Of a stretch of 64,000 bases of DNA, positions 1 to 64,000 are shown one piece after another. A program made the position numbers and the translations under genes. Numbering within the stretch: the stretch's first letter is position 1; every line of letters starts with the position of its first letter. This stretch comes from an uncultured Porphyromonadaceae bacterium (GTDB lineage: Bacteria; Bacteroidota; Bacteroidia; Bacteroidales; Muribaculaceae), in the NCBI GenBank assembly GCA_947575235.1, contig CANPMT010000001.1, forward strand, positions 1-64,000, read 5' to 3'. The notes below the pieces were generated by a model. It was not told where the DNA came from. It saw only the letters and a program-made list of their open reading frames with translations, and did not search any database.

Positions 1-19
1 GTTTAATTATTTAACCGAT

Positions 20-50
20 TAGTGTCCTCTAAAATTTTTAGTGGACACTA
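20..50. repeat. Imperfect palindrome at a probable insertion-sequence end
   Basis: TAGTGTCC (20-27) is mirrored by GGACACTA (43-50), and the inner CTAAAA (29-34) by TTTTAG (36-41), all on one axis. The coding frame of the following gene reads as plausible protein back to about position 55 and then meets a stop at 52-54. A likely reading is that this is the edge of an inserted element that removed the 5' end of the gene; a simple intergenic palindrome is the alternative. No transposase is visible because the window starts here. Confidence 0.35.
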
Positions 51-81
51 ATGAAGACTGATCAAAGATTACGACGCAGCT

Positions 82-1098
82 ATGAAATCAGCCCAGCAGT
101 CGCTTATAAACGCCAAGAATACCAACGATACCGTATATGTAAATCTACTTCTTGCCGGGATATATGCCGACATAGGCGAGAATGAGACAGCTCTTACTCT
201 TTATCGGCGTAATCTGCCGATGAGAAATGACTATTGGAACAACCGCAACTATTCTAATGAATATGCCGAACTTCTTATTAAAACAGGAAATACATCGGAA
301 GCGTTGACCATACTCAACAAATTCGATCAAGACAGCATTGATGACATGCTGGAAGTGCGCCGCCTTAAACTTAAAGGTAAAGCTCTGATGAATGTCGGGA
401 ATGTGGGCGAAGCATACAGATCTATTTCAGAAGCTTTGGCTCTCGAAGATTCCCTTTGGACTGATAACGGATTGTTAGGAATTGCGCTCCGTGAATATGA
501 GGGTGCCCTTGCACAAGACAGACTTGATGATGCTATAGCTCAAGCAAACAGATGGAAGCTTCTCACATTCATAGCGGTTATCATTATCGGAGGAATCCTC
601 GCCGGAGGGGCATTATATAGATGGTTACGGTCAAGAAAAAGGAGAGCTGTCATCAATAAGGAGGAGGCTCCTGACACTGACGAGAGCCGACAGTTAATGT
701 CGGCTACCCTACAGATGTCACGTATGTCGGAAGCTCTCTCAACCATCGGGGAACTTGCCTCTTCGGCATCACCGGATGCTCTTGACAAGATTGCATCTGA
801 AATCAAGTCACTTGATTATTCGGCACATACATGGGAGATATTCCGAAGTTCCTTCGAGCGTCTTCACCCCGGATTCTTTGATGCTCTTAACAAGGAGGTG
901 CCCAATCTTAGTATCGGAGCTCAACGTATGGCTGCATATATAATATTAGGCCTGACCAATAAGGAGATTGCCACCCTTATTAACCGTCAGCCAAGAACAG
1001 TGGAGACAATAAAATATCGTCTTCGCAAGGATTTACACATTCCTCCCGAAATTCCGACTGTGGATTATCTACGCCGTTTCCTGCCCCTTCGTCAATAA
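82..1098 (+). CDS. TPR-membrane-HTH (LuxR-type) regulator, 5'-truncated
   Basis: The product (338 aa from ATG 82) has tetratricopeptide-like helices over residues 1-145, one membrane segment (about 162-182, LLTFIAVIIIGGILAGG), and a C-terminal LuxR-like helix-turn-helix around 'LTNKEIATLINRQPRTVETI'. This matches a common Bacteroidales class of TPR regulators that normally have a signal peptide and several hundred more N-terminal residues. Here the open frame continues upstream of ATG 82 only to a stop at 52-54, next to the palindrome at 20-50, so the N-terminus has been lost. The gene is probably non-functional or makes a truncated protein. A perfect hairpin follows the stop. Confidence 0.6.
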   Translation: MKSAQQSLINAKNTNDTVYVNLLLAGIYADIGENETALTLYRRNLPMRNDYWNNRNYSNEYAELLIKTGNTSEALTILNKFDQDSIDDMLEVRRLKLKGKALMNVGNVGEAYRSISEALALEDSLWTDNGLLGIALREYEGALAQDRLDDAIAQANRWKLLTFIAVIIIGGILAGGALYRWLRSRKRRAVINKEEAPDTDESRQLMSATLQMSRMSEALSTIGELASSASPDALDKIASEIKSLDYSAHTWEIFRSSFERLHPGFFDALNKEVPNLSIGAQRMAAYIILGLTNKEIATLINRQPRTVETIKYRLRKDLHIPPEIPTVDYLRRFLPLRQ

Positions 1099-1103
1099 CT
1101 TCA

Positions 1104-1127
1104 CACCGCGTAAGTAACTTACGCGGT
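1104..1127 (+). terminator. Hairpin after the truncated regulator
   Basis: ACCGCGTAAGT pairs with ACTTACGCGGT almost without a loop, just downstream of the stop at 1098. There is no clear T-run, so termination is plausible but not certain. It lies between convergent genes. Confidence 0.4.
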
Positions 1128-1159
1128 GCATAAAGTTCTCATCAAGCAGGTTTATTCCT

Positions 1160-1726
1160 CTATCTCTTCGTGGCGAAGTAGCGCCATAGCGGAGCGGCCA
1201 TGAGACTCTGTCTCACCTCGTCGTGCAGCAGCAGGTCATAGACCTCCTTCTCCGTCATGAGCACAACTTCGAGGTCTTCCGTGCTGTCGAGATGACGGCT
1301 GCCTGACTGTCGCACACCCGTGGCAAGGAAACAGTGGGTGAGGTTGTTGGTGGTGCTCGGATTTCCGGAGATGGTCATGACCTTTCTCCATTCCCCTCCT
1401 GTGTAACCGGTCTCCTCCTCCAGTTCGCGGCGTGCCGCCTCCTCGGGGGTCTCCCCCTTCTCCATGACTCCGGCACAGATCTCATATCCCGTCTCGTCAA
1501 GTCCGTAACGGTATTGACGTTCCATTACAAACTTGCCATCTTCGGTGATGGCTATCACATTCACCCAGTCGGGATATTCCAGCACATAGAACTCCGGATT
1601 TACCCGCCCGTCGGGCAACTGAACCTTGTCGTGGCGCACATGCAACCACGGCGGACGTGACACAATCACCTCGCTGCTGAGAGTTTTCCAACGTTTCGGG
1701 TCGAAGGGTTTCGATTCTTTTTCCAT
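1160..1726 (-). CDS. Nudix hydrolase
   Basis: 188 aa with a canonical Nudix box in GVMEKGETPEEAARRELEEE and following TGY (G-x5-E-x7-R-E-x2-E-E-x-G). The N-terminal region (YVLEYPDWVNVIAI, RQYRYGLDETGYEICAGV) resembles ADP-ribose/NDP-sugar pyrophosphatases, which hydrolyse nucleoside diphosphates linked to another moiety. The exact substrate cannot be read from the sequence. The gene is monocistronic, convergent with the truncated regulator and divergent from the hexuronate operon, and probably cytosolic as no signal peptide is seen. Confidence 0.9.
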   Translation of the reverse strand: MEKESKPFDPKRWKTLSSEVIVSRPPWLHVRHDKVQLPDGRVNPEFYVLEYPDWVNVIAITEDGKFVMERQYRYGLDETGYEICAGVMEKGETPEEAARRELEEETGYTGGEWRKVMTISGNPSTTNNLTHCFLATGVRQSGSRHLDSTEDLEVVLMTEKEVYDLLLHDEVRQSLMAAPLWRYFATKR

Positions 1727-2063
1727 AATCTTATTTTACTTACTATATTAATAAACAGAATTTTACATTCAAACAGGAGATAATTGCATTATCTCTACAC
1801 ATTACTAAAACGCTCAGAGGGGAAAAAATATTCAAAAAAAATTTCAACTCTTATGAACCATCCGGACAGACCCGATGTTATAATATCAGAAAATCGTTTC
1901 ATGATGTTAGGTTAGTTTGAAAAAGTATTATCAAAAAAAGCGGTCGATGTGAATCGACCGCTCTTTGTTTTTAGCAAACATTCTATGATATAATTCACAC
2001 CTATATTTGAAGACGATTTTATAACTTTGCGGTGAAATTAATTCTACCACTAAAACTAACATC
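1727..2063. other. Intergenic region with an orphan bidirectional terminator
   Basis: This 337-bp gap lies between divergent genes and holds no credible ORF. It contains a strong hairpin (AGCGGTCGAT 1939-1948 / ATCGACCGCT 1953-1962) with A-rich sequence before it and T-rich sequence after it, so it could stop transcription in either direction. No annotated gene reads into it, so a small RNA is possible. A TAACTTTG box near 2023 is a candidate -7 element for the hexuronate operon, but a matching -33 TTTG at the usual spacing is not evident. Confidence 0.4.
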
Positions 2064-3530
2064 ATGAACCCTTCTGAATCTAATAACAGAATGACCAATT
2101 TCCGATGGGTGGTGTGCAGCCTCCTGTTCGTAGCCTTGGTAGTGAACTATCTCGACCGCCAGGTCCTGTCGCTCACATGGAAAGATTTCATCTCGCCCGA
2201 ATTCGGCTGGACAGATGCCGATTACGGTCTCATAACCGGTGTCTTCTCTATCGTATATGCCGTGGCAATGCTCTTTGCCGGAAAGTTTGTGGATTATGCC
2301 GGCACCAAACGTGGCTATCTCTGGGCAATCGGCATATGGTCGGCCGGTGCATGCATGCACGCATTCTGCGGCATTCTCACCGATGGAATCGTGTCGGGCC
2401 ACTGGACACTCTCTTTCTCGGGGGCTCTTGAGAATCTTGAGGCGCTCCGCACAGTCTCCGACACCGCCATCATGGTAACAACCGTAAGCGTATGGCTCTT
2501 CCTTGGCGCACGATGCGTGCTCTCGGTTGGCGAGGCCGGTAATTTCCCCTCCTCCATTAAGGCCGTGGCCGAATATTTCCCCAAGAAAGACCGTGGCTTC
2601 GCCACCGGCATTTTCAATTCGGGCGCACAGGTGGGAGCGCTGGTCGCACCTTTCTCCATACCCCTCATAGCCAAATATTACGGATGGGAAGCGGCTTTCC
2701 TTATCATCGGCGGTCTGGGATTCGTGTGGATGGGGTTCTGGGTATTCATCTATAAGGCTCCCCGTAAGAATCCTCACGTCAACAGCAAGGAGCTTGAATA
2801 TATCGAGCAGGATTCCGAAACGAACCCTGCTGACGCAGCCAATGAACCCAAAGCCAAGGTTGGACTTCTCCAGGCCTTCACCTACCGTCAGACCTGGGCC
2901 GTGATATGCGGACGGTTCCTCCCCGACTCCGTATGGTGGTTCCTCCTCTTCTGGGCACCCGCTTTCATCAGCGACATACATGGCCACTCATCCGCCTCGG
3001 CCCACGGTATGCTGGCAATCTTCCTCATTTATCTCATATCGATGCTCTCGCTGGCCGGAAGCTACCTACCCACTTATTTTGTGAACAAGGATAAGATGAA
3101 CCCTTACGCCGGACGTATGAAGGCAATGCTCATCTATGCCGTTTTCCCGCTCCTCGGAATCGGTGTCATGCCGCTCGGTGAGCTCTCCATGTGGTTCCCG
3201 GTGGTGATTATAGGAATTATGGCGGCCGCCCACCAGAGCTGGAGCGCCAACGTATATAACGTGGTCAGCGACATGTTCCCCAAATCGGTGGTGGCCACTG
3301 TCACGGGTGCCGCGGGCCTGGCAAGCGGTCTGGGAAGCTTCATGAGCAACTATGGAGCCGGACGACTCTTCGTATATACACAGGATATCAATCTCGTGTT
3401 CCTCGGATTCGAGGGTAAGAACGCCGGATATATGATTGTGTTCATCTGTGCCGGACTGGCTTACCTCTTCAGCTGGACAATGATGAAACTGCTTGTGCCG
3501 AAATATAAACTGGTTGAATTAAATAATTGA
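2064..3530 (+). CDS. exuT: MFS hexuronate transporter (ExuT-like)
   Basis: 488 aa with about 12 hydrophobic segments. It opens with the NYLDRQVLSLTW signature seen in MFS anion:cation symporters of the ExuT/hexuronate type, so it probably imports galacturonate and/or glucuronate. It is the first gene of a tight operon (1 nt to uxaC, then 5 nt and 1 nt), and the next three enzymes handle exactly these sugars. Start ATG 2064 is the first Met before the first membrane segment. An extra segment around residues 105-130 (after TDGIVSGHW) lengthens it compared with typical ~430-aa members. Confidence 0.85.
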   Translation: MNPSESNNRMTNFRWVVCSLLFVALVVNYLDRQVLSLTWKDFISPEFGWTDADYGLITGVFSIVYAVAMLFAGKFVDYAGTKRGYLWAIGIWSAGACMHAFCGILTDGIVSGHWTLSFSGALENLEALRTVSDTAIMVTTVSVWLFLGARCVLSVGEAGNFPSSIKAVAEYFPKKDRGFATGIFNSGAQVGALVAPFSIPLIAKYYGWEAAFLIIGGLGFVWMGFWVFIYKAPRKNPHVNSKELEYIEQDSETNPADAANEPKAKVGLLQAFTYRQTWAVICGRFLPDSVWWFLLFWAPAFISDIHGHSSASAHGMLAIFLIYLISMLSLAGSYLPTYFVNKDKMNPYAGRMKAMLIYAVFPLLGIGVMPLGELSMWFPVVIIGIMAAAHQSWSANVYNVVSDMFPKSVVATVTGAAGLASGLGSFMSNYGAGRLFVYTQDINLVFLGFEGKNAGYMIVFICAGLAYLFSWTMMKLLVPKYKLVELNN

Positions 3531-3531
3531 C

Positions 3532-4932
3532 ATGAACGAATTTATCGGTGCCGATTTTCTGCTTGAGTCTCCCTCGGCGAGGCACCTCTATCACAACCAT
3601 GCGGCTAAAATGCCGATTATCGATTATCACTGCCACCTGTCGCCACGACAGATTGCGGAGAACAGACCGTTCAGCTCAATCACTGAGCTCTGGCTCGGGG
3701 GCGACCATTACAAATGGCGCGCCATGAGGGCCAACGGTGTGGCGGAACGTTTCATAACGGGTGATGCGTCCGACTGGGAGAAATTCCTGAAATGGGCCGA
3801 GACTGTCCCCTCCACTCTCCGCAACCCCCTCTTCCACTGGACGCATCTCGAACTCAAGACCGCTTTCGGAATTGACTCCATCCTTGATCCGGAATCCGCC
3901 CGCGAGATTTATGACCGCTGCAACAGTATGTTGCGCTCATCCGGGTTCACCCCACGCGACCTGATGCGCCGTTACAACGTGGAGTGCGTCTGCACCACTG
4001 ACGACCCTGTTGACTCGCTGGAGTATCACCGCGCGATCGCTGACTCCGGTTTTGAGATAAAGGTGCTCCCTACATGGCGCCCCGACAAGGCTGTGGATGT
4101 GGCTGCCGGGTCTTATATCGGTTATATCAATGAGCTCGCGTCAGCCGCCGACATGAGGATTGACTCCTATGCGTCGTTGATTGCGGCACTGGAGCGGCGC
4201 CACGCATTCTTCCACGAGAATGGCTGCCGTCTGGCCGACCATGGATTGGGCGACGTGCCGTTTGAGAGATGCACCCCTGATGAGAGGGAAAGCCTCTTTG
4301 CAAAGGTTTTGGCCGGCTACACCCTGGAGCCCCGTGAGTATGATATGCTGCGCACCTCTATCCTGCTCGACCTCATGCGCATGAATGCGCGCCGCGGTTG
4401 GGCGCAGCAGATTCATTTCGGGCCCCTGCGCAACGTCAATTCGCGTGCCCGCCGTGAGCTGGGCCCTGATACGGGATTCGACACAATCGGCGATTACCGT
4501 GCCGCCGATAAGATAGCTGCCCTCCTTGACAGCCTCAACTCTGACAACCTTCTGGCAAAGACTATCCTATACAACCTCAACCCGGCCGACAACGTATGGG
4601 TGGCGGCAATGATAGGCAATTTCCAGGATGGCTCTGCACCAGGGAAGATGCAGATGGGCTCAGGATGGTGGTTTAACGACCAGATCGAGGGGATGACCAA
4701 CCAGATGAACGCGCTCTCGACACAGGGGCTGCTGAGCCGGTTTGTGGGTATGCTCACCGATTCGCGCTCTTTCCTGTCGTATCCGCGTCATGACTATTTC
4801 AGGAGAGTGCTCTGCAACCTCCTCGGAGCAGACCTGGAGAGAGGGCTTATCCCGTCCTCGATGATGCCCACCGTAGGGAGGATGGTCGAGGATATATGCT
4901 ATTATAACGCAAAACAATACTTTAACTTCTGA
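3532..4932 (+). CDS. uxaC: Uronate isomerase
   Basis: 466 aa, the usual length for UxaC. It carries the amidohydrolase-fold metal motif DYHCHLSP (around residue 32) and the family-typical segments ITELWLGGDHYKWRAMR and 'GMLTDSRSFLSYPRHDYFRR' near the C-terminus. It converts D-glucuronate to D-fructuronate and D-galacturonate to D-tagaturonate in the cytosol, the first step after import. ATG 3532 starts 1 nt after the transporter stop, indicating translational coupling. Confidence 0.96.
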   Translation: MNEFIGADFLLESPSARHLYHNHAAKMPIIDYHCHLSPRQIAENRPFSSITELWLGGDHYKWRAMRANGVAERFITGDASDWEKFLKWAETVPSTLRNPLFHWTHLELKTAFGIDSILDPESAREIYDRCNSMLRSSGFTPRDLMRRYNVECVCTTDDPVDSLEYHRAIADSGFEIKVLPTWRPDKAVDVAAGSYIGYINELASAADMRIDSYASLIAALERRHAFFHENGCRLADHGLGDVPFERCTPDERESLFAKVLAGYTLEPREYDMLRTSILLDLMRMNARRGWAQQIHFGPLRNVNSRARRELGPDTGFDTIGDYRAADKIAALLDSLNSDNLLAKTILYNLNPADNVWVAAMIGNFQDGSAPGKMQMGSGWWFNDQIEGMTNQMNALSTQGLLSRFVGMLTDSRSFLSYPRHDYFRRVLCNLLGADLERGLIPSSMMPTVGRMVEDICYYNAKQYFNF

Positions 4933-4937
4933 AAGAT

Positions 4938-6098
4938 ATGGAAAAGACTTGGCGTTGGTTCGGCCCCGCCGACAAGATAACCCTCACGATGTTGCGCCAG
5001 ATTGGCGTGGAGGGGATTGTCACCGCGCTGCATCATATACCCAACGGTGAGGTGTGGCCACTTGAAGAGATTGAGAAGATAACATCGATGATTGCCGACC
5101 ATGGCATGCGCTGGAGCGTGGTGGAGAGTCTGCCGGTGTGCGAGGCTATCAAATATGCCGGTCCAGAACGCGACCTGCTGATTGAGAATTACAAGGTAAG
5201 TCTGGCAAATCTCGGTAAAGCGGGTGTGAAGACGGTATGCTATAATTTCATGCCCGTTCTCGACTGGGCTCGCACCGACCTGGAATACCCCAATCCCGAC
5301 GGCACAAGCAACCTCTATTTCAACCGTGCCGAATTCGCTTATTTCGACATCCACATTCTCAAACGCGAAGGGGCCCGGGCTGACTGGGACGCTGACACCC
5401 TGAGCCGTGTGGAGGCGCTCCGACGAAAGATGACCCCGGAGAAGGAGAGGCGCCTGATTGATAACATTGTGATCAAGACCCAGGGGTTTGTTAATGGCAA
5501 TTTCTCTGAGAATGAGGAGAATCCTGTTGAGAAATTCCGTAACCTCCTGAAACTCTACGAGGGTATCGACAAGGAGGCCCTGCGCGAGAATCTGAGATAC
5601 TTCCTTGACGCGATAATGCCGGTGTGCCGGGAGTATGGCATAAACATGTGCGTGCATCCCGACGACCCACCGATGCCGGTGTTCGGGCTCCCCCGCATTG
5701 TGACCTGCGACGAGGATATCGAATGGTTTCTCAACGCTGTGCCTGCCCCTCATAACGGCCTGACGTTCTGTGCAGGCTCGCTGAGTGCCGGAGCGCATAA
5801 CGATGTGACGGTGCTGGCCCGCAAGTATGCCGAGAGAACGCATTTCGTGCATGCCCGCATCTGCACCGTGCTCCCAGGGGGGGACTTCAGGGAGTCATCA
5901 CACCTCGACCCGAGGCTGATTGATGTGGTGCGCACTTTCGAGACACTGCGTCCGGAGGTACCGATGCGTGTCGACCATGCTCCGCTGATGTTGGGCGATG
6001 AGAGGATGGGATATAACGCCGGTTATTCATTCCATGGCCGTATGCTGGCCCTCGGAATGGTGAGCGGCATAATGGCTACTATTAATACTGAGAAATAA
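4938..6098 (+). CDS. uxuA: Mannonate dehydratase
   Basis: 386 aa, close to the ~394 aa of E. coli UxuA. It starts with MEKTWRWFGPADKITLTMLRQ and contains the typical VEGIVTALHHIPNGEVW and MCVHPDDPP segments that belong to the xylose-isomerase-like TIM barrel. It dehydrates D-mannonate to 2-keto-3-deoxygluconate. It sits 5 nt after uxaC and 1 nt before the SDR gene, so the three enzymes form a continuous uronate-to-KDG route for the glucuronate branch. KDG kinase and aldolase are not in the window. Confidence 0.96.
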   Translation: MEKTWRWFGPADKITLTMLRQIGVEGIVTALHHIPNGEVWPLEEIEKITSMIADHGMRWSVVESLPVCEAIKYAGPERDLLIENYKVSLANLGKAGVKTVCYNFMPVLDWARTDLEYPNPDGTSNLYFNRAEFAYFDIHILKREGARADWDADTLSRVEALRRKMTPEKERRLIDNIVIKTQGFVNGNFSENEENPVEKFRNLLKLYEGIDKEALRENLRYFLDAIMPVCREYGINMCVHPDDPPMPVFGLPRIVTCDEDIEWFLNAVPAPHNGLTFCAGSLSAGAHNDVTVLARKYAERTHFVHARICTVLPGGDFRESSHLDPRLIDVVRTFETLRPEVPMRVDHAPLMLGDERMGYNAGYSFHGRMLALGMVSGIMATINTEK

Positions 6099-6099
6099 T

Positions 6100-6912
6100 A
6101 TGAACGAACTATTTTCTGTAAAAGATAAGGTTGTTGTAATCACCGGCGGAACCGGTGTGCTCGGCCAGTGCATAGGTGAATATCTCGCCACCCAGGGAGC
6201 CAAGGTGGTGCTCATGGGGCGACGCCGTGAGGAGGGCGAGAGAATTGTTGAGAGGATAAGGAGGGATGGCGGCGAGGCCATATTCCTTGTGACTGATGTC
6301 ATGAATGCCGAAGTGGTGCAGGCCAACTGCGATGAGATCCTTAGCCGCTACGGTCGTGTGGACGCTCTGCTGAATGCTGCGGGAGGGAATATGCCGGGAG
6401 CGACAATCTCGCCCGACGGAACATTCTTCGACGTGGCTGTGGCTGATTTCGAGAAGGTGCTCAATCTCAATCTCACCGGCACTGTGATCCCTTCGCAGAT
6501 TTTCCTCAAACCCATGGTGGAGGCCGGGAAGGGCTCTATCGTCAATTTCTCGTCGATGGCGGCCTTCCGTCCCATGACGAGGGTGATGGGCTATGCGGCT
6601 GCCAAAGCGGGCATCAGCAATTTCACGGCGTTCCTTGCCAATGAGGTTGCCACCAAGTTCACCCCGGGCATAAGAGTGAACGCGATAGCTCCAGGCTTCT
6701 TCCTTACCAACCAGAACCGTGCGCTTCTCACCAATGAGGATGGCTCACTCACTGCGCGTGGCGAGGATGTGATAAGGCAGACCCCTTTCAAGCGTTTCGG
6801 TCGGCCGGAGGAACTCTGCGGCACGATACAGTATCTGATCAGCGACGCGGCAAGTTTCGTCACCGGCACAGTGGCTGTGGTCGACGGCGGCTTCAATGCT
6901 TTCGCCATGTGA
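6100..6912 (+). CDS. SDR oxidoreductase, probable mannonate oxidoreductase (fructuronate reductase)
   Basis: 270 aa classical short-chain dehydrogenase: TGGTGVLG nucleotide-binding motif (residues 15-22), NAAGG, active-site Ser in NFSSMAA and YAAAK. E. coli uses the unrelated long-chain UxuB for fructuronate to mannonate. In Bacteroidetes uronate operons an SDR commonly occupies this slot, and its position directly after uxuA supports that role, which is inferred from context. The stop is immediately followed by foreign-looking sequence, so the operon's original 3' flank may have been replaced. Confidence 0.85.
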   Translation: MNELFSVKDKVVVITGGTGVLGQCIGEYLATQGAKVVLMGRRREEGERIVERIRRDGGEAIFLVTDVMNAEVVQANCDEILSRYGRVDALLNAAGGNMPGATISPDGTFFDVAVADFEKVLNLNLTGTVIPSQIFLKPMVEAGKGSIVNFSSMAAFRPMTRVMGYAAAKAGISNFTAFLANEVATKFTPGIRVNAIAPGFFLTNQNRALLTNEDGSLTARGEDVIRQTPFKRFGRPEELCGTIQYLISDAASFVTGTVAVVDGGFNAFAM

Positions 6913-7120
6913 CACCGTCGCAGAGCTACAGTATCTTCTGGAATTCCTCCTTAGCAGTATTTTCAAACAGGCGGGGGGCGTTAAAAGACTTGATGCCCTT
7001 AAATCGGAGTTTGAGGAAACTATCCGCTCACAGGTGGCCGACATGGTGGCGGACGGTGAGGAGTTACCCTCATGGCTCATATCCGGAGATTACAGGATTG
7101 AATTTATGGCGGTTCAATAG
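6913..7120 (+). pseudogene. 3' fragment of an unknown gene
   Basis: An open frame overlapping the SDR 3' end encodes about 65 plausible residues (DALKSEFEETIRSQVADM, SWLISGDYRIEFMAVQ) with no credible start codon except one inside the SDR gene. I read it as the surviving C-terminus of a truncated gene. Its last three codons (AVQ-stop) and 3' flank closely match the end of the prophage membrane-protein gene at 29,560, linking it to phage or accessory-cassette material. Confidence 0.4.
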
Positions 7121-7151
7121 TTATCGTTTGACAACTTTATTTTGACCGTCC
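7109..7151 (+). repeat. 43-bp repeat, copy A (partner at 29,549-29,591)
   Basis: Starts GCGGTTCAATAGTTATCG and ends TTTGACCGTCC. It matches 29,549-29,591 with only about two mismatches. Both copies span the stop codon of a gene and run into a terminator hairpin. One copy lies outside the prophage, the other inside its accessory island. Confidence 0.85.
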
Positions 7152-7153
7152 GC

Positions 7154-7189
7154 AACCTCCCATCATTCCCGGTGGGAGGGTGTTTTTTA
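7154..7189 (+). terminator. Cassette-type terminator T1
   Basis: CCTCCCA pairs with TGGGAGG followed by a T-run. The sequence around it (CCGTCCGCA...TTCCCGGTGGGAGGG) is nearly the same as the terminator of the prophage hicB gene at 27,772-27,808. Confidence 0.8.
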
Positions 7190-7278
7190 CATCGTAGGGA
7201 TTCAGTATATTCCATTTTGGAACATACTGCCGCAGACGGTAAAAAAAATCCAATATATCTCGGTTTCCCGCAGATTTT

Positions 7279-7737
7279 ATGATGGAGCTTTCTCTTGAGG
7301 AACTCGATAACTTGATGTGCAAAAATTGCACCTCAAGTTCCGGCAACGGACACGGTGGCACCCGTTACAAACCGTATGCTTTCATGGCATTTGCACTTCG
7401 ACCCACGCTCCTTTATGCAAATCAGGAGCGAGATAGTATTATACAAAGCGGATGGATTGTCTTCCAAGGCAATAGCGGAAAAGTTGTCATGCTCGGAACA
7501 CAAAGTCAACCGTTGGGTGAAGCGATACCTTTCAGATGGCATCGATGGACTGCGCAACAAACCCGGACAGGGATGCAAGCCCATCATGGACAGTTCAGAC
7601 ACTGGAGATTTCTGAATGGGCAGCGGATCCAGCCCGTAGACTATGCCTCGACTGACAACCTTTCCTATGCTGTCAATCGGGCGCTGGGAGCGCTGGGTGA
7701 CACCAACTTCATTGATTTTTCCAAGAGAGCCTGATAT
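7279..7737 (+). pseudogene. Broken IS630-family transposase
   Basis: Three segments of one transposase are visible in different frames. The N-terminus is MMELSLEELDNLMCKNC. A helix-turn-helix in the +1 frame follows (LSSKAIAEKLSCSEHKVNRW, then DGIDGLRNKPGQG, about 7,420-7,600). The extreme C-terminus, back in the first frame, is DYASTDNLSYAVNRALGALG (ending near 7,737). The whole DDE catalytic region is missing between the second and third parts. A frameshift plus a large internal deletion makes this inactive. The family assignment rests on the helix-turn-helix style. Confidence 0.6.
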
Positions 7738-7936
7738 GTTCATTTATTTTTCTGAAATACTTAAATAATCATAAAGTCCACATAAATATTAATGGCAGAG
7801 TAAGGATGTTGTTACTACCCGAAAAGTGACTTCAAAAAGTCTTCTAACCTAAAATGAGCGTATCAAAGCGTCGCCAAAGATTAAATTAAAAGCAGGGGAA
7901 TTATTCCGAAAAAATTATTAAATTTGCATTTTGAAT

Positions 7937-8695
7937 ATGGGACAAGACAGCAAGAAAGAACATTTTACCCTATTCATTGATGAATGTGGGGATCCAAATC
8001 TGGAAAAGTATGATAAAACTTTTCCATTGTTTACTCTATGCGGAATCTTGATCTCTGACAAGAAATCGACTTGGCTTGAAAAGGAGGTAAATAATCTTAA
8101 GCAAGAACTATGGGGAAATAATGATGTTATTTTCCATTCACGAGAAATCCGAAATTGTAGCAGAGATTTTGTCAATCTTCTTGATCAGAATACTAAAATG
8201 CGATTCTACTCTCGTATCAATGAGATATTAGGTTCGGAAGATGTCTATGTAGTTGTATGTTGCTGTATTCTTAAAGAACCATTCGTTGAGCGTTTCAACA
8301 CTAGGGAGGATGTATACGGCTTGTCTTTGAAATATCTTATCGAACGTGCCATATTTCATATCGATGATTGTACTGATGGAAATTCACGATTAAGAATTAT
8401 TGTAGAGCGTAGAAATCCCAACCAGAACCAGGCGTTGCTCAAATATTATAACGGACTGCGAGTAAATGGAACTAAGTGGATTACGCCGGAACGTCTAAAA
8501 GATAGGATCAAATCTTTAAGTTTTGTAGGGAAGAAGGATAATGTCATAGGGCTTCAGATTGCTGATTTGATTGCTTATCCAATAAGCAGGCAAATTCTGA
8601 ATCCAAATCGCCTTAATCCGGCTTTTGAGATTATCGCTAAGAATATCTATACTTATAAAGGAGCAAAGTTAGGCTTGAAGATAATTCCTCATTAG
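7937..8695 (+). CDS. DUF3800 domain protein
   Basis: 252 aa from ATG 7937; an upstream in-frame TTG at 7931 is less likely. It has the family's N-terminal acidic motif FIDECGDP (around residue 13), the VIFHSREIRN segment and the C-terminal IGLQIADLIAYPISR motif. DUF3800 is predicted to have an RNase H-like fold and is often found in mobile or defence contexts; the enzymatic activity is not established here. It is intact, more AT-rich than the operon to its left, and lies between a dead transposase and attL, which fits recent acquisition. Confidence 0.75.
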   Translation: MGQDSKKEHFTLFIDECGDPNLEKYDKTFPLFTLCGILISDKKSTWLEKEVNNLKQELWGNNDVIFHSREIRNCSRDFVNLLDQNTKMRFYSRINEILGSEDVYVVVCCCILKEPFVERFNTREDVYGLSLKYLIERAIFHIDDCTDGNSRLRIIVERRNPNQNQALLKYYNGLRVNGTKWITPERLKDRIKSLSFVGKKDNVIGLQIADLIAYPISRQILNPNRLNPAFEIIAKNIYTYKGAKLGLKIIPH

Positions 8696-8736
8696 TAATT
8701 TTTCACAAACTTTAATAGGTTTGTAGACGTTAATAT

Positions 8737-8767
8737 TTTGTGGATAGGGATTTTTTAGCTAATTTTG
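8737..8767 (+). promoter_or_regulatory. Bacteroidetes promoter (-33/-7)
   Basis: TTTG at 8737-8740, a 19-nt spacer, then TAATTTTG at 8760-8767, a full match to the Bacteroidetes primary-sigma consensus. The predicted start near 8774 leads to no ORF but to a terminator about 100 nt away. Confidence 0.65.
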
Positions 8768-8773
8768 TATCCA

Positions 8774-8878
8774 CAAAGGGTAGTTTCCTCTTTAACGAAA
8801 TACTTCGAGTGCAAAAGCAACGATTTTAGAAACCGACAGTAGTCGATTGGAAAGAGCGGATTCGTCCGCTCTTTTTTC
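8774..8878 (+). ncRNA. Candidate small RNA (~105 nt)
   Basis: A consensus promoter ends at 8767 and a strong intrinsic terminator (AGAGCGGA-TTCG-TCCGCTCT followed by six T) ends at 8878. The interval has no ORF. A further small hairpin (CGAC/GTCG near 8834-8845) precedes the terminator. I do not recognise an RNA family. The call rests only on promoter-terminator pairing. Confidence 0.4.
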
Positions 8879-8889
8879 GTCTATCCTGA

Positions 8890-9033
8890 TTGAAAACTTT
8901 TAGCTGGATCCCAAATGATACTGTGCTTAAATTAAAGAAACTAACACAGGACGTGCCGATTTTCTATGATACCAACACATTTGTAGGGGGAGAGGTTTGG
9001 GCTACAATCTGTATGGATTTTGTATGGGCGTAA
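8890..9033 (+). pseudogene. 47-codon gene fragment
   Basis: A frame from TTG 8890 to TAA 9031-9033 encodes 47 residues with natural composition (FSWIPNDTVLKLKKL, IFYDTNTFVGGEVW, CMDFVWA). It lacks an ATG, follows a stop directly and lies just after a terminator. I interpret it as the surviving C-terminus of a chromosomal gene that converged on tRNA-Ser before phage integration. A short real peptide cannot be excluded. Confidence 0.3.
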
Positions 9034-9077
9034 AATCGAATCTGCTGTAATCCATAAGATTACAGCAGATTCGATTT
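9033..9077 (-). terminator. 20-bp hairpin, probable original tRNA-Ser terminator
   Basis: Positions 9033-9052 and 9058-9077 are perfect inverted complements around a 5-nt loop. The hairpin ends 2 nt before the attL core. Before integration it would have lain directly downstream of the minus-strand tRNA-Ser 3' end, with a short T-rich tail in that direction. It can also act on the plus strand for the preceding fragment. Confidence 0.6.
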
Positions 9078-9079
9078 AA

Positions 9080-9100
9080 TAATTGGCGGAGAGGGAGGGA
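9080..9100. other. attL core
   Basis: A 21-bp sequence (TAATTGGCGGAGAGG then GAGGGA) is identical to 43,702-43,722, where it includes the 3' end of tRNA-Ser with its encoded CCA. Here it is not followed by the rest of a tRNA, as expected for the displaced 3' copy on the far side of a prophage. Confidence 0.9.
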
Positions 9101-9215
9101 CGGCTCGCCATTTGCGCATCTTTTCTAACGGACTGTATACTATTGCTTTATGACGTTCTCCTTGTTATTTTTTACTTGAGCCATGTCCTTATCACGTCCT
9201 CGGACGTTGGCCCGG

Positions 9216-9632
9216 TTATTCTAACTCTATGCCTGATTTCTGCATGAGCACCTGCATGGTCCTCACAAGCATCTCAAGATTCCGGATCCGGGCTTTCTGC
9301 TCCTCTATCCTTGCATCTTTCTCTGCCAACAGCGCACTCGCCTCAGGCTGCGAGCCCACCGAAAAGTTAGTGTTCCCGACATATGTGGAGTTGTCGATAT
9401 CACTTATCACCATACCCCCTTCAGGCCAACTCTCCAGGAATGTACCGGGATGCAACCCCAGATACCTGCACGCTGCATCAAAATGATTGACTTTCCATCG
9501 CGACGCTCCCTCTTTCAGTAGCACGCCTACTGCCTGGGGCGACATCCCTGTATAATCAGCCAAATCTTTCTGAGTCAACTTCTTCATGTCTAAGACACGC
9601 TTGAATTCCGGCCCTATGTCATTAATCTTCAT
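9216..9632 (-). CDS. XRE-family phage repressor
   Basis: 138 aa: a helix-turn-helix at residues 18-45 (LTQKDLADYTGMSPQAVGVL), a middle linker, and a C-terminal coiled coil (about 98-130, EKDARIEEQKARIRNLEMLV) likely for oligomerisation. It is divergent from the phage early genes and separated from them by a 124-bp region with repeated TTTAC sites, so it is the likely lysogeny repressor. No S24-type cleavage domain is present, so induction would not be by LexA-like self-cleavage. Confidence 0.8.
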   Translation of the reverse strand: MKINDIGPEFKRVLDMKKLTQKDLADYTGMSPQAVGVLLKEGASRWKVNHFDAACRYLGLHPGTFLESWPEGGMVISDIDNSTYVGNTNFSVGSQPEASALLAEKDARIEEQKARIRNLEMLVRTMQVLMQKSGIELE

Positions 9633-9756
9633 TGTTAAAATGTGTTAATTCTTAATCAATAACTACACAAATATTTACCGACTACAAAATTATTTACTAA
9701 CTTTACAAACAAAATTAATAATTCTTTTACTGAATCCAAAATTTATTTACTGAAAA
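9633..9756. promoter_or_regulatory. Divergent lysogeny switch: operators and overlapping promoters
   Basis: Direct copies of TTTAC occur at 9674, 9693, 9726 and 9746 (spacings 19, 33 and 20), three of them in a TATTTAC context. A plus-strand promoter is proposed at 9674-9705 (TTTA, 20 nt, TAACTTTA), so the first two copies overlap its -33 box and abut its -7 box. A minus-strand -7 TAATTTTG (9692-9685) for the repressor lies inside the same stretch. The geometry fits repressor control of both directions. Confidence 0.5.
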
Positions 9757-9984
9757 ATGATGAATCCCACTGAAGTAAATATTGAGGAACCCCGCCTTTT
9801 CGGAGAGTGGATGGATAGCAAGATGAAGTTCGAGCAGGTCTATTACACCCAGATGATTGCGCTCAAATGTGATGTCTCCACCAACAACATCTACAAATGG
9901 CGCAAGGCTGACAAACGTATCCGCAAACCCTTCCGTATTATCATAAATGAGGTGGCACGTGAGGAAGTTTTCCCTATAGAATAA
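9757..9984 (+). CDS. Small phage DNA-binding protein (cro-like)
   Basis: 75 aa, basic C-terminal half, with a helix-turn-helix-like stretch MIALKCDVSTNNIYKWRKAD. It is the first gene rightward of the switch region and 10 nt before the primase. Position and size suggest a Cro/early regulator. The specific function is inferred. Confidence 0.6.
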   Translation: MMNPTEVNIEEPRLFGEWMDSKMKFEQVYYTQMIALKCDVSTNNIYKWRKADKRIRKPFRIIINEVAREEVFPIE

Positions 9985-9994
9985 TTTAACACTT

Positions 9995-12900
9995 ATGGCT
10001 TATACCAGAGAATCGATAAAAGCGGTCAATGCCATTCCCATAACACGTGTCATACCAGACACGGTGGAAGGTCGTGGCAACCGGCAATATTGCCGCTGCC
10101 CTGAATGCGGCTCCGAGGGGAAGGTCAGGGGGAAACAACGTGGCATGCAGGTCTATTGCGACCCGGTATCCGGAAAGAACTTCGCCAAGTGTTACCAGTG
10201 TGGATTCTCGCTGGCGGGAGCTCTAAACGCTTATGCGTACTACCATAACAAGACACTGAGCGACGGAAAGGATTACATCGAGACTCTCCGGAACCTGGCA
10301 AGCGAGAATAACATCGAGCTTCAGGAGGTCATCGAGAAGAAGTCAAAGAAATCTGACTCCTCAAAGGATGAGTCCGGTTCTTTCTGCGCCATGCAGCTCT
10401 TCAGCTCGGGTTTGTCGTTTGATGATGTCAAGATTCCGGTCAATATCGACGGGGGCATATCCATGGTGTCGGCATTCAAGAAAGGATCGTACGACTCCAA
10501 TACAGGCATCATCAACGAGCATGATGATGAGATGGTAATCCTGTATTATGACCTTGATGGCAACCGCCGCACCTACATCCCCAAAGGAGCCCGGACAAAA
10601 GCGCTCCCATATGTCAGGATAAGGTTCTCGAACCCTGATGCCCGTGGAATGAAGTACATGACCCCTAAAGGGGCCCCGATGTATTTCTACATCCCCCAGC
10701 GTCTCAGGGCTCTCTATCAGGCGGGTGAACATATCGAGACTCTCTATATCCAGGAAGGGGAAAAGAAGGCTGAGAAGGCATGCAAGCATGGTCTGCCGTC
10801 GATTGGAATCCAAGGGATATATAACATTGGCCGTAAGGAAGACGGTCTGCCACCCGACCTGCAGTATATCGTATCGCGCTGCAAGGTCAAGAATGTGGTG
10901 TTCATGATGGATGCCGACTGGCAGGATCTATCTTCGGAACTTGCCAATGATGACGACGTGGACATGCGTCCCCGCATGTTTGCCGGAGCTGTCATAAAAT
11001 TCCGGAAGTTCGTCCGCACTCTCCACACCATGAAACTGGATGTGGATATCTGGTGGGGACACGTGAACCACAACGAGGGTAACGACAAGGGTGTCGACGA
11101 CTTGCTCAATCATACACTCCGCGACCGTGAGGAGGAACTGCTCGAGGATATCGAGACGGCCATGATGTCGCATGACGGTCACGGTGTGTATGTCGATATA
11201 CACAACATCACATCCTACACTGACTATAAGATCCAGCAGTTCTGGAACCTGACATCCAACGATGACTTCTTCTCCCTTCACAAGGAGCGTCTCTCAAAAC
11301 TCAAGACTTTCCGGTTTGACAAGACTTTCTATGTGGTCGATAAGGAGAAAGACAAGATTACCAGAGCCACTGAATATGGCAACGGCGAGGAGTTCTGGCT
11401 GAAGTATGACGACGAGGGGGAGTCAAAGATCAAGATTTATGTGAAGGAGATGATAAATTTCCTTACCACCAACGGTTTCCGTGCATATCGCGATGAAGAG
11501 GGAAAGCGGTCATACGTGAAGATTGACAAGGGAGTCATCTCTGAGATTGACCAGGCTGCCATCGTGAGATTTGTCTACAATTACGTATGCAAGGCTTCCA
11601 AGGATCCGGAGATACATGAATACTTTGCCAACTGCATCGACAGCAAACTCTCGGCTGGCAAACTGCAGCTGCTCGAACCGCTGCAGACAACGGCCGGCAT
11701 CCCGGAACAGTACAGGCAGAGATTTTTCTACAAAGACCGGGAGGTGGTCATCAACAGCGCGGGCATAAGCACTGAATCCCTTATCGGTCCGGTATGGGAG
11801 AAGAATCTTGTCGACCGCAAATTCAAACGTTGTGAGATTATCCGTGATATCCGCTATTCCCCCTCCGAAGGCTATTCCATCGAGCTCACTGAGGAGGGGA
11901 AACAGTGCGAGTTCCTGACTTATCTCTACAACACGTCAAATTTCGACACGCCGAAGATGCCTCAGGAGAAGGCCGACTTCAACCGGCATATCATCAACAA
12001 GCTCACCTGCATAGGGTTCCTTCTGCGTGATTACAAATCGTATGGCGAGGGCAAGGCGGTCATCGCCATGGATGGCCGTATGTCGGAAGTCAATGCCTCC
12101 AACGGCCGCACAGGTAAGTCGCTCATCGGTCTTGCACTCAAGCAGGTAATCAACCAGGCGTTCGTGGCCGGACGAAAGGTGGAGAGTTCCGATGATTTCA
12201 TCTTCAATGATGTCCGAGAAACTACCAAGAATGTATTCATCGATGATGTGAAACTCAATTTCAATATCGGCGACATCTCCCCCTCGATCACAGGTGATTT
12301 CATGGTCAACATCAAGCAGGGCGCCCGGTTTACAATTCCTTTCGAGCGTGCTCCCAAGATCTATATCACCACCAACCACGCCATCAATTCGGAAGGTGAT
12401 TCCACAGATGCCCGCACCATGTTCATGGTGTTCTCTCCATGGTACAACAAGGAACATACCCCGACAAAGGAATTCGGACATAATTTTTTCAGTGACTGGG
12501 ATTCCTACCAATGGATGCTGTTCGACAATCTGATGATGGAATGTGTGCGATATTACATGAAGTCGCTTGACGAGGACTGGGCAGGCGTGGGATGTGGCAT
12601 GATTGAACCTCCGATGGACCAGATCAAGCTGCGCAAAGACCGTCAGCTCATGGGTGAGGACTTCTTCCAGTGGGCCGACACCTATTTCGACCCTTCATCC
12701 AACCATCTCAACAACCGTATCGTGCGTAAGGAGATGTTCGAGCAGTTCCACAAGGACACTCCCGGCCAGCTGCGGTTTGTCAACGCCGGGAAGTTCCGGA
12801 AAAAACTCATCGCCTACTGCGAGTTCAGGGGCTATCATCTAAACGCCCATAAACCGCATGAGGAGACAGGTCAGGACTTCCCGGACTGGATTGCCACACA

Positions 12901-13000
12901 TCCGGGAGAGACCTTCATCGGGCAGCCCGAGAAGACAGCGAGTGTGGAATATTTCACAGTCACCACCAACGAGTATCTTACCAAATCAGTTAATTATTAA
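9995..13000 (+). CDS. Phage primase-helicase
   Basis: 1,001 aa. An N-terminal zinc-binding region (Cys 33, 35, 38, 55, 66, 69; CRCPECG...CYQCG) is followed by a TOPRIM-like core (YIQEGEKKAEKA near 250, FMMDAD near 306). A C-terminal helicase/ATPase has Walker A GRTGKS (about 702) and Walker B VFIDDVK (about 746). The layout is that of phage primase-helicase fusions (CHC2-TOPRIM plus SF3/D5-like), which prime and unwind phage DNA. No polymerase is encoded, so host replication proteins are probably used. Confidence 0.85.
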   Translation: MAYTRESIKAVNAIPITRVIPDTVEGRGNRQYCRCPECGSEGKVRGKQRGMQVYCDPVSGKNFAKCYQCGFSLAGALNAYAYYHNKTLSDGKDYIETLRNLASENNIELQEVIEKKSKKSDSSKDESGSFCAMQLFSSGLSFDDVKIPVNIDGGISMVSAFKKGSYDSNTGIINEHDDEMVILYYDLDGNRRTYIPKGARTKALPYVRIRFSNPDARGMKYMTPKGAPMYFYIPQRLRALYQAGEHIETLYIQEGEKKAEKACKHGLPSIGIQGIYNIGRKEDGLPPDLQYIVSRCKVKNVVFMMDADWQDLSSELANDDDVDMRPRMFAGAVIKFRKFVRTLHTMKLDVDIWWGHVNHNEGNDKGVDDLLNHTLRDREEELLEDIETAMMSHDGHGVYVDIHNITSYTDYKIQQFWNLTSNDDFFSLHKERLSKLKTFRFDKTFYVVDKEKDKITRATEYGNGEEFWLKYDDEGESKIKIYVKEMINFLTTNGFRAYRDEEGKRSYVKIDKGVISEIDQAAIVRFVYNYVCKASKDPEIHEYFANCIDSKLSAGKLQLLEPLQTTAGIPEQYRQRFFYKDREVVINSAGISTESLIGPVWEKNLVDRKFKRCEIIRDIRYSPSEGYSIELTEEGKQCEFLTYLYNTSNFDTPKMPQEKADFNRHIINKLTCIGFLLRDYKSYGEGKAVIAMDGRMSEVNASNGRTGKSLIGLALKQVINQAFVAGRKVESSDDFIFNDVRETTKNVFIDDVKLNFNIGDISPSITGDFMVNIKQGARFTIPFERAPKIYITTNHAINSEGDSTDARTMFMVFSPWYNKEHTPTKEFGHNFFSDWDSYQWMLFDNLMMECVRYYMKSLDEDWAGVGCGMIEPPMDQIKLRKDRQLMGEDFFQWADTYFDPSSNHLNNRIVRKEMFEQFHKDTPGQLRFVNAGKFRKKLIAYCEFRGYHLNAHKPHEETGQDFPDWIATHPGETFIGQPEKTASVEYFTVTTNEYLTKSVNY

Positions 13001-13010
13001 ACCAGTACTT

Positions 13011-13361
13011 ATGAAACCGAAGAAGAATCCTTATGCCTCGCTGAAGCAGCCGGGAATAAGAGGGTCGGTACAGACCGAGGGGCTCAAGGTGCATGTCATC
13101 ATCATGCGTCCGGAATGCTCCATCACAATCTATATCGCGGAATTGATACCGGGAATATGGGACTATGGCATGCATATAATCGGCCAGGACGTTACCGAAC
13201 AGTGCAAATATCCGGGAGAGGGTGAAGGTTGGTTCACCAGTGGGAATAACGCTCTTCTTTATGCACTCGGCCACATCCGGCAGGATTTTGAGATAGAGTC
13301 CGAGCAAGGAAGGGCTCTCCGCCAAGCAATGGAAAAAGCATCAGCAACAACATTATTCTGA
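13011..13361 (+). CDS. Hypothetical phage protein
   Basis: 116 aa from ATG 13011, 10 nt after the primase stop. It is a globular protein with no signal peptide or recognisable motif (KVHVIIMRPECSITIYIAEL, GWFTSGNNALLYALGHI). It is co-transcribed with the early genes and 4 nt before the next gene. Function unknown. Confidence 0.7.
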   Translation: MKPKKNPYASLKQPGIRGSVQTEGLKVHVIIMRPECSITIYIAELIPGIWDYGMHIIGQDVTEQCKYPGEGEGWFTSGNNALLYALGHIRQDFEIESEQGRALRQAMEKASATTLF

Positions 13362-13365
13362 CACC

Positions 13366-14358
13366 ATGGTAGCGACAGACTTGAAAGACATCCAGGAAGG
13401 GATGCCGATCTTTATCCATGAGATCGATGATATCTACATCTCAGGATACACCGGGTTTCACCTGGCTCTCAGACGGGTCATAGGCCCGGGAACCTATACC
13501 CCGCTCTATGAGACTGACTTCATACCCCCGTTGTCCGGCAAAAGCTGGGTCCCGGGATTGTCTGACATTATAGAGACATACCTGATACAGGTTAAAAGCT
13601 CGGAGGCCGACTTTGAGATTGTGACAACCGACGGCCAGACCAGAACCGCAAGATCCTTCCATGCCATAAGGTCAAGTGCCGGCATCGAGGATGCTGCCAC
13701 CCTGCTCCCCCTGATGTTCCTCACAGACGCTGACATGTTATCTGTGCCTTATGAGACTCCGGAGGATGTATATGAGCCTACAGTGTCGATATACGACAAG
13801 ACGGCCGTAAATCTATATATCATGACTGATGCCGGGAGCATACCGGTGGCGCCGGAATCTGTTGGCAACATCCACACCTACACCATCCCGATGAAGCAGT
13901 TGCTCACCCAGGATCCACCGGAACCGGGCGAACGGAGACGGTGGACTGCAGCCGCCGGCAACCGGTCGATTGTCATACAGGCAGACCCATACACCGGTGG
14001 CATAGGAATACTTTTTGAGAACACATTCGGGGTCATGGAATACATGTATCTCAAGGGAGTATGGACGGAGGCTCCTGAGAAAAGTCACACAGTGGCAGCC
14101 ATCCATGGCCGCAGGAAGTCTGTGGCTCCTGTCATAACCCCGAAATACACTCTCGAGTGCAGTGGTCTCACCTATTGGCAGGCCGAGGCAGCCTCCAGGT
14201 TACTGCAGGCTCGCCATGTCGAGATATGCCGGGGATGTGTGCCGGGAGCATACGGCACCAACCGCGAGATGATCATCGAGAGCGTATCAGGTAACATCCA
14301 GGATGACCCGGCTACCCTATCCGACATAAAGATTACAATGACACCAACAAAAATATGA
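13366..14358 (+). CDS. Hypothetical phage protein, possibly structural
   Basis: 330 aa, beta-rich, with no membrane segments. Features include IFIHEIDDIYISGYTGFHL near the N-terminus and TYWQAEAASRLLQARHVEIC near the C-terminus. It is the last gene before the palindrome-rich gap and the late promoter. The composition resembles a virion or adhesion protein more than a replication enzyme, but I recognise no family. Confidence 0.65.
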   Translation: MVATDLKDIQEGMPIFIHEIDDIYISGYTGFHLALRRVIGPGTYTPLYETDFIPPLSGKSWVPGLSDIIETYLIQVKSSEADFEIVTTDGQTRTARSFHAIRSSAGIEDAATLLPLMFLTDADMLSVPYETPEDVYEPTVSIYDKTAVNLYIMTDAGSIPVAPESVGNIHTYTIPMKQLLTQDPPEPGERRRWTAAAGNRSIVIQADPYTGGIGILFENTFGVMEYMYLKGVWTEAPEKSHTVAAIHGRRKSVAPVITPKYTLECSGLTYWQAEAASRLLQARHVEICRGCVPGAYGTNREMIIESVSGNIQDDPATLSDIKITMTPTKI

Positions 14359-14681
14359 TACTCCCCAATGGGAAATTGCCAGCCTATAATGAAATAAATA
14401 CATACCATCAACATTCATAAACACGGAAATAATCAATACCATCACACAAAGAGGGGTGAGTCTCAGACCGGGACTCACCCCTTTCTCTTTATCCATTATC
14501 GGGGGGATGTTGGCCTAAGCATATATAATGCGCGATGTGCGATGCACCACCTTATATAATTTATTTATTTTAATTTTCTAATAAAAATAGTGCTGTAAAA
14601 ACTGTGCTTTAGTGCGCACTTTTGTTAAACCTTATAATTCAGCAAGTTACACGCGCACTTTTTCCGCACTTTTCAATTTTA

Positions 14682-14707
14682 AAAAAGTGCGCACGTGCGC
14701 ACTTTTT
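14682..14707. repeat. 26-bp perfect palindrome
   Basis: The left half AAAAAGTGCGCAC is followed immediately by its exact reverse complement. It is the centre of the GTGCGC repeat array. Confidence 0.9.
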
Positions 14708-14905
14708 GGTTTTTCAATTAGTACGCAAAAAGTGCGCGAATTAGTGCGCTTATAATCAACCAGTTAGCATCCACAAAAAGCCGCGCACTTTTTTTACCCG
14801 ATTTCCAGAGCACTATTTAGTGCGAGCAAAAACAGTTTTTACTAAGTAGTAAGTGTGACATCGCGCATTACACAATACATAAATCAGTAGTTAAACTACT
14901 CATTA

Positions 14906-14937
14906 TTTGATTTATACACAATTTTTGATTAACTTTG
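14906..14937 (+). promoter_or_regulatory. Probable late promoter
   Basis: TTTG at 14,906-14,909, exactly 20 nt, then TAACTTTG at 14,930-14,937, about 37 nt before ATG 14,975. It is the only consensus promoter between the early block and the head genes, so it likely drives the structural operon. Confidence 0.65.
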
Positions 14938-14974
14938 TGGTTATAAACTGTATCTTCCATCAATACTTTTACCC

Positions 14975-15751
14975 ATGACTCTTAACCTGAAAATACCTGT
15001 ATCGTGGGGTGAGCTGACCCAGAAACAGCTCCGTTATGTCTACGAAATCTTGTCGTCTGACCGCTTTTCAATGCATCAGTGCAAGGTGATTCTGGCTCTC
15101 CGGCTGGCCGGAGTGCGCATCGAGACCCGCGACAATGATGGGAAAGCATGGCTCCGGAAGGGTAAAATCTTATTCCAGGCATCCGATTCCGAGCTGTTGG
15201 CGATAGCCCATACTCTCGACTGGATTGAGAAATACCCCATCCTTCCTGTCAGGCTGGAGATGATAAACGGACGTATGGCACGACATCCCCTGATGAATGG
15301 CATGAAGTTTGGCGAGTGGATCATCGTTGACAATTTATATCAGACCTATATCTCCACAAAGGATGTCTCCAGATGCAAGGCCATGTTCACCCATCTGTAT
15401 CCTGACAAGGCTCCCGTCCTGCGACGGTTCCGCTCATTCCGGCTCCACGCCAGGGATGCCAGCACCATCTCTCCGGAGGCTATGTCGATATTCCGCTGGG
15501 TGGCTGCCTTCAAGGAGTGGCTGCCATTGCGATACCCGAATTTCTATCAGCGCCGGGATAAGAATGCTGTCACCCCATCTCCCAAGGATATCCGTGACGC
15601 CATGAACGCCCAGATCCGGGCATTGACCAAGGGGGATATCACTAAGGAACGTGCTGTGCTCGATATGGAGATCCACCGTGCGCTCACCGAACTTGACGCC
15701 CTCGCGCTCGAGGCCGAGAAATTGAGGATTCAACTTAAAAAACAATCATAA
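14975..15751 (+). CDS. Hypothetical phage protein, first late gene
   Basis: 258 aa, basic, mostly helical, with a C-terminal coiled coil (LDALALEAEKLRIQLKK). No recognised domain. It starts about 40 nt downstream of the proposed late promoter and is followed 5 nt later by the next gene. Its position ahead of the head protease suggests an assembly role, which is inference only. Confidence 0.7.
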   Translation: MTLNLKIPVSWGELTQKQLRYVYEILSSDRFSMHQCKVILALRLAGVRIETRDNDGKAWLRKGKILFQASDSELLAIAHTLDWIEKYPILPVRLEMINGRMARHPLMNGMKFGEWIIVDNLYQTYISTKDVSRCKAMFTHLYPDKAPVLRRFRSFRLHARDASTISPEAMSIFRWVAAFKEWLPLRYPNFYQRRDKNAVTPSPKDIRDAMNAQIRALTKGDITKERAVLDMEIHRALTELDALALEAEKLRIQLKKQS

Positions 15752-15756
15752 ATCAT

Positions 15757-16245
15757 ATGTCTACAGTCAGTGTCAGAATGCCCCAGTATCTTTGGCAATG
15801 GACCCGTAACCGCTATGGCAACTGTCCTGTGATGCCTGCCAAGGGGTCCCCGATATCCTCTTTCCTCCGTTCCTTTCTCCGCCATCGCAATCTCCGGCCT
15901 GAGGAGGAGGCCTTCCTGCAGGCACGCAACGATGGTGAGATCGCCCAGTCGTACACTTTCATAGTGCCCAGTTTCCCGGGCCGCGACCCGGATTATTACA
16001 ACTACCTCTCACCTATTGCCGAAAGCCAGTTGCGCGACCTGCTGCGCGACCTGTTTGATGCCGAGCTCTTCGCCGACCTCTCACGGTTCTCCACATCCCG
16101 CAAACAGGGTGTCAACATCATTTACTCCTGGCTTGACACTCATGGGATAGAGCCGACAGAACAGAATTACATGGCCGTCGCCAAACGTTACCAGCTGCTT
16201 CGCCGCCGGGAGAAGGACAATCAACGCAAGAAAAAATTCCACTGA
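15757..16245 (+). CDS. Hypothetical phage protein
   Basis: 162 aa. It begins with a ribbon-helix-helix-like strand (TVSVRMPQYLWQWTR), then helical sequence and a very basic C-terminus (RRREKDNQRKKKFH). It could bind nucleic acid. It is coupled to the preceding gene (5 nt). A short gap with a possible TATTTTTG -7 box near 16,300 precedes the head protease gene. Confidence 0.65.
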   Translation: MSTVSVRMPQYLWQWTRNRYGNCPVMPAKGSPISSFLRSFLRHRNLRPEEEAFLQARNDGEIAQSYTFIVPSFPGRDPDYYNYLSPIAESQLRDLLRDLFDAELFADLSRFSTSRKQGVNIIYSWLDTHGIEPTEQNYMAVAKRYQLLRRREKDNQRKKKFH

Positions 16246-16338
16246 TAAGGAGCCTCACGGCCCCTTATCTTCTTTTTACCCCCTGCTTGCACATTATATT
16301 TTTGCATTGTAATCATAATCAATATAGACTAACTTACA

Positions 16339-17310
16339 ATGTCACGATATCATCTTGAACTTACCGGCGAGGTGGGAGGATCCAACTTCAATGCCAGAGC
16401 GACAGCCTCCCTGCTTGCCCAGTATCCCGGCAAACCGGTGACAGTCCTGATTGATTCCCCGGGCGGATCCCTTGCCCAGGGTCTCTCCATCGCCGATGAG
16501 TTCCGCTCTCACGGCGATGTGACGGTGCATCTGCGCAGTATGTGCGCGTCGGCCGCCACAATAGCCTCCATGGGCGCGAAACGTGTAGAGATTGCCCCGG
16601 ACGGGTTCTATCTCGTGCATAAGGTGTCGATGATGTTCTATGACTGGGCGTCGAGAAATGCTGATGAACTCTCTCAGTTTATCGAGGCGCTCCAGAAGGA
16701 GAAGGATAATCTCGACACCCTCGACCAGGCGGTGGCAGCCACCTATGCAAAACGTTGCAAACGCCCGGTCAAGGATATCCTCAAGCTGATGGAGCATGGC
16801 AAATGGCTCTCTGCCGATCAGGCCAAGGAGTGGGGATTCGTCGATGAGATCTCAGGCGAGAAGTCTGACAAGGATCCTGAAATCACAAATTCTTACGCCG
16901 CCAGTCTCCTTGCATCCGGTCTGCCATTGCCGCCGGTGCCTATCACCGAGGAACCCGTCAGTTTCCTCGAGCAGATCAAGACAACAGTTTCAAAAACCAT
17001 AAAATCAATCTTTATGTCAAATCCCACACAGACCCCGGCTCCGGAACAGCAGCCCCAGGCTCAGACAACCGCACCTGCTCCTGAAGCACCACAGCCCCAG
17101 AACACCAACCCGGATCTTGAATCTCTCAAGGCTGAGAATGAGGACCTGAAGAAACGTATCGAGGCTCTCGAGAAGCAACCCGGCGCCACCACCGCATCAG
17201 TGGTCAACACTCCACCCCCGGCCGCCCCGGCTCACCCGAAAGCTGACTCCCTGCAGCAGTTCCTCAATGCCTCTAAGGAGGTAGCCGACATTTACGACTC
17301 GCTCCCCTGA
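16339..17310 (+). CDS. ClpP-like head maturation protease fused to scaffold
   Basis: 323 aa. Residues 1-180 form a ClpP/S49-type serine protease: DSPGGS (39-44), nucleophile Ser71 in SMCASAAT, His94 in YLVHKVS. The C-terminal part is Pro/Gln-rich, then a coiled coil (LKAENEDLKKRIEALEKQ) as in capsid scaffolds. An internal ATG at 17,014 (MSNPTQTP) could give a separate scaffold product. It cleaves scaffold during capsid maturation. It lies 49 nt before the capsid gene. Confidence 0.85.
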   Translation: MSRYHLELTGEVGGSNFNARATASLLAQYPGKPVTVLIDSPGGSLAQGLSIADEFRSHGDVTVHLRSMCASAATIASMGAKRVEIAPDGFYLVHKVSMMFYDWASRNADELSQFIEALQKEKDNLDTLDQAVAATYAKRCKRPVKDILKLMEHGKWLSADQAKEWGFVDEISGEKSDKDPEITNSYAASLLASGLPLPPVPITEEPVSFLEQIKTTVSKTIKSIFMSNPTQTPAPEQQPQAQTTAPAPEAPQPQNTNPDLESLKAENEDLKKRIEALEKQPGATTASVVNTPPPAAPAHPKADSLQQFLNASKEVADIYDSLP

Positions 17311-17359
17311 GCCTCCCCAACCACGACTTACAATTTATATCACTAATACTTAATCAGCT

Positions 17360-18331
17360 ATGCCAGCAACAGGAATTGTAACCTATACACTGGAGGATTT
17401 CCGTAATTCCGCCCGCACCTACCGCCGCAACATCCTGCGTCTCCCCATCGTGGCTCTCCGCGATGACCTGCGCTACATGACGCTGCGTCCCAACGTGCGT
17501 TATTCGGAGGTCGTTTCCCAGTCTGATTTTGATGTCGAGTTCCGCCCCTACAAACGAGGCAAGCGTGAGCTGAAGGACCTCAAACTCATCCAGCGCGACC
17601 TGCGCACCTATTTCGGCAAGATCGATGCCGATTTCGAACCTAACTCTGCCATCAATACCATTGTAGGCCACCGTGCCTCTCTCGCAGCCGGCAAGGATCT
17701 CGCCCATACCCCTACCGCCCAGGAGGTGCTTTATCTCGCGGCTAAGTCGGCGGGCAAGAAGCTTAAGCTCGCTCTCTTCTCAGCTGTGCGCGACGAGGAC
17801 GGCGAGACCACCCAAGATCTTTTCGATGGTTTCGACACGATCACTGCCAATGAGATTGCCCAGGGCAACATCTCTGAGGAGAAAGGGAACTATCACATGC
17901 TCTCTGCCAAGCCCGACGACAGCAATGCGGTGAAACTCGCCAAGGAGATGCTCCGTAAGATGTCGCCCGAGCTCCGTGCCGAGGAGTGTTTCCTTTTCTG
18001 CTCCCAGGATTTTGCCGATGCCTACAACGAGGCATATCTGGAGTCGCACAAAGGTCTGGTCTACAACACCAAATACAATCAGGTGTCGGTGGAGGGATCC
18101 AACCAGATGCTTACCATCGTGCCGCTCCTTGGCAAGACCGGATCCAGGTTCATCCACATCGCTCCCAAGGCAAACATGCTCGTAGGTGTCGACCAGTTCT
18201 CTGACCTTGAGCGTGTCAAGATCGGCGACTATGACCCTGACCTTATCACCATGAGCATGCGTATGTTCTTCGGTGTGGAGTTCGAATCAATCGATCCCCG
18301 CCGTCTCCTCGTATGCGAGATTCCGGAGTGA
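17360..18331 (+). CDS. Major capsid protein
   Basis: 323 aa soluble protein immediately downstream of the protease-scaffold gene, the standard place for an HK97-fold capsid protein. It contains a family-like internal segment (GLVYNTKYNQVSVEGSNQML) and a C-terminus resembling the P-domain end of capsid proteins (FFGVEFESIDPRRLLVCEIPE region). The assignment rests mainly on position and size. Confidence 0.75.
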   Translation: MPATGIVTYTLEDFRNSARTYRRNILRLPIVALRDDLRYMTLRPNVRYSEVVSQSDFDVEFRPYKRGKRELKDLKLIQRDLRTYFGKIDADFEPNSAINTIVGHRASLAAGKDLAHTPTAQEVLYLAAKSAGKKLKLALFSAVRDEDGETTQDLFDGFDTITANEIAQGNISEEKGNYHMLSAKPDDSNAVKLAKEMLRKMSPELRAEECFLFCSQDFADAYNEAYLESHKGLVYNTKYNQVSVEGSNQMLTIVPLLGKTGSRFIHIAPKANMLVGVDQFSDLERVKIGDYDPDLITMSMRMFFGVEFESIDPRRLLVCEIPE

Positions 18332-18363
18332 CCTTTTCCGTAACCATTTAATTTTATATCACT

Positions 18364-18942
18364 ATGGCAAAAGATCTTTGCGAACAGATTCAGGAGTCGG
18401 TCCCTTTCTGCGAGGGCCGCACTGAATTTGCCGGCATACGCCGACGCATCTATTACACCAGCAAAGCCAACATTGTCAAATACGCCCAGCTTCCCACCAA
18501 TGCCGCCGGCATTGTGACATCGGCCATCCTCCAGGGTGACTTCGAGCTCAAGGAGGGAGCGTTCTGGCGTTACATCGACATTGTGGCTGAGAAATCGCAG
18601 ACCACCTCCGACTCCCAGGGTGACCCTCCCTCACAGACTTCGCTCAACAAGGGCACGTTCATCCATCCCGGTGTAGGCGAGGAGGCTTCCATGCTCGCCG
18701 CCTACGTGCAGAACAACAACTGCATCTATGTGTTCGAGGACATCGCCGGACGCGCTCATGTCATCGGCTGTGAGATGTGGCCTGTCAAGTCTGCCGTGGC
18801 ACAGGACTTCGGCCAGGGCGCATCCGGCAGCACATCTACCACTGTCACGGTCGAGGGCACCGACAAGGTACCCTTCCCCCGTTACATCGGCCTGCTCCAC
18901 ACTGAGGAAGGGGATATCCAGTGTCTGCAACCTGAAGGCTGA
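18364..18942 (+). CDS. Phage structural protein
   Basis: 192 aa. It starts MAKDLCEQIQESVPFCEG and contains the IRRRIYYTSKANI region and a beta-rich body. It is 32 nt after the capsid gene and ends a short head block, followed by a strong terminator at 19,115-19,143. High expression is likely. It may be a head decoration or tail tube protein; I cannot decide between them. Confidence 0.65.
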   Translation: MAKDLCEQIQESVPFCEGRTEFAGIRRRIYYTSKANIVKYAQLPTNAAGIVTSAILQGDFELKEGAFWRYIDIVAEKSQTTSDSQGDPPSQTSLNKGTFIHPGVGEEASMLAAYVQNNNCIYVFEDIAGRAHVIGCEMWPVKSAVAQDFGQGASGSTSTTVTVEGTDKVPFPRYIGLLHTEEGDIQCLQPEG

Positions 18943-19234
18943 AAGAACAGGGTTTTCTCCAGGGAGTTCGGCCCACAATTCGCCTGACATCCATCCCTTG
19001 TCTGCGGATTCCCGACTCACGCCGGGCCCCGGGCGAACGGAGCGCCGGACATTGTCGATGGTGGCTCTGACTGGCCATGGCTCATCCTCCCGGGCGATTA
19101 TGATTCCCACTCTGCAAGTGCCGGCCGTAACGGTCGGCACTTGTTTGTTAAAATCTATTAAATATTATGGATTTCCGTGTGAAATTAAGTCCCTGTTTTA
19201 CATGACTTCCGCAAATCCCGATTAATTCCGCATT
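18943..19234. other. 292-bp gap with strong terminator
   Basis: GC-rich noncoding sequence ends in a strong hairpin at 19,115-19,143 (CAAGTGCCG...CGGCACTTG with an inner CCG/CGG) followed by a T-rich tail. No credible ORF is seen on either strand. The long untranslated stretch before the terminator could be a 3' UTR-derived RNA. Confidence 0.6.
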
Positions 19235-19432
19235 ATGAACCTACATGATGACCATTTCCAGAAATTTATCATGGCTTGTTTCCTGGTTGTCGTCGGCTGT
19301 GTGCTCCTGATTCTCGGTTTCACCACCGACCCCACAGGCCAGATCCACCCCTCTGTCCTGACGGCTTTCGGAGAGATTCTCTGTTTCGTGGGTGTCCTCC
19401 TGGGCATCGACTATCACCGCTCCTCCAAATGA
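19235..19432 (+). CDS. Small two-helix membrane protein
   Basis: 65 aa with two hydrophobic segments (FIMACFLVVVGCVLLILGF at about 10-28 and VLTAFGEILCFVGVLLGI at about 40-58). The size and topology fit a holin, but it is not next to the lysozyme, so the role is open. It is 7 nt before the next gene. Confidence 0.6.
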   Translation: MNLHDDHFQKFIMACFLVVVGCVLLILGFTTDPTGQIHPSVLTAFGEILCFVGVLLGIDYHRSSK

Positions 19433-19439
19433 CACAGCC

Positions 19440-20054
19440 ATGAACCATACCCTGCTCGAGATATGCACCAACGACCTTTTTACCGACCGTCCGGAACTGG
19501 AGGCGAAATATCCTCCGGCCACGGTCGGGTCTATCCTCCGTGTGCGTAATATGTATCTCTATCTCAATGACTGTCCCACCGTCAAGGATGCCGATTTTGT
19601 GCAGGAGGATATCCGCCGGCATAAGGTGACGCGCCCCACGGCTTACAGCGATATGGCGATCGTGAAGACTTTGCTCCCCATGGTGTCGAAAGTCTCGAGA
19701 GACTATAACATGTTTGTGTTTGCCGAGAGTCTGAAGGAGGTCATCAACCATGCCCGGGGAAAGGGTGATTACAAACTGATGGAGAAGGCTCTGGCCACAT
19801 TCGCCCGTTACATGCGTCTCGATCAGGAGGAACCTGAACGTATCCCCATCGACAAGGTGGCCACCCAGAGTTTCGTGCTCTCTGACGACCCCTCTGTCAT
19901 CGGTTTCGACCCGATGCCCGACCGCCGGCAGAAGGTGCAGAAGCTGCTCGACCATTATCTGCGTGAGACACCCGACCTCCGGGAGGTGGATTTTGAACCC
20001 GCCGACCTTGAGTTTGAGGAACTCTTTCCGGCCGCTACCGACATCAAACCATGA
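19440..20054 (+). CDS. Probable terminase small subunit
   Basis: 204 aa from ATG 19,440. Helical, with a DNA-binding-like region (EDIRRHKVTRPTAYSDMAIV, about 55-75) and an acidic C-terminus. It ends 6 nt before the terminase large subunit gene. Small subunits bind phage DNA and feed the motor. The call is by position, length and partner. Confidence 0.65.
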   Translation: MNHTLLEICTNDLFTDRPELEAKYPPATVGSILRVRNMYLYLNDCPTVKDADFVQEDIRRHKVTRPTAYSDMAIVKTLLPMVSKVSRDYNMFVFAESLKEVINHARGKGDYKLMEKALATFARYMRLDQEEPERIPIDKVATQSFVLSDDPSVIGFDPMPDRRQKVQKLLDHYLRETPDLREVDFEPADLEFEELFPAATDIKP

Positions 20055-20060
20055 TGAGAT

Positions 20061-21725
20061 ATGGCAAAGAAGGTATATTTCAACGACCCCCAGCTTGAAT
20101 GCCATCTTGTGGGGGCACGCACGTCGGTCTGTGTCATGGGGCGCCGCACAGGCAAGACCCATGGCATAGCCGCGCCCTACATCTTGCGTTGCATCCAGCG
20201 TATGCCGGGGAGCACCGGGGGTATTGTCGTCCCCACGTTCTTGCATGGACTCACCAACACAATCCCCGGAGTGTTGGCTGCCCTGCGCTCGTTCGGCTAT
20301 TATGACAATATCCATTTCGTTGTGGGGCGGCAGCCTCCCGACTTCTTCAAACGTCCTGTAATCGAGCCTGCAAGTTACCAGCATGTGATATCTTTTTATA
20401 ATGGTTCAGTGGCTATCCTGCTGAGCCAGGACCGCAGTTATGCCGCCAACTCCCTGACCCTCTCGTGGCTGCTGGTCGACGAGGCCAAGTTCATCGACCA
20501 GAAGAAGCTGCATGACCAGGTGATCCCTGCCAATGGCGGCAGCAAGGCTCACTTTGGCCAGCGCTCTCTCAATCATGCCATGATGGTGCTCTCGGATATG
20601 CCACAGACCAAGAAAGGCTCCTGGTTCCTGACCTACCGCGAGAAGATGGATCCTGAGGTAATACAGGTGATCAAGGCACAGGTGCATGAGATATGGCGCC
20701 AGAAGGATAAGGTGCGGAAGCTCCGTGCCGATGGGCAGCCTGTACCCGCTTATATGCAGGATCATATCCGGAAGCTCGACAGGCAGCTCAACCAGTTGCG
20801 CTCTGTGGCGACATATTACCGTGAGTGCTCATCGATCGAGAACATCGCCCTGTTGGGCGAGTCTTATATCAAGCAGATGAAGCGCGACCTCACACCGCTG
20901 GTGTTCCGGACCTCGATACTCTGCCAAAGGATAGGCATATCGCGTGATGGATTCTACTGCTGCATGACTGAAGACCATAAATATGACCAGTCGGATTTCG
21001 CTTATCTCGATAAGCTGTGGCAGAAGGATATCGTCACCCCTGACGGCAAACCTGTCTCAGGCAGGTCATCGGGAATCACCTCCGGAGCTGACGCCGACCT
21101 CAATCCACGCCTCCCGATAGTGATCGGCATGGACTACAATGCAAAGATCAACTGGATTGTGGCCGGTCAGCCGGATGGCCGCAGATTGAATGTGATAAAG
21201 TCGTTTTATACGAAATACGAGCGTAAAATTCCGGAGCTGATAGCCGATTTCTGCGCCTATTACAGGAATCATCCCACAAAGCACGTGATATATTATTATG
21301 ACTCCACTGCCTTGGGACAGACATTTTTCAGCAATTACCCCGACATCCATGAATCGGTTGTGGGTGAGTTCCGTCGGCATGGGTGGACAGTGACCGATGT
21401 CTATATCGGAGCCCCTATGCATCATGATGAGAAGTACCGTCTGATCAACAACGGATTCACCGGACGCAACAACCTCACTCCATATATCAACCGTCAGAAC
21501 AACGAGGCTCTCCTCCTGGCTATCGAGACCGCCGGTGTCGAGACCGGGCGCAATGGCTTTCGAAAGGACAAGTCGGGCGAGAAACTCGCCGAGAGTCAGG
21601 AAGACCTTCTGGAACACCGTACCGATGGCACGGATGCTTTTGACACACTTTACATAGGCTGTGAGTTGTTCCCCCGGAGTTCCGCCTTGAGTGGCCATCT
21701 CCTGATGACTCCCGGCATAGTTTAA
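20061..21725 (+). CDS. Terminase large subunit
   Basis: 554 aa. The ATPase has Walker A GRRTGKTHG (27-35) and Walker B LLVDEAKF (about 137). The C-terminal RuvC-like nuclease has acidic motifs at GMDYNA (about 356) and YYYDST (about 414). It pumps DNA into the prohead and cuts concatemers. Motifs are intact. It is placed in the middle of the late region rather than next to the portal, which lies about 12 kb downstream. Confidence 0.92.
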   Translation: MAKKVYFNDPQLECHLVGARTSVCVMGRRTGKTHGIAAPYILRCIQRMPGSTGGIVVPTFLHGLTNTIPGVLAALRSFGYYDNIHFVVGRQPPDFFKRPVIEPASYQHVISFYNGSVAILLSQDRSYAANSLTLSWLLVDEAKFIDQKKLHDQVIPANGGSKAHFGQRSLNHAMMVLSDMPQTKKGSWFLTYREKMDPEVIQVIKAQVHEIWRQKDKVRKLRADGQPVPAYMQDHIRKLDRQLNQLRSVATYYRECSSIENIALLGESYIKQMKRDLTPLVFRTSILCQRIGISRDGFYCCMTEDHKYDQSDFAYLDKLWQKDIVTPDGKPVSGRSSGITSGADADLNPRLPIVIGMDYNAKINWIVAGQPDGRRLNVIKSFYTKYERKIPELIADFCAYYRNHPTKHVIYYYDSTALGQTFFSNYPDIHESVVGEFRRHGWTVTDVYIGAPMHHDEKYRLINNGFTGRNNLTPYINRQNNEALLLAIETAGVETGRNGFRKDKSGEKLAESQEDLLEHRTDGTDAFDTLYIGCELFPRSSALSGHLLMTPGIV

Positions 21726-21766
21726 ACTTCTTTTTAATCCTACATACGCGATAATATATTTGCACC

Positions 21767-22489
21767 ATGAATGTTGAGATAATTTCCACGCCGGCCACAG
21801 CCTCCGTTCCGGCCAGGGCCGCCCAGGCCACCACTTTGGAGGATGACATAAGCACCCTGAGGGAATCCACGGCCAACGAATCGATAACACCCCGGTTCCT
21901 GGCAGGTATCCTCCAGGGTCTGCATGACCGGGTGCCGGAGGTGCCGGATGGTCTCGACGCCCTCGATGGCCAAGTGGCGGCTCTCGGCACCGCCATAGTC
22001 GGTATCAACAAACAGCAGACGGAGCTCAAGAAAGCAGTGGCGGAAAATGCTGAGTCAATCGGCCAGCTTTTCGAGATTGCGACGACGGCGCAGGATGTGG
22101 CCAACGACGCGGCCTCTAACGCCGGCGCCGCACTGAACTTAGCCAACGAGGCGAAGACGGCAGCCGCCGAGGCAAAAGCCCTTGCGGAGTCAGCCCTTGC
22201 CGGAGGTGGCCAGGTCGACGCGGACACGGCGAAGCAGATAGCGGATATAAAGTCAACCGCCCAGACGGCACTGACCACCGCCACTGCCGCGCAGACAGCA
22301 GCCGCTACCGCCAACACCGAGGCCCAGGCGGCCAAAGCCACAGCCAACAAGGCCCAGGCCACGGCAGATGCAGCCCAGGCCGCAGCGGAGGCTGCAGCGG
22401 CCAACGCCAAGAAACTCTGGACAGGCACATCTGAGCAATACTCAGCCCTCGGAACCACCGAAACAGGCACAATATATTTCATCATATAA
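21767..22489 (+). CDS. Coiled-coil tail-fibre-like protein
   Basis: 240 aa. The middle and C-terminal parts are an Ala-rich heptad coiled coil (about 95-215, e.g. AAAEAKALAESALAGG). It ends in LWTGTSEQYSAL...GTIYFII, a terminal motif repeated in the gene at 23,478 (IWIGSEENYDAL...TLYCII), pointing to the same fibre or assembly interface. It is probably a trimeric fibre shaft. Confidence 0.7.
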   Translation: MNVEIISTPATASVPARAAQATTLEDDISTLRESTANESITPRFLAGILQGLHDRVPEVPDGLDALDGQVAALGTAIVGINKQQTELKKAVAENAESIGQLFEIATTAQDVANDAASNAGAALNLANEAKTAAAEAKALAESALAGGGQVDADTAKQIADIKSTAQTALTTATAAQTAAATANTEAQAAKATANKAQATADAAQAAAEAAAANAKKLWTGTSEQYSALGTTETGTIYFII

Positions 22490-22493
22490 CACT

Positions 22494-23063
22494 ATGCGAA
22501 GACTACCCCACCGATCAGACTTCCGGCTGCGCCTCGCTTTCTCTGACGCAGATGGTCTCCCCGTCAGCATGGCCGGGGTAGACATCGACCTCTGGTTCAC
22601 TACAAGGCCCGGAGGCCAGGCATATTTCGCGGCTGTGCGCTCCGGAGTGTGCAACCGCTGCGAGATACTTGACGACGGCTCGCTGGTTGTCATATTCGAC
22701 GGCCACAGGCTGGCTCCCGGTCAGCTCAAGGCCGAGATCAACATCCACACAGATGACGAGACTATGCCTGATGGTAAGCGTGACATCAACCTCAAGCCGG
22801 CAATCCCTCTCGAGCTTACCGACAGTCCGGCGTGCCCGTCACCGGGACGGCACCAGGTTGACCCGCAGCAGCCGATATTAGTAAACGTCACGATACCGAT
22901 AAGCCGACCGCAGCTCTCCCATCACGTCACGCTCGATGAGATGGACAAGGCTATAAAACAGGCCAAAGAGGACCTCGGGAAGCGTATCGACGAAATAAGC
23001 ACGTGCGGCTGCGAGATGGCCACACCTGCAGAGATAGACGCAATAGCAGGGATGTTTTCCTGA
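22494..23063 (+). CDS. Phage baseplate/fibre-associated protein
   Basis: 189 aa from ATG 22,494, 4 nt after the previous stop. The N-terminal 110 residues are an Ig-like beta domain reminiscent of BppU-type baseplate proteins (DFRLRLAFSDADGLPVSMAG). The C-terminal part is a short coiled coil ending ATPAEIDAIAGMFS, echoed by the C-terminus of the next gene (AGAEEIKEITDLFA). It is likely a host-recognition apparatus component. Confidence 0.6.
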   Translation: MRRLPHRSDFRLRLAFSDADGLPVSMAGVDIDLWFTTRPGGQAYFAAVRSGVCNRCEILDDGSLVVIFDGHRLAPGQLKAEINIHTDDETMPDGKRDINLKPAIPLELTDSPACPSPGRHQVDPQQPILVNVTIPISRPQLSHHVTLDEMDKAIKQAKEDLGKRIDEISTCGCEMATPAEIDAIAGMFS

Positions 23064-23111
23064 CGCCAATAACAAACAATTTATATCAACCAATCAAATT
23101 CCACAGAAACT

Positions 23112-23408
23112 ATGGCAAACGTAGTAACCGTAGACCAGCTTTCTACCGTGGCGACCGCCCAGAAAGCCTACATCGACCGCAAAGACAAAGTGGCCACAGA
23201 CGCCATCGCCAAGGAGGTGAATGACCGTCAGACCGCCATCACGAAAGAGGTGACCGACCGTGACACAGCTATCGAGGCTGCCAAAACCGAGCTCAACACC
23301 GCCATCGACACCGCCAAGGATGCGCTCCAGGACGCAATCGATGCCATCGTAGTTCCCGACGCCGCCGGCGCCGAGGAGATCAAAGAGATCACCGACCTGT
23401 TCGCGTAA
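23112..23408 (+). CDS. Short coiled-coil phage protein
   Basis: 98 aa, almost entirely heptad coiled coil (DRKDKVATDAIAKEVNDRQT, AIDTAKDALQDAIDAI). It ends in an EIKEITDLFA motif similar to the upstream gene's terminus. It probably pairs with neighbouring fibre proteins. Confidence 0.65.
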   Translation: MANVVTVDQLSTVATAQKAYIDRKDKVATDAIAKEVNDRQTAITKEVTDRDTAIEAAKTELNTAIDTAKDALQDAIDAIVVPDAAGAEEIKEITDLFA

Positions 23409-23477
23409 GCAGAATCTTGTAATCCCGGAGGGGACGGATAAAATCCGCCCCCTCCCAAACCATAAAAAGCCCTCACC

Positions 23478-24008
23478 ATGGAAGAGCAGCCCAATTACAT
23501 AAGTGTCCCCCAGCTGAAGGATATAGCCGCGTCGATAGCTGCGAGCATCGCTGCGGCCTCCGACCTTCCGGCCTTAACAATGGACGAACTGAACGCGGAG
23601 GAGTTCAAGAGCAAGAAATGTATGTGTCTCCGCAAAGTCACCAACAACACAGGCTCCAGCGTGTACGGATATGTCCTCACTCTCAACATGCTTGTCTGCT
23701 ATGCACAGGTTTACATCGGCATGACTGACTCTGAAGGTGATACAGATGCCCTCACTGGGGCTTCTGTCAATTCCTACGGGAAACAACCCGGACTATCCAT
23801 CGCCATCCGCTACAACGTCACAGTCAATCTCTTTGACAAGGATATTGTATCAGCCGTCGGCGCTACCCCCTGGCACGTAACCCCGATTGCCTACTACTCC
23901 GGGCTTCTCCAGGTGACAGAGTCAAGCAAGCAGATTTGGATAGGATCTGAAGAAAATTACGATGCATTGACGGAACGAGCCCCCAAGACTCTATATTGTA
24001 TTATTTAA
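23478..24008 (+). CDS. Fibre-associated protein with shared C-terminal motif
   Basis: 176 aa. N-terminal helices (PQLKDIAASIAASIAA), then a beta-rich body, and the WIGSEENYDAL...TLYCII end motif shared with 21,767-22,489. It is followed 10 nt later by the leucine-rich-repeat gene. A role in the tail-tip or fibre complex is inferred from motif sharing and location. Confidence 0.6.
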   Translation: MEEQPNYISVPQLKDIAASIAASIAAASDLPALTMDELNAEEFKSKKCMCLRKVTNNTGSSVYGYVLTLNMLVCYAQVYIGMTDSEGDTDALTGASVNSYGKQPGLSIAIRYNVTVNLFDKDIVSAVGATPWHVTPIAYYSGLLQVTESSKQIWIGSEENYDALTERAPKTLYCII

Positions 24009-24018
24009 AATCAGAACA

Positions 24019-24882
24019 ATGATAAAAATAAACAATAAAGAATTATATGATTGCTTTATAGGCGATTCTCCAGTGAAACTGATATACGCTGGAAGTGACT
24101 TGGTCTGGGCTCAGAAATGTAGAATAACGTTGGATTTAACTGGGCTCGGAGAATTTACGAACTACGGCTATTCCTATTCATATATTGACGACCCTGAGAA
24201 TATAATAACTGAAAAAATATCCAGATCTCTTGGAGATACTTGTGAAGTTGTATTTGAAAAACCCCTTTACTCTTTAAAATGGGGTGCCGGCACTAGTGTA
24301 AAGGTTAAAAACATTAAATATCTTCACACAGAAAATATTGTAGACTTTTATAGGTTCTTCAATATATTCACTGATTTTTCAAAAGAAAACTTATCTGACA
24401 TACGAACAGATTCAGCAGAATCTTTTGCAAATGCATTTTTCTGCAGGTCCGATATTCAAGAAATAGATCTTTCTTTTATAACATCCCAAAAACTCAAAGA
24501 TCTAACACAGATGTTCTATGGATGTGAAGCATTGACTAAAGTAGATTTTGGCCATTTAGAAGCTGAAAATGTTACAACAATGGATGGGATGTTTTCAAGA
24601 TGTAGCAGTATTGAAAATATCATTTTACCGAAAAATTTGAAAAATGTAATGAGTATAAAAACTCTCTTTAGTGAATGTTCGCAACTAAAAACAATAGACA
24701 TATCTGGAATTATAAACCCTGAGATTATAACGACCTATACTTACATGTTTTCTAATTGTGTTAATCTTGCAAGAATAAGATGTACTAAAAAATTCCAGGA
24801 ATGGCTAATGGGGCTACCTCAAAGCTATCTTCCCTTATTATTCAGAGAAGGAGGCTCAGGAGTCTGGGATATCTGTGACTGA
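24019..24882 (+). CDS. BspA-like leucine-rich-repeat protein (DUF285 type), candidate receptor binder
   Basis: 287 aa. The first ~45 residues are unique. From about residue 130 there are BspA/DUF285-type repeats (DLTQMFYGCEALTKVDFG, TTMDGMFSRCSSIENI, KTLFSECSQLKTIDISG, YTYMFSNCVNLARI). Such repeats mediate surface adhesion in gut bacteria. No signal peptide is present, which fits a virion tip protein rather than an exported host protein. Codon use is strikingly AT-rich next to GC-rich neighbours, indicating recent acquisition. It sits last in the fibre gene block. Confidence 0.7.
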   Translation: MIKINNKELYDCFIGDSPVKLIYAGSDLVWAQKCRITLDLTGLGEFTNYGYSYSYIDDPENIITEKISRSLGDTCEVVFEKPLYSLKWGAGTSVKVKNIKYLHTENIVDFYRFFNIFTDFSKENLSDIRTDSAESFANAFFCRSDIQEIDLSFITSQKLKDLTQMFYGCEALTKVDFGHLEAENVTTMDGMFSRCSSIENIILPKNLKNVMSIKTLFSECSQLKTIDISGIINPEIITTYTYMFSNCVNLARIRCTKKFQEWLMGLPQSYLPLLFREGGSGVWDICD

Positions 24883-24887
24883 CAGCC

Positions 24888-25088
24888 ATGCAAAGAGCGA
24901 GGAACATAGCCGTCATACAGACAGCGGCTGCCATCAACACGGTGTTGTTGCTGACGGGCTGCCGGAGCACGCCACGGGAGCGGCGCAGCAGCATCGACAT
25001 CAGCGTCATGAGCGCGGTGCATCTGCACTGGGATTACCACAGTGTCCCCATCGATACCACTGTCATACATCTGCCAAATAAACTCTGA
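24888..25088 (+). CDS. Small lipoprotein, possible spanin
   Basis: 66 aa. A hydrophobic N-terminus with lipobox LLTG-C (Cys25) predicts a lipoprotein of about 42 mature residues. It starts 5 nt after the leucine-rich-repeat gene. The size fits an Rz1-like outer-membrane spanin or a superinfection-exclusion lipoprotein, but there is no Rz-like partner, so the role is tentative. Confidence 0.5.
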   Translation: MQRARNIAVIQTAAAINTVLLLTGCRSTPRERRSSIDISVMSAVHLHWDYHSVPIDTTVIHLPNKL

Positions 25089-25156
25089 CCCAGCCACGGT
25101 CTGCCCTACGGTCCCGGTCTCCCTCTCGAGGGATGCCGGGACTCTCTGTGTTAATC

Positions 25157-25242
25157 CGGAAGCCCGGAAGTACGGAAGCCCGGAAGTACGGAAGCACGGA
25201 AGTACGGAAGCACGGAAGCACGGAAGTACGGAAGCACGGAAG
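25157..25242. repeat. 8-bp tandem repeat, 11 copies of CGGAAG(C/T)(A/C)
   Basis: CGGAAG occurs at exact 8-bp steps from 25,157 to 25,237, with the last two bases of each unit varying among CC, TA and CA. It is too short and continuous for CRISPR. It is likely hypervariable by slippage. Confidence 0.9.
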
Positions 25243-25508
25243 TCTCTCTGCATATACCGCTCGGCCGAAGCGCTGCCATGACCGTCCGCGCAGGCAGCCG
25301 GGGGCTGAGTACTCGCAACTTCTTACAATTTTATTTGTTTTTGAAAGCTAACCTGCTATAAATCAAGAGTGTCGCTATTCCAAAATTTTACAACTCCGAA
25401 CACCCCTCCCCGCTGCCCTAAATCAATCACCTAATCCTTGGTTTTATCAATATTTTAACCCCATCATATACCCCTCAATTTTTTTCTTGACACAATTTCT
25501 CCCGAATA

Positions 25509-25540
25509 TTTGGACAAATCAGAAAAACTACATACTTTTG
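25509..25540 (+). promoter_or_regulatory. Promoter of the antirepressor cassette
   Basis: TTTG 25,509-25,512, a 20-nt spacer, and TACTTTTG 25,533-25,540. The downstream TATCACAATA partly resembles the TAGTGCAATA that follows the -7 boxes of neighbouring cassettes. Confidence 0.6.
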
Positions 25541-25669
25541 TATCACAATACATATTTCAGTAGAATGTATTATGCGAGTTAGTGTGATCTTCACCAGGAA
25601 TTAGTTTCATAACGAGGTATAAACTACATAGCGCCTTTTGAAAATGAGATAATATAGTTTAGTACTCAA

Positions 25670-25697
25670 GATGCGGGTGTCGTGAGACATCCGTATC
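25670..25697 (+). promoter_or_regulatory. Leader hairpin upstream of the antirepressor
   Basis: GATGCGGGTGTC and GACATCCGTATC form a 12-bp stem (two G-U pairs) around GTGA, about 75 nt before the ATG. There is no T-run. It is probably an mRNA structure or antisense target rather than a terminator. Confidence 0.45.
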
Positions 25698-25772
25698 CTT
25701 TGAAACTCTTCAGCACGCTTGCATTATTTTCTCTGATAGACCTGTAAAACAACCCACATAATAAAAAACAAT

Positions 25773-26297
25773 ATGAGCAAACAAAAAATCACCACAATCA
25801 ACGGCGTTGAAATCTACGCCGAAACTACAGAAAACGGGATTTTCGTCCCTATAAAACCCATCTGCGAAGCCCTCGGTATCGCTTTTGAGCGTCAGTATTC
25901 CAAGCTTCAGGAGGATGACATTCTCTCATCAGTTGTTACCCTCACGGTAACAACTGGAGCCGGCGGCGAGAATCGCGAGATGGTTTGTCTCCCCCTCGAA
26001 TACGTCTACGGATGGCTATTCACCATCAACCCCAAAAATGTGGCAGAGTCGGCCCGTGAGTCGGTCACCAGATACCGTCGCGAATGCTACGATGCTCTCT
26101 ACGGCCACTTCGCCGGCCGGATGAGACGGGCCGAGGAACAGGCCAGGCTCGAAGCCGACATCCTGCGTAGAAAGACGGCTCTCCTCGAAAAGATAAAAGC
26201 GGGCATGGCCGAGGTCAGGAATCTTGACTCAAGGCTCGAAAGCCTGGCAAAGGAGCGCACCTGCGACCAGCCCGACATGTTCAATGGCTCATATTAA
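25773..26297 (+). CDS. Phage antirepressor (P22 AntN-like domain)
   Basis: 174 aa. The N-terminal ~110 residues match the phage antirepressor N domain (FVPIKPICEALGIAFERQYS, YVYGWLFTINPKN, YRRECYDAL). The C-terminus is a coiled coil (about 118-160). Antirepressors of this type bind and inactivate phage repressors, so it may govern induction or superinfection. It has its own promoter and terminator and heads the accessory island. Confidence 0.8.
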   Translation: MSKQKITTINGVEIYAETTENGIFVPIKPICEALGIAFERQYSKLQEDDILSSVVTLTVTTGAGGENREMVCLPLEYVYGWLFTINPKNVAESARESVTRYRRECYDALYGHFAGRMRRAEEQARLEADILRRKTALLEKIKAGMAEVRNLDSRLESLAKERTCDQPDMFNGSY

Positions 26298-26316
26298 TTT
26301 ATTATATTGCCCCTCT

Positions 26317-26352
26317 ACCCTCCCGCCGTGATGGTGGGAGGGTATTTTTTTG
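26317..26352 (+). terminator. Cassette-type terminator T2
   Basis: ACCCTCCCGCC / GGTGGGAGGGT stem followed by seven T. The stem is the same as at 27,772-27,808. Confidence 0.9.
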
Positions 26353-26381
26353 CCTCACAGCTATATTTTTCTTACTCTAAA

Positions 26382-26413
26382 TTTGCAAATTAAACAAATG
26401 TTTACTAATTTTG
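26382..26413 (+). promoter_or_regulatory. Promoter of DUF5053-like cassette 1
   Basis: TTTG 26,382-26,385, a 20-nt spacer, TAATTTTG 26,406-26,413, then TAGTGCAATAACG, a downstream sequence shared with other cassette promoters. Confidence 0.7.
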
Positions 26414-26449
26414 TAGTGCAATAACGCACATCACCTTAAACTCTTCAAA

Positions 26450-26590
26450 ATGACAGACGAAGAATTTCAAAAGGAAGTTGACGACCTGGTTGCGATGCTC
26501 AACGACTTCCGTCTCATAAGAGATACAGGCCGAAGAAAATGGCTCAGCCGAGAAATCAGAGCAATGATGACAAGATTGCTCAGAAACTGA
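26450..26590 (+). CDS. 46-aa cassette protein A1
   Basis: A small ORF (starts MTDEEFQKEVDDLVAMLNDF, ends MTRLLRN), 36 nt after the promoter. It resembles the 47-aa ORF at 27,895 in size, position and the L-x-(D/N)FR-x2-R centre, and both precede a DUF5053-like gene with a hairpin between. It is too short for most ORF callers. The paired recurrence is the main evidence that it is real. Confidence 0.6.
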   Translation: MTDEEFQKEVDDLVAMLNDFRLIRDTGRRKWLSREIRAMMTRLLRN

Positions 26591-26600
26591 AAAAACTTCT

Positions 26601-26620
26601 CCCTCTCCGAAAGGAGGGGG
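26601..26620 (+). promoter_or_regulatory. Intergenic hairpin in cassette 1
   Basis: CCCTCTCC-GAAA-GGAGGGGG between the small ORF and the DUF5053-like gene. Its counterpart in cassette 2 is at 28,047-28,068. It could set the ratio of the two products by attenuation or RNA processing. Confidence 0.45.
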
Positions 26621-26644
26621 AAATTAAAACCAAATCCCATTATT

Positions 26645-26932
26645 ATGACTGACGAGGAATTTGACAAAAAATATAAAAAGAGGATTGAAGACAACCCTAT
26701 TCTATCAAAAATTGAGGATCTCAAAGCAAGCGACTTATTAAAAGTGCTTAACGCCTCATACATAGCCGAAAGATTTTTCGGCAAGTCAAGAAGTTGGTTT
26801 TCTCAGAAAATCAACAATCATGAGAAAAACGGAGCTCCGGTTCAGTTCACCCGTGAAGAACTTGTAACACTCCGCAACGCATTATACACAATCTCCATCG
26901 AGATTTCCGAGATAGCTGACGAATTGCCTTGA
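26645..26932 (+). CDS. DUF5053-like small protein
   Basis: 95 aa. Similar to the 75-aa protein at 28,089: both share a helix 'YIAERFFGKSRSWFSQKIN / SKDYFGFSRGWIYQRLN' and end in a helix with I-S-x-(E/K)-I-x-E-(I/A)-A-D. The central part looks like a DNA-binding helix-turn-helix. Family name recognised with moderate confidence. It is probably a cassette regulator. Confidence 0.65.
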   Translation: MTDEEFDKKYKKRIEDNPILSKIEDLKASDLLKVLNASYIAERFFGKSRSWFSQKINNHEKNGAPVQFTREELVTLRNALYTISIEISEIADELP

Positions 26933-26976
26933 ATCTTTTTTCTTCGTCTGTCAAACGATGGCAGTTCATCAGCTCC

Positions 26977-27015
26977 GGGGGCGATGCCGCAAGGTGTCGC
27001 CCCCTTCATTTTTTT
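26977..27015 (+). terminator. Terminator of cassette 1
   Basis: GGGGGCGA...TCGCCCCC stem with inner TGCCGCAAGGTG, followed by seven T. Closely similar in sequence to 28,369-28,406 (GCCGCAAG loop in both). Confidence 0.9.
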
Positions 27016-27034
27016 GAAAATCATCCCCTGAAAA

Positions 27035-27066
27035 TTTGCAAGTATGACAAAAATGTAATAATTTTG
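27035..27066 (+). promoter_or_regulatory. Promoter of hicAB
   Basis: TTTG 27,035-27,038, a 20-nt spacer, TAATTTTG 27,059-27,066, then TAGTGCAATAC as in cassette 1. The shared downstream box may be an operator, possibly for HicB. Confidence 0.7.
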
Positions 27067-27094
27067 TAGTGCAATACTAAACGGGCTCTTTGAT

Positions 27095-27277
27095 ATGAAA
27101 TGGAAAGAACTTATTAAAATCGCGGAAGCCCACGGCTTCAGATTTAAAAGTCACGGTAAAAAACACGACCGTTATGTGAATCCCGAGACCGGGGTTGAAA
27201 TCCTGATTGAAAGGCATGGTTCGCAAGAAGTCCGCAAAGGTCTGATGATGAACCTTAAAAAGATAATCGGATTCTAA
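27095..27277 (+). CDS. hicA: HicA-type toxin
   Basis: 60 aa, normal for HicA. It shows the double-stranded-RNA-binding-like fold signatures GFRFKSHGKKHDRY (candidate catalytic His20/24) and the C-terminal RHGSQEVRKGLMMNLKKI motif. HicA proteins cleave mRNA and are blocked by HicB. The antitoxin gene follows after 61 nt. Confidence 0.85.
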   Translation: MKWKELIKIAEAHGFRFKSHGKKHDRYVNPETGVEILIERHGSQEVRKGLMMNLKKIIGF

Positions 27278-27338
27278 AACAGACAGGGAGGGAATCCCCC
27301 CTATCCTGACGATTCAACAACCACAAAACAATGAAAAT

Positions 27339-27737
27339 ATGAAAGTAAGCATAGAGAAACAGTCTGACGGCTCCTATATTGCCTACAACACCACAGGCGA
27401 GAAGGTCCAGCTCATAGGCACAGGTGAAACAGTGAAGGAAGCCAAGGAGGATTTTTTCAACTCGATAGAGGAAGTCAAGGGAGACTATATCGAAAGGAAT
27501 TCAGACGTACCTCCCGAGCTTACGGAAGATGTCGACTTTCATTTCGACATCTCCTCACTCTTTGAATATTACAAGATTTTCAATGTGAGTGCCCTCGGTC
27601 GTTACCTCGGTATAAATCCGGGTCTCATGCGTCAGTATAAGAAGGGCGATACCCCCATCTCTGATGCCCAGCTTGAGAAGATCGAGAACGGCATACACCG
27701 TCTCGCCCACGAACTGGCGACTCTGTCGCTCGTTTAG
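27339..27737 (+). CDS. hicB: HicB-type antitoxin
   Basis: 132 aa. The N-terminal ~65 residues form a degenerate RNase H-like HicB domain (GSYIAYNTTGEKVQLIGTGE, TVKEAKEDFFNSI). The C-terminus carries an HTH (about 85-115, VSALGRYLGINPGLMRQYKK). It should neutralise the upstream HicA and may repress the promoter at 27,035. A strong terminator closes the cassette. Confidence 0.85.
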   Translation: MKVSIEKQSDGSYIAYNTTGEKVQLIGTGETVKEAKEDFFNSIEEVKGDYIERNSDVPPELTEDVDFHFDISSLFEYYKIFNVSALGRYLGINPGLMRQYKKGDTPISDAQLEKIENGIHRLAHELATLSLV

Positions 27738-27771
27738 TATTGCAGTCACAACGCGCCGAAGAGCCGTCCGC

Positions 27772-27808
27772 ACCCTCCCGCCATTCCCGGTGGGAGGGTA
27801 TTTTTTTT
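27772..27808 (+). terminator. Cassette-type terminator T3 (hicAB)
   Basis: ACCCTCCCGCC / GGTGGGAGGGT stem and eight T. Stem identical to T2, and flanks nearly identical to the copy outside the prophage at 7,154. Confidence 0.9.
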
Positions 27809-27838
27809 ACATCTTAGTATTATTTATCTTACTTAAAA

Positions 27839-27870
27839 TTTGTGTAGTAAGAAAAATATTACTAACTTTG
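27839..27870 (+). promoter_or_regulatory. Promoter of DUF5053-like cassette 2
   Basis: TTTG 27,839-27,842, a 20-nt spacer, TAACTTTG 27,863-27,870, then CAGTGTGATT, a variant of the shared downstream box. Confidence 0.7.
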
Positions 27871-27894
27871 CAGTGTGATTAAAGAACACAAGAT

Positions 27895-28038
27895 ATGAAA
27901 AAAGAAGTAACACAAAAAGAATGGGACCTGATTGAGGCGCTGAGAAACTTCCGCCACTCCCGACACAATCCATCAGAGAGAATCGAACTCTTCATCGACC
28001 AGCTGGTTGACGAGTTGAAAGAATCTGAAGAAAGTTAA
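27895..28038 (+). CDS. 47-aa cassette protein A2
   Basis: A small ORF starting MKKEVTQKEWDLIEALRNFR and ending DELKESEES. It is the counterpart of the 46-aa ORF at 26,450, in the same position between promoter and hairpin. Function unknown. Confidence 0.6.
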   Translation: MKKEVTQKEWDLIEALRNFRHSRHNPSERIELFIDQLVDELKESEES

Positions 28039-28046
28039 ACCAAAAG

Positions 28047-28068
28047 CCCCTCTCCTCCGGGAGAGGGG
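28047..28068 (+). promoter_or_regulatory. Intergenic hairpin in cassette 2
   Basis: CCCCTCTCC-TCCG-GGAGAGGGG, a perfect 9-bp stem between the small ORF and the DUF5053-like gene, matching the arrangement in cassette 1. Confidence 0.5.
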
Positions 28069-28088
28069 TGAAAACAAACAACACATAT

Positions 28089-28316
28089 ATGGCAGCACAC
28101 ACACCCAACCCTTTGAAAGACATTCTCCTTTATCTCAAATGGGGGAATATATCCAAAGACTATTTCGGTTTTTCCCGTGGATGGATCTACCAGCGTCTCA
28201 ACGGATATGACGGCAACGGCAATCCGTCCGAATTTACCGAGGCCCAGAAAGAAACCTTGAGAGAGGCTCTCCGCGACATAGCCTCAAAGATAAACGAGGC
28301 CGCTGATAATATTTAG
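28089..28316 (+). CDS. DUF5053-like small protein, second copy
   Basis: 75 aa from ATG 28,089; an in-frame GTG at 28,068 lies in the hairpin and is less likely. It is paralogous to the protein at 26,645, with the SRGWIYQRLNGYDGNGNPSE region aligning to SRSWFSQKINNHEKNGAPVQ. The terminator that follows is also alike, so the cassette appears duplicated and diverged. Confidence 0.65.
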   Translation: MAAHTPNPLKDILLYLKWGNISKDYFGFSRGWIYQRLNGYDGNGNPSEFTEAQKETLREALRDIASKINEAADNI

Positions 28317-28368
28317 CTCCTGTGTTCTTTAATCACACCGGCCCGATGGAGCTACGGGCCACACTCCG

Positions 28369-28406
28369 GGGGGACGGCGCCGCAAGATGCCGCCCCCTAT
28401 TTTTTT
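28369..28406 (+). terminator. Terminator of cassette 2
   Basis: GGGGG-(A)-CGGC...GCCG-CCCCC stem with a GCCGCAAGAT loop region and a T-run. Similar to 26,977-27,015. Confidence 0.9.
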
Positions 28407-28532
28407 ATACAAACTCCCGGTTCCCTGAAAAAATAATTACAGAGTTGTTTAATATTGTAATGCAAAATAACGTTATTATGAAATAAGGACGCGCTACCGA
28501 TTAGTGACATTTTCAAAAGTTGTTTTAAAAAT

Positions 28533-29000
28533 ATGGAACTATCAAGCTTGGAATATGCAAACCTCATAGCCTGGCTGGCTCAGGTGAAATATGGTGTGAG
28601 GCTGGGGAAAACCCAGCTTCAGAAGCTGTTGTATATATTCTATGGCCGTGCCATTTCTGAACTGGAAGCTCCCCCCTTCAGGGATGATGCGCCTAAAGCA
28701 TTTCCATTCGGCCCGGTATTCCCGAGAACCTACCGACGTTCTGCCTCATTCCCATACACTCCCACCCCGGAGGAGAAGGCAGCTTTCGTGGCGGTTCCGG
28801 AGATGATGAAGCTCGCTACAGATGTGGTTGAGGAATTCCATTCCTTCCCGGCATTCCGTCTTAGTGAATGGTCTCATCGGGATAATGGTCCCTGGAAAAA
28901 GGCTGTCTATCGGGATGGCAAACCCGCCTGGGGCAGGGAAATCTCTCAAGATGATATTCAGAATTATTTCTCAACCCCTGACTGGAGAATCGGACTATGA
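28533..29000 (+). CDS. Panacea/SocA-like (DUF4065) protein, probable antitoxin
   Basis: 155 aa with the domain signatures GKTQLQKLLYIFYGRAI (about 26-42), PKAFPFGPVFPRTY (about 54-67) and LSEWSHRDNGPWKKA (about 109-123). Panacea proteins are versatile antitoxins that neutralise diverse adjacent toxins. The next gene overlaps by 4 nt (ATGA) and encodes a membrane protein, the expected partner. A degenerate promoter (TAATATTG near 28,450) precedes it. Confidence 0.8.
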   Translation: MELSSLEYANLIAWLAQVKYGVRLGKTQLQKLLYIFYGRAISELEAPPFRDDAPKAFPFGPVFPRTYRRSASFPYTPTPEEKAAFVAVPEMMKLATDVVEEFHSFPAFRLSEWSHRDNGPWKKAVYRDGKPAWGREISQDDIQNYFSTPDWRIGL

Positions 29001-29560
29001 GCAACAACGAGGATATCAACCAAACCTTTGACAGTTTGGCAGGTGTTGATTCAAATCAAACTCCTGTGCCGGTCATAAACGGCAGATTGAAATTACGACA
29101 TAAGTTTCTACGTTGGCTGATCAAAGATTATCCTGTCAGTCTGCCCTCTGCACCTAAAGAGGATGAGGAATTTTTTCTGATGACAGCCAGGGAACTGCTT
29201 TCATCTAATCTTCACGATGAATTCATACTCGGTGCAACAAAAAACCTGTTAGGACAACACCGTCTGATTGAAGACACCAAGGCTCGCCGCCGTCTTGAGG
29301 GATGGGCAAGGAAGGTCATCATCTGGTATCTCGTACTTGTTGGATGTCTTGTGCTTTTGAATGGTGCCTCTCAACTGATATGGCCTGCTGTCTTTCCTGA
29401 CCATGGTTTCATCTCAGACATGGTGATGACCGTGATTCTATCCACCACGACAGTAAACATCATCGGTCTCGGCGTTATTGTACTCAGAGGTCATTTCCAT
29501 AAAGGCTCAGAACCGGAATCCCGTAAAAGTCCAGATAATAACGAAAACGCGGTTCAATAG
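28997..29560 (+). CDS. Two-helix membrane protein, probable Panacea-linked toxin
   Basis: 187 aa. A charged N-terminal region with an amphipathic start (LRHKFLRWLIKDY) is followed by two membrane segments at about 107-130 and 141-164 and a polar tail. It overlaps the Panacea gene by 4 nt. In known Panacea pairs some toxins act on membranes, so a membrane-depolarising role is plausible but inferred. An immunity or superinfection-exclusion role is the alternative. The last codons and 3' flank belong to the 43-bp repeat. Confidence 0.6.
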   Translation: MSNNEDINQTFDSLAGVDSNQTPVPVINGRLKLRHKFLRWLIKDYPVSLPSAPKEDEEFFLMTARELLSSNLHDEFILGATKNLLGQHRLIEDTKARRRLEGWARKVIIWYLVLVGCLVLLNGASQLIWPAVFPDHGFISDMVMTVILSTTTVNIIGLGVIVLRGHFHKGSEPESRKSPDNNENAVQ

Positions 29561-29591
29561 TTATCGTTTGACAGCTTTACTTTGACCGTCC
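29549..29591 (+). repeat. 43-bp repeat, copy B (partner at 7,109-7,151)
   Basis: About two mismatches to copy A. It spans the last codons and stop of the membrane-protein gene and the start of its terminator region. Confidence 0.85.
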
Positions 29592-29592
29592 A

Positions 29593-29627
29593 CACCCTCG
29601 CCCATCCGGCGGGGGTGCAATTTTTTT
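29593..29627 (+). terminator. Terminator of the Panacea cassette
   Basis: CACCCTCGCC / GGCGGGGGTG stem followed by seven T. Confidence 0.9.
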
Positions 29628-29930
29628 CAAAAAAAATAACCCCGGCTATTGCACATGTCAGAATTTATGCTGAACTTTGCAGTGCTAAAATCAATGATGG
29701 TGTTACCATTCCTCTGAGTATAGGTTAAGGCTCGACATACATCGGGGCTTTTTTTATGCCCTCCTGTAACCATTACCGGACAGAGGCTCCGGCACATACT
29801 GACATTCAGACCAGCCACATAAAACGGCTGTCTTCCGACTTTTAATTTTTATTCTCACGGGAATGGACATTATTGGTTTTAGCAACGGAAGGCAGCCGTT
29901 TCTCTATTACTGCCATTGCTAAAACCAATA
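29628..29930. other. Noncoding leader before the three-gene lysis-proximal block
   Basis: This 303-bp region has no credible ORF. It carries a GAACTTTGCAGTGC box (29,672 onward), a weaker relative of the cassette promoters. A short T-run follows near 29,752. A large inverted repeat at its end runs into the next gene's start codon. Confidence 0.5.
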
Positions 29931-29935
29931 ATGTC
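29866..29935. repeat. 20-bp perfect inverted repeat covering a start codon
   Basis: GACATTATTGGTTTTAGCAA (29,866-29,885) is exactly complementary to 29,916-29,935, with a 30-nt interval that contains a small GGCAG/CTGCC pair. The ATG of the next gene (29,931) lies in the right arm, so in RNA the start would be sequestered. Confidence 0.85.
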
Positions 29936-30194
29936 AAAGACTATGACAACAACAGAAGTACTGAAGGGCGCAGCCCTTCCCGTAGCCGGAATCATCCGGA
30001 AAGTCTCCAGCCTCACAGCCGACCGCCGCCGCGCGGCGCGTCTCCTCGAGCACCTCGCCATCACCGGCGGAATCGTCACCGTCGTAACCTGCGCCCTGGG
30101 CCACGACCGAACCATGTACGCCGCCGGAGTCCTCTCCCTTCTCGCCATCTGGGCCTCCGACTCACTCTCAGCCCAGGAAGGAGGTGAGGCATGA
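29931..30194 (+). CDS. Small membrane protein, holin candidate
   Basis: 87 aa from ATG 29,931, with two hydrophobic segments in the C-terminal half (ITGGIVTVVTCALGH and MYAAGVLSLLAIWASDSL) after a basic region (TADRRRAARLLEHL). It lies about 1.5 kb upstream of the lysozyme. Size and topology allow a holin. It ends in EGGEA-stop with an embedded strong Shine-Dalgarno for the next gene and a 4-nt overlap. Confidence 0.55.
   Translation: MSKTMTTTEVLKGAALPVAGIIRKVSSLTADRRRAARLLEHLAITGGIVTVVTCALGHDRTMYAAGVLSLLAIWASDSLSAQEGGEA
30176..30194 (+). promoter_or_regulatory. Strong Shine-Dalgarno at a 4-nt gene overlap (copy 1)
   Basis: GGAAGGAGGTGAGGCATGA contains AGGAGGT, a full anti-SD complement, 5 nt before ATG 30,191. 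The identical 19 bp recur at 30,538-30,556. Strong SDs are unusual in Bacteroidetes. Confidence 0.7.
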
Positions 30195-30556
30195 ATAAAT
30201 ATTATGTCACTGTCTACACATACGCAGATGCCACCCAAATGGGCAAAAGGCTTGCCTTCATGGCAAAGAATGAATATGACCGTACCATCATGACTGCGGA
30301 GCAATTCGCTCAGATTGTCGAACGTCTGGCGGATGAGATGGAGGATCTCCTCGTGTCGAATCGCCGTTTGAAAAGACTGAAAATCGGTACATCCGGGTTC
30401 ATCCCCGCTGTGCGGCCCCACAAACTCCGTGAGGAAATAGAATATGCACTGATATACTTCGAGTCCCCCAAATCGGGCAATGTTGGCAAACGGGCATTTC
30501 AAATCAGTGGAGTTCTCGTCAACCGCGATTTCACACGGGAAGGAGGTGAGGCATGA
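30191..30556 (+). CDS. Hypothetical phage protein
   Basis: 121 aa. Soluble, basic, starting MNKYYVTVYTYADATQMGKR. No domain recognised. It overlaps both neighbours by 4 nt and ends REGGEA, like the upstream gene, because both carry the same SD block. Confidence 0.6.
   Translation: MNKYYVTVYTYADATQMGKRLAFMAKNEYDRTIMTAEQFAQIVERLADEMEDLLVSNRRLKRLKIGTSGFIPAVRPHKLREEIEYALIYFESPKSGNVGKRAFQISGVLVNRDFTREGGEA
30538..30556 (+). promoter_or_regulatory. Strong Shine-Dalgarno at a 4-nt gene overlap (copy 2)
   Basis: Identical 19 bp to 30,176-30,194, serving ATG 30,553. Confidence 0.7.
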
Positions 30557-30828
30557 TTGATGTAACAGAAAAGCTGGCCGGATATCTCGATTCCGAATAT
30601 CCCCGGCAGGAGGCTCAGCCCGTTGTCGTGGAGATTGCCGAAGACTTCGCCCCGAAAACCCACACCATACAGCTCCGCGTCCTTACCAGCCCTGACTGTC
30701 TCCAGGCAATCGAATTCCTCTCTGAAGACCAACTGAGTGATGTCACAAAGCATCTTCTCGCTTATTTCGCTGCCAAAGGGAGGCTGGAGGAGATTCTGTT
30801 ACATCTTGACCGTATTCTGTCGCACTGA
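30553..30828 (+). CDS. Hypothetical phage protein
   Basis: 91 aa, acidic and helical, starting MIDVTEKLAGYLDSEYPRQE, with no recognised domain. It is the last gene of the three-gene block and is followed by a terminator at 30,889-30,915. Confidence 0.6.
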   Translation: MIDVTEKLAGYLDSEYPRQEAQPVVVEIAEDFAPKTHTIQLRVLTSPDCLQAIEFLSEDQLSDVTKHLLAYFAAKGRLEEILLHLDRILSH

Positions 30829-30888
30829 TAAAATATCACAGGCCACGCGCCTGAGAAAGGTTTAAGCACATTTTTTTAATGCATTCGG

Positions 30889-30915
30889 GAGGCTCCGTCG
30901 TGATGACGTGGCCTC
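30889..30915 (+). terminator. Terminator closing the accessory block
   Basis: GAGGC-(TC)-CGTC ... GACG-(TG)-GCCTC with a GTGAT loop, followed by a T-rich tail. Confidence 0.75.
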
Positions 30916-30982
30916 TCTTCTTTTTTATCTCCGCACTGTCTGCATATATTCGCACTCATCAATCAATTTATATCCTTTCAAC

Positions 30983-31504
30983 ATGAAATTTGACCCATCT
31001 GTAACCGCACGCCTGCAGGCTTTCGTCAATGCCAATGAAGCTGACCGCGACTATGCCGCCGGCGCCCTGCTCTTGGCCAAGATCTCGGGCAACCGTATCG
31101 AATATCAGAACAATATCAACAATCTCGAGCGCAAGAAGGGGCATATCCTTAACCGTCTCCGGAAGTATCTCGATTTCCGTCTCGCCGCCATGACCCATGA
31201 ACAGGTGGCTGAGATGACAGCCGAGGCTGACAAAATCGTCACCTCCATCCCTGCAAAGGAGAGGAAGTATAACGAGGGTAAACGCACCGACCATGACGAC
31301 CTGCCGGATGATATACAGGCCGCTTACGTGGAGACGCTCGACATACTCCGGAAGCAGCAGGAACTCCACTATGAGCTGAAGAAAATCTCTATACGTGAGG
31401 TGACCTGCCCCGACTCTGAACGCTATCCTTTCGCCAAGGAGATTATCGAGCTCGATAAGAAACGGCTCGCCCTCTGGAAAAAATATGACGGTTATGGCCA
31501 ATAG
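30983..31504 (+). CDS. Hypothetical phage protein
   Basis: 173 aa from ATG 30,983. Mostly alpha-helical with charged heptads (NNINNLERKKGHILNRLRKY, ILRKQQELHYELKKI). It starts the second late block and overlaps the next gene by 11 nt. It may be a structural or assembly factor. No family recognised. Confidence 0.65.
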   Translation: MKFDPSVTARLQAFVNANEADRDYAAGALLLAKISGNRIEYQNNINNLERKKGHILNRLRKYLDFRLAAMTHEQVAEMTAEADKIVTSIPAKERKYNEGKRTDHDDLPDDIQAAYVETLDILRKQQELHYELKKISIREVTCPDSERYPFAKEIIELDKKRLALWKKYDGYGQ

Positions 31505-31727
31505 AATCCATATATCAACGGTCAGGAAGATCCTCGCGTCGCCTGAACCGGTGACTCTGACTGTCTGCACGGCCAAAGGGGAAGTCCAGACCTACCGCCG
31601 TTGCGTGGGGCTGAAGGCCGACCATTACTCCGGCACCCGGCGCGTGAAACTGCTCGACTCGGGCGAGATCCGGCGCATACGCGACTCCCTGATTCTCGCC
31701 CTCAATGACATGGAAGTTTTAATCTGA
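31494..31727 (+). CDS. Hypothetical phage protein
   Basis: 77 aa from ATG 31,494, small beta-rich basic protein (TLTVCTAKGEVQTYRRCVGL). It overlaps the upstream gene and lies 17 nt before the lysozyme. Function unknown. Confidence 0.6.
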   Translation: MANRIHISTVRKILASPEPVTLTVCTAKGEVQTYRRCVGLKADHYSGTRRVKLLDSGEIRRIRDSLILALNDMEVLI

Positions 31728-31744
31728 CTCTAACCGATACTATT

Positions 31745-32308
31745 ATGGCAAATATCAATATACTGGCGGAATTTATCCTCTCATACGAGGGTGGTTTCGT
31801 AAATGACCCCGACGACCGTGGGGGAGCCACCAACAAGGGGGTGACAATCTCAACATGGAAGGCTGTGGGGTATGACAAGGATGGCGACGGGGATATCGAC
31901 GTTGACGACCTCCGGCTCCTTACCGACAAGGATGTGACCGACACCGTGATGAAGCCCCATTACTGGGATCGCTGGCGTGCCGATGAGATACGCTGCCAGT
32001 CGATAGCCAATATCCTTGTCGACTGGGTATGGGCCTCAGGGGCTGCCGGGATAAAGCCTGTGCAGAAGCTCCTTGGTGTGACTGCCGACGGCATTGTCGG
32101 ACCCAAGACCATCGCCGCCCTCAATGCCCGGAGCGGGCCGCAGCTCTTCTCCCGGATCAAGCAGCTCCGGCGCGACTTCATAATCGAGGTGGTGATGAAG
32201 AACCCCTCGCAGCAGAAATACCTCAAGGGATGGCTGCGCCGCCTTGAGGCGCTCGGCCCGAACTGGATTGTACTCAACGATAAGAATGCCACCAAACTCT
32301 TCTTCTGA
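31745..32308 (+). CDS. Phage lysozyme (GH108 family)
   Basis: 187 aa. The N-terminal catalytic motif YEGGFVNDPDDRGGATNKGV (Glu about residue 15) is diagnostic for glycoside hydrolase 108. The C-terminal half matches the peptidoglycan-binding part (GVTADGIVGPKTIAALNA). An inserted DKDGDGDIDVDDLRLL stretch looks like an EF-hand-type calcium loop. There is no signal peptide, so release would need a holin. It cleaves peptidoglycan at host lysis. Confidence 0.92.
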   Translation: MANINILAEFILSYEGGFVNDPDDRGGATNKGVTISTWKAVGYDKDGDGDIDVDDLRLLTDKDVTDTVMKPHYWDRWRADEIRCQSIANILVDWVWASGAAGIKPVQKLLGVTADGIVGPKTIAALNARSGPQLFSRIKQLRRDFIIEVVMKNPSQQKYLKGWLRRLEALGPNWIVLNDKNATKLFF

Positions 32309-33192
32309 TGATACTTATACCCGACAATACCACTCTCAGGAGTTTCATACCCAACACCATGGCTCCTGTGAAGGGTGAGACCACCCTGTTCGACAAGATA
32401 AAGCCTTTCCTCGTGGCGGCCGAGAACTGGTTTTGCGAGAACCTTATCCCGCTGTCATTGCTGCAGCATTATATCGAGGAGGCAATGGAGGAGGATGACC
32501 CTCTCTATTTCCTGCCGCGCCGCATAGTGTGCCTGCAGGCGTGGATGAACGCCGTGCCGGCTATCGATGTGGTAGTGGGGCCTACCGGTGTGGGAGTGAC
32601 GGAGACAGCCTCACTCAAGCCGGCCGCCAAGGCCAAGATTGACAACCTGATTGCATCGACCATTGCCGAGCGCGACCGGAATATCGAGTCGCTCATCGCC
32701 CATCTGCGTGTCGATTCCCGCTGGATAGGGTCACGGGCAGCCGACAAGTTCCGCTGCTCGCTCTTCCCTGATTTCCGGGTCGTGGATGCCATGGGTGTGA
32801 CGAAAGAGAGATGGACAGCCTATCTGGGACTGACCCACAAGGCATCTGTCATCGAGGATATCATCGGCCGCAGATGGATTTCCACAGAGGTGCTGCAGGA
32901 TCTCCGCTCCCGCTCGATCTTGCCTGACTCTGACGATGACCATAACCATCATGGTAAAGACCGGCTCATCCGGGAGGTGACAGAGCTGCTGCGCGATGTG
33001 GAGCTCGATGTCATGAGGAGCGACTCCGTGTTCCTTGAGAGGAATCTCGACAAGGAGCGGCTATGCGACATTACCAACACAATCCGCCGGAATCCGGATG
33101 TCTTTCCCAAGTGGCGGCATTCATCGGCTGCCGGCCGTTTCAACGGCCCGGTGTTCGAGAACCGCAAGGAGAGCTCCGGATATTGGCTTTAA
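32308..33192 (+). CDS. Phage structural protein (DUF6712-like)
   Basis: 294 aa, overlapping the lysozyme stop by 1 nt (TGATG). Helical, soluble, starting MILIPDNTTLRSFIPNTMAP. It resembles proteins that sit beside the portal in Bacteroidetes phages (a DUF6712-type pattern, low confidence). Its location suggests a head completion or connector role. Confidence 0.6.
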   Translation: MILIPDNTTLRSFIPNTMAPVKGETTLFDKIKPFLVAAENWFCENLIPLSLLQHYIEEAMEEDDPLYFLPRRIVCLQAWMNAVPAIDVVVGPTGVGVTETASLKPAAKAKIDNLIASTIAERDRNIESLIAHLRVDSRWIGSRAADKFRCSLFPDFRVVDAMGVTKERWTAYLGLTHKASVIEDIIGRRWISTEVLQDLRSRSILPDSDDDHNHHGKDRLIREVTELLRDVELDVMRSDSVFLERNLDKERLCDITNTIRRNPDVFPKWRHSSAAGRFNGPVFENRKESSGYWL

Positions 33193-33204
33193 ACATCTCA
33201 AGAT

Positions 33205-33585
33205 ATGCTGCCAGGAATTGTAAAACTCGGATGGGTGCTCGCCATGCAGCTCCCTGACTTCACCTCCGGGGTGCTGCCTGACTCGCTCCGGCTTCTCCCC
33301 ACATGGATCAATCTTGCCGAGACCGCCACACTTGCCGAGACTGTGGAGATGTCGGGTGGAATGCCCATAGCTTCCACCACGCTCTCTTTTGCCACCTCTG
33401 ATGATGTGCCGCTCATCCGCATAGCTTTCATAGCCTGTGATGCAGCCGGCAATCTCCATATCGTGGGTAACCGGCCCCCTCTCTGCGGTGTGCTGAAAAA
33501 AGAGGGTAACATCAACACCCCCGACGGGGATGCCTCGACCAACAACTACACTTTCACCATACCATTGCCAAAGTACACAATCTGA
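33205..33585 (+). CDS. Hypothetical phage structural protein
   Basis: 126 aa, beta-rich (SFATSDDVPLIRIAFIACDA) without known motifs. It lies between the DUF6712-like gene and the portal, 1 nt before the portal ATG. It is probably a head-tail joining or virion protein by location. Confidence 0.55.
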   Translation: MLPGIVKLGWVLAMQLPDFTSGVLPDSLRLLPTWINLAETATLAETVEMSGGMPIASTTLSFATSDDVPLIRIAFIACDAAGNLHIVGNRPPLCGVLKKEGNINTPDGDASTNNYTFTIPLPKYTI

Positions 33586-33586
33586 T

Positions 33587-34975
33587 ATGTCTTACAACAG
33601 AAACACCCTTATCGCCAGGGCCGGAGATTTCGAGGTCTATGACCTGCCGGGGCTCAACGCTTCCGCGGTGGTCTCCACCTTTGACTCCGCCTCTGTGTTC
33701 CGCGAGGATGAGAATATCCTTCCGGCCCATATCGGCACTGACGATGACATCTCCTACATCCCCTGGGGTGGAGATAACCAGATGCCTTACAGAATGCTCA
33801 GTCTGTTCGAGGAGGATGAGACCCTCTCCGCCTGCCAGGGGTTCATCTCCGAGGTGTGCTACGCCTCCGGTCTGCGGTATGAGATTCCTGAAGGCTCGCC
33901 TGACCCTGCCGGCGCGGCTCTCAGACTTGCCCGCCCGGAGGTGAGAGGCTATTTCCTCGATAATGATATCCCCTCCTGCCATCTCGGCACATGCAAGGAT
34001 CTTAAATATTTCGACTTCGCCGTGACTGTGCTGATTCTTGACAAGGCCGGAGGCAAGATTACCAATATCTACCGCAAGGAAGCTGCCCATTGCCGGTTTG
34101 CCGAGGCTCACTCTGACGGTTATATCCCGGAGGTGTATTATGCCAACTGGCGACTGCATGGGCTGACTCCGGATGATGTGGAGCGGATTCCTCTCATCGA
34201 TCCCCGCTGTCCGCTGACATCGCTCCGGAGGCTGGTGGAGTATGGACACCGCAAGGTGGGATTCGTCACCCGTTACCCGGCTGTTGACAGTTTCTACTAC
34301 CCTATCCCCAATTACGCCGCCCTGTTCCGCGGCAAATGGTACAACATCAAGAAACTCATCGGCGTGGCAAAGGAGGCCAAGCTCCGCAATTCCGCCCCGA
34401 TAAAATATCTTATCGAGATCTCCGCCAACTACTGGCGTAATCTCGCCGAGGCTGAGGGTATCACCGACCCGGTGAAGCTCAAGCAGAGGATTGTGAAGGC
34501 GAAACAGGAGATCCTGGACTTTGTGTCCGGTTCCCAGAACTCCGGCAAGGCTCTCTTCAGCAACTTCAAGACCAGCCCCGACGGGAAAGCCGAGATGCGC
34601 GACATCCGTATCACCAAGATCGAGAACACCCCCGAGGGTGGCGACTGGGCAAGCGACCATGCCGAGGCAATCAATATGCTCTGTTTCGCGCTCAGGGTAC
34701 ACAGCAACCTTGTCGGTTCCCTCCCGGGGAAAGCCCAGACCAACAACTCGGGCAGCGACAAACGTGAGCTCTACACCATAGCCCAGGCCATGCAGAAGCC
34801 TTATCACGACATCATGAGCCGTCTGCACAGAATTATAATAGCCTACAACGGATGGGAGCCATACGAGCCGAAAGTGCCCCTCATACAGCTCACCACCCTT
34901 GATGAGCACAAGGACTTCAAACAGGTCACCGCCGACCCATCACCTGACACCGCCACCGATGAACAGAGACTTTGA
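33587..34975 (+). CDS. Portal protein
   Basis: 462 aa from ATG 33,587. The mid-C-terminal segment with NNSGSDKRELYTIAQAMQKP and following PYHDIMSRLHRI is typical of portal-like proteins in Bacteroidetes phages. Size and place before neck and tape measure genes agree. The portal forms the DNA entry ring. It is remote from the terminase gene in this genome. The next ORF overlaps its 3' end by 17 nt. Confidence 0.75.
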   Translation: MSYNRNTLIARAGDFEVYDLPGLNASAVVSTFDSASVFREDENILPAHIGTDDDISYIPWGGDNQMPYRMLSLFEEDETLSACQGFISEVCYASGLRYEIPEGSPDPAGAALRLARPEVRGYFLDNDIPSCHLGTCKDLKYFDFAVTVLILDKAGGKITNIYRKEAAHCRFAEAHSDGYIPEVYYANWRLHGLTPDDVERIPLIDPRCPLTSLRRLVEYGHRKVGFVTRYPAVDSFYYPIPNYAALFRGKWYNIKKLIGVAKEAKLRNSAPIKYLIEISANYWRNLAEAEGITDPVKLKQRIVKAKQEILDFVSGSQNSGKALFSNFKTSPDGKAEMRDIRITKIENTPEGGDWASDHAEAINMLCFALRVHSNLVGSLPGKAQTNNSGSDKRELYTIAQAMQKPYHDIMSRLHRIIIAYNGWEPYEPKVPLIQLTTLDEHKDFKQVTADPSPDTATDEQRL

Positions 34976-35516
34976 CGCCATATCCTTCTTCCGGAGGCTC
35001 ACCGAGATCAACCGCCTCGCCCGACGCGAGGGGTTCCGGTTCTGCACCGTGTCGGGTCTTGACGGTTTCGAGGACGCGCTGCATTCGGCCCTCGATGCCA
35101 CAGCCCTGGTGTGTGTCGATGATACCTCCGACGGAGCCATCGACATCGAGAACACTCCCCATAAGAAGCGGTTCCACATGGTGTATCTCTTTATGCGGCA
35201 CACCACTGAGGAGAACTGGATGGAGGCCCGTCAGGAATGTTTCGAGATCATGAGGGAGCTCTTCCGGCAGTTCCTCTCGGTGATTATCCGGGAGCGCACA
35301 CGTCTGCGACTCGATAACATCGTGGTGAATCCGCAGGTCAATTTCCATGAGATCGACCGCTATTTCTTCACCGGAGGGGCTTGCGCATGGTTCCAGCTTG
35401 AGATCGACCGTTATGTATCACTTGAATTAAATCCGGAGGAATGGACAGAGACACCGCTGCCGCCAAGGCTGTCGAGGCTCGACGTAAATACGCCCAGGCC
35501 TGGAACAGCACCATGA
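34959..35516 (+). CDS. Phage neck/connector protein
   Basis: 185 aa from ATG 34,959, overlapping the portal stop. Alpha/beta soluble protein (FHMVYLFMRHTTEENWMEAR). Its last 76 nt (35,441-35,516) are also the start of the next gene in another frame, so the C-terminus is dual-coded. Head-tail connector is the likely role by position. Confidence 0.65.
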   Translation: MNRDFDAISFFRRLTEINRLARREGFRFCTVSGLDGFEDALHSALDATALVCVDDTSDGAIDIENTPHKKRFHMVYLFMRHTTEENWMEARQECFEIMRELFRQFLSVIIRERTRLRLDNIVVNPQVNFHEIDRYFFTGGACAWFQLEIDRYVSLELNPEEWTETPLPPRLSRLDVNTPRPGTAP

Positions 35517-35986
35517 TCGAGATATGGAAGGAGCGTCTCCAGGCTCTCGGTGTGTTCGACACCGGAGCACTGATGATGTCGCTCAAGGCTGATGCCGTCG
35601 TCGCCGACCCTGATTATATGGAGATCACCTTCAACCAGGAGTTCAAGGGGTATGGTCTCTTTGTCGATGCCGGAACAGGCCGCGAGACCTATATCGGGAA
35701 TCCCGGCGACATCAGGAGCCGTGGCGATGCCTACCGCCGGGAACATGGTCTGAACGAACCGCGCAAGAAGGGTCCGAAATGGGGCGGCGGCTACACCTCC
35801 GGCCGGATGAGGACACGACGGGAATGGTTTCACAGGAAGTATTTCATGAGTTACCGCAATATCCTGGAGTTCCTCGCCGCCAACCTTGGCCGGCAGGCTG
35901 CCTCACAGGTGGCACGGGCGGTGGAGTCGAACGTGATATCATCAAAGACCCTTCAGGAAATTTTCAACACAAGAATCCGCACTTAA
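35441..35986 (+). CDS. Head-tail joining protein (HK97 gp10-like)
   Basis: 181 aa. The pattern FDTGALMMSLKADAV followed by GYGLFVDAGTGRETY resembles gp10-type neck proteins. The C-terminal RREWFHRKYFMSYRNILEFL is also usual for the type. It starts inside the previous gene, right after a GGAGGA, and ends 8 nt before the tape measure gene. Confidence 0.7.
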   Translation: MDRDTAAAKAVEARRKYAQAWNSTMIEIWKERLQALGVFDTGALMMSLKADAVVADPDYMEITFNQEFKGYGLFVDAGTGRETYIGNPGDIRSRGDAYRREHGLNEPRKKGPKWGGGYTSGRMRTRREWFHRKYFMSYRNILEFLAANLGRQAASQVARAVESNVISSKTLQEIFNTRIRT

Positions 35987-35994
35987 TCACTATT

Positions 35995-38900
35995 ATGGCC
36001 AGAAGCATAACACAGAACGCCCAGATTACCCTAACCATCAATGCCAGACAGGTGCAGGATGCCTTGGCCAAAAACAAGACCAAGGCCGAGGAACTGCGCA
36101 AAAAGATTGACGAGCTTACCAAAGCCGGAGGCGACCCCAAGGAGATCCTGAGGCTTAACAAGGAGCTGTGGAAGACCGAGGAGGAGATCCGCAGGCTCAA
36201 CCGGGAGATAAGGATGACCAACGATGTGCTCATGAACCTTGACAAGGCATCCCCCAGACAGCTCCGCAACACACTGCGCTCCCTCACGCGCGAACTAAAC
36301 GCCATTCCCCGTGGCACCCAGGCATGGGAGACTCAGTTGACCAGAATCAGACTTGTCAGAGCTGAAATCGACCGTATGAACGCCTCAATGAGGAGCACTG
36401 AGACCGGCTGGGACCGTGTCAGAGGTGCCTTCAGCAAGGCTCATGGCCTTGTGATGGCAGGTGTGGCGGCTGCCGCAGGCGCCATCGCCGCCATGAACAA
36501 GTCGGTCGGGGATTATGCGTCGATGGATCAGGAGATGGCCGGGGTGAGGAAATACTCCGGCATGTCTGATTCCGACGTCAAGCAACTCAACGACCGGTTC
36601 CGGCAGCTCGACACGCGCACGTCGCGCGAGGAACTCAACAAGCTCGCCCAGGATGCCGGACGTCTCGGCAAACAGTCGGTCGAGGATGTCATGGGTTTCA
36701 CACGTGCCTCCATGAAGGTGAATGTGGCTCTCGACGACCTTGGAGACGGTGCCACGCTCACACTCTCGAAGCTGACCGGCATTTTCGGTGACGAGGAACG
36801 TCTCGGCACCGAAAAATCACTGCTCTCTTTAGGCTCTGTCATCAATGAATTGAGCCAGAACAGCTCCGCGTCGGCTCCTTATCTCGCCGAGTTCGCATCC
36901 CGTATGGGTTCAGTGTCCGTGCAGGCAGGACTCACGTCATCGCAGGTGATGGCTTACGGCGCCGTGCTCGATGCCAACAACCAGAAGGTGGAGGCGGCAT
37001 CGACGGCTCTCTCGCAGATCATGATGCGTCTCTTCCAGGATCCGGCAAAATATGCCAAGGTGGCCGGCCTCGATGTGCAGGAATTCACCAATCTGGTACG
37101 CACCGACATGAACTCCGCCCTTCTCGAGCTCCTCTCAAGACTCAATGAGATCGGGAGGATGGATGTCCTGGCCCCGATGTTCAAGGATATGGGAGAGAAC
37201 GGAAGCCGGGCACAGTCGGCTCTCGCCACTCTCGCCTCGAAGATCGATGATGTGCGCAGTCAGCAGGAGGTCGCCAACCGGGCATTCCGCGAAGCCAACA
37301 GCATCGACAAGGAATATGAAGTGCAGAACAATACCAGGCAGGCTCTGCTCGACAAGGAGAAAAATAAGCTGCATGAGCTCTCAGTGGAGTTGGGTGAGCA
37401 ACTCTATCCGGTGATGATACTCAGCTATAAGACCACCGCTCTTCTCACTCAGGGGATGAATATGCTGGTGGGGTTTGTGATGCGCAACAAGGTGGCGATA
37501 CTGGCTCTTGTAGCTGCCATATTGGCATATAACGTGGCTGTCAATGCCGCTGCCGTAAAGACCGCTGCCCTGATTGCGGCTAAGAGAACCGGCATAGTCA
37601 TCGCAACCGCATGGAAGGGCGCGATGCTGCTCTGTCAGGCTGCAGCCTTTGCCCTGAGCGGCAACATCACCAGGGCCACCGCAGCCATGCGGCTCTTCAA
37701 CACCACTCTCAAGATGAGCCCCATCGGGCTGCTGACAGCCCTGATTGCAGCCGCCACTGTGAAGATAATCCAGGCTGCCACCAAGACCGACGAGTTTACC
37801 AAGGCATTGGGAGAGGCTGAGAAGGAGGCTTATTCATTCACTGCCGAGCTCCAGAAAGAGCGCAAGGAGATTGACAAACTCTTCGGCACACTTCAAGGCG
37901 CGAAGAAAGGGACTGAGGATTACAACAACGCCAAGGAGGCCATTATCTCAAGATATGGGGTATATCTCCAGGGGCTCATCACGGAACAAGGTGAGATCAA
38001 TAACCTTACCCTGGCATACAACCGTCTGACATGGGCAGCCGGGAAGTCGGCCCAGGCCCGCAGCATAGAGCGTGCCAAGGATAAGCTGCTCGACACATTC
38101 GGCGAGAATATCGATAATCTCACCGAGGAACTGCGTGTCTCTCTCGAGCAGATGGGTATGACTGAGAAGGATATCACCCGCATAATAACACGCGTTGCCC
38201 AGTCGGTGGGTTCGGGAGGGTCGGTCCCGGAGGATATCCGTAAGGAGGTTTTCAGGTTTGAGGCCGGGAAACGTAACGAATGGGATGTCATCACAGGCAA
38301 TAAGTCGGCTGTCGGCATTATCAACCGGATTGTCAACGGGGCTGCCGACTATTCAAGGCGTGTGGCCAAACTGGATGCCATGGACACCCGGTATTTCGCC
38401 ACCATGGACTCCGGAGAGCTGGACACCATGATAAAGGCCCTGACCGATGCCCGGACCAAATCACCCGTCGACAAGGTGGATGTGACCTTCTCGGTCAAGG
38501 ATGACAAGACAGCCAATGCCATCGGGGATGCCATCGGGAGCAGGCTCTCAACCACCAACTTCCCCTTGGGCACTGCCTCGGCCACTCTCGACCGCTCACA
38601 GAGCGAGAAGCTACTCCGTGAGCTGATGTATGAGAAATCCATGAGGACATCAACCGTACAGAACACCCCCTCGATAACGGTGCCGGACACGGGCGACGGG
38701 TATGCGCCGGCCACACAGACGGCCCAGGAGCAGAAGAAAGCCGCAGCCGAGGCCCGGAAGGAGGCTGTCAAGGCCCGGAAGGAGTTCAAGGATGGTCTGG
38801 AGGCTATCGCGGCCGGCGAAAAGAAGGCTATGGCGGAACTGATAACCCTACGCGCCACCGGCGGAATGACCTACCGGGAGTTTGTCGACAGAAAGAGGGA

Positions 38901-40614
38901 GATCGAGGATAAGTATTTCGATGATTCCCTTGAGTATTACCGCACCAATCTCTCTGCCATAAAGGATATCAATTACGAAGAGGACAAGGATTATCAGGAA
39001 CTGTGCAGAAAGAAGGCCGAGACAGCAGCCAAGTATCAGACCCAGATCATAACCCTTGACCGCAAGGCTCTCGAGCGGTCGTCGAAGTTTGAGCAGGATA
39101 TGGCTCAGATGGAGTATGACAGCAGGCAGAACACCACCATGATCGACGAGATTGCCCTGCAGGAGAAGATTCTCTCCATCAAGGTGAAGTATCTCGAGAA
39201 GATCAAGGAGCTCTATGAGAACAATCCTGAGGAACAGTCGAAAATCGAGGAGGAGATCGTGCAGCTCGAGGAGGAGGATAAACTGAAGAAACGGGAGGTC
39301 TATTACAAAAAAACCGCCGAGCTGCAGAAAAAGTATCTCACCGAGAACCTGGCCGAAATCTACAAGATGGAGGAACAGGTACTGAAGAAGCTTCTCGAGA
39401 CCGGCAACATCACCCGTGACCAGTATGAGAGGATGCTGCAGAAACTCAAGCAGGACACCGCGGCCAAACTCCCGGGCAATAAGCCTAAAGGGAATGAATA
39501 TGCAGATAAAGCCAGGCAGATCAAAGAAGATATTGAGATTCTCAAAAAGGCATTCGCTGAAGGACTTATCACTCAGGAGGAATATGATGAGAAAATGGAT
39601 GAACTCATGAATGAGAGTTGGACCTCGCTCATATCACATCTTAAAGAAACCGGGAATGATTGGTCGGCATTGTTGCTTGATATGAGACTCAAATGGCTTG
39701 AATTTGCCAAATCCATGGCAAAAGATATTGAGAACGTTCCTGAGAACCTGGCGGCTGCCATAGCTTCATCTATGGCGGTGTTCTCGGCCGCCGCACAGAT
39801 GGCCACCCAGTTCGCCCAGGCCAACGCCAAAATCGAGATGGCAGCCATCGAGGAGCGTTACGACCGTGAGATCCAGCTTGCTCAAGGGAACGCCCGGCTG
39901 ATATCCCGTCTCGAGAAGGAGAAGGAGGAGAAACTGGCCGAGGAGAAAAACAAGGCATCAAAACAGGAATTCAAGATGCAGGTTATCTCGGCAATCGCCC
40001 AGACTGCCCAGAATGCCCTGCTGGGTTTCGGTGCCGGTCTGAAGGCCCCGTTCCCGATGAATACCTGGTTGCCGGCAGCCCTTGCCGCAGCCGCCGTCGC
40101 CCAGGGTGCCGTGCAGCTGGCTCTCATTCAGAAACAGCAGGAGGCCGCCATGGCCACCGGTTATGCCGAGGGTGGTTTCACCAGGCCGGGCGACAAGTAT
40201 GAGGTGGCCGGTGTGGTACATGCCGGTGAATGGGTGGCGAGTCAGGAACTGCTGCAGTCGCCCGTGGCCCGGCCTATCATCGATATGCTCGACCAGGCGC
40301 AGCGCACCAACACCATTGGCTCTCTTACCACAGCCGATGTGGCCGCCATGACTCCGGCAGGAGCCCTGAGGGAGTCGTTCCGGCAGCTCGCTCCGGCTAT
40401 CTTCAATGCCGTCAATACTGTAAACGGCGACTGGGTGAGAGTGGCCTCCCCCTCTGTCGACACGTCAGCAATGGCAGATGTGCTCGACCGTCTGGCCGCG
40501 CGACTGGAGGAGCCGTTTTTCACCATCAACTCCATGACCGGCGAACATGGCATCAAACAGGCCAAGGATGAATATGACCGTTACATCAATAACAAAAACC
40601 GACTGAAGAGATGA
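35995..40614 (+). CDS. Tape measure protein
   Basis: 1,539 aa from ATG 35,995. It has an N-terminal coiled coil, then a phage minor-tail (TP901-type) domain around residues 150-470 (KQLNDRFRQLDTRTSREELN, LDANNQKVEAASTALSQIM). Hydrophobic helices follow (about 495-600), then long coiled coils and a C-terminal membrane-active stretch. Length predicts a tail of roughly 230 nm at 0.15 nm per residue. It overlaps the next gene by 4 nt (ATGA). Confidence 0.93.
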   Translation: MARSITQNAQITLTINARQVQDALAKNKTKAEELRKKIDELTKAGGDPKEILRLNKELWKTEEEIRRLNREIRMTNDVLMNLDKASPRQLRNTLRSLTRELNAIPRGTQAWETQLTRIRLVRAEIDRMNASMRSTETGWDRVRGAFSKAHGLVMAGVAAAAGAIAAMNKSVGDYASMDQEMAGVRKYSGMSDSDVKQLNDRFRQLDTRTSREELNKLAQDAGRLGKQSVEDVMGFTRASMKVNVALDDLGDGATLTLSKLTGIFGDEERLGTEKSLLSLGSVINELSQNSSASAPYLAEFASRMGSVSVQAGLTSSQVMAYGAVLDANNQKVEAASTALSQIMMRLFQDPAKYAKVAGLDVQEFTNLVRTDMNSALLELLSRLNEIGRMDVLAPMFKDMGENGSRAQSALATLASKIDDVRSQQEVANRAFREANSIDKEYEVQNNTRQALLDKEKNKLHELSVELGEQLYPVMILSYKTTALLTQGMNMLVGFVMRNKVAILALVAAILAYNVAVNAAAVKTAALIAAKRTGIVIATAWKGAMLLCQAAAFALSGNITRATAAMRLFNTTLKMSPIGLLTALIAAATVKIIQAATKTDEFTKALGEAEKEAYSFTAELQKERKEIDKLFGTLQGAKKGTEDYNNAKEAIISRYGVYLQGLITEQGEINNLTLAYNRLTWAAGKSAQARSIERAKDKLLDTFGENIDNLTEELRVSLEQMGMTEKDITRIITRVAQSVGSGGSVPEDIRKEVFRFEAGKRNEWDVITGNKSAVGIINRIVNGAADYSRRVAKLDAMDTRYFATMDSGELDTMIKALTDARTKSPVDKVDVTFSVKDDKTANAIGDAIGSRLSTTNFPLGTASATLDRSQSEKLLRELMYEKSMRTSTVQNTPSITVPDTGDGYAPATQTAQEQKKAAAEARKEAVKARKEFKDGLEAIAAGEKKAMAELITLRATGGMTYREFVDRKREIEDKYFDDSLEYYRTNLSAIKDINYEEDKDYQELCRKKAETAAKYQTQIITLDRKALERSSKFEQDMAQMEYDSRQNTTMIDEIALQEKILSIKVKYLEKIKELYENNPEEQSKIEEEIVQLEEEDKLKKREVYYKKTAELQKKYLTENLAEIYKMEEQVLKKLLETGNITRDQYERMLQKLKQDTAAKLPGNKPKGNEYADKARQIKEDIEILKKAFAEGLITQEEYDEKMDELMNESWTSLISHLKETGNDWSALLLDMRLKWLEFAKSMAKDIENVPENLAAAIASSMAVFSAAAQMATQFAQANAKIEMAAIEERYDREIQLAQGNARLISRLEKEKEEKLAEEKNKASKQEFKMQVISAIAQTAQNALLGFGAGLKAPFPMNTWLPAALAAAAVAQGAVQLALIQKQQEAAMATGYAEGGFTRPGDKYEVAGVVHAGEWVASQELLQSPVARPIIDMLDQAQRTNTIGSLTTADVAAMTPAGALRESFRQLAPAIFNAVNTVNGDWVRVASPSVDTSAMADVLDRLAARLEEPFFTINSMTGEHGIKQAKDEYDRYINNKNRLKR

Positions 40615-42404
40615 TACAGGTAATCATTAACGGAAGGGAGGCGCTGATCCAGTCTGACTCCACTTTCGAGTATATTGTCGAGAACCAGATTTTTGAATCG
40701 GGCGACGGCTACACCCTCTCGATGACATTCCCGATGAAGGGGTGTCCGGAGAACCAGAAGATATTCGGCCCGATGCATCTGCAGACGGAGGCGAAGCCTT
40801 ACGACCTGTTCCCATGCTCGATAAGGGACGGACGCTTCTACGCCTCCGGGTCACTCTCGATAATGGAGGTGACTGACACCGCCATCAAGGGTCAGTTCAT
40901 ACAGAACCTCAATCCGGATGACGAGGATGATGATGTGGACAGACTCTATGTCAACGCACTCGACCTTGGGGAATATCCGGTCACAGACCCGGCAAGGATA
41001 TCGGTTGAGAATGCCCGGCAAGGTGTAGTGAACGGGATAAACCAGGGAGCCGTGTGCCTCCCTTGGGCTCCCATAGGTTATGATGACGTGGTGAACTGCT
41101 ATTCCAAGGGTCCCCAATGGCATGAGGAATGCAGATATCTCGCATGGCAGCCTTATCTCCGCAACATACTCGAGAGGATGGCGAAGGCGATAGATTACAG
41201 GATCAATCTTGACTCTTTCACCGAGTTATGGAACCGTGCCCTTATCTGCAACACCCTTCCGCCGACCTGGCGGATGCCGAAGTATGCCGACGCGCTGCCA
41301 CGGTGGACTGTGAGGGAGTTCCTCCAGAAACTGGGCATGACCATGAAGGGGGTCTTTGACATCGACGAGCAGAACCGCAGTATAAAGTTCCGGTTTTATA
41401 CCGAACTGAATGACGCCAGAAACACTGTCAGCATCGAGAACCCGCTGGATGGATACCAATCCACAGTAAACAGAGACGAGGAGGATGCCAATTATTATCC
41501 TATCAGGCAGGTCAGGTATCCTGACAATGACGAGACCATATGGAAATACTGGTCGGCTCCGTGGATCCACTCAGGGGGCTGGGAAATCAAGGAATACGGC
41601 ACATGGGAGGAGTTTGTGAACGATTCGGTCAAGATTGATGCCGATGGCCATCGATATGGAGGGAACTCCACCCAGTTCAACTATGTCAGGGATATCGACA
41701 CGGTTTTCTGCTCCCGCAAGGTGCAGATTTTCTCCGAAGGTCATGTCTCGGCCGAACTTTCCGGCAAATATCCCTACGCCATTTACTACCGTCAGCATCC
41801 GGTGGATCTCTTCTCTCCTCCGGATTATGACGAGGACCAGGATTATGATGAGCTGGATGTGGTGCCGGTGTCGGTGGATTACGCCCTCGAGGGGAAAATG
41901 ATGTTCCTGCCTGTGAGCGCCACCGACTCCGGAGAGACGCTGCCGGACACAGACCCGGGGCCGGGTAACGAGGGGGTCACGCTCTCAAACGGTATAACCC
42001 TTTCCACAGGCCTCTCAACCGCCAAGACCAGGATGGAGACCATGATCGAGAGTGACCACACTGATGACAAGGATGACCAATATTTCGACAGGGTGTATAT
42101 CGGTTTCGCCCATGATGACATGAAGCTGAAGTCTTATCCTCTTGTCGACACAGACATAGCCCCTGACGGCACCATGACCACCCTCGATGGGCACCCCCTG
42201 CGCCTCATGACGGCCAACATGCAGGGGGTGGCCATCGAACCGAAAGTCATGTACAGCTACAGTTTCATCGCCGATGAACTCCCCGACATCACCTCAAGGT
42301 TTGTGATACATGGCAAGACCTACATCGCCCAGAAACTGACGGCGACATTCTCCGAGTCAGGAATGTCGCCGCTGATCAAGGGTGAGTTCTACCGTGTGGT
42401 TTAG
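40611..42404 (+). CDS. Distal tail / tail-tip protein
   Basis: 597 aa, translationally coupled to the tape measure gene, beta-rich throughout. The N-terminus (MIQVIINGREALIQSDSTFE) looks like a distal tail domain. The middle has WKYWSAPWIHSGGWEIKEYG and an acidic linker (about 400-415). It is probably the tail hub that links to the fibre proteins encoded 17 kb upstream. It ends 3 bp from the stop of the convergent integrase gene (they overlap slightly). Confidence 0.7.
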   Translation: MIQVIINGREALIQSDSTFEYIVENQIFESGDGYTLSMTFPMKGCPENQKIFGPMHLQTEAKPYDLFPCSIRDGRFYASGSLSIMEVTDTAIKGQFIQNLNPDDEDDDVDRLYVNALDLGEYPVTDPARISVENARQGVVNGINQGAVCLPWAPIGYDDVVNCYSKGPQWHEECRYLAWQPYLRNILERMAKAIDYRINLDSFTELWNRALICNTLPPTWRMPKYADALPRWTVREFLQKLGMTMKGVFDIDEQNRSIKFRFYTELNDARNTVSIENPLDGYQSTVNRDEEDANYYPIRQVRYPDNDETIWKYWSAPWIHSGGWEIKEYGTWEEFVNDSVKIDADGHRYGGNSTQFNYVRDIDTVFCSRKVQIFSEGHVSAELSGKYPYAIYYRQHPVDLFSPPDYDEDQDYDELDVVPVSVDYALEGKMMFLPVSATDSGETLPDTDPGPGNEGVTLSNGITLSTGLSTAKTRMETMIESDHTDDKDDQYFDRVYIGFAHDDMKLKSYPLVDTDIAPDGTMTTLDGHPLRLMTANMQGVAIEPKVMYSYSFIADELPDITSRFVIHGKTYIAQKLTATFSESGMSPLIKGEFYRVV

Positions 42405-43549
42405 AAATTCCCCGTGAAATGTTTCGCCTCTTCAGGGCCATTCTTGTCGCGTCCCTGCAGGTATTTGTTGGTGGTGGATATGTCGGAATGCCGTGCCTGG
42501 TCGCGTGCAACGACCACCCCCACCTCATTCGAGAGGTCGCGTATGCCGGTGTCCTTCAGGGAATAGAATTGCAGTTCCGGGCCAAACCCTAACTTCTTGC
42601 GCAGTTTGGCCCAGGACTTGTTGAACTGGTCGGCTCCGAAATGTTCGGCCGAGGGATAGAAATGGCGGCCGAACAGGAACCAGTCGCCCGGGCGTGTCAG
42701 TACCCCGAGGTCGATCATGAGCGTCACAAGTTTCTCATTGAGGGAGACTGTGCCGTTCTTATGGTTTTTCGAGAACTGGGCAGGGACAAAGACATTCATT
42801 TTCTTCACCGATATATCCCTTATCTTCAGATAACTGAGCTCCGTAGGACGGATGAAGGTAAAATACTCCATCAGCACGGCAAGGAGGAAATGGCGGTCAT
42901 GTTCCTCAAGATAACTGACCACCCTTTTCATCTGGTCGGGGGTCAGGGGCTGACGTTTCTTCTCCTCCTCCGGCATTTTCTTTATGCAGTCGGTGGGATT
43001 TTCGGTGATATACTTGCGGGCCTTCATCCATTCGGCCACGGAGCCGAGCCATTGCCGGTAATTGTTGCGTGTGCGGGCCGAGAGGTCGCGGTCATAGAGC
43101 ACCCAGTCGAGGAAGTCGATGCAGAAGGTGGAGTCGAACTGATAGGCGAATTTTATCGGAAGCTGGCGCGACTCTATATATTCCCTCAGGATGTTGAGAC
43201 GCGATGTGTATGAGTGGACAGTCTTGGCTCTCATACCCTTGGAGAGCGACTCCTCATATTTGGAGAGAACATCCACAAAAAGCGTGTAACCTCTATTGTT
43301 ATCGGTAGATACGAAGGGATTGTAGCCTTGCCGGAGACGGGTGCTCATCACCTCGATATACTCGGCAATCTGGCGTTTCTGCTCACGTTTGGAGCTGATG
43401 TTGTCAAAGAATTTCTTGACCCGGCGCATGGTTTCTGTGGCGGGGTCGAACACGTAGAAGTCTACATAGACATTCTTGCCGTAGTGAGCGCGAGGATAGC
43501 GGAAACCCAATAAACTATCAAAATCGCGGGAAGTTCTGTTAGGGCGCAT
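42401..43549 (-). CDS. int: Tyrosine recombinase (phage integrase)
   Basis: 382 aa from ATG 43,549; an upstream ATG at 43,582 would add 11 residues. It has an N-terminal SAM-like core-binding domain (about 90-185) and a catalytic domain with Arg in FTFIRPTELSYL, YSLKDTGIRDL (the Bacteroidetes variant with Y-x-L-K in place of H-x-L-R), ARDQARHSD and nucleophile Tyr in TTNKYLQ. It integrates the phage at tRNA-Ser and lies 160 bp from the attR core. Confidence 0.93.
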   Translation of the reverse strand: MRPNRTSRDFDSLLGFRYPRAHYGKNVYVDFYVFDPATETMRRVKKFFDNISSKREQKRQIAEYIEVMSTRLRQGYNPFVSTDNNRGYTLFVDVLSKYEESLSKGMRAKTVHSYTSRLNILREYIESRQLPIKFAYQFDSTFCIDFLDWVLYDRDLSARTRNNYRQWLGSVAEWMKARKYITENPTDCIKKMPEEEKKRQPLTPDQMKRVVSYLEEHDRHFLLAVLMEYFTFIRPTELSYLKIRDISVKKMNVFVPAQFSKNHKNGTVSLNEKLVTLMIDLGVLTRPGDWFLFGRHFYPSAEHFGADQFNKSWAKLRKKLGFGPELQFYSLKDTGIRDLSNEVGVVVARDQARHSDISTTNKYLQGRDKNGPEEAKHFTGNF

Positions 43550-43582
43550 TTTTTTAATGCATTCTTCTGGGGAGACCGTCAA

Positions 43583-43701
43583 AATGCATTGATGTATACG
43601 CTTGGACTCTTATCACACAGACCGTGAAGCACCGTCCAAATAGCGTCCACAGCCTTTAAACAAAAATCGCGTAACCAACTGTGTTAGAGCTAATTACGCG
43701 T
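43583..43701. promoter_or_regulatory. attP arm region upstream of integrase
   Basis: Noncoding sequence between int and the attR core. It holds the inverted pair CGCGTAA (43,668-43,674) / TTACGCG (43,694-43,700) next to the core and short repeats (ACCGTCCA, GCGTCCA), plausible arm or core-flank sites for integrase. Confidence 0.4.
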
Positions 43702-43722
43702 TAATTGGCGGAGAGGGAGGGA
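43702..43722. other. attR core
   Basis: 21 bp identical to attL (9,080-9,100). It covers the last 17 nt of tRNA-Ser including CCA, so the tRNA is restored after integration. Confidence 0.92.
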
Positions 43723-43793
43723 TTCGAACCCCCGGAGGTGTGACCCTCAACGGTTTTCAAGACCGCCGCAATCGACCACTCTGCCACCTCTCC
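43706..43793 (-). tRNA. tRNA-Ser(UGA)
   Basis: An 88-nt class II tRNA on the minus strand: acceptor GGAGAGG/CCTCTCC, discriminator G and encoded CCA, anticodon loop CTTGAAA (anticodon TGA), a long variable arm, and GTTCGAATC T-loop. Its 3' end is the phage integration site. Confidence 0.96.
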
Positions 43794-44203
43794 CGGTGCC
43801 TTCGAGAAGCTGCGGCTTCGCGCCGTTACCTCTCGTTTGCGAGTGCAAAGTTAGTACACTTTTTTCGGTCCACCAAATTTTTTTCAAACTTTTTTTGATA
43901 TTTCTTCTCTCTTCTCGCAGTTTTATTACTTTTAATTATCTATCATACTATTATTTACAAACTTTATTTACAGCTTATCTACATCTACCCCATTTTCTGT
44001 AAATAACTTGACACTTATTTTTCACACCACCATTCCCCACCCGCCTGACCACGACTCTACCTCATCCACAAAATAATGATTGTCAGCGCACTGACATCTG
44101 ACAAATCCCAAACAGCAGCCATCTTAATTATTTTTACTAATTTTGTAGTCTGTTTTCGATCTAACACCCCTTGACGGGGATGTTGTAACGTAATCATACC
44201 TCA
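43794..44203. other. Intergenic region with promoters for tRNA-Ser and the DMT gene
   Basis: 410 bp, AT-rich, no ORF accepted. Minus strand: a consensus promoter (TTTG 43,877-43,874, 20 nt, TAACTTTG 43,853-43,846) for tRNA-Ser. Plus strand: TAATTTTG at 44,138-44,145 is a candidate -7 for the DMT gene, without a good -33. A small CCCC/GGGG hairpin (about 44,164-44,185) lies in the leader. Confidence 0.6.
43846..43877 (-). promoter_or_regulatory. tRNA-Ser promoter
   Basis: On the minus strand: TTTG, a 20-nt spacer and TAACTTTG, about 53 nt upstream of the mature tRNA 5' end. Confidence 0.75.
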
Positions 44204-45100
44204 ATGGATAAAGATGCAATCAAAGGTCATGGCGCCATGTTGGGCGCCGAATTTCTCTGGGGAGTCAGCGCCCCTGTCGGTAAAATTATTCTCGCAGGGG
44301 GTGTCTCCCCTCTTCTACTTACTGATGGCCGCATGATCGGCGCAGCCATACTCTTCTGGATTATCTCTTTCTTTATTCCTGACCAACATGTGGCACCTAA
44401 GGACCTCCTCAGGATGTTCTTCGCCTCGCTCTTGGGCATTGTCATCAACCAGTGCTGTTTCCTCTGGGGACTCAGCCTAACCTCCCCTATCAACGCCTCT
44501 ATCATCACGACCTCGCTCCCTATTCTTACCATGGTATTGGCGGCTATCGTGCTTCATGAACCGGTGACTAAACTGAAAGTGGGAGGCGTTTTCATGGGCG
44601 CCATAGGCGCACTCATACTTATTCTCGGTAGCCATGCAGGCTCTGCCAACGGTTCTCCGCTCGGCGACCTCCTGGTTATCGTGGCTCAATGCAGCTTCTG
44701 CTGTTATCTGGTGTTTTTCAAAGACCTCATCGCAAAGTATAACCCCATCACTCTTATGAAATGGATGTTCACTTATGCATCTATCTGCATAATACCAATC
44801 TCATATGCTGAATGGACATCGACCGATTGGGCGTCCATTGACCCGACGATGTTCTGGCTTGTGGCTTTCTTCGCCTTCGGACCCACTTTCATAAGCTATC
44901 TCCTCCTCCCCATAGGCCAGCGTGCACTGCGTCCTACCGTCACGGCCATGTATAATTACGTGCAGCCTATCGTGGCTACCTTCGCTGCCATATGGTGGGG
45001 ACTCGGTCATTTCAATCTTGCCACGGCCGTGGCAATCGTCCTGGTGTTCACCGGAGTCTTCCTCGTCACCAAAAGCCGTGCCAGACACCAGACAAAATAG
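44204..45100 (+). CDS. EamA/DMT-family transporter
   Basis: 298 aa with ten hydrophobic helices in two EamA repeats (first ending near residue 140, second starting with PLGDLLVIVAQCSFCCYLVF). Motifs WGVSAPVGK and ASIITTSLPI are typical of drug/metabolite exporters. The substrate is not deducible. It is monocistronic and convergent with the caspase operon, with a shared terminator. Confidence 0.9.
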   Translation: MDKDAIKGHGAMLGAEFLWGVSAPVGKIILAGGVSPLLLTDGRMIGAAILFWIISFFIPDQHVAPKDLLRMFFASLLGIVINQCCFLWGLSLTSPINASIITTSLPILTMVLAAIVLHEPVTKLKVGGVFMGAIGALILILGSHAGSANGSPLGDLLVIVAQCSFCCYLVFFKDLIAKYNPITLMKWMFTYASICIIPISYAEWTSTDWASIDPTMFWLVAFFAFGPTFISYLLLPIGQRALRPTVTAMYNYVQPIVATFAAIWWGLGHFNLATAVAIVLVFTGVFLVTKSRARHQTK

Positions 45101-45118
45101 ACGGACACATCAATCAAT

Positions 45119-45160
45119 GGAAATGCCCGGTTCCACATATTGTGGTGCCGGGCATTTTCT
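45119..45160. terminator. Bidirectional terminator
   Basis: AAATGCCCGG (45,121-45,130) pairs with CCGGGCATTT (45,148-45,157), with an inner CCACA/TGTGG. It has T-rich sequence on one side and A-rich on the other, serving the DMT gene and the end of the minus-strand operon. Confidence 0.9.
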
Positions 45161-45164
45161 GTTG

Positions 45165-46847
45165 TTACTTGACGTTGGTCGGGTAAGTATAATCTATCTT
45201 GGGAGCAGTGGTCTCGAACTGCGGCATACACATTCCGGTGACCGATCCCACATACGTCGGATCAGAAACATAGAACTGTTTCCCCTCGTGCATATACCCT
45301 GTTCCTTTTACCGATTCGCCGGGCAACGCCACCGAGGCGCTCTCATGCCCGGGGAAGAAGAGAAGCTGGTTCTCCAGTCCGAGCGCGTGCCACAGCAGAT
45401 AGGTGTAGAAGATTGCCCTGTCCTCACAGTCGTTCTTCGGGTAGTAGAGATTCTCCTCGAGGAAATATGGTTTCTCGAAGCCGTGGAAATCATTGTCGGT
45501 GGCATAGTCGAAACCGAACTGTACAAATTGCAGAAGTTCGTTCGTGGCCTCCAGTGCACCTTTACCACCCAACTGTTCCTTCACCTGACGCACAAGGTCG
45601 GTGCGCAACGAGGGGTCAAGCTCACTCATGGCGAAGTCGGCTGTCTCCATCTGGGGATAACGGTAGACCACCGGCATCAGATTCTCGTTGAGCGTGCCGC
45701 TGAGATGGAGATTGCCGTAGTTGACATCGAATTTACGTGGCTTTACCGGAAGGTTCAACCCTTTCACAAGCATATCCATCCTCTTCCCGGCTGAGGCTAC
45801 CTTGGGAAGGTCGCATGTCGACACCCCCTGACCCTGCAAGTTCACGTTCCCCGGGTTCATCACATAGTAACGCTCCCCGTCGAAGGTGAGGTAACTCTTG
45901 CCGTAAATCGTCTGACGCGACGGCAGCAGAATCAGCGGGTCGCCGGTGACTGTGGCCACACCGATACGGGCATCGTATCCCATGTTGGCAAGGAGATAAT
46001 GCACAGCCGACATTCGGGAGGATATTCCCGATTTCGGGAATTTACTGTCCATATAGGCGCAAAGGAACTCGAATGTAAGATAGTCGTTGAGACCCAGACG
46101 CTCGATTGTGGGTTTCAACGCCTCTCCTACCTTTGAGGCCACCTCCTGATCGTTGAGCTGCCGCCAGCTGCGGGCAAGATCCGACACCTTTGTCATATTC
46201 TCCATCAGACTGAAATCAACCTCCGGCACCGTTATCTCCATGCCATAGAAACCGACCTTCTCACCCTCCGGCTCCGGCACTTCCGGCTCGGGCGCAACGG
46301 GCGTCTCGGCTATCGGCTCCGGCACCACAGGCTCCGGCTCAATTGTTTCATAAGGCAACGGTATGGCAGGGAGATGGGGGATGGCTCCGAGCACCGGTGT
46401 GCCCACATCGGGACGCACCTTCAATGTCGGTGGCGTCTCGCGAAGTGCCTCGGGAGGTATCACGGTCTTGGGCACGTCGAAAGGTGATGACGGCTCGGCG
46501 GCCTCCTCTTCCGGCTCATACGGTAGCGCGGGACGCGACGTAAGGGGGATAGTGCCCAACTTCGGTTCGGGCAACGTCACGGGGCGCGTCGATGGCTTGC
46601 TCACCTTGACGCTCGGCACCTTTATCGGTTTCGGCGGGTTATCCCTCTTGTCAAGCGGCATAAGGGGTTCATACTCATGCCATGTCCCGTCAAGGAAATC
46701 GGCATAATGCTCAAGTATCGTACTTCTGAAGTCCTGGAAGTCATTGAGTATGCCTTGACGGAATTCCTGGAATCCGGCAGGCACATCTGCTCCGAGAGGC
46801 ATGACACCTCCTATCAGGGCTGTCAGTGAGAGTAATATCTTTTTCAT
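45165..46847 (-). CDS. Exported transglutaminase-like protein (paralog 1)
   Basis: 560 aa with a signal peptide (cut near 20). An N-terminal helical motif (GFQEFRQGILNDFQDF, LEHYADFLDGTWHEYE) is shared with the paralog at 52,617. A Pro/Glu-rich linker (about 70-195) is followed by a C-terminal transglutaminase-like core with Cys474 in NDCEDRA, His501 in PGHESA and Asp529 in VSDPTY. Such folds cleave or transfer on peptide bonds or crosslink proteins. It is the last gene of the minus-strand operon, 29 nt after the DUF4384-like gene. Confidence 0.75.
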   Translation of the reverse strand: MKKILLSLTALIGGVMPLGADVPAGFQEFRQGILNDFQDFRSTILEHYADFLDGTWHEYEPLMPLDKRDNPPKPIKVPSVKVSKPSTRPVTLPEPKLGTIPLTSRPALPYEPEEEAAEPSSPFDVPKTVIPPEALRETPPTLKVRPDVGTPVLGAIPHLPAIPLPYETIEPEPVVPEPIAETPVAPEPEVPEPEGEKVGFYGMEITVPEVDFSLMENMTKVSDLARSWRQLNDQEVASKVGEALKPTIERLGLNDYLTFEFLCAYMDSKFPKSGISSRMSAVHYLLANMGYDARIGVATVTGDPLILLPSRQTIYGKSYLTFDGERYYVMNPGNVNLQGQGVSTCDLPKVASAGKRMDMLVKGLNLPVKPRKFDVNYGNLHLSGTLNENLMPVVYRYPQMETADFAMSELDPSLRTDLVRQVKEQLGGKGALEATNELLQFVQFGFDYATDNDFHGFEKPYFLEENLYYPKNDCEDRAIFYTYLLWHALGLENQLLFFPGHESASVALPGESVKGTGYMHEGKQFYVSDPTYVGSVTGMCMPQFETTAPKIDYTYPTNVK

Positions 46848-46876
46848 AGCTGAAGGTTTTACGAACCTCCACCCCG

Positions 46877-47776
46877 TCAGTCGGGGAAGAGTTTCAGGTT
46901 AATCTGTTTCACATTCATCTTGCTGTCGTTGCTGCGGTTCTTGACAAGCCAGCGCGAGAACTCCTCTGGCGAGAGATACGGAAGACTCTGGTCTGACTTG
47001 GCCGCGTGCATCACCGGACGCGAGAATGCGTTGGGCGAGAATATCACATACAGCTTGTTAAATTCAACATCGCCGTCGGTGGCTATCTCAAACTCCTGGA
47101 TCTCTCCGAACGTACCCTCGGCCTTGGAGCGGTCGAAGAACACATATTCATAGTCTTTCTTCACCTTCACCTCCTGGCCGGGATCGGTGGGATAAGGTAG
47201 CATCTGCCACACCTCATCATTCTCCAGCATGAGATACACACCCACATACCCATCCACGGGGGCGGAGAACCATAGGAAGAGGTCGTCGCCTGAATGATAC
47301 TCGGTCGACGCCATCTCGCGGCGCGACCCGTTGCGCAGGGCGAGTGCCTCGAAATCCACTGCCTCGTTGGTGAGGCCGCGGGCGGTGCCGCTTATCGTAC
47401 ACCTCACCACAAGATTGTCATCCTTGTCGAGGCTCACCTCATATACCGGATCGCCCGAGTCGGCTATCCATTCCCCCTTCACCTCCGACGAGGAGAGGGC
47501 GAAGAAATTAGTGCTCTCGCCGTTGGAGCCCATGCGTTCGGCCTGCACGATATCCTGACTGACGATGGTGCCGAATTCCTTGGCTATGGCGTCAAGACGC
47601 GCCCCTTCGAGAGCCTTGCGCTTGCTCATGGCGGGGGAGTCATTGCGGTCGCCGTAATATGTGTACACGCCGCTCACTTTCTTCACCCCGGAAGCACCAT
47701 ATGCCGCACCGGCGCAAAGGGTGCAACAGGCAGCCGCGGTGAGAAGCGAGCTAAGTAATCTCATTCTGTTAATCAT
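46877..47776 (-). CDS. Exported DUF4384-like protein
   Basis: 299 aa with a signal peptide. Residues 33-130 resemble an LPP20/flagellar-assembly-like fold (KRKALEGARLDAIAKEFG). Residues 160-260 match the DUF4384 pattern (GDDLFLWFSAPVDGYVGVYL, DEVWQMLPYP). DUF4384 domains accompany caspase-like proteases in other bacteria. It overlaps the caspase gene by 4 nt, indicating tight coupling. Periplasmic or envelope location is inferred. Confidence 0.7.
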   Translation of the reverse strand: MINRMRLLSSLLTAAACCTLCAGAAYGASGVKKVSGVYTYYGDRNDSPAMSKRKALEGARLDAIAKEFGTIVSQDIVQAERMGSNGESTNFFALSSSEVKGEWIADSGDPVYEVSLDKDDNLVVRCTISGTARGLTNEAVDFEALALRNGSRREMASTEYHSGDDLFLWFSAPVDGYVGVYLMLENDEVWQMLPYPTDPGQEVKVKKDYEYVFFDRSKAEGTFGEIQEFEIATDGDVEFNKLYVIFSPNAFSRPVMHAAKSDQSLPYLSPEEFSRWLVKNRSNDSKMNVKQINLKLFPD

Positions 47777-50280
47777 CTTCTTAACCTCTTTTTGTTTATC
47801 TCTCCAGCCACGGCCCCGGTGACGTTAAGCGTAGGGGTCTGCGGCTTGTTGAGCGTGAGACTGGCCGTCTTCTCCACCTCGCTCTTGACATATTCGGCCA
47901 GATCAGCCAAGGTGGCGTTACCCTTGGTCTGCTGAAGTTTCTTCAGCAGATAGTAGGTGAAGAGTCCATGATTCTTCTCTTTCCATGGCAGGGCCGTCTG
48001 GTTGCCGTCGGCTGCGCTCAGCACATACATACTCCCTTTCGGAGCGGTTGGGGCAGCCTTGAGCACTACCCCTCGGGCGGCGGCAAGCATACCCTCCCCA
48101 CGGTTGGCTCCACTGAAGCAGGCATCCATGAATACCATCACATTCTCCGCTCCCATCCCGCTCAACTCCTGATAGAGCTGGCTGAGCGGATAAGCTGTGG
48201 CCATGACCATAGGGTCGGCGTCGACGGGAAGGAGGTAAGCCTCTTTCGAATTCTCGTCGGGCACCCCATGTCCGGCATAGTAGAATATCACGTCTGTGCC
48301 GTCGCCGAGAGCCTTAACCGAATTCTTCAGCTGACTGATGGCCGAGAGCATATTGCCGAATGTGGCGTCGTTGACGTATATCACCTGCCTGTCGGGTATG
48401 CCGAGTGTCTCGCGGCAGTAGCGTGCGAATATCTCGCCGTCATGACGCGCGGAGGCCACGTCGCTCACCTTGCCGTAGTTCTCATTGGCTATCACAAGGG
48501 CTATGGTTGAGGTGTTGTTCTGCTTGTTTACGGGGATATCCTTATCGACGTCACTCTCCACTGTCACTACCGTAACCTTGCTACCTTCAGCCTCCGGTCG
48601 GTTAGACTCGGAGCGTGTATTATCGGCCATGAAGAGAGTGGGGTCAACCTCCACCACGGGTGGAGCGTAGGCTAATAGCGCGTTGGAGTTGTAGGTATAT
48701 TCCTTACCTGCCGGTGTGCGGAAGGTTATGTTGGAAATGGCTATATTGTCGTTGAGGATGAAGAACTTGGCATTGCGTATCTGCACCTTCTCCCACTGGC
48801 TCTTGAACATCTCGGCCTCCTTGTTTTTCAGAGGCACCTTTATGTAGACAGGTCCGAAGTCGGAGTTGACGGCATACGTCTCGTTCTCCACGTCATAAGG
48901 CTGCAGGGTGAGTTCTGACAGCACAAGATGACCGGCGTATTCCTTGAGATAGCGCTCCTCGGTGACGGCGCTGAGCCGTTCCTGCTCCTTCCGGATATTC
49001 TCGGGAGCCATACGCCTGGTGTAATCATCCACCTTCTCGAATTCACCGCGCTGCGCCCACTTCTTCATCTCTCCGGTGACGTAGGCACGGGCATACTCCT
49101 GATATGAGGGTATGTTGCGCGGTGAGGCACCCCTGCCGGGCGCCTGCGGGTCACCGATAATCGAGGGGAGGTCGTTCATTGCCACGGGGGAGGCTCCCAA
49201 GGCAGTGAGACGCACATTCACGGCATCCACTTTCGATTTGTTGCCCAATGTGGCATAGGCCGAGGCCATGGCTTTGAGATATTTCTCGTTGTTGGGGTCA
49301 TTGTCGGCCAGTTCCTCATATTTCTCGGCGGCGGTCGAGAAATAGGCGTTGCTCTGGCGCCGGCTTCTCGCGGCATCCTTCTCTGTGGCGGCCGTGATGC
49401 TCTCGTTGTAGTGGGAAGTGCCGAGGTTGTAATAGCATCGGGCTATGCTCTCATTGATGTTGAGGCTGTTGGGGTGCATCTCATCAAGACGCATATACAC
49501 GTCGAGAGCCGCGCGGTAATTCTGGTTATCCTCAAACCCCTGGGCCTGGAGATTCAGCAGACGCTCATCATTAGGTTTGAGAGTGAGCGCACGCTCCACG
49601 AGGGGGTAAAGCGACTGGCGGTCGGAGGTGTCAAGACATAGCTGCATCGCTATGGTGAGAATCTGGTAGTTGGCCGGATACTCGTCAGCCGCCTTCACCA
49701 TTGCGGCCACACCTCTCTGCTGCTGACCGGTCTGGAGTATGGCCTGACCATAGAAAAGACTCACCGCCTCGCGGTTCTTCTTATCTTCCGTCGAGAGGTA
49801 TTCCTCGAAGTAACGGATGGCATTCTCGATATCCCCCGAATTATAGGAACCGGAGGCGGCCACGTATACAAGAGCGGGATAAAGCTCCGCGTCACGCCTG
49901 AAGTCGACACCTGCCATCTGAGGAAGAAGCTGAGTGTCGACGTAGGCACGCGCGAAACGTGTCATCCCCTGACTGTCGTTGTTGATTGAATGATGCACGG
50001 AGGCTTTGGCCATTATCGGGTTAAGGTCGATCAGGATACCTTTGCATTGGTCGGCATCCTCATCGCTTACACTGTCAGCAGCCAGCGCACCGATAGCCTC
50101 GGTCACAGCCTGGTAGGCTTTCTCATAGACCTCTGTCTCGGGGGCGCCGTCAAACTGAAGGGTGCGCACCTCCTTGTAGGTCTCCGCCGCATCTTCGGCC
50201 GTAGCCCCGAACGCCACCGGAGTGGCGGCCAAGGCGAGGGCCGCAAGCATCTGTAGTATGGATCTGTATGGTTTTATCAT
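47773..50280 (-). CDS. Exported TPR-caspase-like protease
   Basis: 835 aa. It has a signal peptide (to about 26), TPR-like helices about 135-345, a middle domain about 393-540 shared with two other operon proteins, an acidic linker, and a caspase-like C14 domain about 590-820. The catalytic His671 (FYYAGHG) and Cys721 (DACFSG) are intact. Bacterial homologues cleave after Arg/Lys or Asp depending on the pocket; specificity is not deducible. Secretion to the periplasm or surface separates it from cytosolic metacaspases. Confidence 0.88.
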   Translation of the reverse strand: MIKPYRSILQMLAALALAATPVAFGATAEDAAETYKEVRTLQFDGAPETEVYEKAYQAVTEAIGALAADSVSDEDADQCKGILIDLNPIMAKASVHHSINNDSQGMTRFARAYVDTQLLPQMAGVDFRRDAELYPALVYVAASGSYNSGDIENAIRYFEEYLSTEDKKNREAVSLFYGQAILQTGQQQRGVAAMVKAADEYPANYQILTIAMQLCLDTSDRQSLYPLVERALTLKPNDERLLNLQAQGFEDNQNYRAALDVYMRLDEMHPNSLNINESIARCYYNLGTSHYNESITAATEKDAARSRRQSNAYFSTAAEKYEELADNDPNNEKYLKAMASAYATLGNKSKVDAVNVRLTALGASPVAMNDLPSIIGDPQAPGRGASPRNIPSYQEYARAYVTGEMKKWAQRGEFEKVDDYTRRMAPENIRKEQERLSAVTEERYLKEYAGHLVLSELTLQPYDVENETYAVNSDFGPVYIKVPLKNKEAEMFKSQWEKVQIRNAKFFILNDNIAISNITFRTPAGKEYTYNSNALLAYAPPVVEVDPTLFMADNTRSESNRPEAEGSKVTVVTVESDVDKDIPVNKQNNTSTIALVIANENYGKVSDVASARHDGEIFARYCRETLGIPDRQVIYVNDATFGNMLSAISQLKNSVKALGDGTDVIFYYAGHGVPDENSKEAYLLPVDADPMVMATAYPLSQLYQELSGMGAENVMVFMDACFSGANRGEGMLAAARGVVLKAAPTAPKGSMYVLSAADGNQTALPWKEKNHGLFTYYLLKKLQQTKGNATLADLAEYVKSEVEKTASLTLNKPQTPTLNVTGAVAGEINKKRLRR

Positions 50281-50309
50281 TTTCTCAGGTTAGTTTGTCA
50301 TAGTCAATG

Positions 50310-52559
50310 TCAGAATACATCGACAAAAGTGAAGTTGGCCGTGATACGCCGGAACTCGCTACCCTTCCCCTCCGACACGTCCACCTTGAACGTATAGTCG
50401 GAATCCATCTTGGAGAGGTTGCCCACATTCTTCTGCAGATAATCCTTCACGGCCGCTCCGCGCAGGAATGCGAGCTGACGGTTCTCGTTGACGCCATCGG
50501 CTGCGGTGACTGTTATGGCGGTGAGGTCGCCGTTCTCATAGATGGGCTCATCCTCGAAGTCGCCGTAGCTGCCATCGTAGGCTATGGTGCGTATGATCGG
50601 AGTGGCGTCGGCTGTGCCGGAGATTGTCACCCTCAGTTTCTTCCCATCTTTTATATACTGGGCAAAGTCACCCTCGAAGGCCTCCTTCACAATCTTGAGC
50701 ATCGAACCGGCCGCACCCGACTCCTCCACGTGGTATTTACCCGGCGGGAAATCCTCCACTGCCGAGAACTCCGGATCCACCTGATAGGTGAAGTTCACCT
50801 CATAATTGAGTATCTTCTCCCCGTTGGCGTTATAGTCGGGCACAATGCGGGAGTCAACCGCTATATTGGTATGGTTTGAGATCACATCGTTATGGATGGC
50901 CTCCTCCATCACCTTGGCGCGAAGTTCCTGAAGTTTGAGCTCCTCCATCTGTTGCTGCTGCAGAATCTCAAGCGACACCACATTGGCGTCATTCCCCATG
51001 AAATTCATAGCCACACGGTTCACGTTGTTGTATTCGTAAGTCTTGCCGTCGGCCTTGTTGAACACCTTGGCATAGATTATCTCGAATGTATCGTCGGGAA
51101 GCACGCCATACTGCACATCCGAAAGGATAAGGTCGCCGGCGTCATGGAATGATGTCACGTCGCTCTCCGGCACCGGAAGATAGATGGTGGGCATCGTGCT
51201 GAACGAGAGGGCGAGCACCTGGTTGGTGCGGTCGTAGTTGCCGAGACTCATTGTCTGGTCGGCCAGAAGGTCGCCGGCAAGACGGGTGGATATCTCATCC
51301 TCGAAAAGGCGGCGCTGACGTGCGCGGCTCTCCTCGTTGACACGCAGACGGTAATCCTCCATCGACTCGCCGGGCATCATCCTCTGCCATTCATCCATCA
51401 GCTGGTCAACCTGGTCGGCTATCAGCTTTGTGTAATGCGGTTCGAGTCCGGTGATACGCCGCGCTCCCACGGCATCAGTAAGTGTATATGCCAGGATTGA
51501 ATTGCCGTCGGCATCCTTTATGAAAGCCATGTCTCCCACACCCCCGGCCTCTACGGGAATGGTGTTGCGGTCGTCGGGACGCACAAGGTTGATCAGTTCA
51601 ATCGATGTGGGGGAGGTGGCCACGGCTATATATTTGCCGTCGAAGTTGAAGGCGCAGCTCAATGCGTCGCCCAAGTTATCAAGGTCATTCTTTATATCGA
51701 AGCGGCGCGTGTCATAGAGTGTCAGGAAACCGTCGGCGGTGAGCACACCCAACTCGTTGCTGTCGATGTTGAACGCGATATCGGTCACCAACTCGCCGTA
51801 ATTCCAGTCGCGGCGCAGTTTCTTCTCCTCGAAGTTGTATACGACCACACGGTCATCGGCGCGTAATGCCAGATAATATGCATTGTCGCTCACCACCATA
51901 GCCTCGGGCAGGAAGGGGAGCTCCATCTTGTCAATAAGCTCCATCTTACGCGGTTCGAACACAAACAGACCCTTCTCTGTGGCCACAAGCACCTTGCGCC
52001 CGTCAGCCGTATAGGCTATGGCCGAGGGCTCTCCGTAATGCTTGGTGTCAAACTTGGCGAGTTCTTTCTTCTCCTGCTCCGTGGAGTAGAAACCGGCGTT
52101 TCTCACACCCTTTTTATCGATTGTTATCACACCGAAACTCACGCCGGTGGGATTCACCTGCAGCCCTCTGAGGGGAAATTTATCCTGCAGCAGGATATTA
52201 CCGCGCAACGTGGCTACCGCATTGTCAAGCAAGGGATATACGATGGTGTTGTATGGAGCGAGCCCGATGGGGGTTGACTGTTGCCGGAACAGATAATCTG
52301 TGCGTTTCTGCGACTCCGGATAACCGGCGCCTACGTCGGTGGTCACAGCCACGTTGGCCTTACCCTCTCTGCGCTCCTTCCTCTCCCTTTTCTCCTGTTT
52401 CTTTCTCTCTTTCTCGGCCTCAGGGTCGATCTCCCCGCTCTCGACTTTCTTGAGATATTGCTTCTGCGATCTCCAGTCGGTTTCTGACTGGGCCGATGCG
52501 TTGAAAGCCGCCCCCGACAAGAGGAGCGACGCTGCGAGTGGTATGTATACTATCTTCAT
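50310..52559 (-). CDS. Exported beta-propeller / OmpA-like protein
   Basis: 749 aa with a signal peptide (ASA-Q near 24) and a very basic stretch (52-68). A WD40/YVTN-like propeller covers about 100-370 (IAYTADGRKVLVATEKGLFV, IAFNIDSNELGVLTADGFL). The shared middle domain is about 378-522, and a C-terminal OmpA-like peptidoglycan-binding domain about 640-745 (VTISGTADATP, NRQLAFLRGAAVKDYL). It could anchor the complex to the cell wall. No lipobox is present. Confidence 0.8.
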   Translation of the reverse strand: MKIVYIPLAASLLLSGAAFNASAQSETDWRSQKQYLKKVESGEIDPEAEKERKKQEKRERKERREGKANVAVTTDVGAGYPESQKRTDYLFRQQSTPIGLAPYNTIVYPLLDNAVATLRGNILLQDKFPLRGLQVNPTGVSFGVITIDKKGVRNAGFYSTEQEKKELAKFDTKHYGEPSAIAYTADGRKVLVATEKGLFVFEPRKMELIDKMELPFLPEAMVVSDNAYYLALRADDRVVVYNFEEKKLRRDWNYGELVTDIAFNIDSNELGVLTADGFLTLYDTRRFDIKNDLDNLGDALSCAFNFDGKYIAVATSPTSIELINLVRPDDRNTIPVEAGGVGDMAFIKDADGNSILAYTLTDAVGARRITGLEPHYTKLIADQVDQLMDEWQRMMPGESMEDYRLRVNEESRARQRRLFEDEISTRLAGDLLADQTMSLGNYDRTNQVLALSFSTMPTIYLPVPESDVTSFHDAGDLILSDVQYGVLPDDTFEIIYAKVFNKADGKTYEYNNVNRVAMNFMGNDANVVSLEILQQQQMEELKLQELRAKVMEEAIHNDVISNHTNIAVDSRIVPDYNANGEKILNYEVNFTYQVDPEFSAVEDFPPGKYHVEESGAAGSMLKIVKEAFEGDFAQYIKDGKKLRVTISGTADATPIIRTIAYDGSYGDFEDEPIYENGDLTAITVTAADGVNENRQLAFLRGAAVKDYLQKNVGNLSKMDSDYTFKVDVSEGKGSEFRRITANFTFVDVF

Positions 52560-52616
52560 GGTGCAGTCAAAATGTCATGTCAGGTTTTTCATCGGAGGAG
52601 CGTTCCCCTCCGGCTT

Positions 52617-54185
52617 TCAGTCACGTTTGTAACTGAGGTCGATCACAGGTTCCACACCCGAGAACCGGCGCATGCACTGGCCGGTGGGGGCACCCTGATA
52701 GGTGGGGTCGGATATGAAGTATTTATCCGTCTCCTTGGTGTAGTGTTCGTTACCACCCCACACCTTCTCTGCCTTGATGGCTGTGGCCTCATGCCAGGGA
52801 TAGGCTATGAGATCGGCCTCAAGTCCGAGCGCGTTCCAGAGGAGATAACTGTAAAACACGGCCCTGTCCTCACAGTCACACTTCGGATAGAAGAGACTCT
52901 CCTCAAAGAAGTATGGTTTCTCGAAGCCGTGGAAATCCTCGTCGGTCGAATAGGTGAATCCGAACTGTATCATGGCCAACAGCTTGTCGGCAGCCTGAAG
53001 CGGATCCATATCGCCGAGCTGTTCCTTCACCTGGCGCACCACATCCTGGCGCATCTCCGGAAGTATGCAGGAATCGGCAAACCCGCCGGTGTTCATCTGC
53101 GGATAACGGTAGAGCATCGGAATCACATTCTGGTTCATCTCACCCTCCAGGCGGAGGTCGCCGTAGGCGAATGAATAGTAGTAGGGATTGTAGGGGAGTT
53201 TCACCCCGTTCATCCTCAGTTTCATCGCTTTACCGGTCTCGCCATCCGAGGGGAGGTCGGGGGTCATGAGCCCCATCCTTTTGGTTGCCTCTCTGCCGGG
53301 TGTCGAGAATACGTAGTAGGGCTGCTCCAGACGCAGAGCCGAACGTCCGAACACCTGCTCCTCGAATGGTATGAGCATATAGGGAAGAAGGTTGTTATCC
53401 ATAGCCAACCTCACCCCGAAACCCATATGTGTGAGCAGATAATGCGTGAGCGACATCTTGGAGGCGTCGTTGGCATGGGGGAATTTACCGTCGGCATATG
53501 CCATTATCATCTTGAAGATAAGATAATCGCTCAGTCCGGTTACCTCCTGCACACCTTTTATACCCTCGATAAGGGTGTCGGCCACGTTGCTCTCTACAAG
53601 ACTATCCCACTGGCGGGCATAGTCGGAGGTGGAGACGACACTGTCGGCTATCGCGAAACTCACCTTAGGAAGGGCGAATTTCATACCGTAGAAGTTGAAC
53701 ACCTCATCATCTGTGGCCGTAGCGAAACCTCTGCGTGTCACTATATCCCCCTCCGGGCCCGGTTCAGCTGAAGCTTCCTCCTCAGCCGGAGCGGCGTTGT
53801 AGAGGTTACCTGCCCTTCTCATCCATGAGAGATAGGCCGGATCGATTTTCGGAGCCATCTCCTGCAGGTCGGCTTTCCTGAAGCCGAAGTCGAGCATAAG
53901 CTGTTTCCTCTGGTCGTCGGCCTCCTCTGTCTCAAGAAAGTCGGCTACAGGCATCTCCGAGGGTTTCGGCTCCGTGAATTTGCTCATGGCCTCAAGACTC
54001 TCATACTCATGCCAGGTGCCGTCAAGGAAATCGGAATAATGCTCGAGTATGCGGCTCTTGAAACTGTTGAAGTCGTCAAACAGTCCCTTGCGGAACTCCT
54101 CGAACCCTTTGGGAGGTGCGGCATAGACCGGAGTCATGGCACACAACACCATGGCTCCGGCACAAAGCTTTGCAAATCTCATCAA
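52617..54185 (-). CDS. Exported transglutaminase-like protein (paralog 2)
   Basis: 522 aa with a signal peptide (to about 22). The N-terminal GFEEFRKGLFDDFNSF motif followed by DGTWHEYE is shared with paralog 1, but the linker is shorter. Catalytic set: Cys438 in CDCEDRA (Cys436 also near), His465 in PWHEAT, Asp493 in ISDPTY. Long C-terminal blocks align with paralog 1 (VVRQVKEQLG, DFHGFEKPYF), so one arose by duplication. It overlaps the upstream gene by 4 nt. Confidence 0.78.
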   Translation of the reverse strand: MMRFAKLCAGAMVLCAMTPVYAAPPKGFEEFRKGLFDDFNSFKSRILEHYSDFLDGTWHEYESLEAMSKFTEPKPSEMPVADFLETEEADDQRKQLMLDFGFRKADLQEMAPKIDPAYLSWMRRAGNLYNAAPAEEEASAEPGPEGDIVTRRGFATATDDEVFNFYGMKFALPKVSFAIADSVVSTSDYARQWDSLVESNVADTLIEGIKGVQEVTGLSDYLIFKMIMAYADGKFPHANDASKMSLTHYLLTHMGFGVRLAMDNNLLPYMLIPFEEQVFGRSALRLEQPYYVFSTPGREATKRMGLMTPDLPSDGETGKAMKLRMNGVKLPYNPYYYSFAYGDLRLEGEMNQNVIPMLYRYPQMNTGGFADSCILPEMRQDVVRQVKEQLGDMDPLQAADKLLAMIQFGFTYSTDEDFHGFEKPYFFEESLFYPKCDCEDRAVFYSYLLWNALGLEADLIAYPWHEATAIKAEKVWGGNEHYTKETDKYFISDPTYQGAPTGQCMRRFSGVEPVIDLSYKRD

Positions 54186-54817
54186 TCGGCTATTTTGTCA
54201 TTGGCATATTCACGCACCTTGTCGGCATATTCGCGGGCCAGCTCGCTGTCTTTGATGGCTGCCTCTATGGCTTTCTGACGCGCTGTGCGTGCCTTATCCT
54301 CATTCACGATGTAGAATGCCTGCACCTCATAAGTGCCGTCAGCATTCTCCTTGATGATTGAATAGCTCGGTATGAGCACATTCTTTACTGTCTGCTCAAC
54401 GAGGCGCTCGTAGGCTGCGTAGAATTTCTCATACTCCCCCTCGGCGGTGGCGTCGGAGCCATCGCCAAACGAATCGCTTACCACACGTCCCTTGACAGTG
54501 CTGTTGGCCTTCTGGGCATACTTGAGAGTTGCGTTGTTGAGAGCCATCTGCTCGCCGAGGTTCTTCGATTTTGTACGGGTTGATATGCCGTCAAACACCA
54601 GACCGTTATCCCCGAGCTCATTGAGGGTGGCGTAGTGTTTGTTGAGCGCCACCTCCATCGTGCGGCTTCCCATGATTTCGAATCCCTTCTTCTTGTATTC
54701 CTTCATCTTCTCCTTCACCTCTTTCTTCTGGGCTTTCTCGATAGCCTTGTTGTAATTCTGTGCGTAGACCGGCGCAAGGAAACAGAACGCCAGCAGAATT
54801 GTCAAAATCTTCTTCAT
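54182..54817 (-). CDS. Exported LPP20-like protein
   Basis: 211 aa with a signal peptide (VYA-Q at about 19). Charged helices (KAIEKAQKKEVKEKMKEYKK), then a central alpha/beta part resembling LPP20-type envelope proteins (GEQMALNNATLKYAQKANST) and a helical C-terminus. No lipobox. It is coupled to paralog 2 by an ATGA overlap and may be a scaffold or adaptor. Confidence 0.6.
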   Translation of the reverse strand: MKKILTILLAFCFLAPVYAQNYNKAIEKAQKKEVKEKMKEYKKKGFEIMGSRTMEVALNKHYATLNELGDNGLVFDGISTRTKSKNLGEQMALNNATLKYAQKANSTVKGRVVSDSFGDGSDATAEGEYEKFYAAYERLVEQTVKNVLIPSYSIIKENADGTYEVQAFYIVNEDKARTARQKAIEAAIKDSELAREYADKVREYANDKIAD

Positions 54818-54900
54818 GATAGTGTAATTTATGTGTAAAATTTATTATGTAATATTATATTATGAGATTTAAGAAACAAGTCTCAAAACTTCATTATCTC

Positions 54901-56763
54901 TCAGAACTTCATTGTCTGCCACTCCTCGTTGAGGCTGTCGCTCCATTTGAGAGTAGGCTGCTGCGGCTTCTTGTTCACAAGAATCGACTGTTGCGACACA
55001 TTGTCGCGCACATATTCAGCCAACTCCCCTATTGTGACGTCGCCGGCAGTCTCATTCAGCTTCTTAAGCAGATAATAGGAGAAGAGTCCATGGTTTTTCT
55101 CGGCATAGGGATATGCAGTCTGGTCGCCCGAGGCGGCTGAGAACACAATCAGGTTTCCTGAAGCAGGCACCTCCTTCGGTTTGAGTTTCACACCGCGTGC
55201 GCTCGCAAGCATACCGTCGCCTCGGAGCGAGCCGGAGAAACAGGCGTCAAGAAGCGCCACGGTATGATGGGCGTTCAGACTCCCGAGTTCAGCATACAGA
55301 CGGCTCACGGGGTAACAGGTCTCGGTGTTGGAACCCTGCGCATCCACCGGAAGCAGATACGCGCTGCGGTTGCTCTCGTCGGGTATACCATGCCCGGCAT
55401 AATAGAATATCACATCCACGTCACCCTTGAAAGCCTCTGTCACCGCCTTTATATCCTCGATGGCCGCCACCATGTCGCCATAAGTGGCATCATAGTAGGT
55501 GCGCACGTTTGTCTCGGGCAGACCTAAGGTGCGGGTGAAATATTTCTCAAGTATACGGGCGTCATTCTGGGCGTAATCGACATTCGCCACGCGCTGATAG
55601 TTCTCGTTACCGATGATTACGGCAAATGTGCGCTCGCGTTTCTCCACAGCGGCGGGTATCTCGATGTCAATCGCATCGGGTGCGTAGGTTTTCTTCTCCT
55701 TAACCTTAGTCTCGCGGGCAGCCAACTGCGCCTCATACTCCTTGAGCGAGGCAAGCGGCGTGACGAGAAGCATCACCTCATCCATGTCATCCTCCACGTA
55801 AGCGCGGGGAGAGGAATAGGTCTTGTCGCCGAGTGTGAATGTGCAGCTCAGCACACCTACAGTGTCGTCGATGATACCATAGGTGGGTGTCACCTCAACA
55901 TTCTTCCAGTTACTGGCGAATTCCTCCGCCTCCTCCTGGGGCACGGCTGCGTAAAGCGTGCCCATATCACCTGCATACATCGGGAACAGACCGTTATCAG
56001 CGTCATATTCCTCCAGTGTACCCTTCACGAAATAGGGTGCGAATGTGCGGAGAAATTCAGTACGCGAGGTTGCGACCGCCTCGTCGATCATCTTCTTGCG
56101 GTTCTGTTCGTTGACACGTGATTCCCACTGTGCTACAGTCTCATAGCTTTTGCGTTTCTGCCATTGCTCAATCTCAGTGAGGTAATTGTCGCGTGTGAAC
56201 TGCTTGAAGTTTGCAGTCATGTTGCCCACCTTGTCGATATCTGCGGGGTTCACGTTGGTGAGCTGTGCGTATACCGGAATCTCCTTGCAATTATATATTG
56301 CGTCGAGCACGACATACTGGGGATACATCATTGTTGTGCCGCGCAGACGCTTGAGCTGCTTGCACCCTTTGAATATACCATGTTCGCCGAATCCGTAGCT
56401 GCCGTCCGACACTTTCGACACAGCCTTGTCAGGCATGATGGCGCTTTCGAGAGCTGAACAGTTCCAGAACGCCTCGGCACCGATATAATTGACAGTCTTA
56501 GGAATAACTATTGAACGCAGATTCTTGCAACGCTCGAAACCCTTCTCCTCGATCTGGGTCACCGGATAGAATCGTCCGTTGATCGACACGCGTTCCGGAA
56601 TCTCCACATTCACCAGTTCCTTACTTTTGGCAGCGCGGCACTTCGCCTCGTTCTGCCCCTTGATGAGTTCATACCTGATATTGTCGATCACAACATCAGC
56701 CGCCAGGCACCATGCCCAGCTGAAAACACAACCCAATATTACTACTAATCTCTTCATAATCAA
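54901..56763 (-). CDS. Exported LRR-caspase-like protease
   Basis: 620 aa. Signal peptide to about 22, BspA-type leucine-rich repeats about 45-145 (GFERCKNLRSIVIPKTVNYI, AEAFWNCSALESAIMP), the shared middle domain about 195-345, and a caspase-like domain about 378-605 with His458 (FYYAGHG) and Cys508 (DACFSG). Its caspase domain is clearly related to that of the TPR protein (ENYxxVxxVxxAxxDxxI, EKNHGLFxYYLLKKL). The repeats may recognise a surface ligand. An alternative start at 56,757 is possible. Confidence 0.88.
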   Translation of the reverse strand: MIMKRLVVILGCVFSWAWCLAADVVIDNIRYELIKGQNEAKCRAAKSKELVNVEIPERVSINGRFYPVTQIEEKGFERCKNLRSIVIPKTVNYIGAEAFWNCSALESAIMPDKAVSKVSDGSYGFGEHGIFKGCKQLKRLRGTTMMYPQYVVLDAIYNCKEIPVYAQLTNVNPADIDKVGNMTANFKQFTRDNYLTEIEQWQKRKSYETVAQWESRVNEQNRKKMIDEAVATSRTEFLRTFAPYFVKGTLEEYDADNGLFPMYAGDMGTLYAAVPQEEAEEFASNWKNVEVTPTYGIIDDTVGVLSCTFTLGDKTYSSPRAYVEDDMDEVMLLVTPLASLKEYEAQLAARETKVKEKKTYAPDAIDIEIPAAVEKRERTFAVIIGNENYQRVANVDYAQNDARILEKYFTRTLGLPETNVRTYYDATYGDMVAAIEDIKAVTEAFKGDVDVIFYYAGHGIPDESNRSAYLLPVDAQGSNTETCYPVSRLYAELGSLNAHHTVALLDACFSGSLRGDGMLASARGVKLKPKEVPASGNLIVFSAASGDQTAYPYAEKNHGLFSYYLLKKLNETAGDVTIGELAEYVRDNVSQQSILVNKKPQQPTLKWSDSLNEEWQTMKF

Positions 56764-56822
56764 TTATTCATCAACACTATTATACATCACAACAGTGAGT
56801 TTTTCCAAGCAACGGAGCCTTG

Positions 56823-57563
56823 TTATTGCTTATCTAAGTTTTCGAATACCCAACTTGCCCACCAATGATCTTTATAATACACCAATGATTCTCCATATGA
56901 CATTCCTCCTACATTTATATATCCTGTCAAATCATAGGTAACATTATTGTGTTTATATGAGCTTACAGCCTGAATCGGATATGAATCTCCTGCATGAATA
57001 TTCATATCCACCGGTATGGTATAATCATAAGTTGAGTTTGATTTTGTAAGCCTTATACTTTCACCACCGGGTAATGTGAAATCAGCTCCCTCTTCATCCT
57101 CATTCGGGAAATATTCTATCCGCAAGATCGTTCCCGGATAGACAACCATTATGTCAAAATACTTTCTTAAAGAACCGGTGCTTAATTTCTCAGTTCTCCA
57201 TACCTTTCCATCCACCATCACATAGTTTTCCGGATTGGATGCAATATCCTCCTCAGACCCTATCCCGGTTATGACATCAAATTCCTTTGTGAAACTGTAT
57301 TCTTTACTCTGGTATGAATAATCATATTTTGAAACTGCGTTCAATTTGAGATACCCAGGTTCAACTTTCTCTGAAAACGTGTCTGCATCATAAATTTCCA
57401 AGTCCAAAATGCCGAACGAAAGGTTGGTAACTGTGAAATTCACAGTACCTTGCTCATGAGCAGGAAGATACACATCCTCTGTGTCGTAGCTGCAGCTCTG
57501 CATAAACGACATGAAGCCGACAACCGCAAGAGCGGTTGCAAGCATATTGTAAAATTTCTTCAT
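56823..57563 (-). CDS. Lipoprotein of unknown function
   Basis: 246 aa with a lipobox (FMQS-C, Cys24) and a beta-rich mature part (FTVTNLSFGILDLEIYD). It is more AT-rich than the caspase genes. It lies 59 bp upstream of the LRR-caspase gene and 18 bp downstream of the barrel gene, with no clear terminator between, so it may be the second gene of the same operon. Confidence 0.65.
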   Translation of the reverse strand: MKKFYNMLATALAVVGFMSFMQSCSYDTEDVYLPAHEQGTVNFTVTNLSFGILDLEIYDADTFSEKVEPGYLKLNAVSKYDYSYQSKEYSFTKEFDVITGIGSEEDIASNPENYVMVDGKVWRTEKLSTGSLRKYFDIMVVYPGTILRIEYFPNEDEEGADFTLPGGESIRLTKSNSTYDYTIPVDMNIHAGDSYPIQAVSSYKHNNVTYDLTGYINVGGMSYGESLVYYKDHWWASWVFENLDKQ

Positions 57564-57581
57564 AATAGACTGATTTTAAGA

Positions 57582-58307
57582 TTAGAAATCAAAGCTCAGC
57601 GAGAGCATGAACGCTCCGTCCGTAACTTTACGCACATCATACTCTTGAACCGTCATATCATCATATCCCCCACCGACCGTGTTATATGAATATTGAGCCT
57701 CTATTTTTTTCCTGACAAAAGGATTGTAACATATACCTAAGTTAAAACCACTTTTTCTCCCCATTCGAAAACGGGCACCTATCGTCGGCATAAAATATAC
57801 TCCGTTTTCAGGTTTTGCATAAGTATCCAGATATCCTCCTTCATTATAAGAGTAACCGGTTCCGCCTGATTCATCAATATTCACACCAATCTGGTATCCT
57901 ATCTTCAAATCAACAAACGGTGTAATTTTCTTGCGTATATCCAAATCCCATCTTATATCTACATACATAGGGATATTGATTGAATAAAAAGCTATCGTAT
58001 GGTCCACATAACTATCTGAAGGATTATAGTAATATGAACTATCATAACTCTTTCCTCCGGTTAACACAGAGTATGCACCTACTCCCACACCAGCATAAAG
58101 GTATGGAAATATCTGACACCCATGTGTAGTGTTTAATCCAAAAGCATATTCTGCTTTGATATCTGTCACCTTTAAGCTTCCGGCATACACGTTGGTCTTG
58201 CCGCCCGTTCCGACGCCTCCCATTATATCGAAGAAGCCACGGTAGCTGACAGCTGAAGCCGTTAGAGCTGCAATGCCGAATATGCCTGCAATTGCTAATC
58301 TTTTCAT
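57582..58307 (-). CDS. Outer-membrane beta-barrel protein
   Basis: 241 aa with a signal peptide and alternating amphipathic strands ending in an aromatic residue (AFMLSLSFDF), the usual outer-membrane barrel terminus. It resembles small 8-10-strand barrels (Gly/Tyr rich, YLYAGVGVGAYSVLTGG). It is the first gene after the operon promoter and could be a surface anchor or channel for the downstream proteins. Confidence 0.75.
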   Translation of the reverse strand: MKRLAIAGIFGIAALTASAVSYRGFFDIMGGVGTGGKTNVYAGSLKVTDIKAEYAFGLNTTHGCQIFPYLYAGVGVGAYSVLTGGKSYDSSYYYNPSDSYVDHTIAFYSINIPMYVDIRWDLDIRKKITPFVDLKIGYQIGVNIDESGGTGYSYNEGGYLDTYAKPENGVYFMPTIGARFRMGRKSGFNLGICYNPFVRKKIEAQYSYNTVGGGYDDMTVQEYDVRKVTDGAFMLSLSFDF

Positions 58308-58420
58308 GTAGGTTAGTTTTGATGATTCTAACTATGTTTACTTCCCTCACACGCACAAATCCACACTTCAGCACGCGTGAGCCAAAAGTTCCATTATGTG
58401 TAAAAAATGGCTTTCTGCGC

Positions 58421-58452
58421 CAAAGTTATACAAAAATTAGCTTACCTCCAAA
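58421..58452 (-). promoter_or_regulatory. Promoter of the caspase/transglutaminase operon
   Basis: On the minus strand: TTTG 58,452-58,449, exactly 20 nt, TAACTTTG 58,428-58,421. Predicted start near 58,414, giving a ~107-nt leader before ATG 58,307. No comparably good promoter was noticed inside the operon. Confidence 0.7.
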
Positions 58453-58565
58453 AAAATCTTAAAAAATCCCCGAAATCCAATCCGTAATCCATACCTTTTT
58501 ATCGACTCAGACACTATTATCTCCTTCTCAGTTCGTGAGAAACATTCAAAGGCAATAAAGCCTCC

Positions 58566-58772
58566 TCATTGGTTCTCTCTTAGCTCCGCTATCAATTCTT
58601 CAAGGACATAATCATCGCTCATTAGTTGCAGACCATATTTCGGGTCGGTCATTTGTTCATATACCTTTGTGCTGTAATATATGTCAAGAGCTCGTTCAGG
58701 CGATATATTTAGGGTGTCAGCCAAGAGCATTATTATTCGGCTTTGTTTACGCCATAATACACTATCTCTCAT
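58566..58772 (-). CDS. DUF3791-like protein
   Basis: 68 aa, helical, with the pattern IIMLLADTLNISPERALDIY ... YGLQLMSDDYVLEELIAEL found in DUF3791-type proteins of gut Bacteroidales. These often occur as small gene clusters with DUF3990 partners, for which a toxin-antitoxin role has been suggested. No DUF3990 gene is in the window. It lies 63 bp after the second DUF3791 gene. Confidence 0.65.
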   Translation of the reverse strand: MRDSVLWRKQSRIIMLLADTLNISPERALDIYYSTKVYEQMTDPKYGLQLMSDDYVLEELIAELRENQ

Positions 58773-58835
58773 ACTTTATAATCCTTTATTCCGGTGCAAG
58801 CACCGAAGAGGTGTATGAACCGTGATAGAGTCTTC

Positions 58836-59066
58836 TCATAATCCAGCCTCCCAATTTAGAAGTGTTTCACTAATATCGTCGGCAACCCAATCAAGGCTTT
58901 GCGTATGAAGTTCCTCATACCTTTTTATCAGCCTGTTTTGGATTAATCCTTGCTTGCTCAATCTGTCATGCATCTCTTTGCCGGAGATTCCAAGCTTACG
59001 TGCTCCGTTCTCAATCGCCATGACAGCGAAATGTATCCGGCGATATTTATCATTGTTTGTAGTCAT
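58836..59066 (-). CDS. DUF3791 protein
   Basis: 76 aa with the family pattern FAVMAIENGARKLGISGKEM ... IKRYEELHTQSLDWVADDI. It is the upstream member of a pair. Function unknown; toxin-antitoxin association is known for the family, not shown here. Confidence 0.7.
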   Translation of the reverse strand: MTTNNDKYRRIHFAVMAIENGARKLGISGKEMHDRLSKQGLIQNRLIKRYEELHTQSLDWVADDISETLLNWEAGL

Positions 59067-59169
59067 GTCAGTAGTGCTCTTGTATGTTTAACATTCATTG
59101 CTGTTTGCCCTCAGTGGTGATTGTATAAATCCTGACAAATATTTCAATTGAATTAGGACAATATTCCCT

Positions 59170-59226
59170 TGAATACTCACTCGGTTGAATACTCAATCAG
59201 CTGAATACTCAATCGGTATTCAGCTG
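59170..59226. repeat. Short GAATACTCA repeats and hairpin at the GH3 stop
   Basis: Three near-copies of GAATACTCA(A/C)TCGGTT-like units occur in 59,170-59,215. CAGCTGAATAC (59,198-59,208) and GTATTCAGCTG (59,216-59,226) form a perfect 11-bp stem that includes the GH3 stop codon in its loop. No T-run is seen in the direction of GH3 transcription. Confidence 0.7.
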
Positions 59227-60735
59227 AAGCAACGTGTCGAGGATATGGCGGTTGTTGCTCAGACGGGGCACTTTCCTCTGGCCGCCCAGCTTATGGCTAC
59301 CCGCTTTGCGTAGCCAGTCATCAAACAGTCCGTCGCGGGCCGAGATCACCTCCGGCACATCCAGGAATATCGAATGACTCCGCTTCGCATCGTAATCGGA
59401 ATTGAGCTTGCGCAACTCCTCATCGAGCGCTACTGCAAAATCTCCAAGATTCTCCGGAGCCTTATCCCATTCCACAAGCCATTGATGCCTACCCTTCCGT
59501 CCACGGGCTGCAAACTGCGGCCCGGCTGTGTAATTCTTTATCGATGCTCCCGTACGGTCGCAGGCCGCCGCTATACCGCGCTCGGCATTATCCTCCATCA
59601 ATTCCTCGCCAAAGGCGTTGATGAAGCTGCGCGTGCGCCCGGCTATCGTTATCTTTACCGGAGCTGTCGAAGTAACTCGCACCGTATCACCCAGACGGTA
59701 TCTCCACAGTCCGTTGCTGGCGGTGATCAGAAGCTCATACACCTCACCCTCGGTTATCTCCCATAAACGCCGCGGACGCTTATCTTCACCCTCCACGGGG
59801 ATGAACTCATAAAAGACATCCTTGTCTATGATCAGAAGCATCGAGTGGTCGGCAAAATCATTCTGCACGGCGAAGAACCCCTCTGAAGCATTATACGTCT
59901 CAAGGAAGTGCATCTTATCCGGGTCGGTTAGACGGCGGTATTCGTCGCGGTAGGGCTCGAACGATATCCCACCATGGAAAAACACCTCCAGATTGGGCCA
60001 TACATCGCTTATCCTCTCGGCTCCCTTTGCCTCGATTATGCGCCTGATTACTGTAAGAAACCATGAGGGAACCCCGGAGATGTTGGTGACATCGGCATCT
60101 TTGGCGGCCGCCACAAGAGCCGGCAGCTTCACCTCCCAGTCTGACATCAGGGCGGTTCTTTTATCGGGAATCCGCACAAAATTGGCCAACGGATTTATCC
60201 GGCGTATCAGGGTGGCGGAAAGATCGCCTATATGTACCCCGGGCACGTCTATGCCGAGAGTGTTGGCAAACGACCCTCCGAGTATGAAACCTTTTCCGGC
60301 GAATATACGGCTCTCAGGCACTAACCGCAGATAATGGGCTACAGTGTCGGCTCCTCCACGGTAATGATTACCCTCAAGAGAGTCATGGGTGACGGGGATG
60401 AACTTTGACTTCCCGCCGGAGGTGCCCGATGACTGGGCGAAGTCGCGGCAACGACCCCGCCAGAGAACATCTTTCTCCCCCTTGATCATGCGCATCACGT
60501 CGCCGCGTACATCCTCATACCCTACCATGGGCACCCGGCGCACGTATTCATCTACTCCCCCGCGCGACGAAGCCATCTCCGCGAAGCCGTAACGTCGCCC
60601 ATACTCAGTATGCGCGGCCCTGCGCAGAAGCGACTCAAGCACCCCGCGCTGTATATCTTCCGACGCTCTGTCCCAGACATCGGTTCGTTTTGCCAGTTTT
60701 ACAAATCCCGGACGGAATAATGGTGTATAGTTCAT
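59209..60735 (-). CDS. GH3-family acyl-adenylating protein
   Basis: 508 aa, typical of bacterial GH3 proteins. The ATP-binding motif FAQSSGTSGGKSKFIPVT is at about 99-116, with EGFFAVQNDF and YRLGDTVRVT further on. GH3 enzymes adenylate carboxylic acids and join them to amines; the bacterial substrate is unknown. It is divergent from the MATE gene and co-directional with the phospholipase gene upstream (51 bp apart), so co-transcription is possible. Confidence 0.88.
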   Translation of the reverse strand: MNYTPLFRPGFVKLAKRTDVWDRASEDIQRGVLESLLRRAAHTEYGRRYGFAEMASSRGGVDEYVRRVPMVGYEDVRGDVMRMIKGEKDVLWRGRCRDFAQSSGTSGGKSKFIPVTHDSLEGNHYRGGADTVAHYLRLVPESRIFAGKGFILGGSFANTLGIDVPGVHIGDLSATLIRRINPLANFVRIPDKRTALMSDWEVKLPALVAAAKDADVTNISGVPSWFLTVIRRIIEAKGAERISDVWPNLEVFFHGGISFEPYRDEYRRLTDPDKMHFLETYNASEGFFAVQNDFADHSMLLIIDKDVFYEFIPVEGEDKRPRRLWEITEGEVYELLITASNGLWRYRLGDTVRVTSTAPVKITIAGRTRSFINAFGEELMEDNAERGIAAACDRTGASIKNYTAGPQFAARGRKGRHQWLVEWDKAPENLGDFAVALDEELRKLNSDYDAKRSHSIFLDVPEVISARDGLFDDWLRKAGSHKLGGQRKVPRLSNNRHILDTLLQLNTD

Positions 60736-60786
60736 CTCTTGTCAGATATATCAGATATGGTGGATGTTTCCTCTCCCCTCCCCGCG

Positions 60787-61632
60787 TCAGAACTCGGAGA
60801 AGAATTTGGGCTTGAACACTATGCCTACCCGCAAGCGTGAGTGAAACTGCCGGAAGTCTATCAGATTCTCACCGTAACCGTTGTAATACTGGGCATAGAG
60901 GTTGAGGTTCATCTTGTCAGAAACTCGCCAGCTCACCTCCCAGATTGTGTTGAAATTAAACAGATTGCCTGTCCGTTTCACCCAGGTCAGGCCCCACGAC
61001 CATTCCTTGTTGGGGGTGGTCACGACCAGACCGCTCTGGAATATGCCGCAATAACGGAGTATATCCTTGTTGTTCTGGCCGTCGATAATCGGAATCCAGA
61101 ACTTGGCATGCACCATGAGCCATTCGTCGATTATAGTCGACCCGCATATCGACACCCTGTTCCAGCTGCGTGAGTCATCTCCGTCTCTTCCGTTGCTCTC
61201 ATGCTCAAGAAGCAGTGTAAGCTTACCTACGTAACGATCTTTATTGAAAAAGGGTTTGCTCCAGCCTATGCCGGGGTTGAAGTTTATGTCGCGCATAGGC
61301 AGTGAGTTCTGGAATACATTCCAGAAGGTTTTCTGCGTATACATCAGAAAGATATAGGAATTCCAGGGCAGAGTGGCCTCCGTAAGCCGGATGCCGAACG
61401 ATATCTGGAATTTAACATCTGAATTTGTGGCCGTCGGCTTGGCAAAGGGCTGAGTGCCCACGGTGAAGTAATTATCCTTGTAGAGTCCGAAATATGGCCC
61501 GTAGTCAAGCTCCTTCTTCAATGAGTCAACAAACTCTTTCTGATCGGGCATGGGCACTATCTGACCGGCGGCGGTCAAGGAAAGTATAAGGGAGGTCACC
61601 AGCATGGCCAGTGCGGCATGGATACGGTTCAT
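60787..61632 (-). CDS. pldA: Outer-membrane phospholipase A
   Basis: 281 aa with a signal peptide (to about 23). The catalytic signature HESNGRDGDDSRSWNR has His144, Ser146 and Asn158 at the same spacing as E. coli OmpPLA (142/144/156). The rest is amphipathic barrel strands. It hydrolyses phospholipids that reach the outer leaflet and so maintains membrane asymmetry. ATG 61,632 precedes the signal peptide directly. Confidence 0.9.
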   Translation of the reverse strand: MNRIHAALAMLVTSLILSLTAAGQIVPMPDQKEFVDSLKKELDYGPYFGLYKDNYFTVGTQPFAKPTATNSDVKFQISFGIRLTEATLPWNSYIFLMYTQKTFWNVFQNSLPMRDINFNPGIGWSKPFFNKDRYVGKLTLLLEHESNGRDGDDSRSWNRVSICGSTIIDEWLMVHAKFWIPIIDGQNNKDILRYCGIFQSGLVVTTPNKEWSWGLTWVKRTGNLFNFNTIWEVSWRVSDKMNLNLYAQYYNGYGENLIDFRQFHSRLRVGIVFKPKFFSEF

Positions 61633-61812
61633 AATCTCTCGTGTCTTGAATAGAGGTAATGGTGGGAGAGGGTTTGGAGTTGCAAAATTAATAAATAAGT
61701 TCGTAACATCAGCCTCCTACGGTTGTTTTATCTTTTGAGAACCCCTGCAAAGGGGGGGATTGAACATTTTTTTGTAACTTTGCAGCCAAAACACCAATAT
61801 TCCTCTCACGCT

Positions 61813-63195
61813 ATGTCAACTAAAACCATCGATCAGGATTCCCGAATCAAGGAACTTGGCAACGAGAAAATCTGGAAACTTCTACTGAAGTACAGCCTCC
61901 CCGCCGTAGTGGGTACGGTGGTCATGGCCGTATATAATATCATCGACTCAATCGTAATCGGCCATGCCATCAACGACCCTAATGTGGTGAGCGGAATAGC
62001 CATCACATTCCCGGTGATGAACCTGGCCACTGCCCTCGGTATGCTTATCGGCGCAGGTTCGGCCACACGTATAAGCATCGTCATGGGACAGAACGACCAG
62101 CGGAAGGCGGAGATTATACTTGGCAATTCGGTGCAGCTCACGGTAATCATTGGCATTACCTACATAACCCTCTTCGCCATATTCCTCGACCCCATACTGC
62201 GGCTCTTCGGCGCCTCTCCCAATTCCCTCCCTTACGCCCACGAGTTTCTGATGTGGGTGCTCCCGGGTATGGTGCTGATGAACCTGACTTTCTCTTACAA
62301 TAATGTGATGCGTGCCACGGGCTATCCGGGGAAGGCGATGTATACAAATCTCATAGGCGCGTGTCTCAACGCCATACTCGCCCCTCTCTTCCTTTTCGGG
62401 TTCCACTGGGGCATCAAGGGGGCGGCTATAGCCACTGATATCTCGATGCTGGTGACGGCTTTCTTCGTAATGTCGCATTTCTTCCAGAAGAAGAGCACTC
62501 TGCATTTCAAACGTGGTACTTTCAAATTCAACTGGCCGGTAATCAAGTCGATTCTCTATATCGGCATGTCGCCGTTCCTTATCAACGTGGCGGGTTCATG
62601 CATAAACGCCATTGTCAACAACTCTCTGCTTGAATATGGGGGCGACAATGCCATAGCCTCGGTGGTGGTGTTCAACCGTTTCGTCACTATCTTCGTTATG
62701 ATTGTGATGGGCATATGCCAGGGTATGCAGCCTATCTTAGGCTACAACTTCGGCTCGCGGCGCTTTGACCGTCTCTTCAAGACCCTGCGCCTGGCCATCA
62801 TCTCGGCGGTGGTCTTCACGGCCACGGGCTCGCTGATCGGCGCGTTCAACCCGCGTGTTATCGCCTCGATGTTCATGCAGGATGAGGAGCAGATACAATG
62901 TGCCGTGAACTGTCTTAAAATCACTACCATGACATTCTGGATTGTCGGTTTCCAGATTGTCGGCACCAATTTCTTCCAGAGTCTCGGCATGGCGGCCAAG
63001 GCGGTGTTCCTCTCGCTCACAAGGCAGATTATCTTCATGATTCCTCTTCTGCTTATCCTCCCGAAGCATTTCGGACTGAACGGAGTGTGGAGCTGCTACC
63101 CGATCTGCGATTTCGTGGCTTCTGTGGTGACAGCCTGCATGTTGGCATGGCAGATACGACGCATCAAAAACCCCTCTAAAGTTTACAACGTATGA
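61813..63195 (+). CDS. MATE-family efflux transporter
   Basis: 460 aa from ATG 61,813; the open frame extends 30 codons upstream but that part is poor coding sequence containing a probable -7 TAACTTTG box (61,775-61,782). Twelve hydrophobic helices, with MepA/DinF-like motifs (PAVVGTVVMAVYNIIDSIVI, GMQPILGYNFGSRR). It exports cationic compounds by Na+ or H+ antiport in this family. The stop overlaps the next gene start (ATGA). Confidence 0.92.
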   Translation: MSTKTIDQDSRIKELGNEKIWKLLLKYSLPAVVGTVVMAVYNIIDSIVIGHAINDPNVVSGIAITFPVMNLATALGMLIGAGSATRISIVMGQNDQRKAEIILGNSVQLTVIIGITYITLFAIFLDPILRLFGASPNSLPYAHEFLMWVLPGMVLMNLTFSYNNVMRATGYPGKAMYTNLIGACLNAILAPLFLFGFHWGIKGAAIATDISMLVTAFFVMSHFFQKKSTLHFKRGTFKFNWPVIKSILYIGMSPFLINVAGSCINAIVNNSLLEYGGDNAIASVVVFNRFVTIFVMIVMGICQGMQPILGYNFGSRRFDRLFKTLRLAIISAVVFTATGSLIGAFNPRVIASMFMQDEEQIQCAVNCLKITTMTFWIVGFQIVGTNFFQSLGMAAKAVFLSLTRQIIFMIPLLLILPKHFGLNGVWSCYPICDFVASVVTACMLAWQIRRIKNPSKVYNV

Positions 63196-64000
63196 ATTTC
63201 GACCTTTCTATTGACCCCTGGGTATGGATCTGCCTCGCGGTGGCCGCGATAGCGGCTATCCTGGCTCTGTGGACCCGTTTCGTGCCTATCTGGCTCGCCG
63301 GATCTGCCGTGAAAGAGGAGTATGACGCTTTCGATTCACCCTCCGGGGAGATGCCTGACAACCGTTTCTACAGCGACAGGGAGAACCTCCCTATGGTGTC
63401 GGTCGTGGTGTATTCTTTCACTGAGGAGGAGGAACTCGACGCTTATCTCGAAAGGGCAATGAGCCAGGATTATCCTAACTTCGAGATTATTCTTGTGAAT
63501 GAGGGGAGTTCGGAGACCACCGCGACGCTGGCCTCCCGTCTGAAACAACAATATCCCGATAACCTCTACGTAACTTTCATTCCTCGCGATGCCCATAACC
63601 TGAGCCGACGCAAACTTGCCGAGACTGTGGGCATAAAGGCGGCCAAGGGGGATGTGGTGCTCACAACAGCATCAAACTGCATCATACCCTCGCGACGATG
63701 GCTATCCGATATGATGGAGCCTTTCGTGACGGAGCCGCAGGTGGATGTGGTGTTGGGCTATTCTCACGTTGATTTCAAGGAGATGCACGGTGCCTGGAAA
63801 TGGTACCGCCAGATGGACGCCACTCTCACAGCCTGCCAATGGCTCGGGTCGGCCGTAGTGGGGCAGCCATATCGTGGCGACTGCTATAACCTCGCCTTCC
63901 GGCGTCAGCTATTCTTCGACAACAAGGGATATTCCAAAACCATTCATCTTGTGAATGGCGACGATGATATCTTCCTGCGCGATTTCGCCACCGGCGACAA
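63192..64000 (+). CDS. Family-2 glycosyltransferase (partial, runs off the window)
   Basis: The frame is open from ATG 63,192 to the window end (at least 269 aa). One N-terminal membrane segment (WVWICLAVAAIAAILALW) is followed by a GT-A fold (VSVVVYSFTEEEELDAYLER, FEIILVNEGSSETTATLASR) and a DDD motif near the end (NGDDDIFLRDF). It probably transfers a sugar on the cytosolic side of the membrane to a cell-surface glycan. It is coupled to the MATE gene by 4 nt. Confidence 0.85.
   Translation, partial: MNFDLSIDPWVWICLAVAAIAAILALWTRFVPIWLAGSAVKEEYDAFDSPSGEMPDNRFYSDRENLPMVSVVVYSFTEEEELDAYLERAMSQDYPNFEIILVNEGSSETTATLASRLKQQYPDNLYVTFIPRDAHNLSRRKLAETVGIKAAKGDVVLTTASNCIIPSRRWLSDMMEPFVTEPQVDVVLGYSHVDFKEMHGAWKWYRQMDATLTACQWLGSAVVGQPYRGDCYNLAFRRQLFFDNKGYSKTIHLVNGDDDIFLRDFATGD

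Follow-up and report, generated by a model that had tools for sequence, protein, structure and literature searches.

A conserved cassette of apparently exported caspase-type, LapG-like and OmpA-like proteins in Bacteroidales

Related systems and operon layout

Most discussion of bacterial caspases treats them as cytosolic enzymes or leaves their role unassigned. In LapG/LapD adhesin release, LapG (BTLCP, Peptidase_C93) is an exported enzyme of the transglutaminase fold with Cys-His-Asp. HvyA of Caulobacter, another BTLCP, is presented in an excerpt of PMC4241560 as an exported putative protease of the same fold that regulates the capsule. PorE, the wall anchor of type IX secretion, combines a propeller with a C-terminal OmpA domain carrying D/N/R peptidoglycan ligands (PMC7192894, in part). 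Prokaryotic metacaspases and orthocaspases often have TPR and WD40 partners according to an excerpt of PMC3501461, and an excerpt of PMC6381624 calls the Muribaculaceae dominant in the mouse gut. A cassette of caspase, transglutaminase-like protein (TGL) and OmpA protein was not found described in the open-licence PMC literature; within that literature, the claim of the first-pass annotation that an envelope pairing of caspases with transglutaminase-like enzymes is undescribed held.

The window (the whole stretch of 64,000 nucleotides that was analysed) belongs to a draft genome of about 90% completeness, whose named relatives are Muribaculaceae. Nine consecutive minus-strand ORFs with short spacing between neighbours, designated g1 to g9, were confirmed at 45165-58307; g5 and g9 are the TGL genes. 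A prophage adjoins the operon. The features are as follows; "core" marks genes also belonging to the cassette of relatives.

58421..58452, minus: Bacteroides-type promoter pattern TTTG-N20-TAACTTTG, exact match to the consensus
57582..58307, minus: g1, exported protein of 241 aa, lineage-specific, without Pfam match
56823..57563, minus: g2, lipoprotein-like by sequence, 246 aa
54901..56757, minus: g3, BspA-type LRR, shared module and caspase protease (Pfam C14 E 4.6e-27, LRR_5 E 1e-9)
54182..54817, minus: g4, LPP20-like exported protein, conserved in the cassette (core)
52617..54185, minus: g5, second LapG-like/transglutaminase-fold protein, divergent paralogue of g9 on a long tree branch
52593..52612, minus: g5/g6 intergenic hairpin, weak (-14.3 kcal/mol, z -2.1, no T-run)
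50310..52559, minus: g6, helical N-terminus, WD40-type propeller, shared module and OmpA_C-like domain (core; model pLDDT 85.9, propeller fold)
51000..51500, minus: shared module in g6, residues 354-520 (hhalign probability 98.3 to the g7 family)
50460..50609, minus: g6 stretch with predicted peptidoglycan ligands D651, N693 and R700 (invariant in 49/49)
47773..50280, minus: g7, TPR, shared module and caspase protease (core; Pfam C14 E 1.5e-19)
48667..49164, minus: shared module in g7, residues 373-538 (hhalign against g6, probability 98.3)
47824..48504, minus: g7 caspase domain (Peptidase_C14 profile)
46877..47776, minus: g8, DUF4384-like exported protein overlapping g7 by 4 nt (core; sub-threshold Pfam match)
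45165..46847, minus: g9, LapG-like/transglutaminase-fold cysteine enzyme (core; model pLDDT 84, best PDB match LapG)
45261..45428, minus: g9 stretch with predicted catalytic Cys474, His501 and Asp529 (46/46 aligned)
45112..45166, minus: 3' hairpin, terminator-like (-24.3 kcal/mol, z -5.9, 0/200 shuffles as good)

Three overlaps of 4 nt had been claimed, which fails because only that of g7/g8 is clear, the g4/g5 overlap amounts to 4 nt with a TTG start or 1 nt with an ATG start, and the remaining gaps measure 18, 65, 83, 57, 29 and 29 nt. The pattern at 58421-58452, which we take to be the Bacteroides-type consensus, is the only such match right of 43.9 kb (nine matches in the whole window, 0.61 expected). 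The proposal of one consensus promoter for all nine genes thus retains a perfect pattern upstream of g1, but a sigma-70-type scan placed promoter-like sites also before g3 and before g4 (27 sites in the operon stretch versus 15 expected), so that a single promoter is not established. The proposed terminator corresponds to a strong hairpin between the convergent g9 and transporter gene (44204-45100, plus strand), but lacks a clear U-tract. The g5/g6 hairpin is a possible site of transcript processing or attenuation.

Conservation and linkage in Bacteroidales

Genome contigs were scanned for relatives; a single-protein query returned nothing, and an alignment query returned the loci of relatives. 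Eighty named Bacteroidales loci chosen by their caspase were compared, including fragments and several loci from one assembly. Nine of them lie on the contigs used for profile building, and counts are also given for the other 71. Relatives have a five-gene core of propeller-OmpA, TPR-caspase, DUF4384-like, LPP20-like and TGL genes. All five were present in 39/80 loci (33/71), and in 30 of the 50 loci with ample flank; TGL was absent from 14 of these 50. The order OMPA>CASP>DUF4384>LPP20>TGL was found in 27/80 loci (22/71), with median gaps of 9-52 nt between neighbours, and recurred in loci whose titles name several bacterial families. The same strand was shared by 318/324 cassette genes (277/283 without the profile-building contigs). 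Odoribacter lunatus DSM 112344 carries the complete core. The set thus recurs with conserved order, but as five genes and not as the nine-gene unit first proposed, the first three genes and the second TGL being lineage additions.

The upstream GH3 gene is kept in four relatives (L053, L056, L058, L041) and the downstream transporter in two (L054, L055); the locus therefore looks resident and not like a mobile island. Among relatives sharing this GH3 gene, the first gene of the cassette is the LPP20-like one; L053, which has g1-like barrels, is the exception. A plasmid or phage origin was rejected, the searches having given partial matches only, to two plasmid records and one phage record. Of 61 near genomes, many being incomplete, 28 lacked a g7 match at E<=0.001.

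For a wider view, 294 evenly drawn Bacteroidales genomes were used. The initial step of the search scores few candidates per genome, and presence counts are consequently lower bounds. Pieces of one TGL ORF were merged, leaving 79 loci. Eight of 21 OMPA rows were kept and 13 propeller-only or module-only rows dropped. For CASP, the TPR-only rows G268, G275, G082:C37 and G068 and the short fragments G227:C248 and G125:C71 were dropped and two G116 pieces merged, with 124 kept. One genome of the sample, G057, also gave one DUF4384 profile row. The full cassette was rare in this sample. TGL lay within 10 kb of a caspase at 16/77 TGL loci against about 0.6 expected, and DUF4384 near a caspase at 18/31 against about 0.4, a linkage exceeding simple chance about 30-50 fold if placement in 3.0 Mb genomes is taken as uniform. 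Whether the genes occur mostly apart, which the first-pass annotation had named as refuting, received a mixed answer: 61/77 TGL loci had no caspase within 10 kb, while the linked 16 exceed chance about thirtyfold. Likewise, 105/122 caspase loci were not near TGL. As most copies lie apart, neither TGL nor caspase needs the other everywhere.

Domains and predicted activities

The cassette proteins are apparently exported. Among the 324 cassette proteins of the named loci, a crude rule was applied to the 295 whose N-terminus is intact. It found a signal-like start in 290 of them, and it also passes 410/849 other ORFs. Signal peptides or lipoboxes had been assigned to all nine window proteins; export is read from N-terminal sequence, and a lipobox-like Cys was seen by eye only in g2.

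Both caspase domains are borne out. With 95.6 bits (g3) and 71.1 bits (g7) they exceed the Pfam cut-off of 21.4 for Peptidase_C14, and they are its only matches in the draft genome. The His/Cys dyad is intact in the sequence of g3, and H671 and C721 of g7 are invariant in 50/50 aligned proteins. An Asp pair presumably corresponds to the S1 pocket of metacaspases, from which cleavage after Lys/Arg is predicted. The tree puts g3 in a separate caspase lineage (closest join support 97/44), and its origin as a recent copy of g7 was rejected. All invariance alignments were filtered by length and coverage; CASP comprised one window protein and 49/61 loci rows, OMPA (49 sequences) one window protein and 48/62 loci rows, and TGL (46 sequences) two window proteins, 41/45 filtered loci rows and three distant members.

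The TGL alignment showed Cys, His and Asp to be invariant in 46/46, both window paralogues included, and the same holds for D473 and E475 beside the g9 catalytic Cys. These flanking acidic residues we take to be as in the calcium site of LapG, which is only suggestive of a calcium-dependent, LapG-like activity. In a PDB fold search with the TGL model, the sole match below E 0.001 was a LapG complex entry, of modest quality (E 6.3e-4, TM 0.49 by target, rmsd 5.4, 17% identity). The putative cysteine proteases 3isr and 3kd4 followed, and TglA and TG2 were listed at weaker E. The modelled fold, modest as its match is, and Cys-His-Asp place TGL in the transglutaminase fold superfamily. Because the best match is a periplasmic protease, proteolysis looks likelier than crosslinking, one of the functions first suggested beside processing.

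Pfam Transglut_core (PF01841) matched neither g5 nor g9, so that the two proposed transglutaminase-like proteins stand as paralogues with an invariant triad which Pfam does not detect. One of 46 family members reached Transglut_core at E<=0.01 (E 0.0089). When the C-terminal parts of three TGL were scanned alone, two gave E 0.0049 and 0.023, under the cut-off, and that of the window gave no match. PDB sequence searches with TGL returned nothing of value. An inactive N-terminal copy of the catalytic domain within TGL was dropped (profile comparison probability 14), as was g5 as a copy of g9, since the tree places g5 on a long branch in a mostly Muribaculaceae TGL clade. Some distant TGL genes adjoin LPP20 lipoproteins and one adjoins LpoB.

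In g6, the peptidoglycan ligand residues were assigned from PorE: D651, N693 and R700 correspond by motif and N-to-R spacing to Asp576, Asn584 and Arg591. The C-terminal part alone matched OmpA_C (PF00691) at E 0.0056 and 17.4 bits, under the cut-off of 27.2. The suggested OmpA anchor thus falls short as a Pfam match and is upheld by ligand residues conserved in 49/49, and g6 is probably anchored to the cell wall. PDB sequence searches with the OmpA part returned nothing of value; no TPR or CRD match was obtained with Pfam, and no lipobox was seen by eye. A module of about 150 residues is common to g6, g7 and g3. Since the propeller protein and the caspase have it in common, scaffold-caspase docking is proposed, and the module may be a docking or oligomerisation part bringing the caspase to the scaffold.

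The remaining genes are less well placed. In L053, two proteins encoded ahead of the cassette share 38% identity with the g1 product and match OMP_b-brl models under the cut-off, making an outer-membrane barrel probable. No homologue of g2 was found among the ORFs of loci L033-L132. The LPP20 assignment of g4 failed with Pfam (PF02169, 0/12 family members at E<=0.1); an hhalign probability of 72.6 between the g4 family and LPP20 lipoproteins leaves a distant kinship open. For g8, the DUF4384 (PF14326) assignment stays under the cut-off in the window (18.3 bits versus 27) and is carried by the family, of which 14/18 members match at E<=0.01. A kinship between the g4 and g8 families found no support in profile comparison (probability 4).

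Proposed assembly and comparison with known systems

Gene order and its conservation, the invariant catalytic and wall-binding residues, the module in common and the LapG-like model fold are brought together in a peptidoglycan-tethered periplasmic proteolytic assembly, whose location, docking, order of activation and substrates we infer; the chances for and against it appear about equal. Bound to the cell wall by its OmpA_C-like domain, g6 would present the propeller, and the module would bring the caspases (g7, g3) to g6. Caspase and LapG-like TGL would both act on envelope proteins. In the preferred order, the caspase would cut the Pro-rich linker between the conserved N-terminal helix and the catalytic part of TGL, and TGL, once freed, would cleave a protein of the surface or outer membrane, much as LapG cleaves adhesins, while the LPP20-like and DUF4384-like proteins might hold or regulate substrates. 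The window operon looks like two units in series, g3, g4, g5 and then g6, g7, g8, g9. A more specific version, a cascade in which the wall-bound propeller senses the state of the wall or outer membrane and docks the caspase through the module, the caspase in turn switching on a LapG-like protease for the shedding or remodelling of surface proteins, is rather doubtful.

The likeness of g6 to PorE in propeller and OmpA_C-like domain, together with 15 T9SS-tail matches over the cut-off in the genome and the LPP20 and LpoB neighbours of distant TGL genes, would fit an accessory of outer-membrane transport or assembly (a PorE-like type IX wall anchor or similar machine) with the proteases in quality control. 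This is unlikely, as none of the nine genes has a T9SS-tail match at E<=0.01 and g6 has a different module and lacks a visible lipobox and TPR/CRD matches. It is similarly unlikely that adjoining exported genes are merely co-transcribed and have separate jobs: the linkage over chance, the order kept across families and the module common to g6 and g7 speak against it, despite the internal promoter-like sites and the many TGL and caspase copies found apart.

If TGL were true transglutaminases, they could crosslink envelope proteins whose maturation is left to the caspases, with g6 as the tie to the wall. The fold with its triad, the few Transglut_core scores and the presence of TglA and TG2 in the fold list favour this, but LapG and putative proteases rank above those two and acidic residues flank Cys in every aligned TGL, as in LapG; we regard crosslinking as quite unlikely. 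That the locus serves cell death or phage defence, with the caspases destroying the cell or its envelope, is very unlikely. A PADLOC caspase profile matches g3 (E 5e-11) and g7 (E 2e-8) and the prophage is close by, but the match is the caspase domain, the other seven proteins have none at E<=0.01, signal-like N-termini place the enzymes outside the cytoplasm, and the flanks are those of a resident locus.

Should the sensing cascade be correct, caspase-type signalling would occur outside the bacterial cytoplasm, with two parallel units in this genome. The conserved, apparently exported cassette, with its proposed tie of a caspase to the wall and to a LapG-like protease, is a candidate for envelope control in gut bacteria. 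Compared with LapG, TGL has the fold, triad and apparent export in common but is not found by the C93 profile (PF06035, nothing in the whole draft at E<=10), is longer (about 560 aa, with extra N-terminal parts) and is paired with caspases; LapD_MoxY_N was not found in the roughly 90% complete genome, a weak negative, as all control genomes failed the cut-off too. The excerpt of PMC4241560 mentions no caspase or OmpA partner for HvyA, unlike TGL. PorE is a lipoprotein of TPR, propeller, CRD and OmpA, whereas g6 consists of propeller and OmpA-like domain only, with a different module and different partners. The caspases resemble metacaspases and orthocaspases in C14 score and His-Cys dyad, and differ from them in a signal-like N-terminus and in an undescribed module that they have in common with an OmpA-anchored propeller protein.

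Layout and surroundings of the operon

As claimed in the first-pass annotation, nine consecutive minus-strand ORFs are packed into the region 45165-58307 and are listed in order of transcription, together with the flanking features.

58421-58452: Bacteroides-type promoter pattern, exact match
g1, minus strand: barrel-like
g2, minus strand: lipoprotein-like
g3, minus strand: LRR-caspase
g4, minus strand: LPP20-like
g5, minus strand: transglutaminase-like (TGL)
g6, minus strand: propeller-OmpA
g7, minus strand: TPR-caspase
g8, minus strand: DUF4384-like
g9, minus strand: TGL
43706-43793: tRNA-Ser
42401-43582: integrase, beside the tRNA-Ser

The intergenic gaps from g1 to g9 are 18, 65, 83, -4 or -1, 57, 29, -4 and 29 nt, and judged from the sequence the genes are likely to form one transcript. 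The additional claim of one promoter and one terminator was only partly retained. The pattern at 58421-58452, with no further exact match inside the operon in the pattern scan, and a strong hairpin at the 3' end agree with it, but promoter-like sites were also obtained upstream of g3 and g4 in a sigma-70-type scan. A hairpin weaker than the 3' one lies between g5 and g6. Seven more TTTG/TAnnTTTG promoter patterns are located in the left 28 kb of the window (8737-27870), and one at 43846-43877.

A prophage adjoins the operon, with its features noted over 9995-43793. Ten of its ORFs were scanned; four matched integrase, tape measure, terminase and head protease families, two matched families of unknown function, and four were matchless. 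The draft genome comprises 3.3 Mb in 135 contigs with an estimated completeness of about 90%, and among the matches listed its nearest named kin carry the titles Muribaculaceae or 'Porphyromonadaceae' MAGs. The type IX secretion system (T9SS) tail TIGR04183 gave 15 matches above cut-off in this genome, on contigs C1, C33, C4 and others, none of them inside the operon.

Conservation of the five-gene core

The core consists of the propeller-OmpA (OMPA), g7-type caspase (CASP), DUF4384-like, LPP20-like and TGL families. Among 61 near genomes (the present one, 36 of the genus and 24 of the order), 33 had a match to g7. Twenty loci were fetched from these: nine carried all five families, four carried three or four (three of the four being truncated by a contig end), and the remaining seven carried a shorter caspase, with a DUF4384-like gene near in six and a TGL gene near in three.

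Five family profiles were then used to scan the best 80 of 374 confirmed named loci, which overstate the generality of the cassette because they were chosen by similarity to the g7 family. OMPA was found in 70, DUF4384 in 68, TGL in 50 and LPP20-like in 46; 39 loci had the complete set. The most frequent order was OMPA>CASP>DUF4384>LPP20>TGL (27/80); LPP20>OMPA>CASP>DUF4384>TGL, found in the nearest kin of the window, ranked second among complete orders (7 loci), and 318 of 324 cassette genes had the same orientation. The 80 include nine contigs also used for profile building; after their exclusion, 71 loci remained, with all five families in 33, the commonest order in 22 and 277/283 genes on one strand. 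Within the 80, the 50 loci with ample flanks had all five in 30 and TGL in 36. Titles were Muribaculaceae, Bacteroides, Prevotella, Alistipes or Rikenellaceae, and Odoribacter. Co-occurrence in conserved order, the check suggested for the whole set, held for the core in these loci and gave a mixed picture in an evenly drawn sample; g1, g2, g3 and the second TGL (g5) look like additions of the window's lineage.

That sample comprised 295 genomes of the order, the present genome being excluded from the counts. TGL was found in 68 genomes, this type of caspase in 66, DUF4384-like in 29, LPP20-like in 8 and OMPA (strict) in 6; both TGL and caspase were present in 39 (15.3 expected). A caspase lay within 10 kb of TGL at 16/77 TGL loci (0.55 expected), DUF4384 near caspase at 18/31 loci (0.37 expected), DUF4384 near TGL at 11/77 TGL loci (0.22 expected), and TGL near LPP20-like at 5/8 LPP20-like loci. 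No caspase was within 10 kb at 61/77 TGL loci, and no TGL at 105/122 caspase loci. Since linkage exceeds expectation but most loci lack the partner, the association is real and probably old, though loosely kept, with the complete five-gene arrangement as the minority case. Across the phylum, the TGL catalytic part was found in 29/198 genomes (present one included).

In relatives with the same upstream GH3 gene (L056, L058 and L041, the last being one contig with L069), the cassette begins at the LPP20-like gene. Two g1-like barrels stand at the cassette start in L053, and no g2 homologue was found in loci L033-L132. In the trees, g3 belongs to a caspase lineage distinct from that of g7, and g5 is a divergent TGL, which gives the window operon the look of two successive units, each pairing a caspase with a TGL. 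Locus L085 holds a second cassette (18112-22598) with, in this order, a DUF4384-like gene, module and caspase as two separate ORFs, and TGL; its caspase joins g3 (support 97/44).

Caspases, TGL proteins and the shared module

Both window caspases exceed the Pfam cut-off. H671, C721 and the pair D614/D719 are invariant in 50/50 aligned caspases; in metacaspases, such an Asp pair marks Lys/Arg specificity.

In 46/46 aligned TGL proteins, C474, H501, D529 and the flanking D473, E475 and D476 are invariant. The confident structure model (pLDDT 84) had a single PDB match below E 0.001, 4u65 chain E (E 6.3e-4). This entry contains LapG with a LapD-type output domain, and chain E is taken to be LapG from chain length and the other matches; a Cytophaga putative cysteine protease and more LapG entries came next. 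LapG is a calcium-binding periplasmic protease with a transglutaminase fold, according to an excerpt of PMC4359373. Because TGL sequence profiles did not reach LapG and reached Transglut_core only below cut-off, the claim is that TGL may work like LapG, as opposed to being LapG.

Twenty TGL loci were fetched, 12 from the phylum sample and 8 from the order. At 7 of these loci, 10 neighbouring proteins were chosen by eye, without a control for the commonness of such neighbours; a Pfam scan of them gave LPP20 above cut-off in L177, L178, L179 and L182 and below it in L183; an LpoB-family gene (peptidoglycan synthase activator) adjoins the TGL gene in L184 (9717-10313). In 7/30 TGL loci from the order (L151, L153, L155, L156, L159, L160 and L162), TGL reaches about 880 aa and carries an extra C-terminal repeat part that is propeller-like by eye. 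These neighbours and this part suggest that TGL acts at the outer membrane and wall. Tandem flagellin-like genes were seen by eye beside the TGL gene in other Bacteroidota (L180, 9487-15588; L181, 737-6573).

The g6 model (pLDDT 85.9) gave a WD40-type propeller in the structure search, the matches listed being propeller proteins and silent on the OmpA part. Peptidoglycan is bound by Asp, Asn and Arg in PorE, the T9SS wall anchor, as stated in an excerpt of PMC7192894. Their counterparts D651, N693 and R700 of g6, invariant in 49/49 aligned sequences, are predicted ligands; the N-to-R spacing is seven residues in both proteins, whereas g6 has an insert between D and N. A module is common to the families of g6 (354-520) and g7 (373-538; hhalign 98.3) and occurs also in g3; Pfam gave nothing above cut-off on it, and KTSC below. 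Family placement of g4 and g8 is weak.

Proposed system and known relatives

For the gene order, conservation, residues, shared module and fold likeness seen here, the favoured reading is a wall-tethered periplasmic two-protease system, whose location, docking, activation order and substrate we infer. Its most specific version would be a cascade from caspase to TGL. Rival readings concern the same parts: the TGL proteins, likened to the protease LapG, might crosslink instead of cleaving; g6, with its PorE-type residues, might belong to a PorE-like transport accessory; the caspases might have a role in cell death; and the genes, so often partnerless in the evenly drawn sample, might be merely co-transcribed.

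No description of the caspase/TGL/OmpA combination was found in open-licence PMC papers. The individual domains are of known kinds, except the shared module, for which no name was found, and the known kind under which the cassette would fall is surface-acting periplasmic proteolysis.
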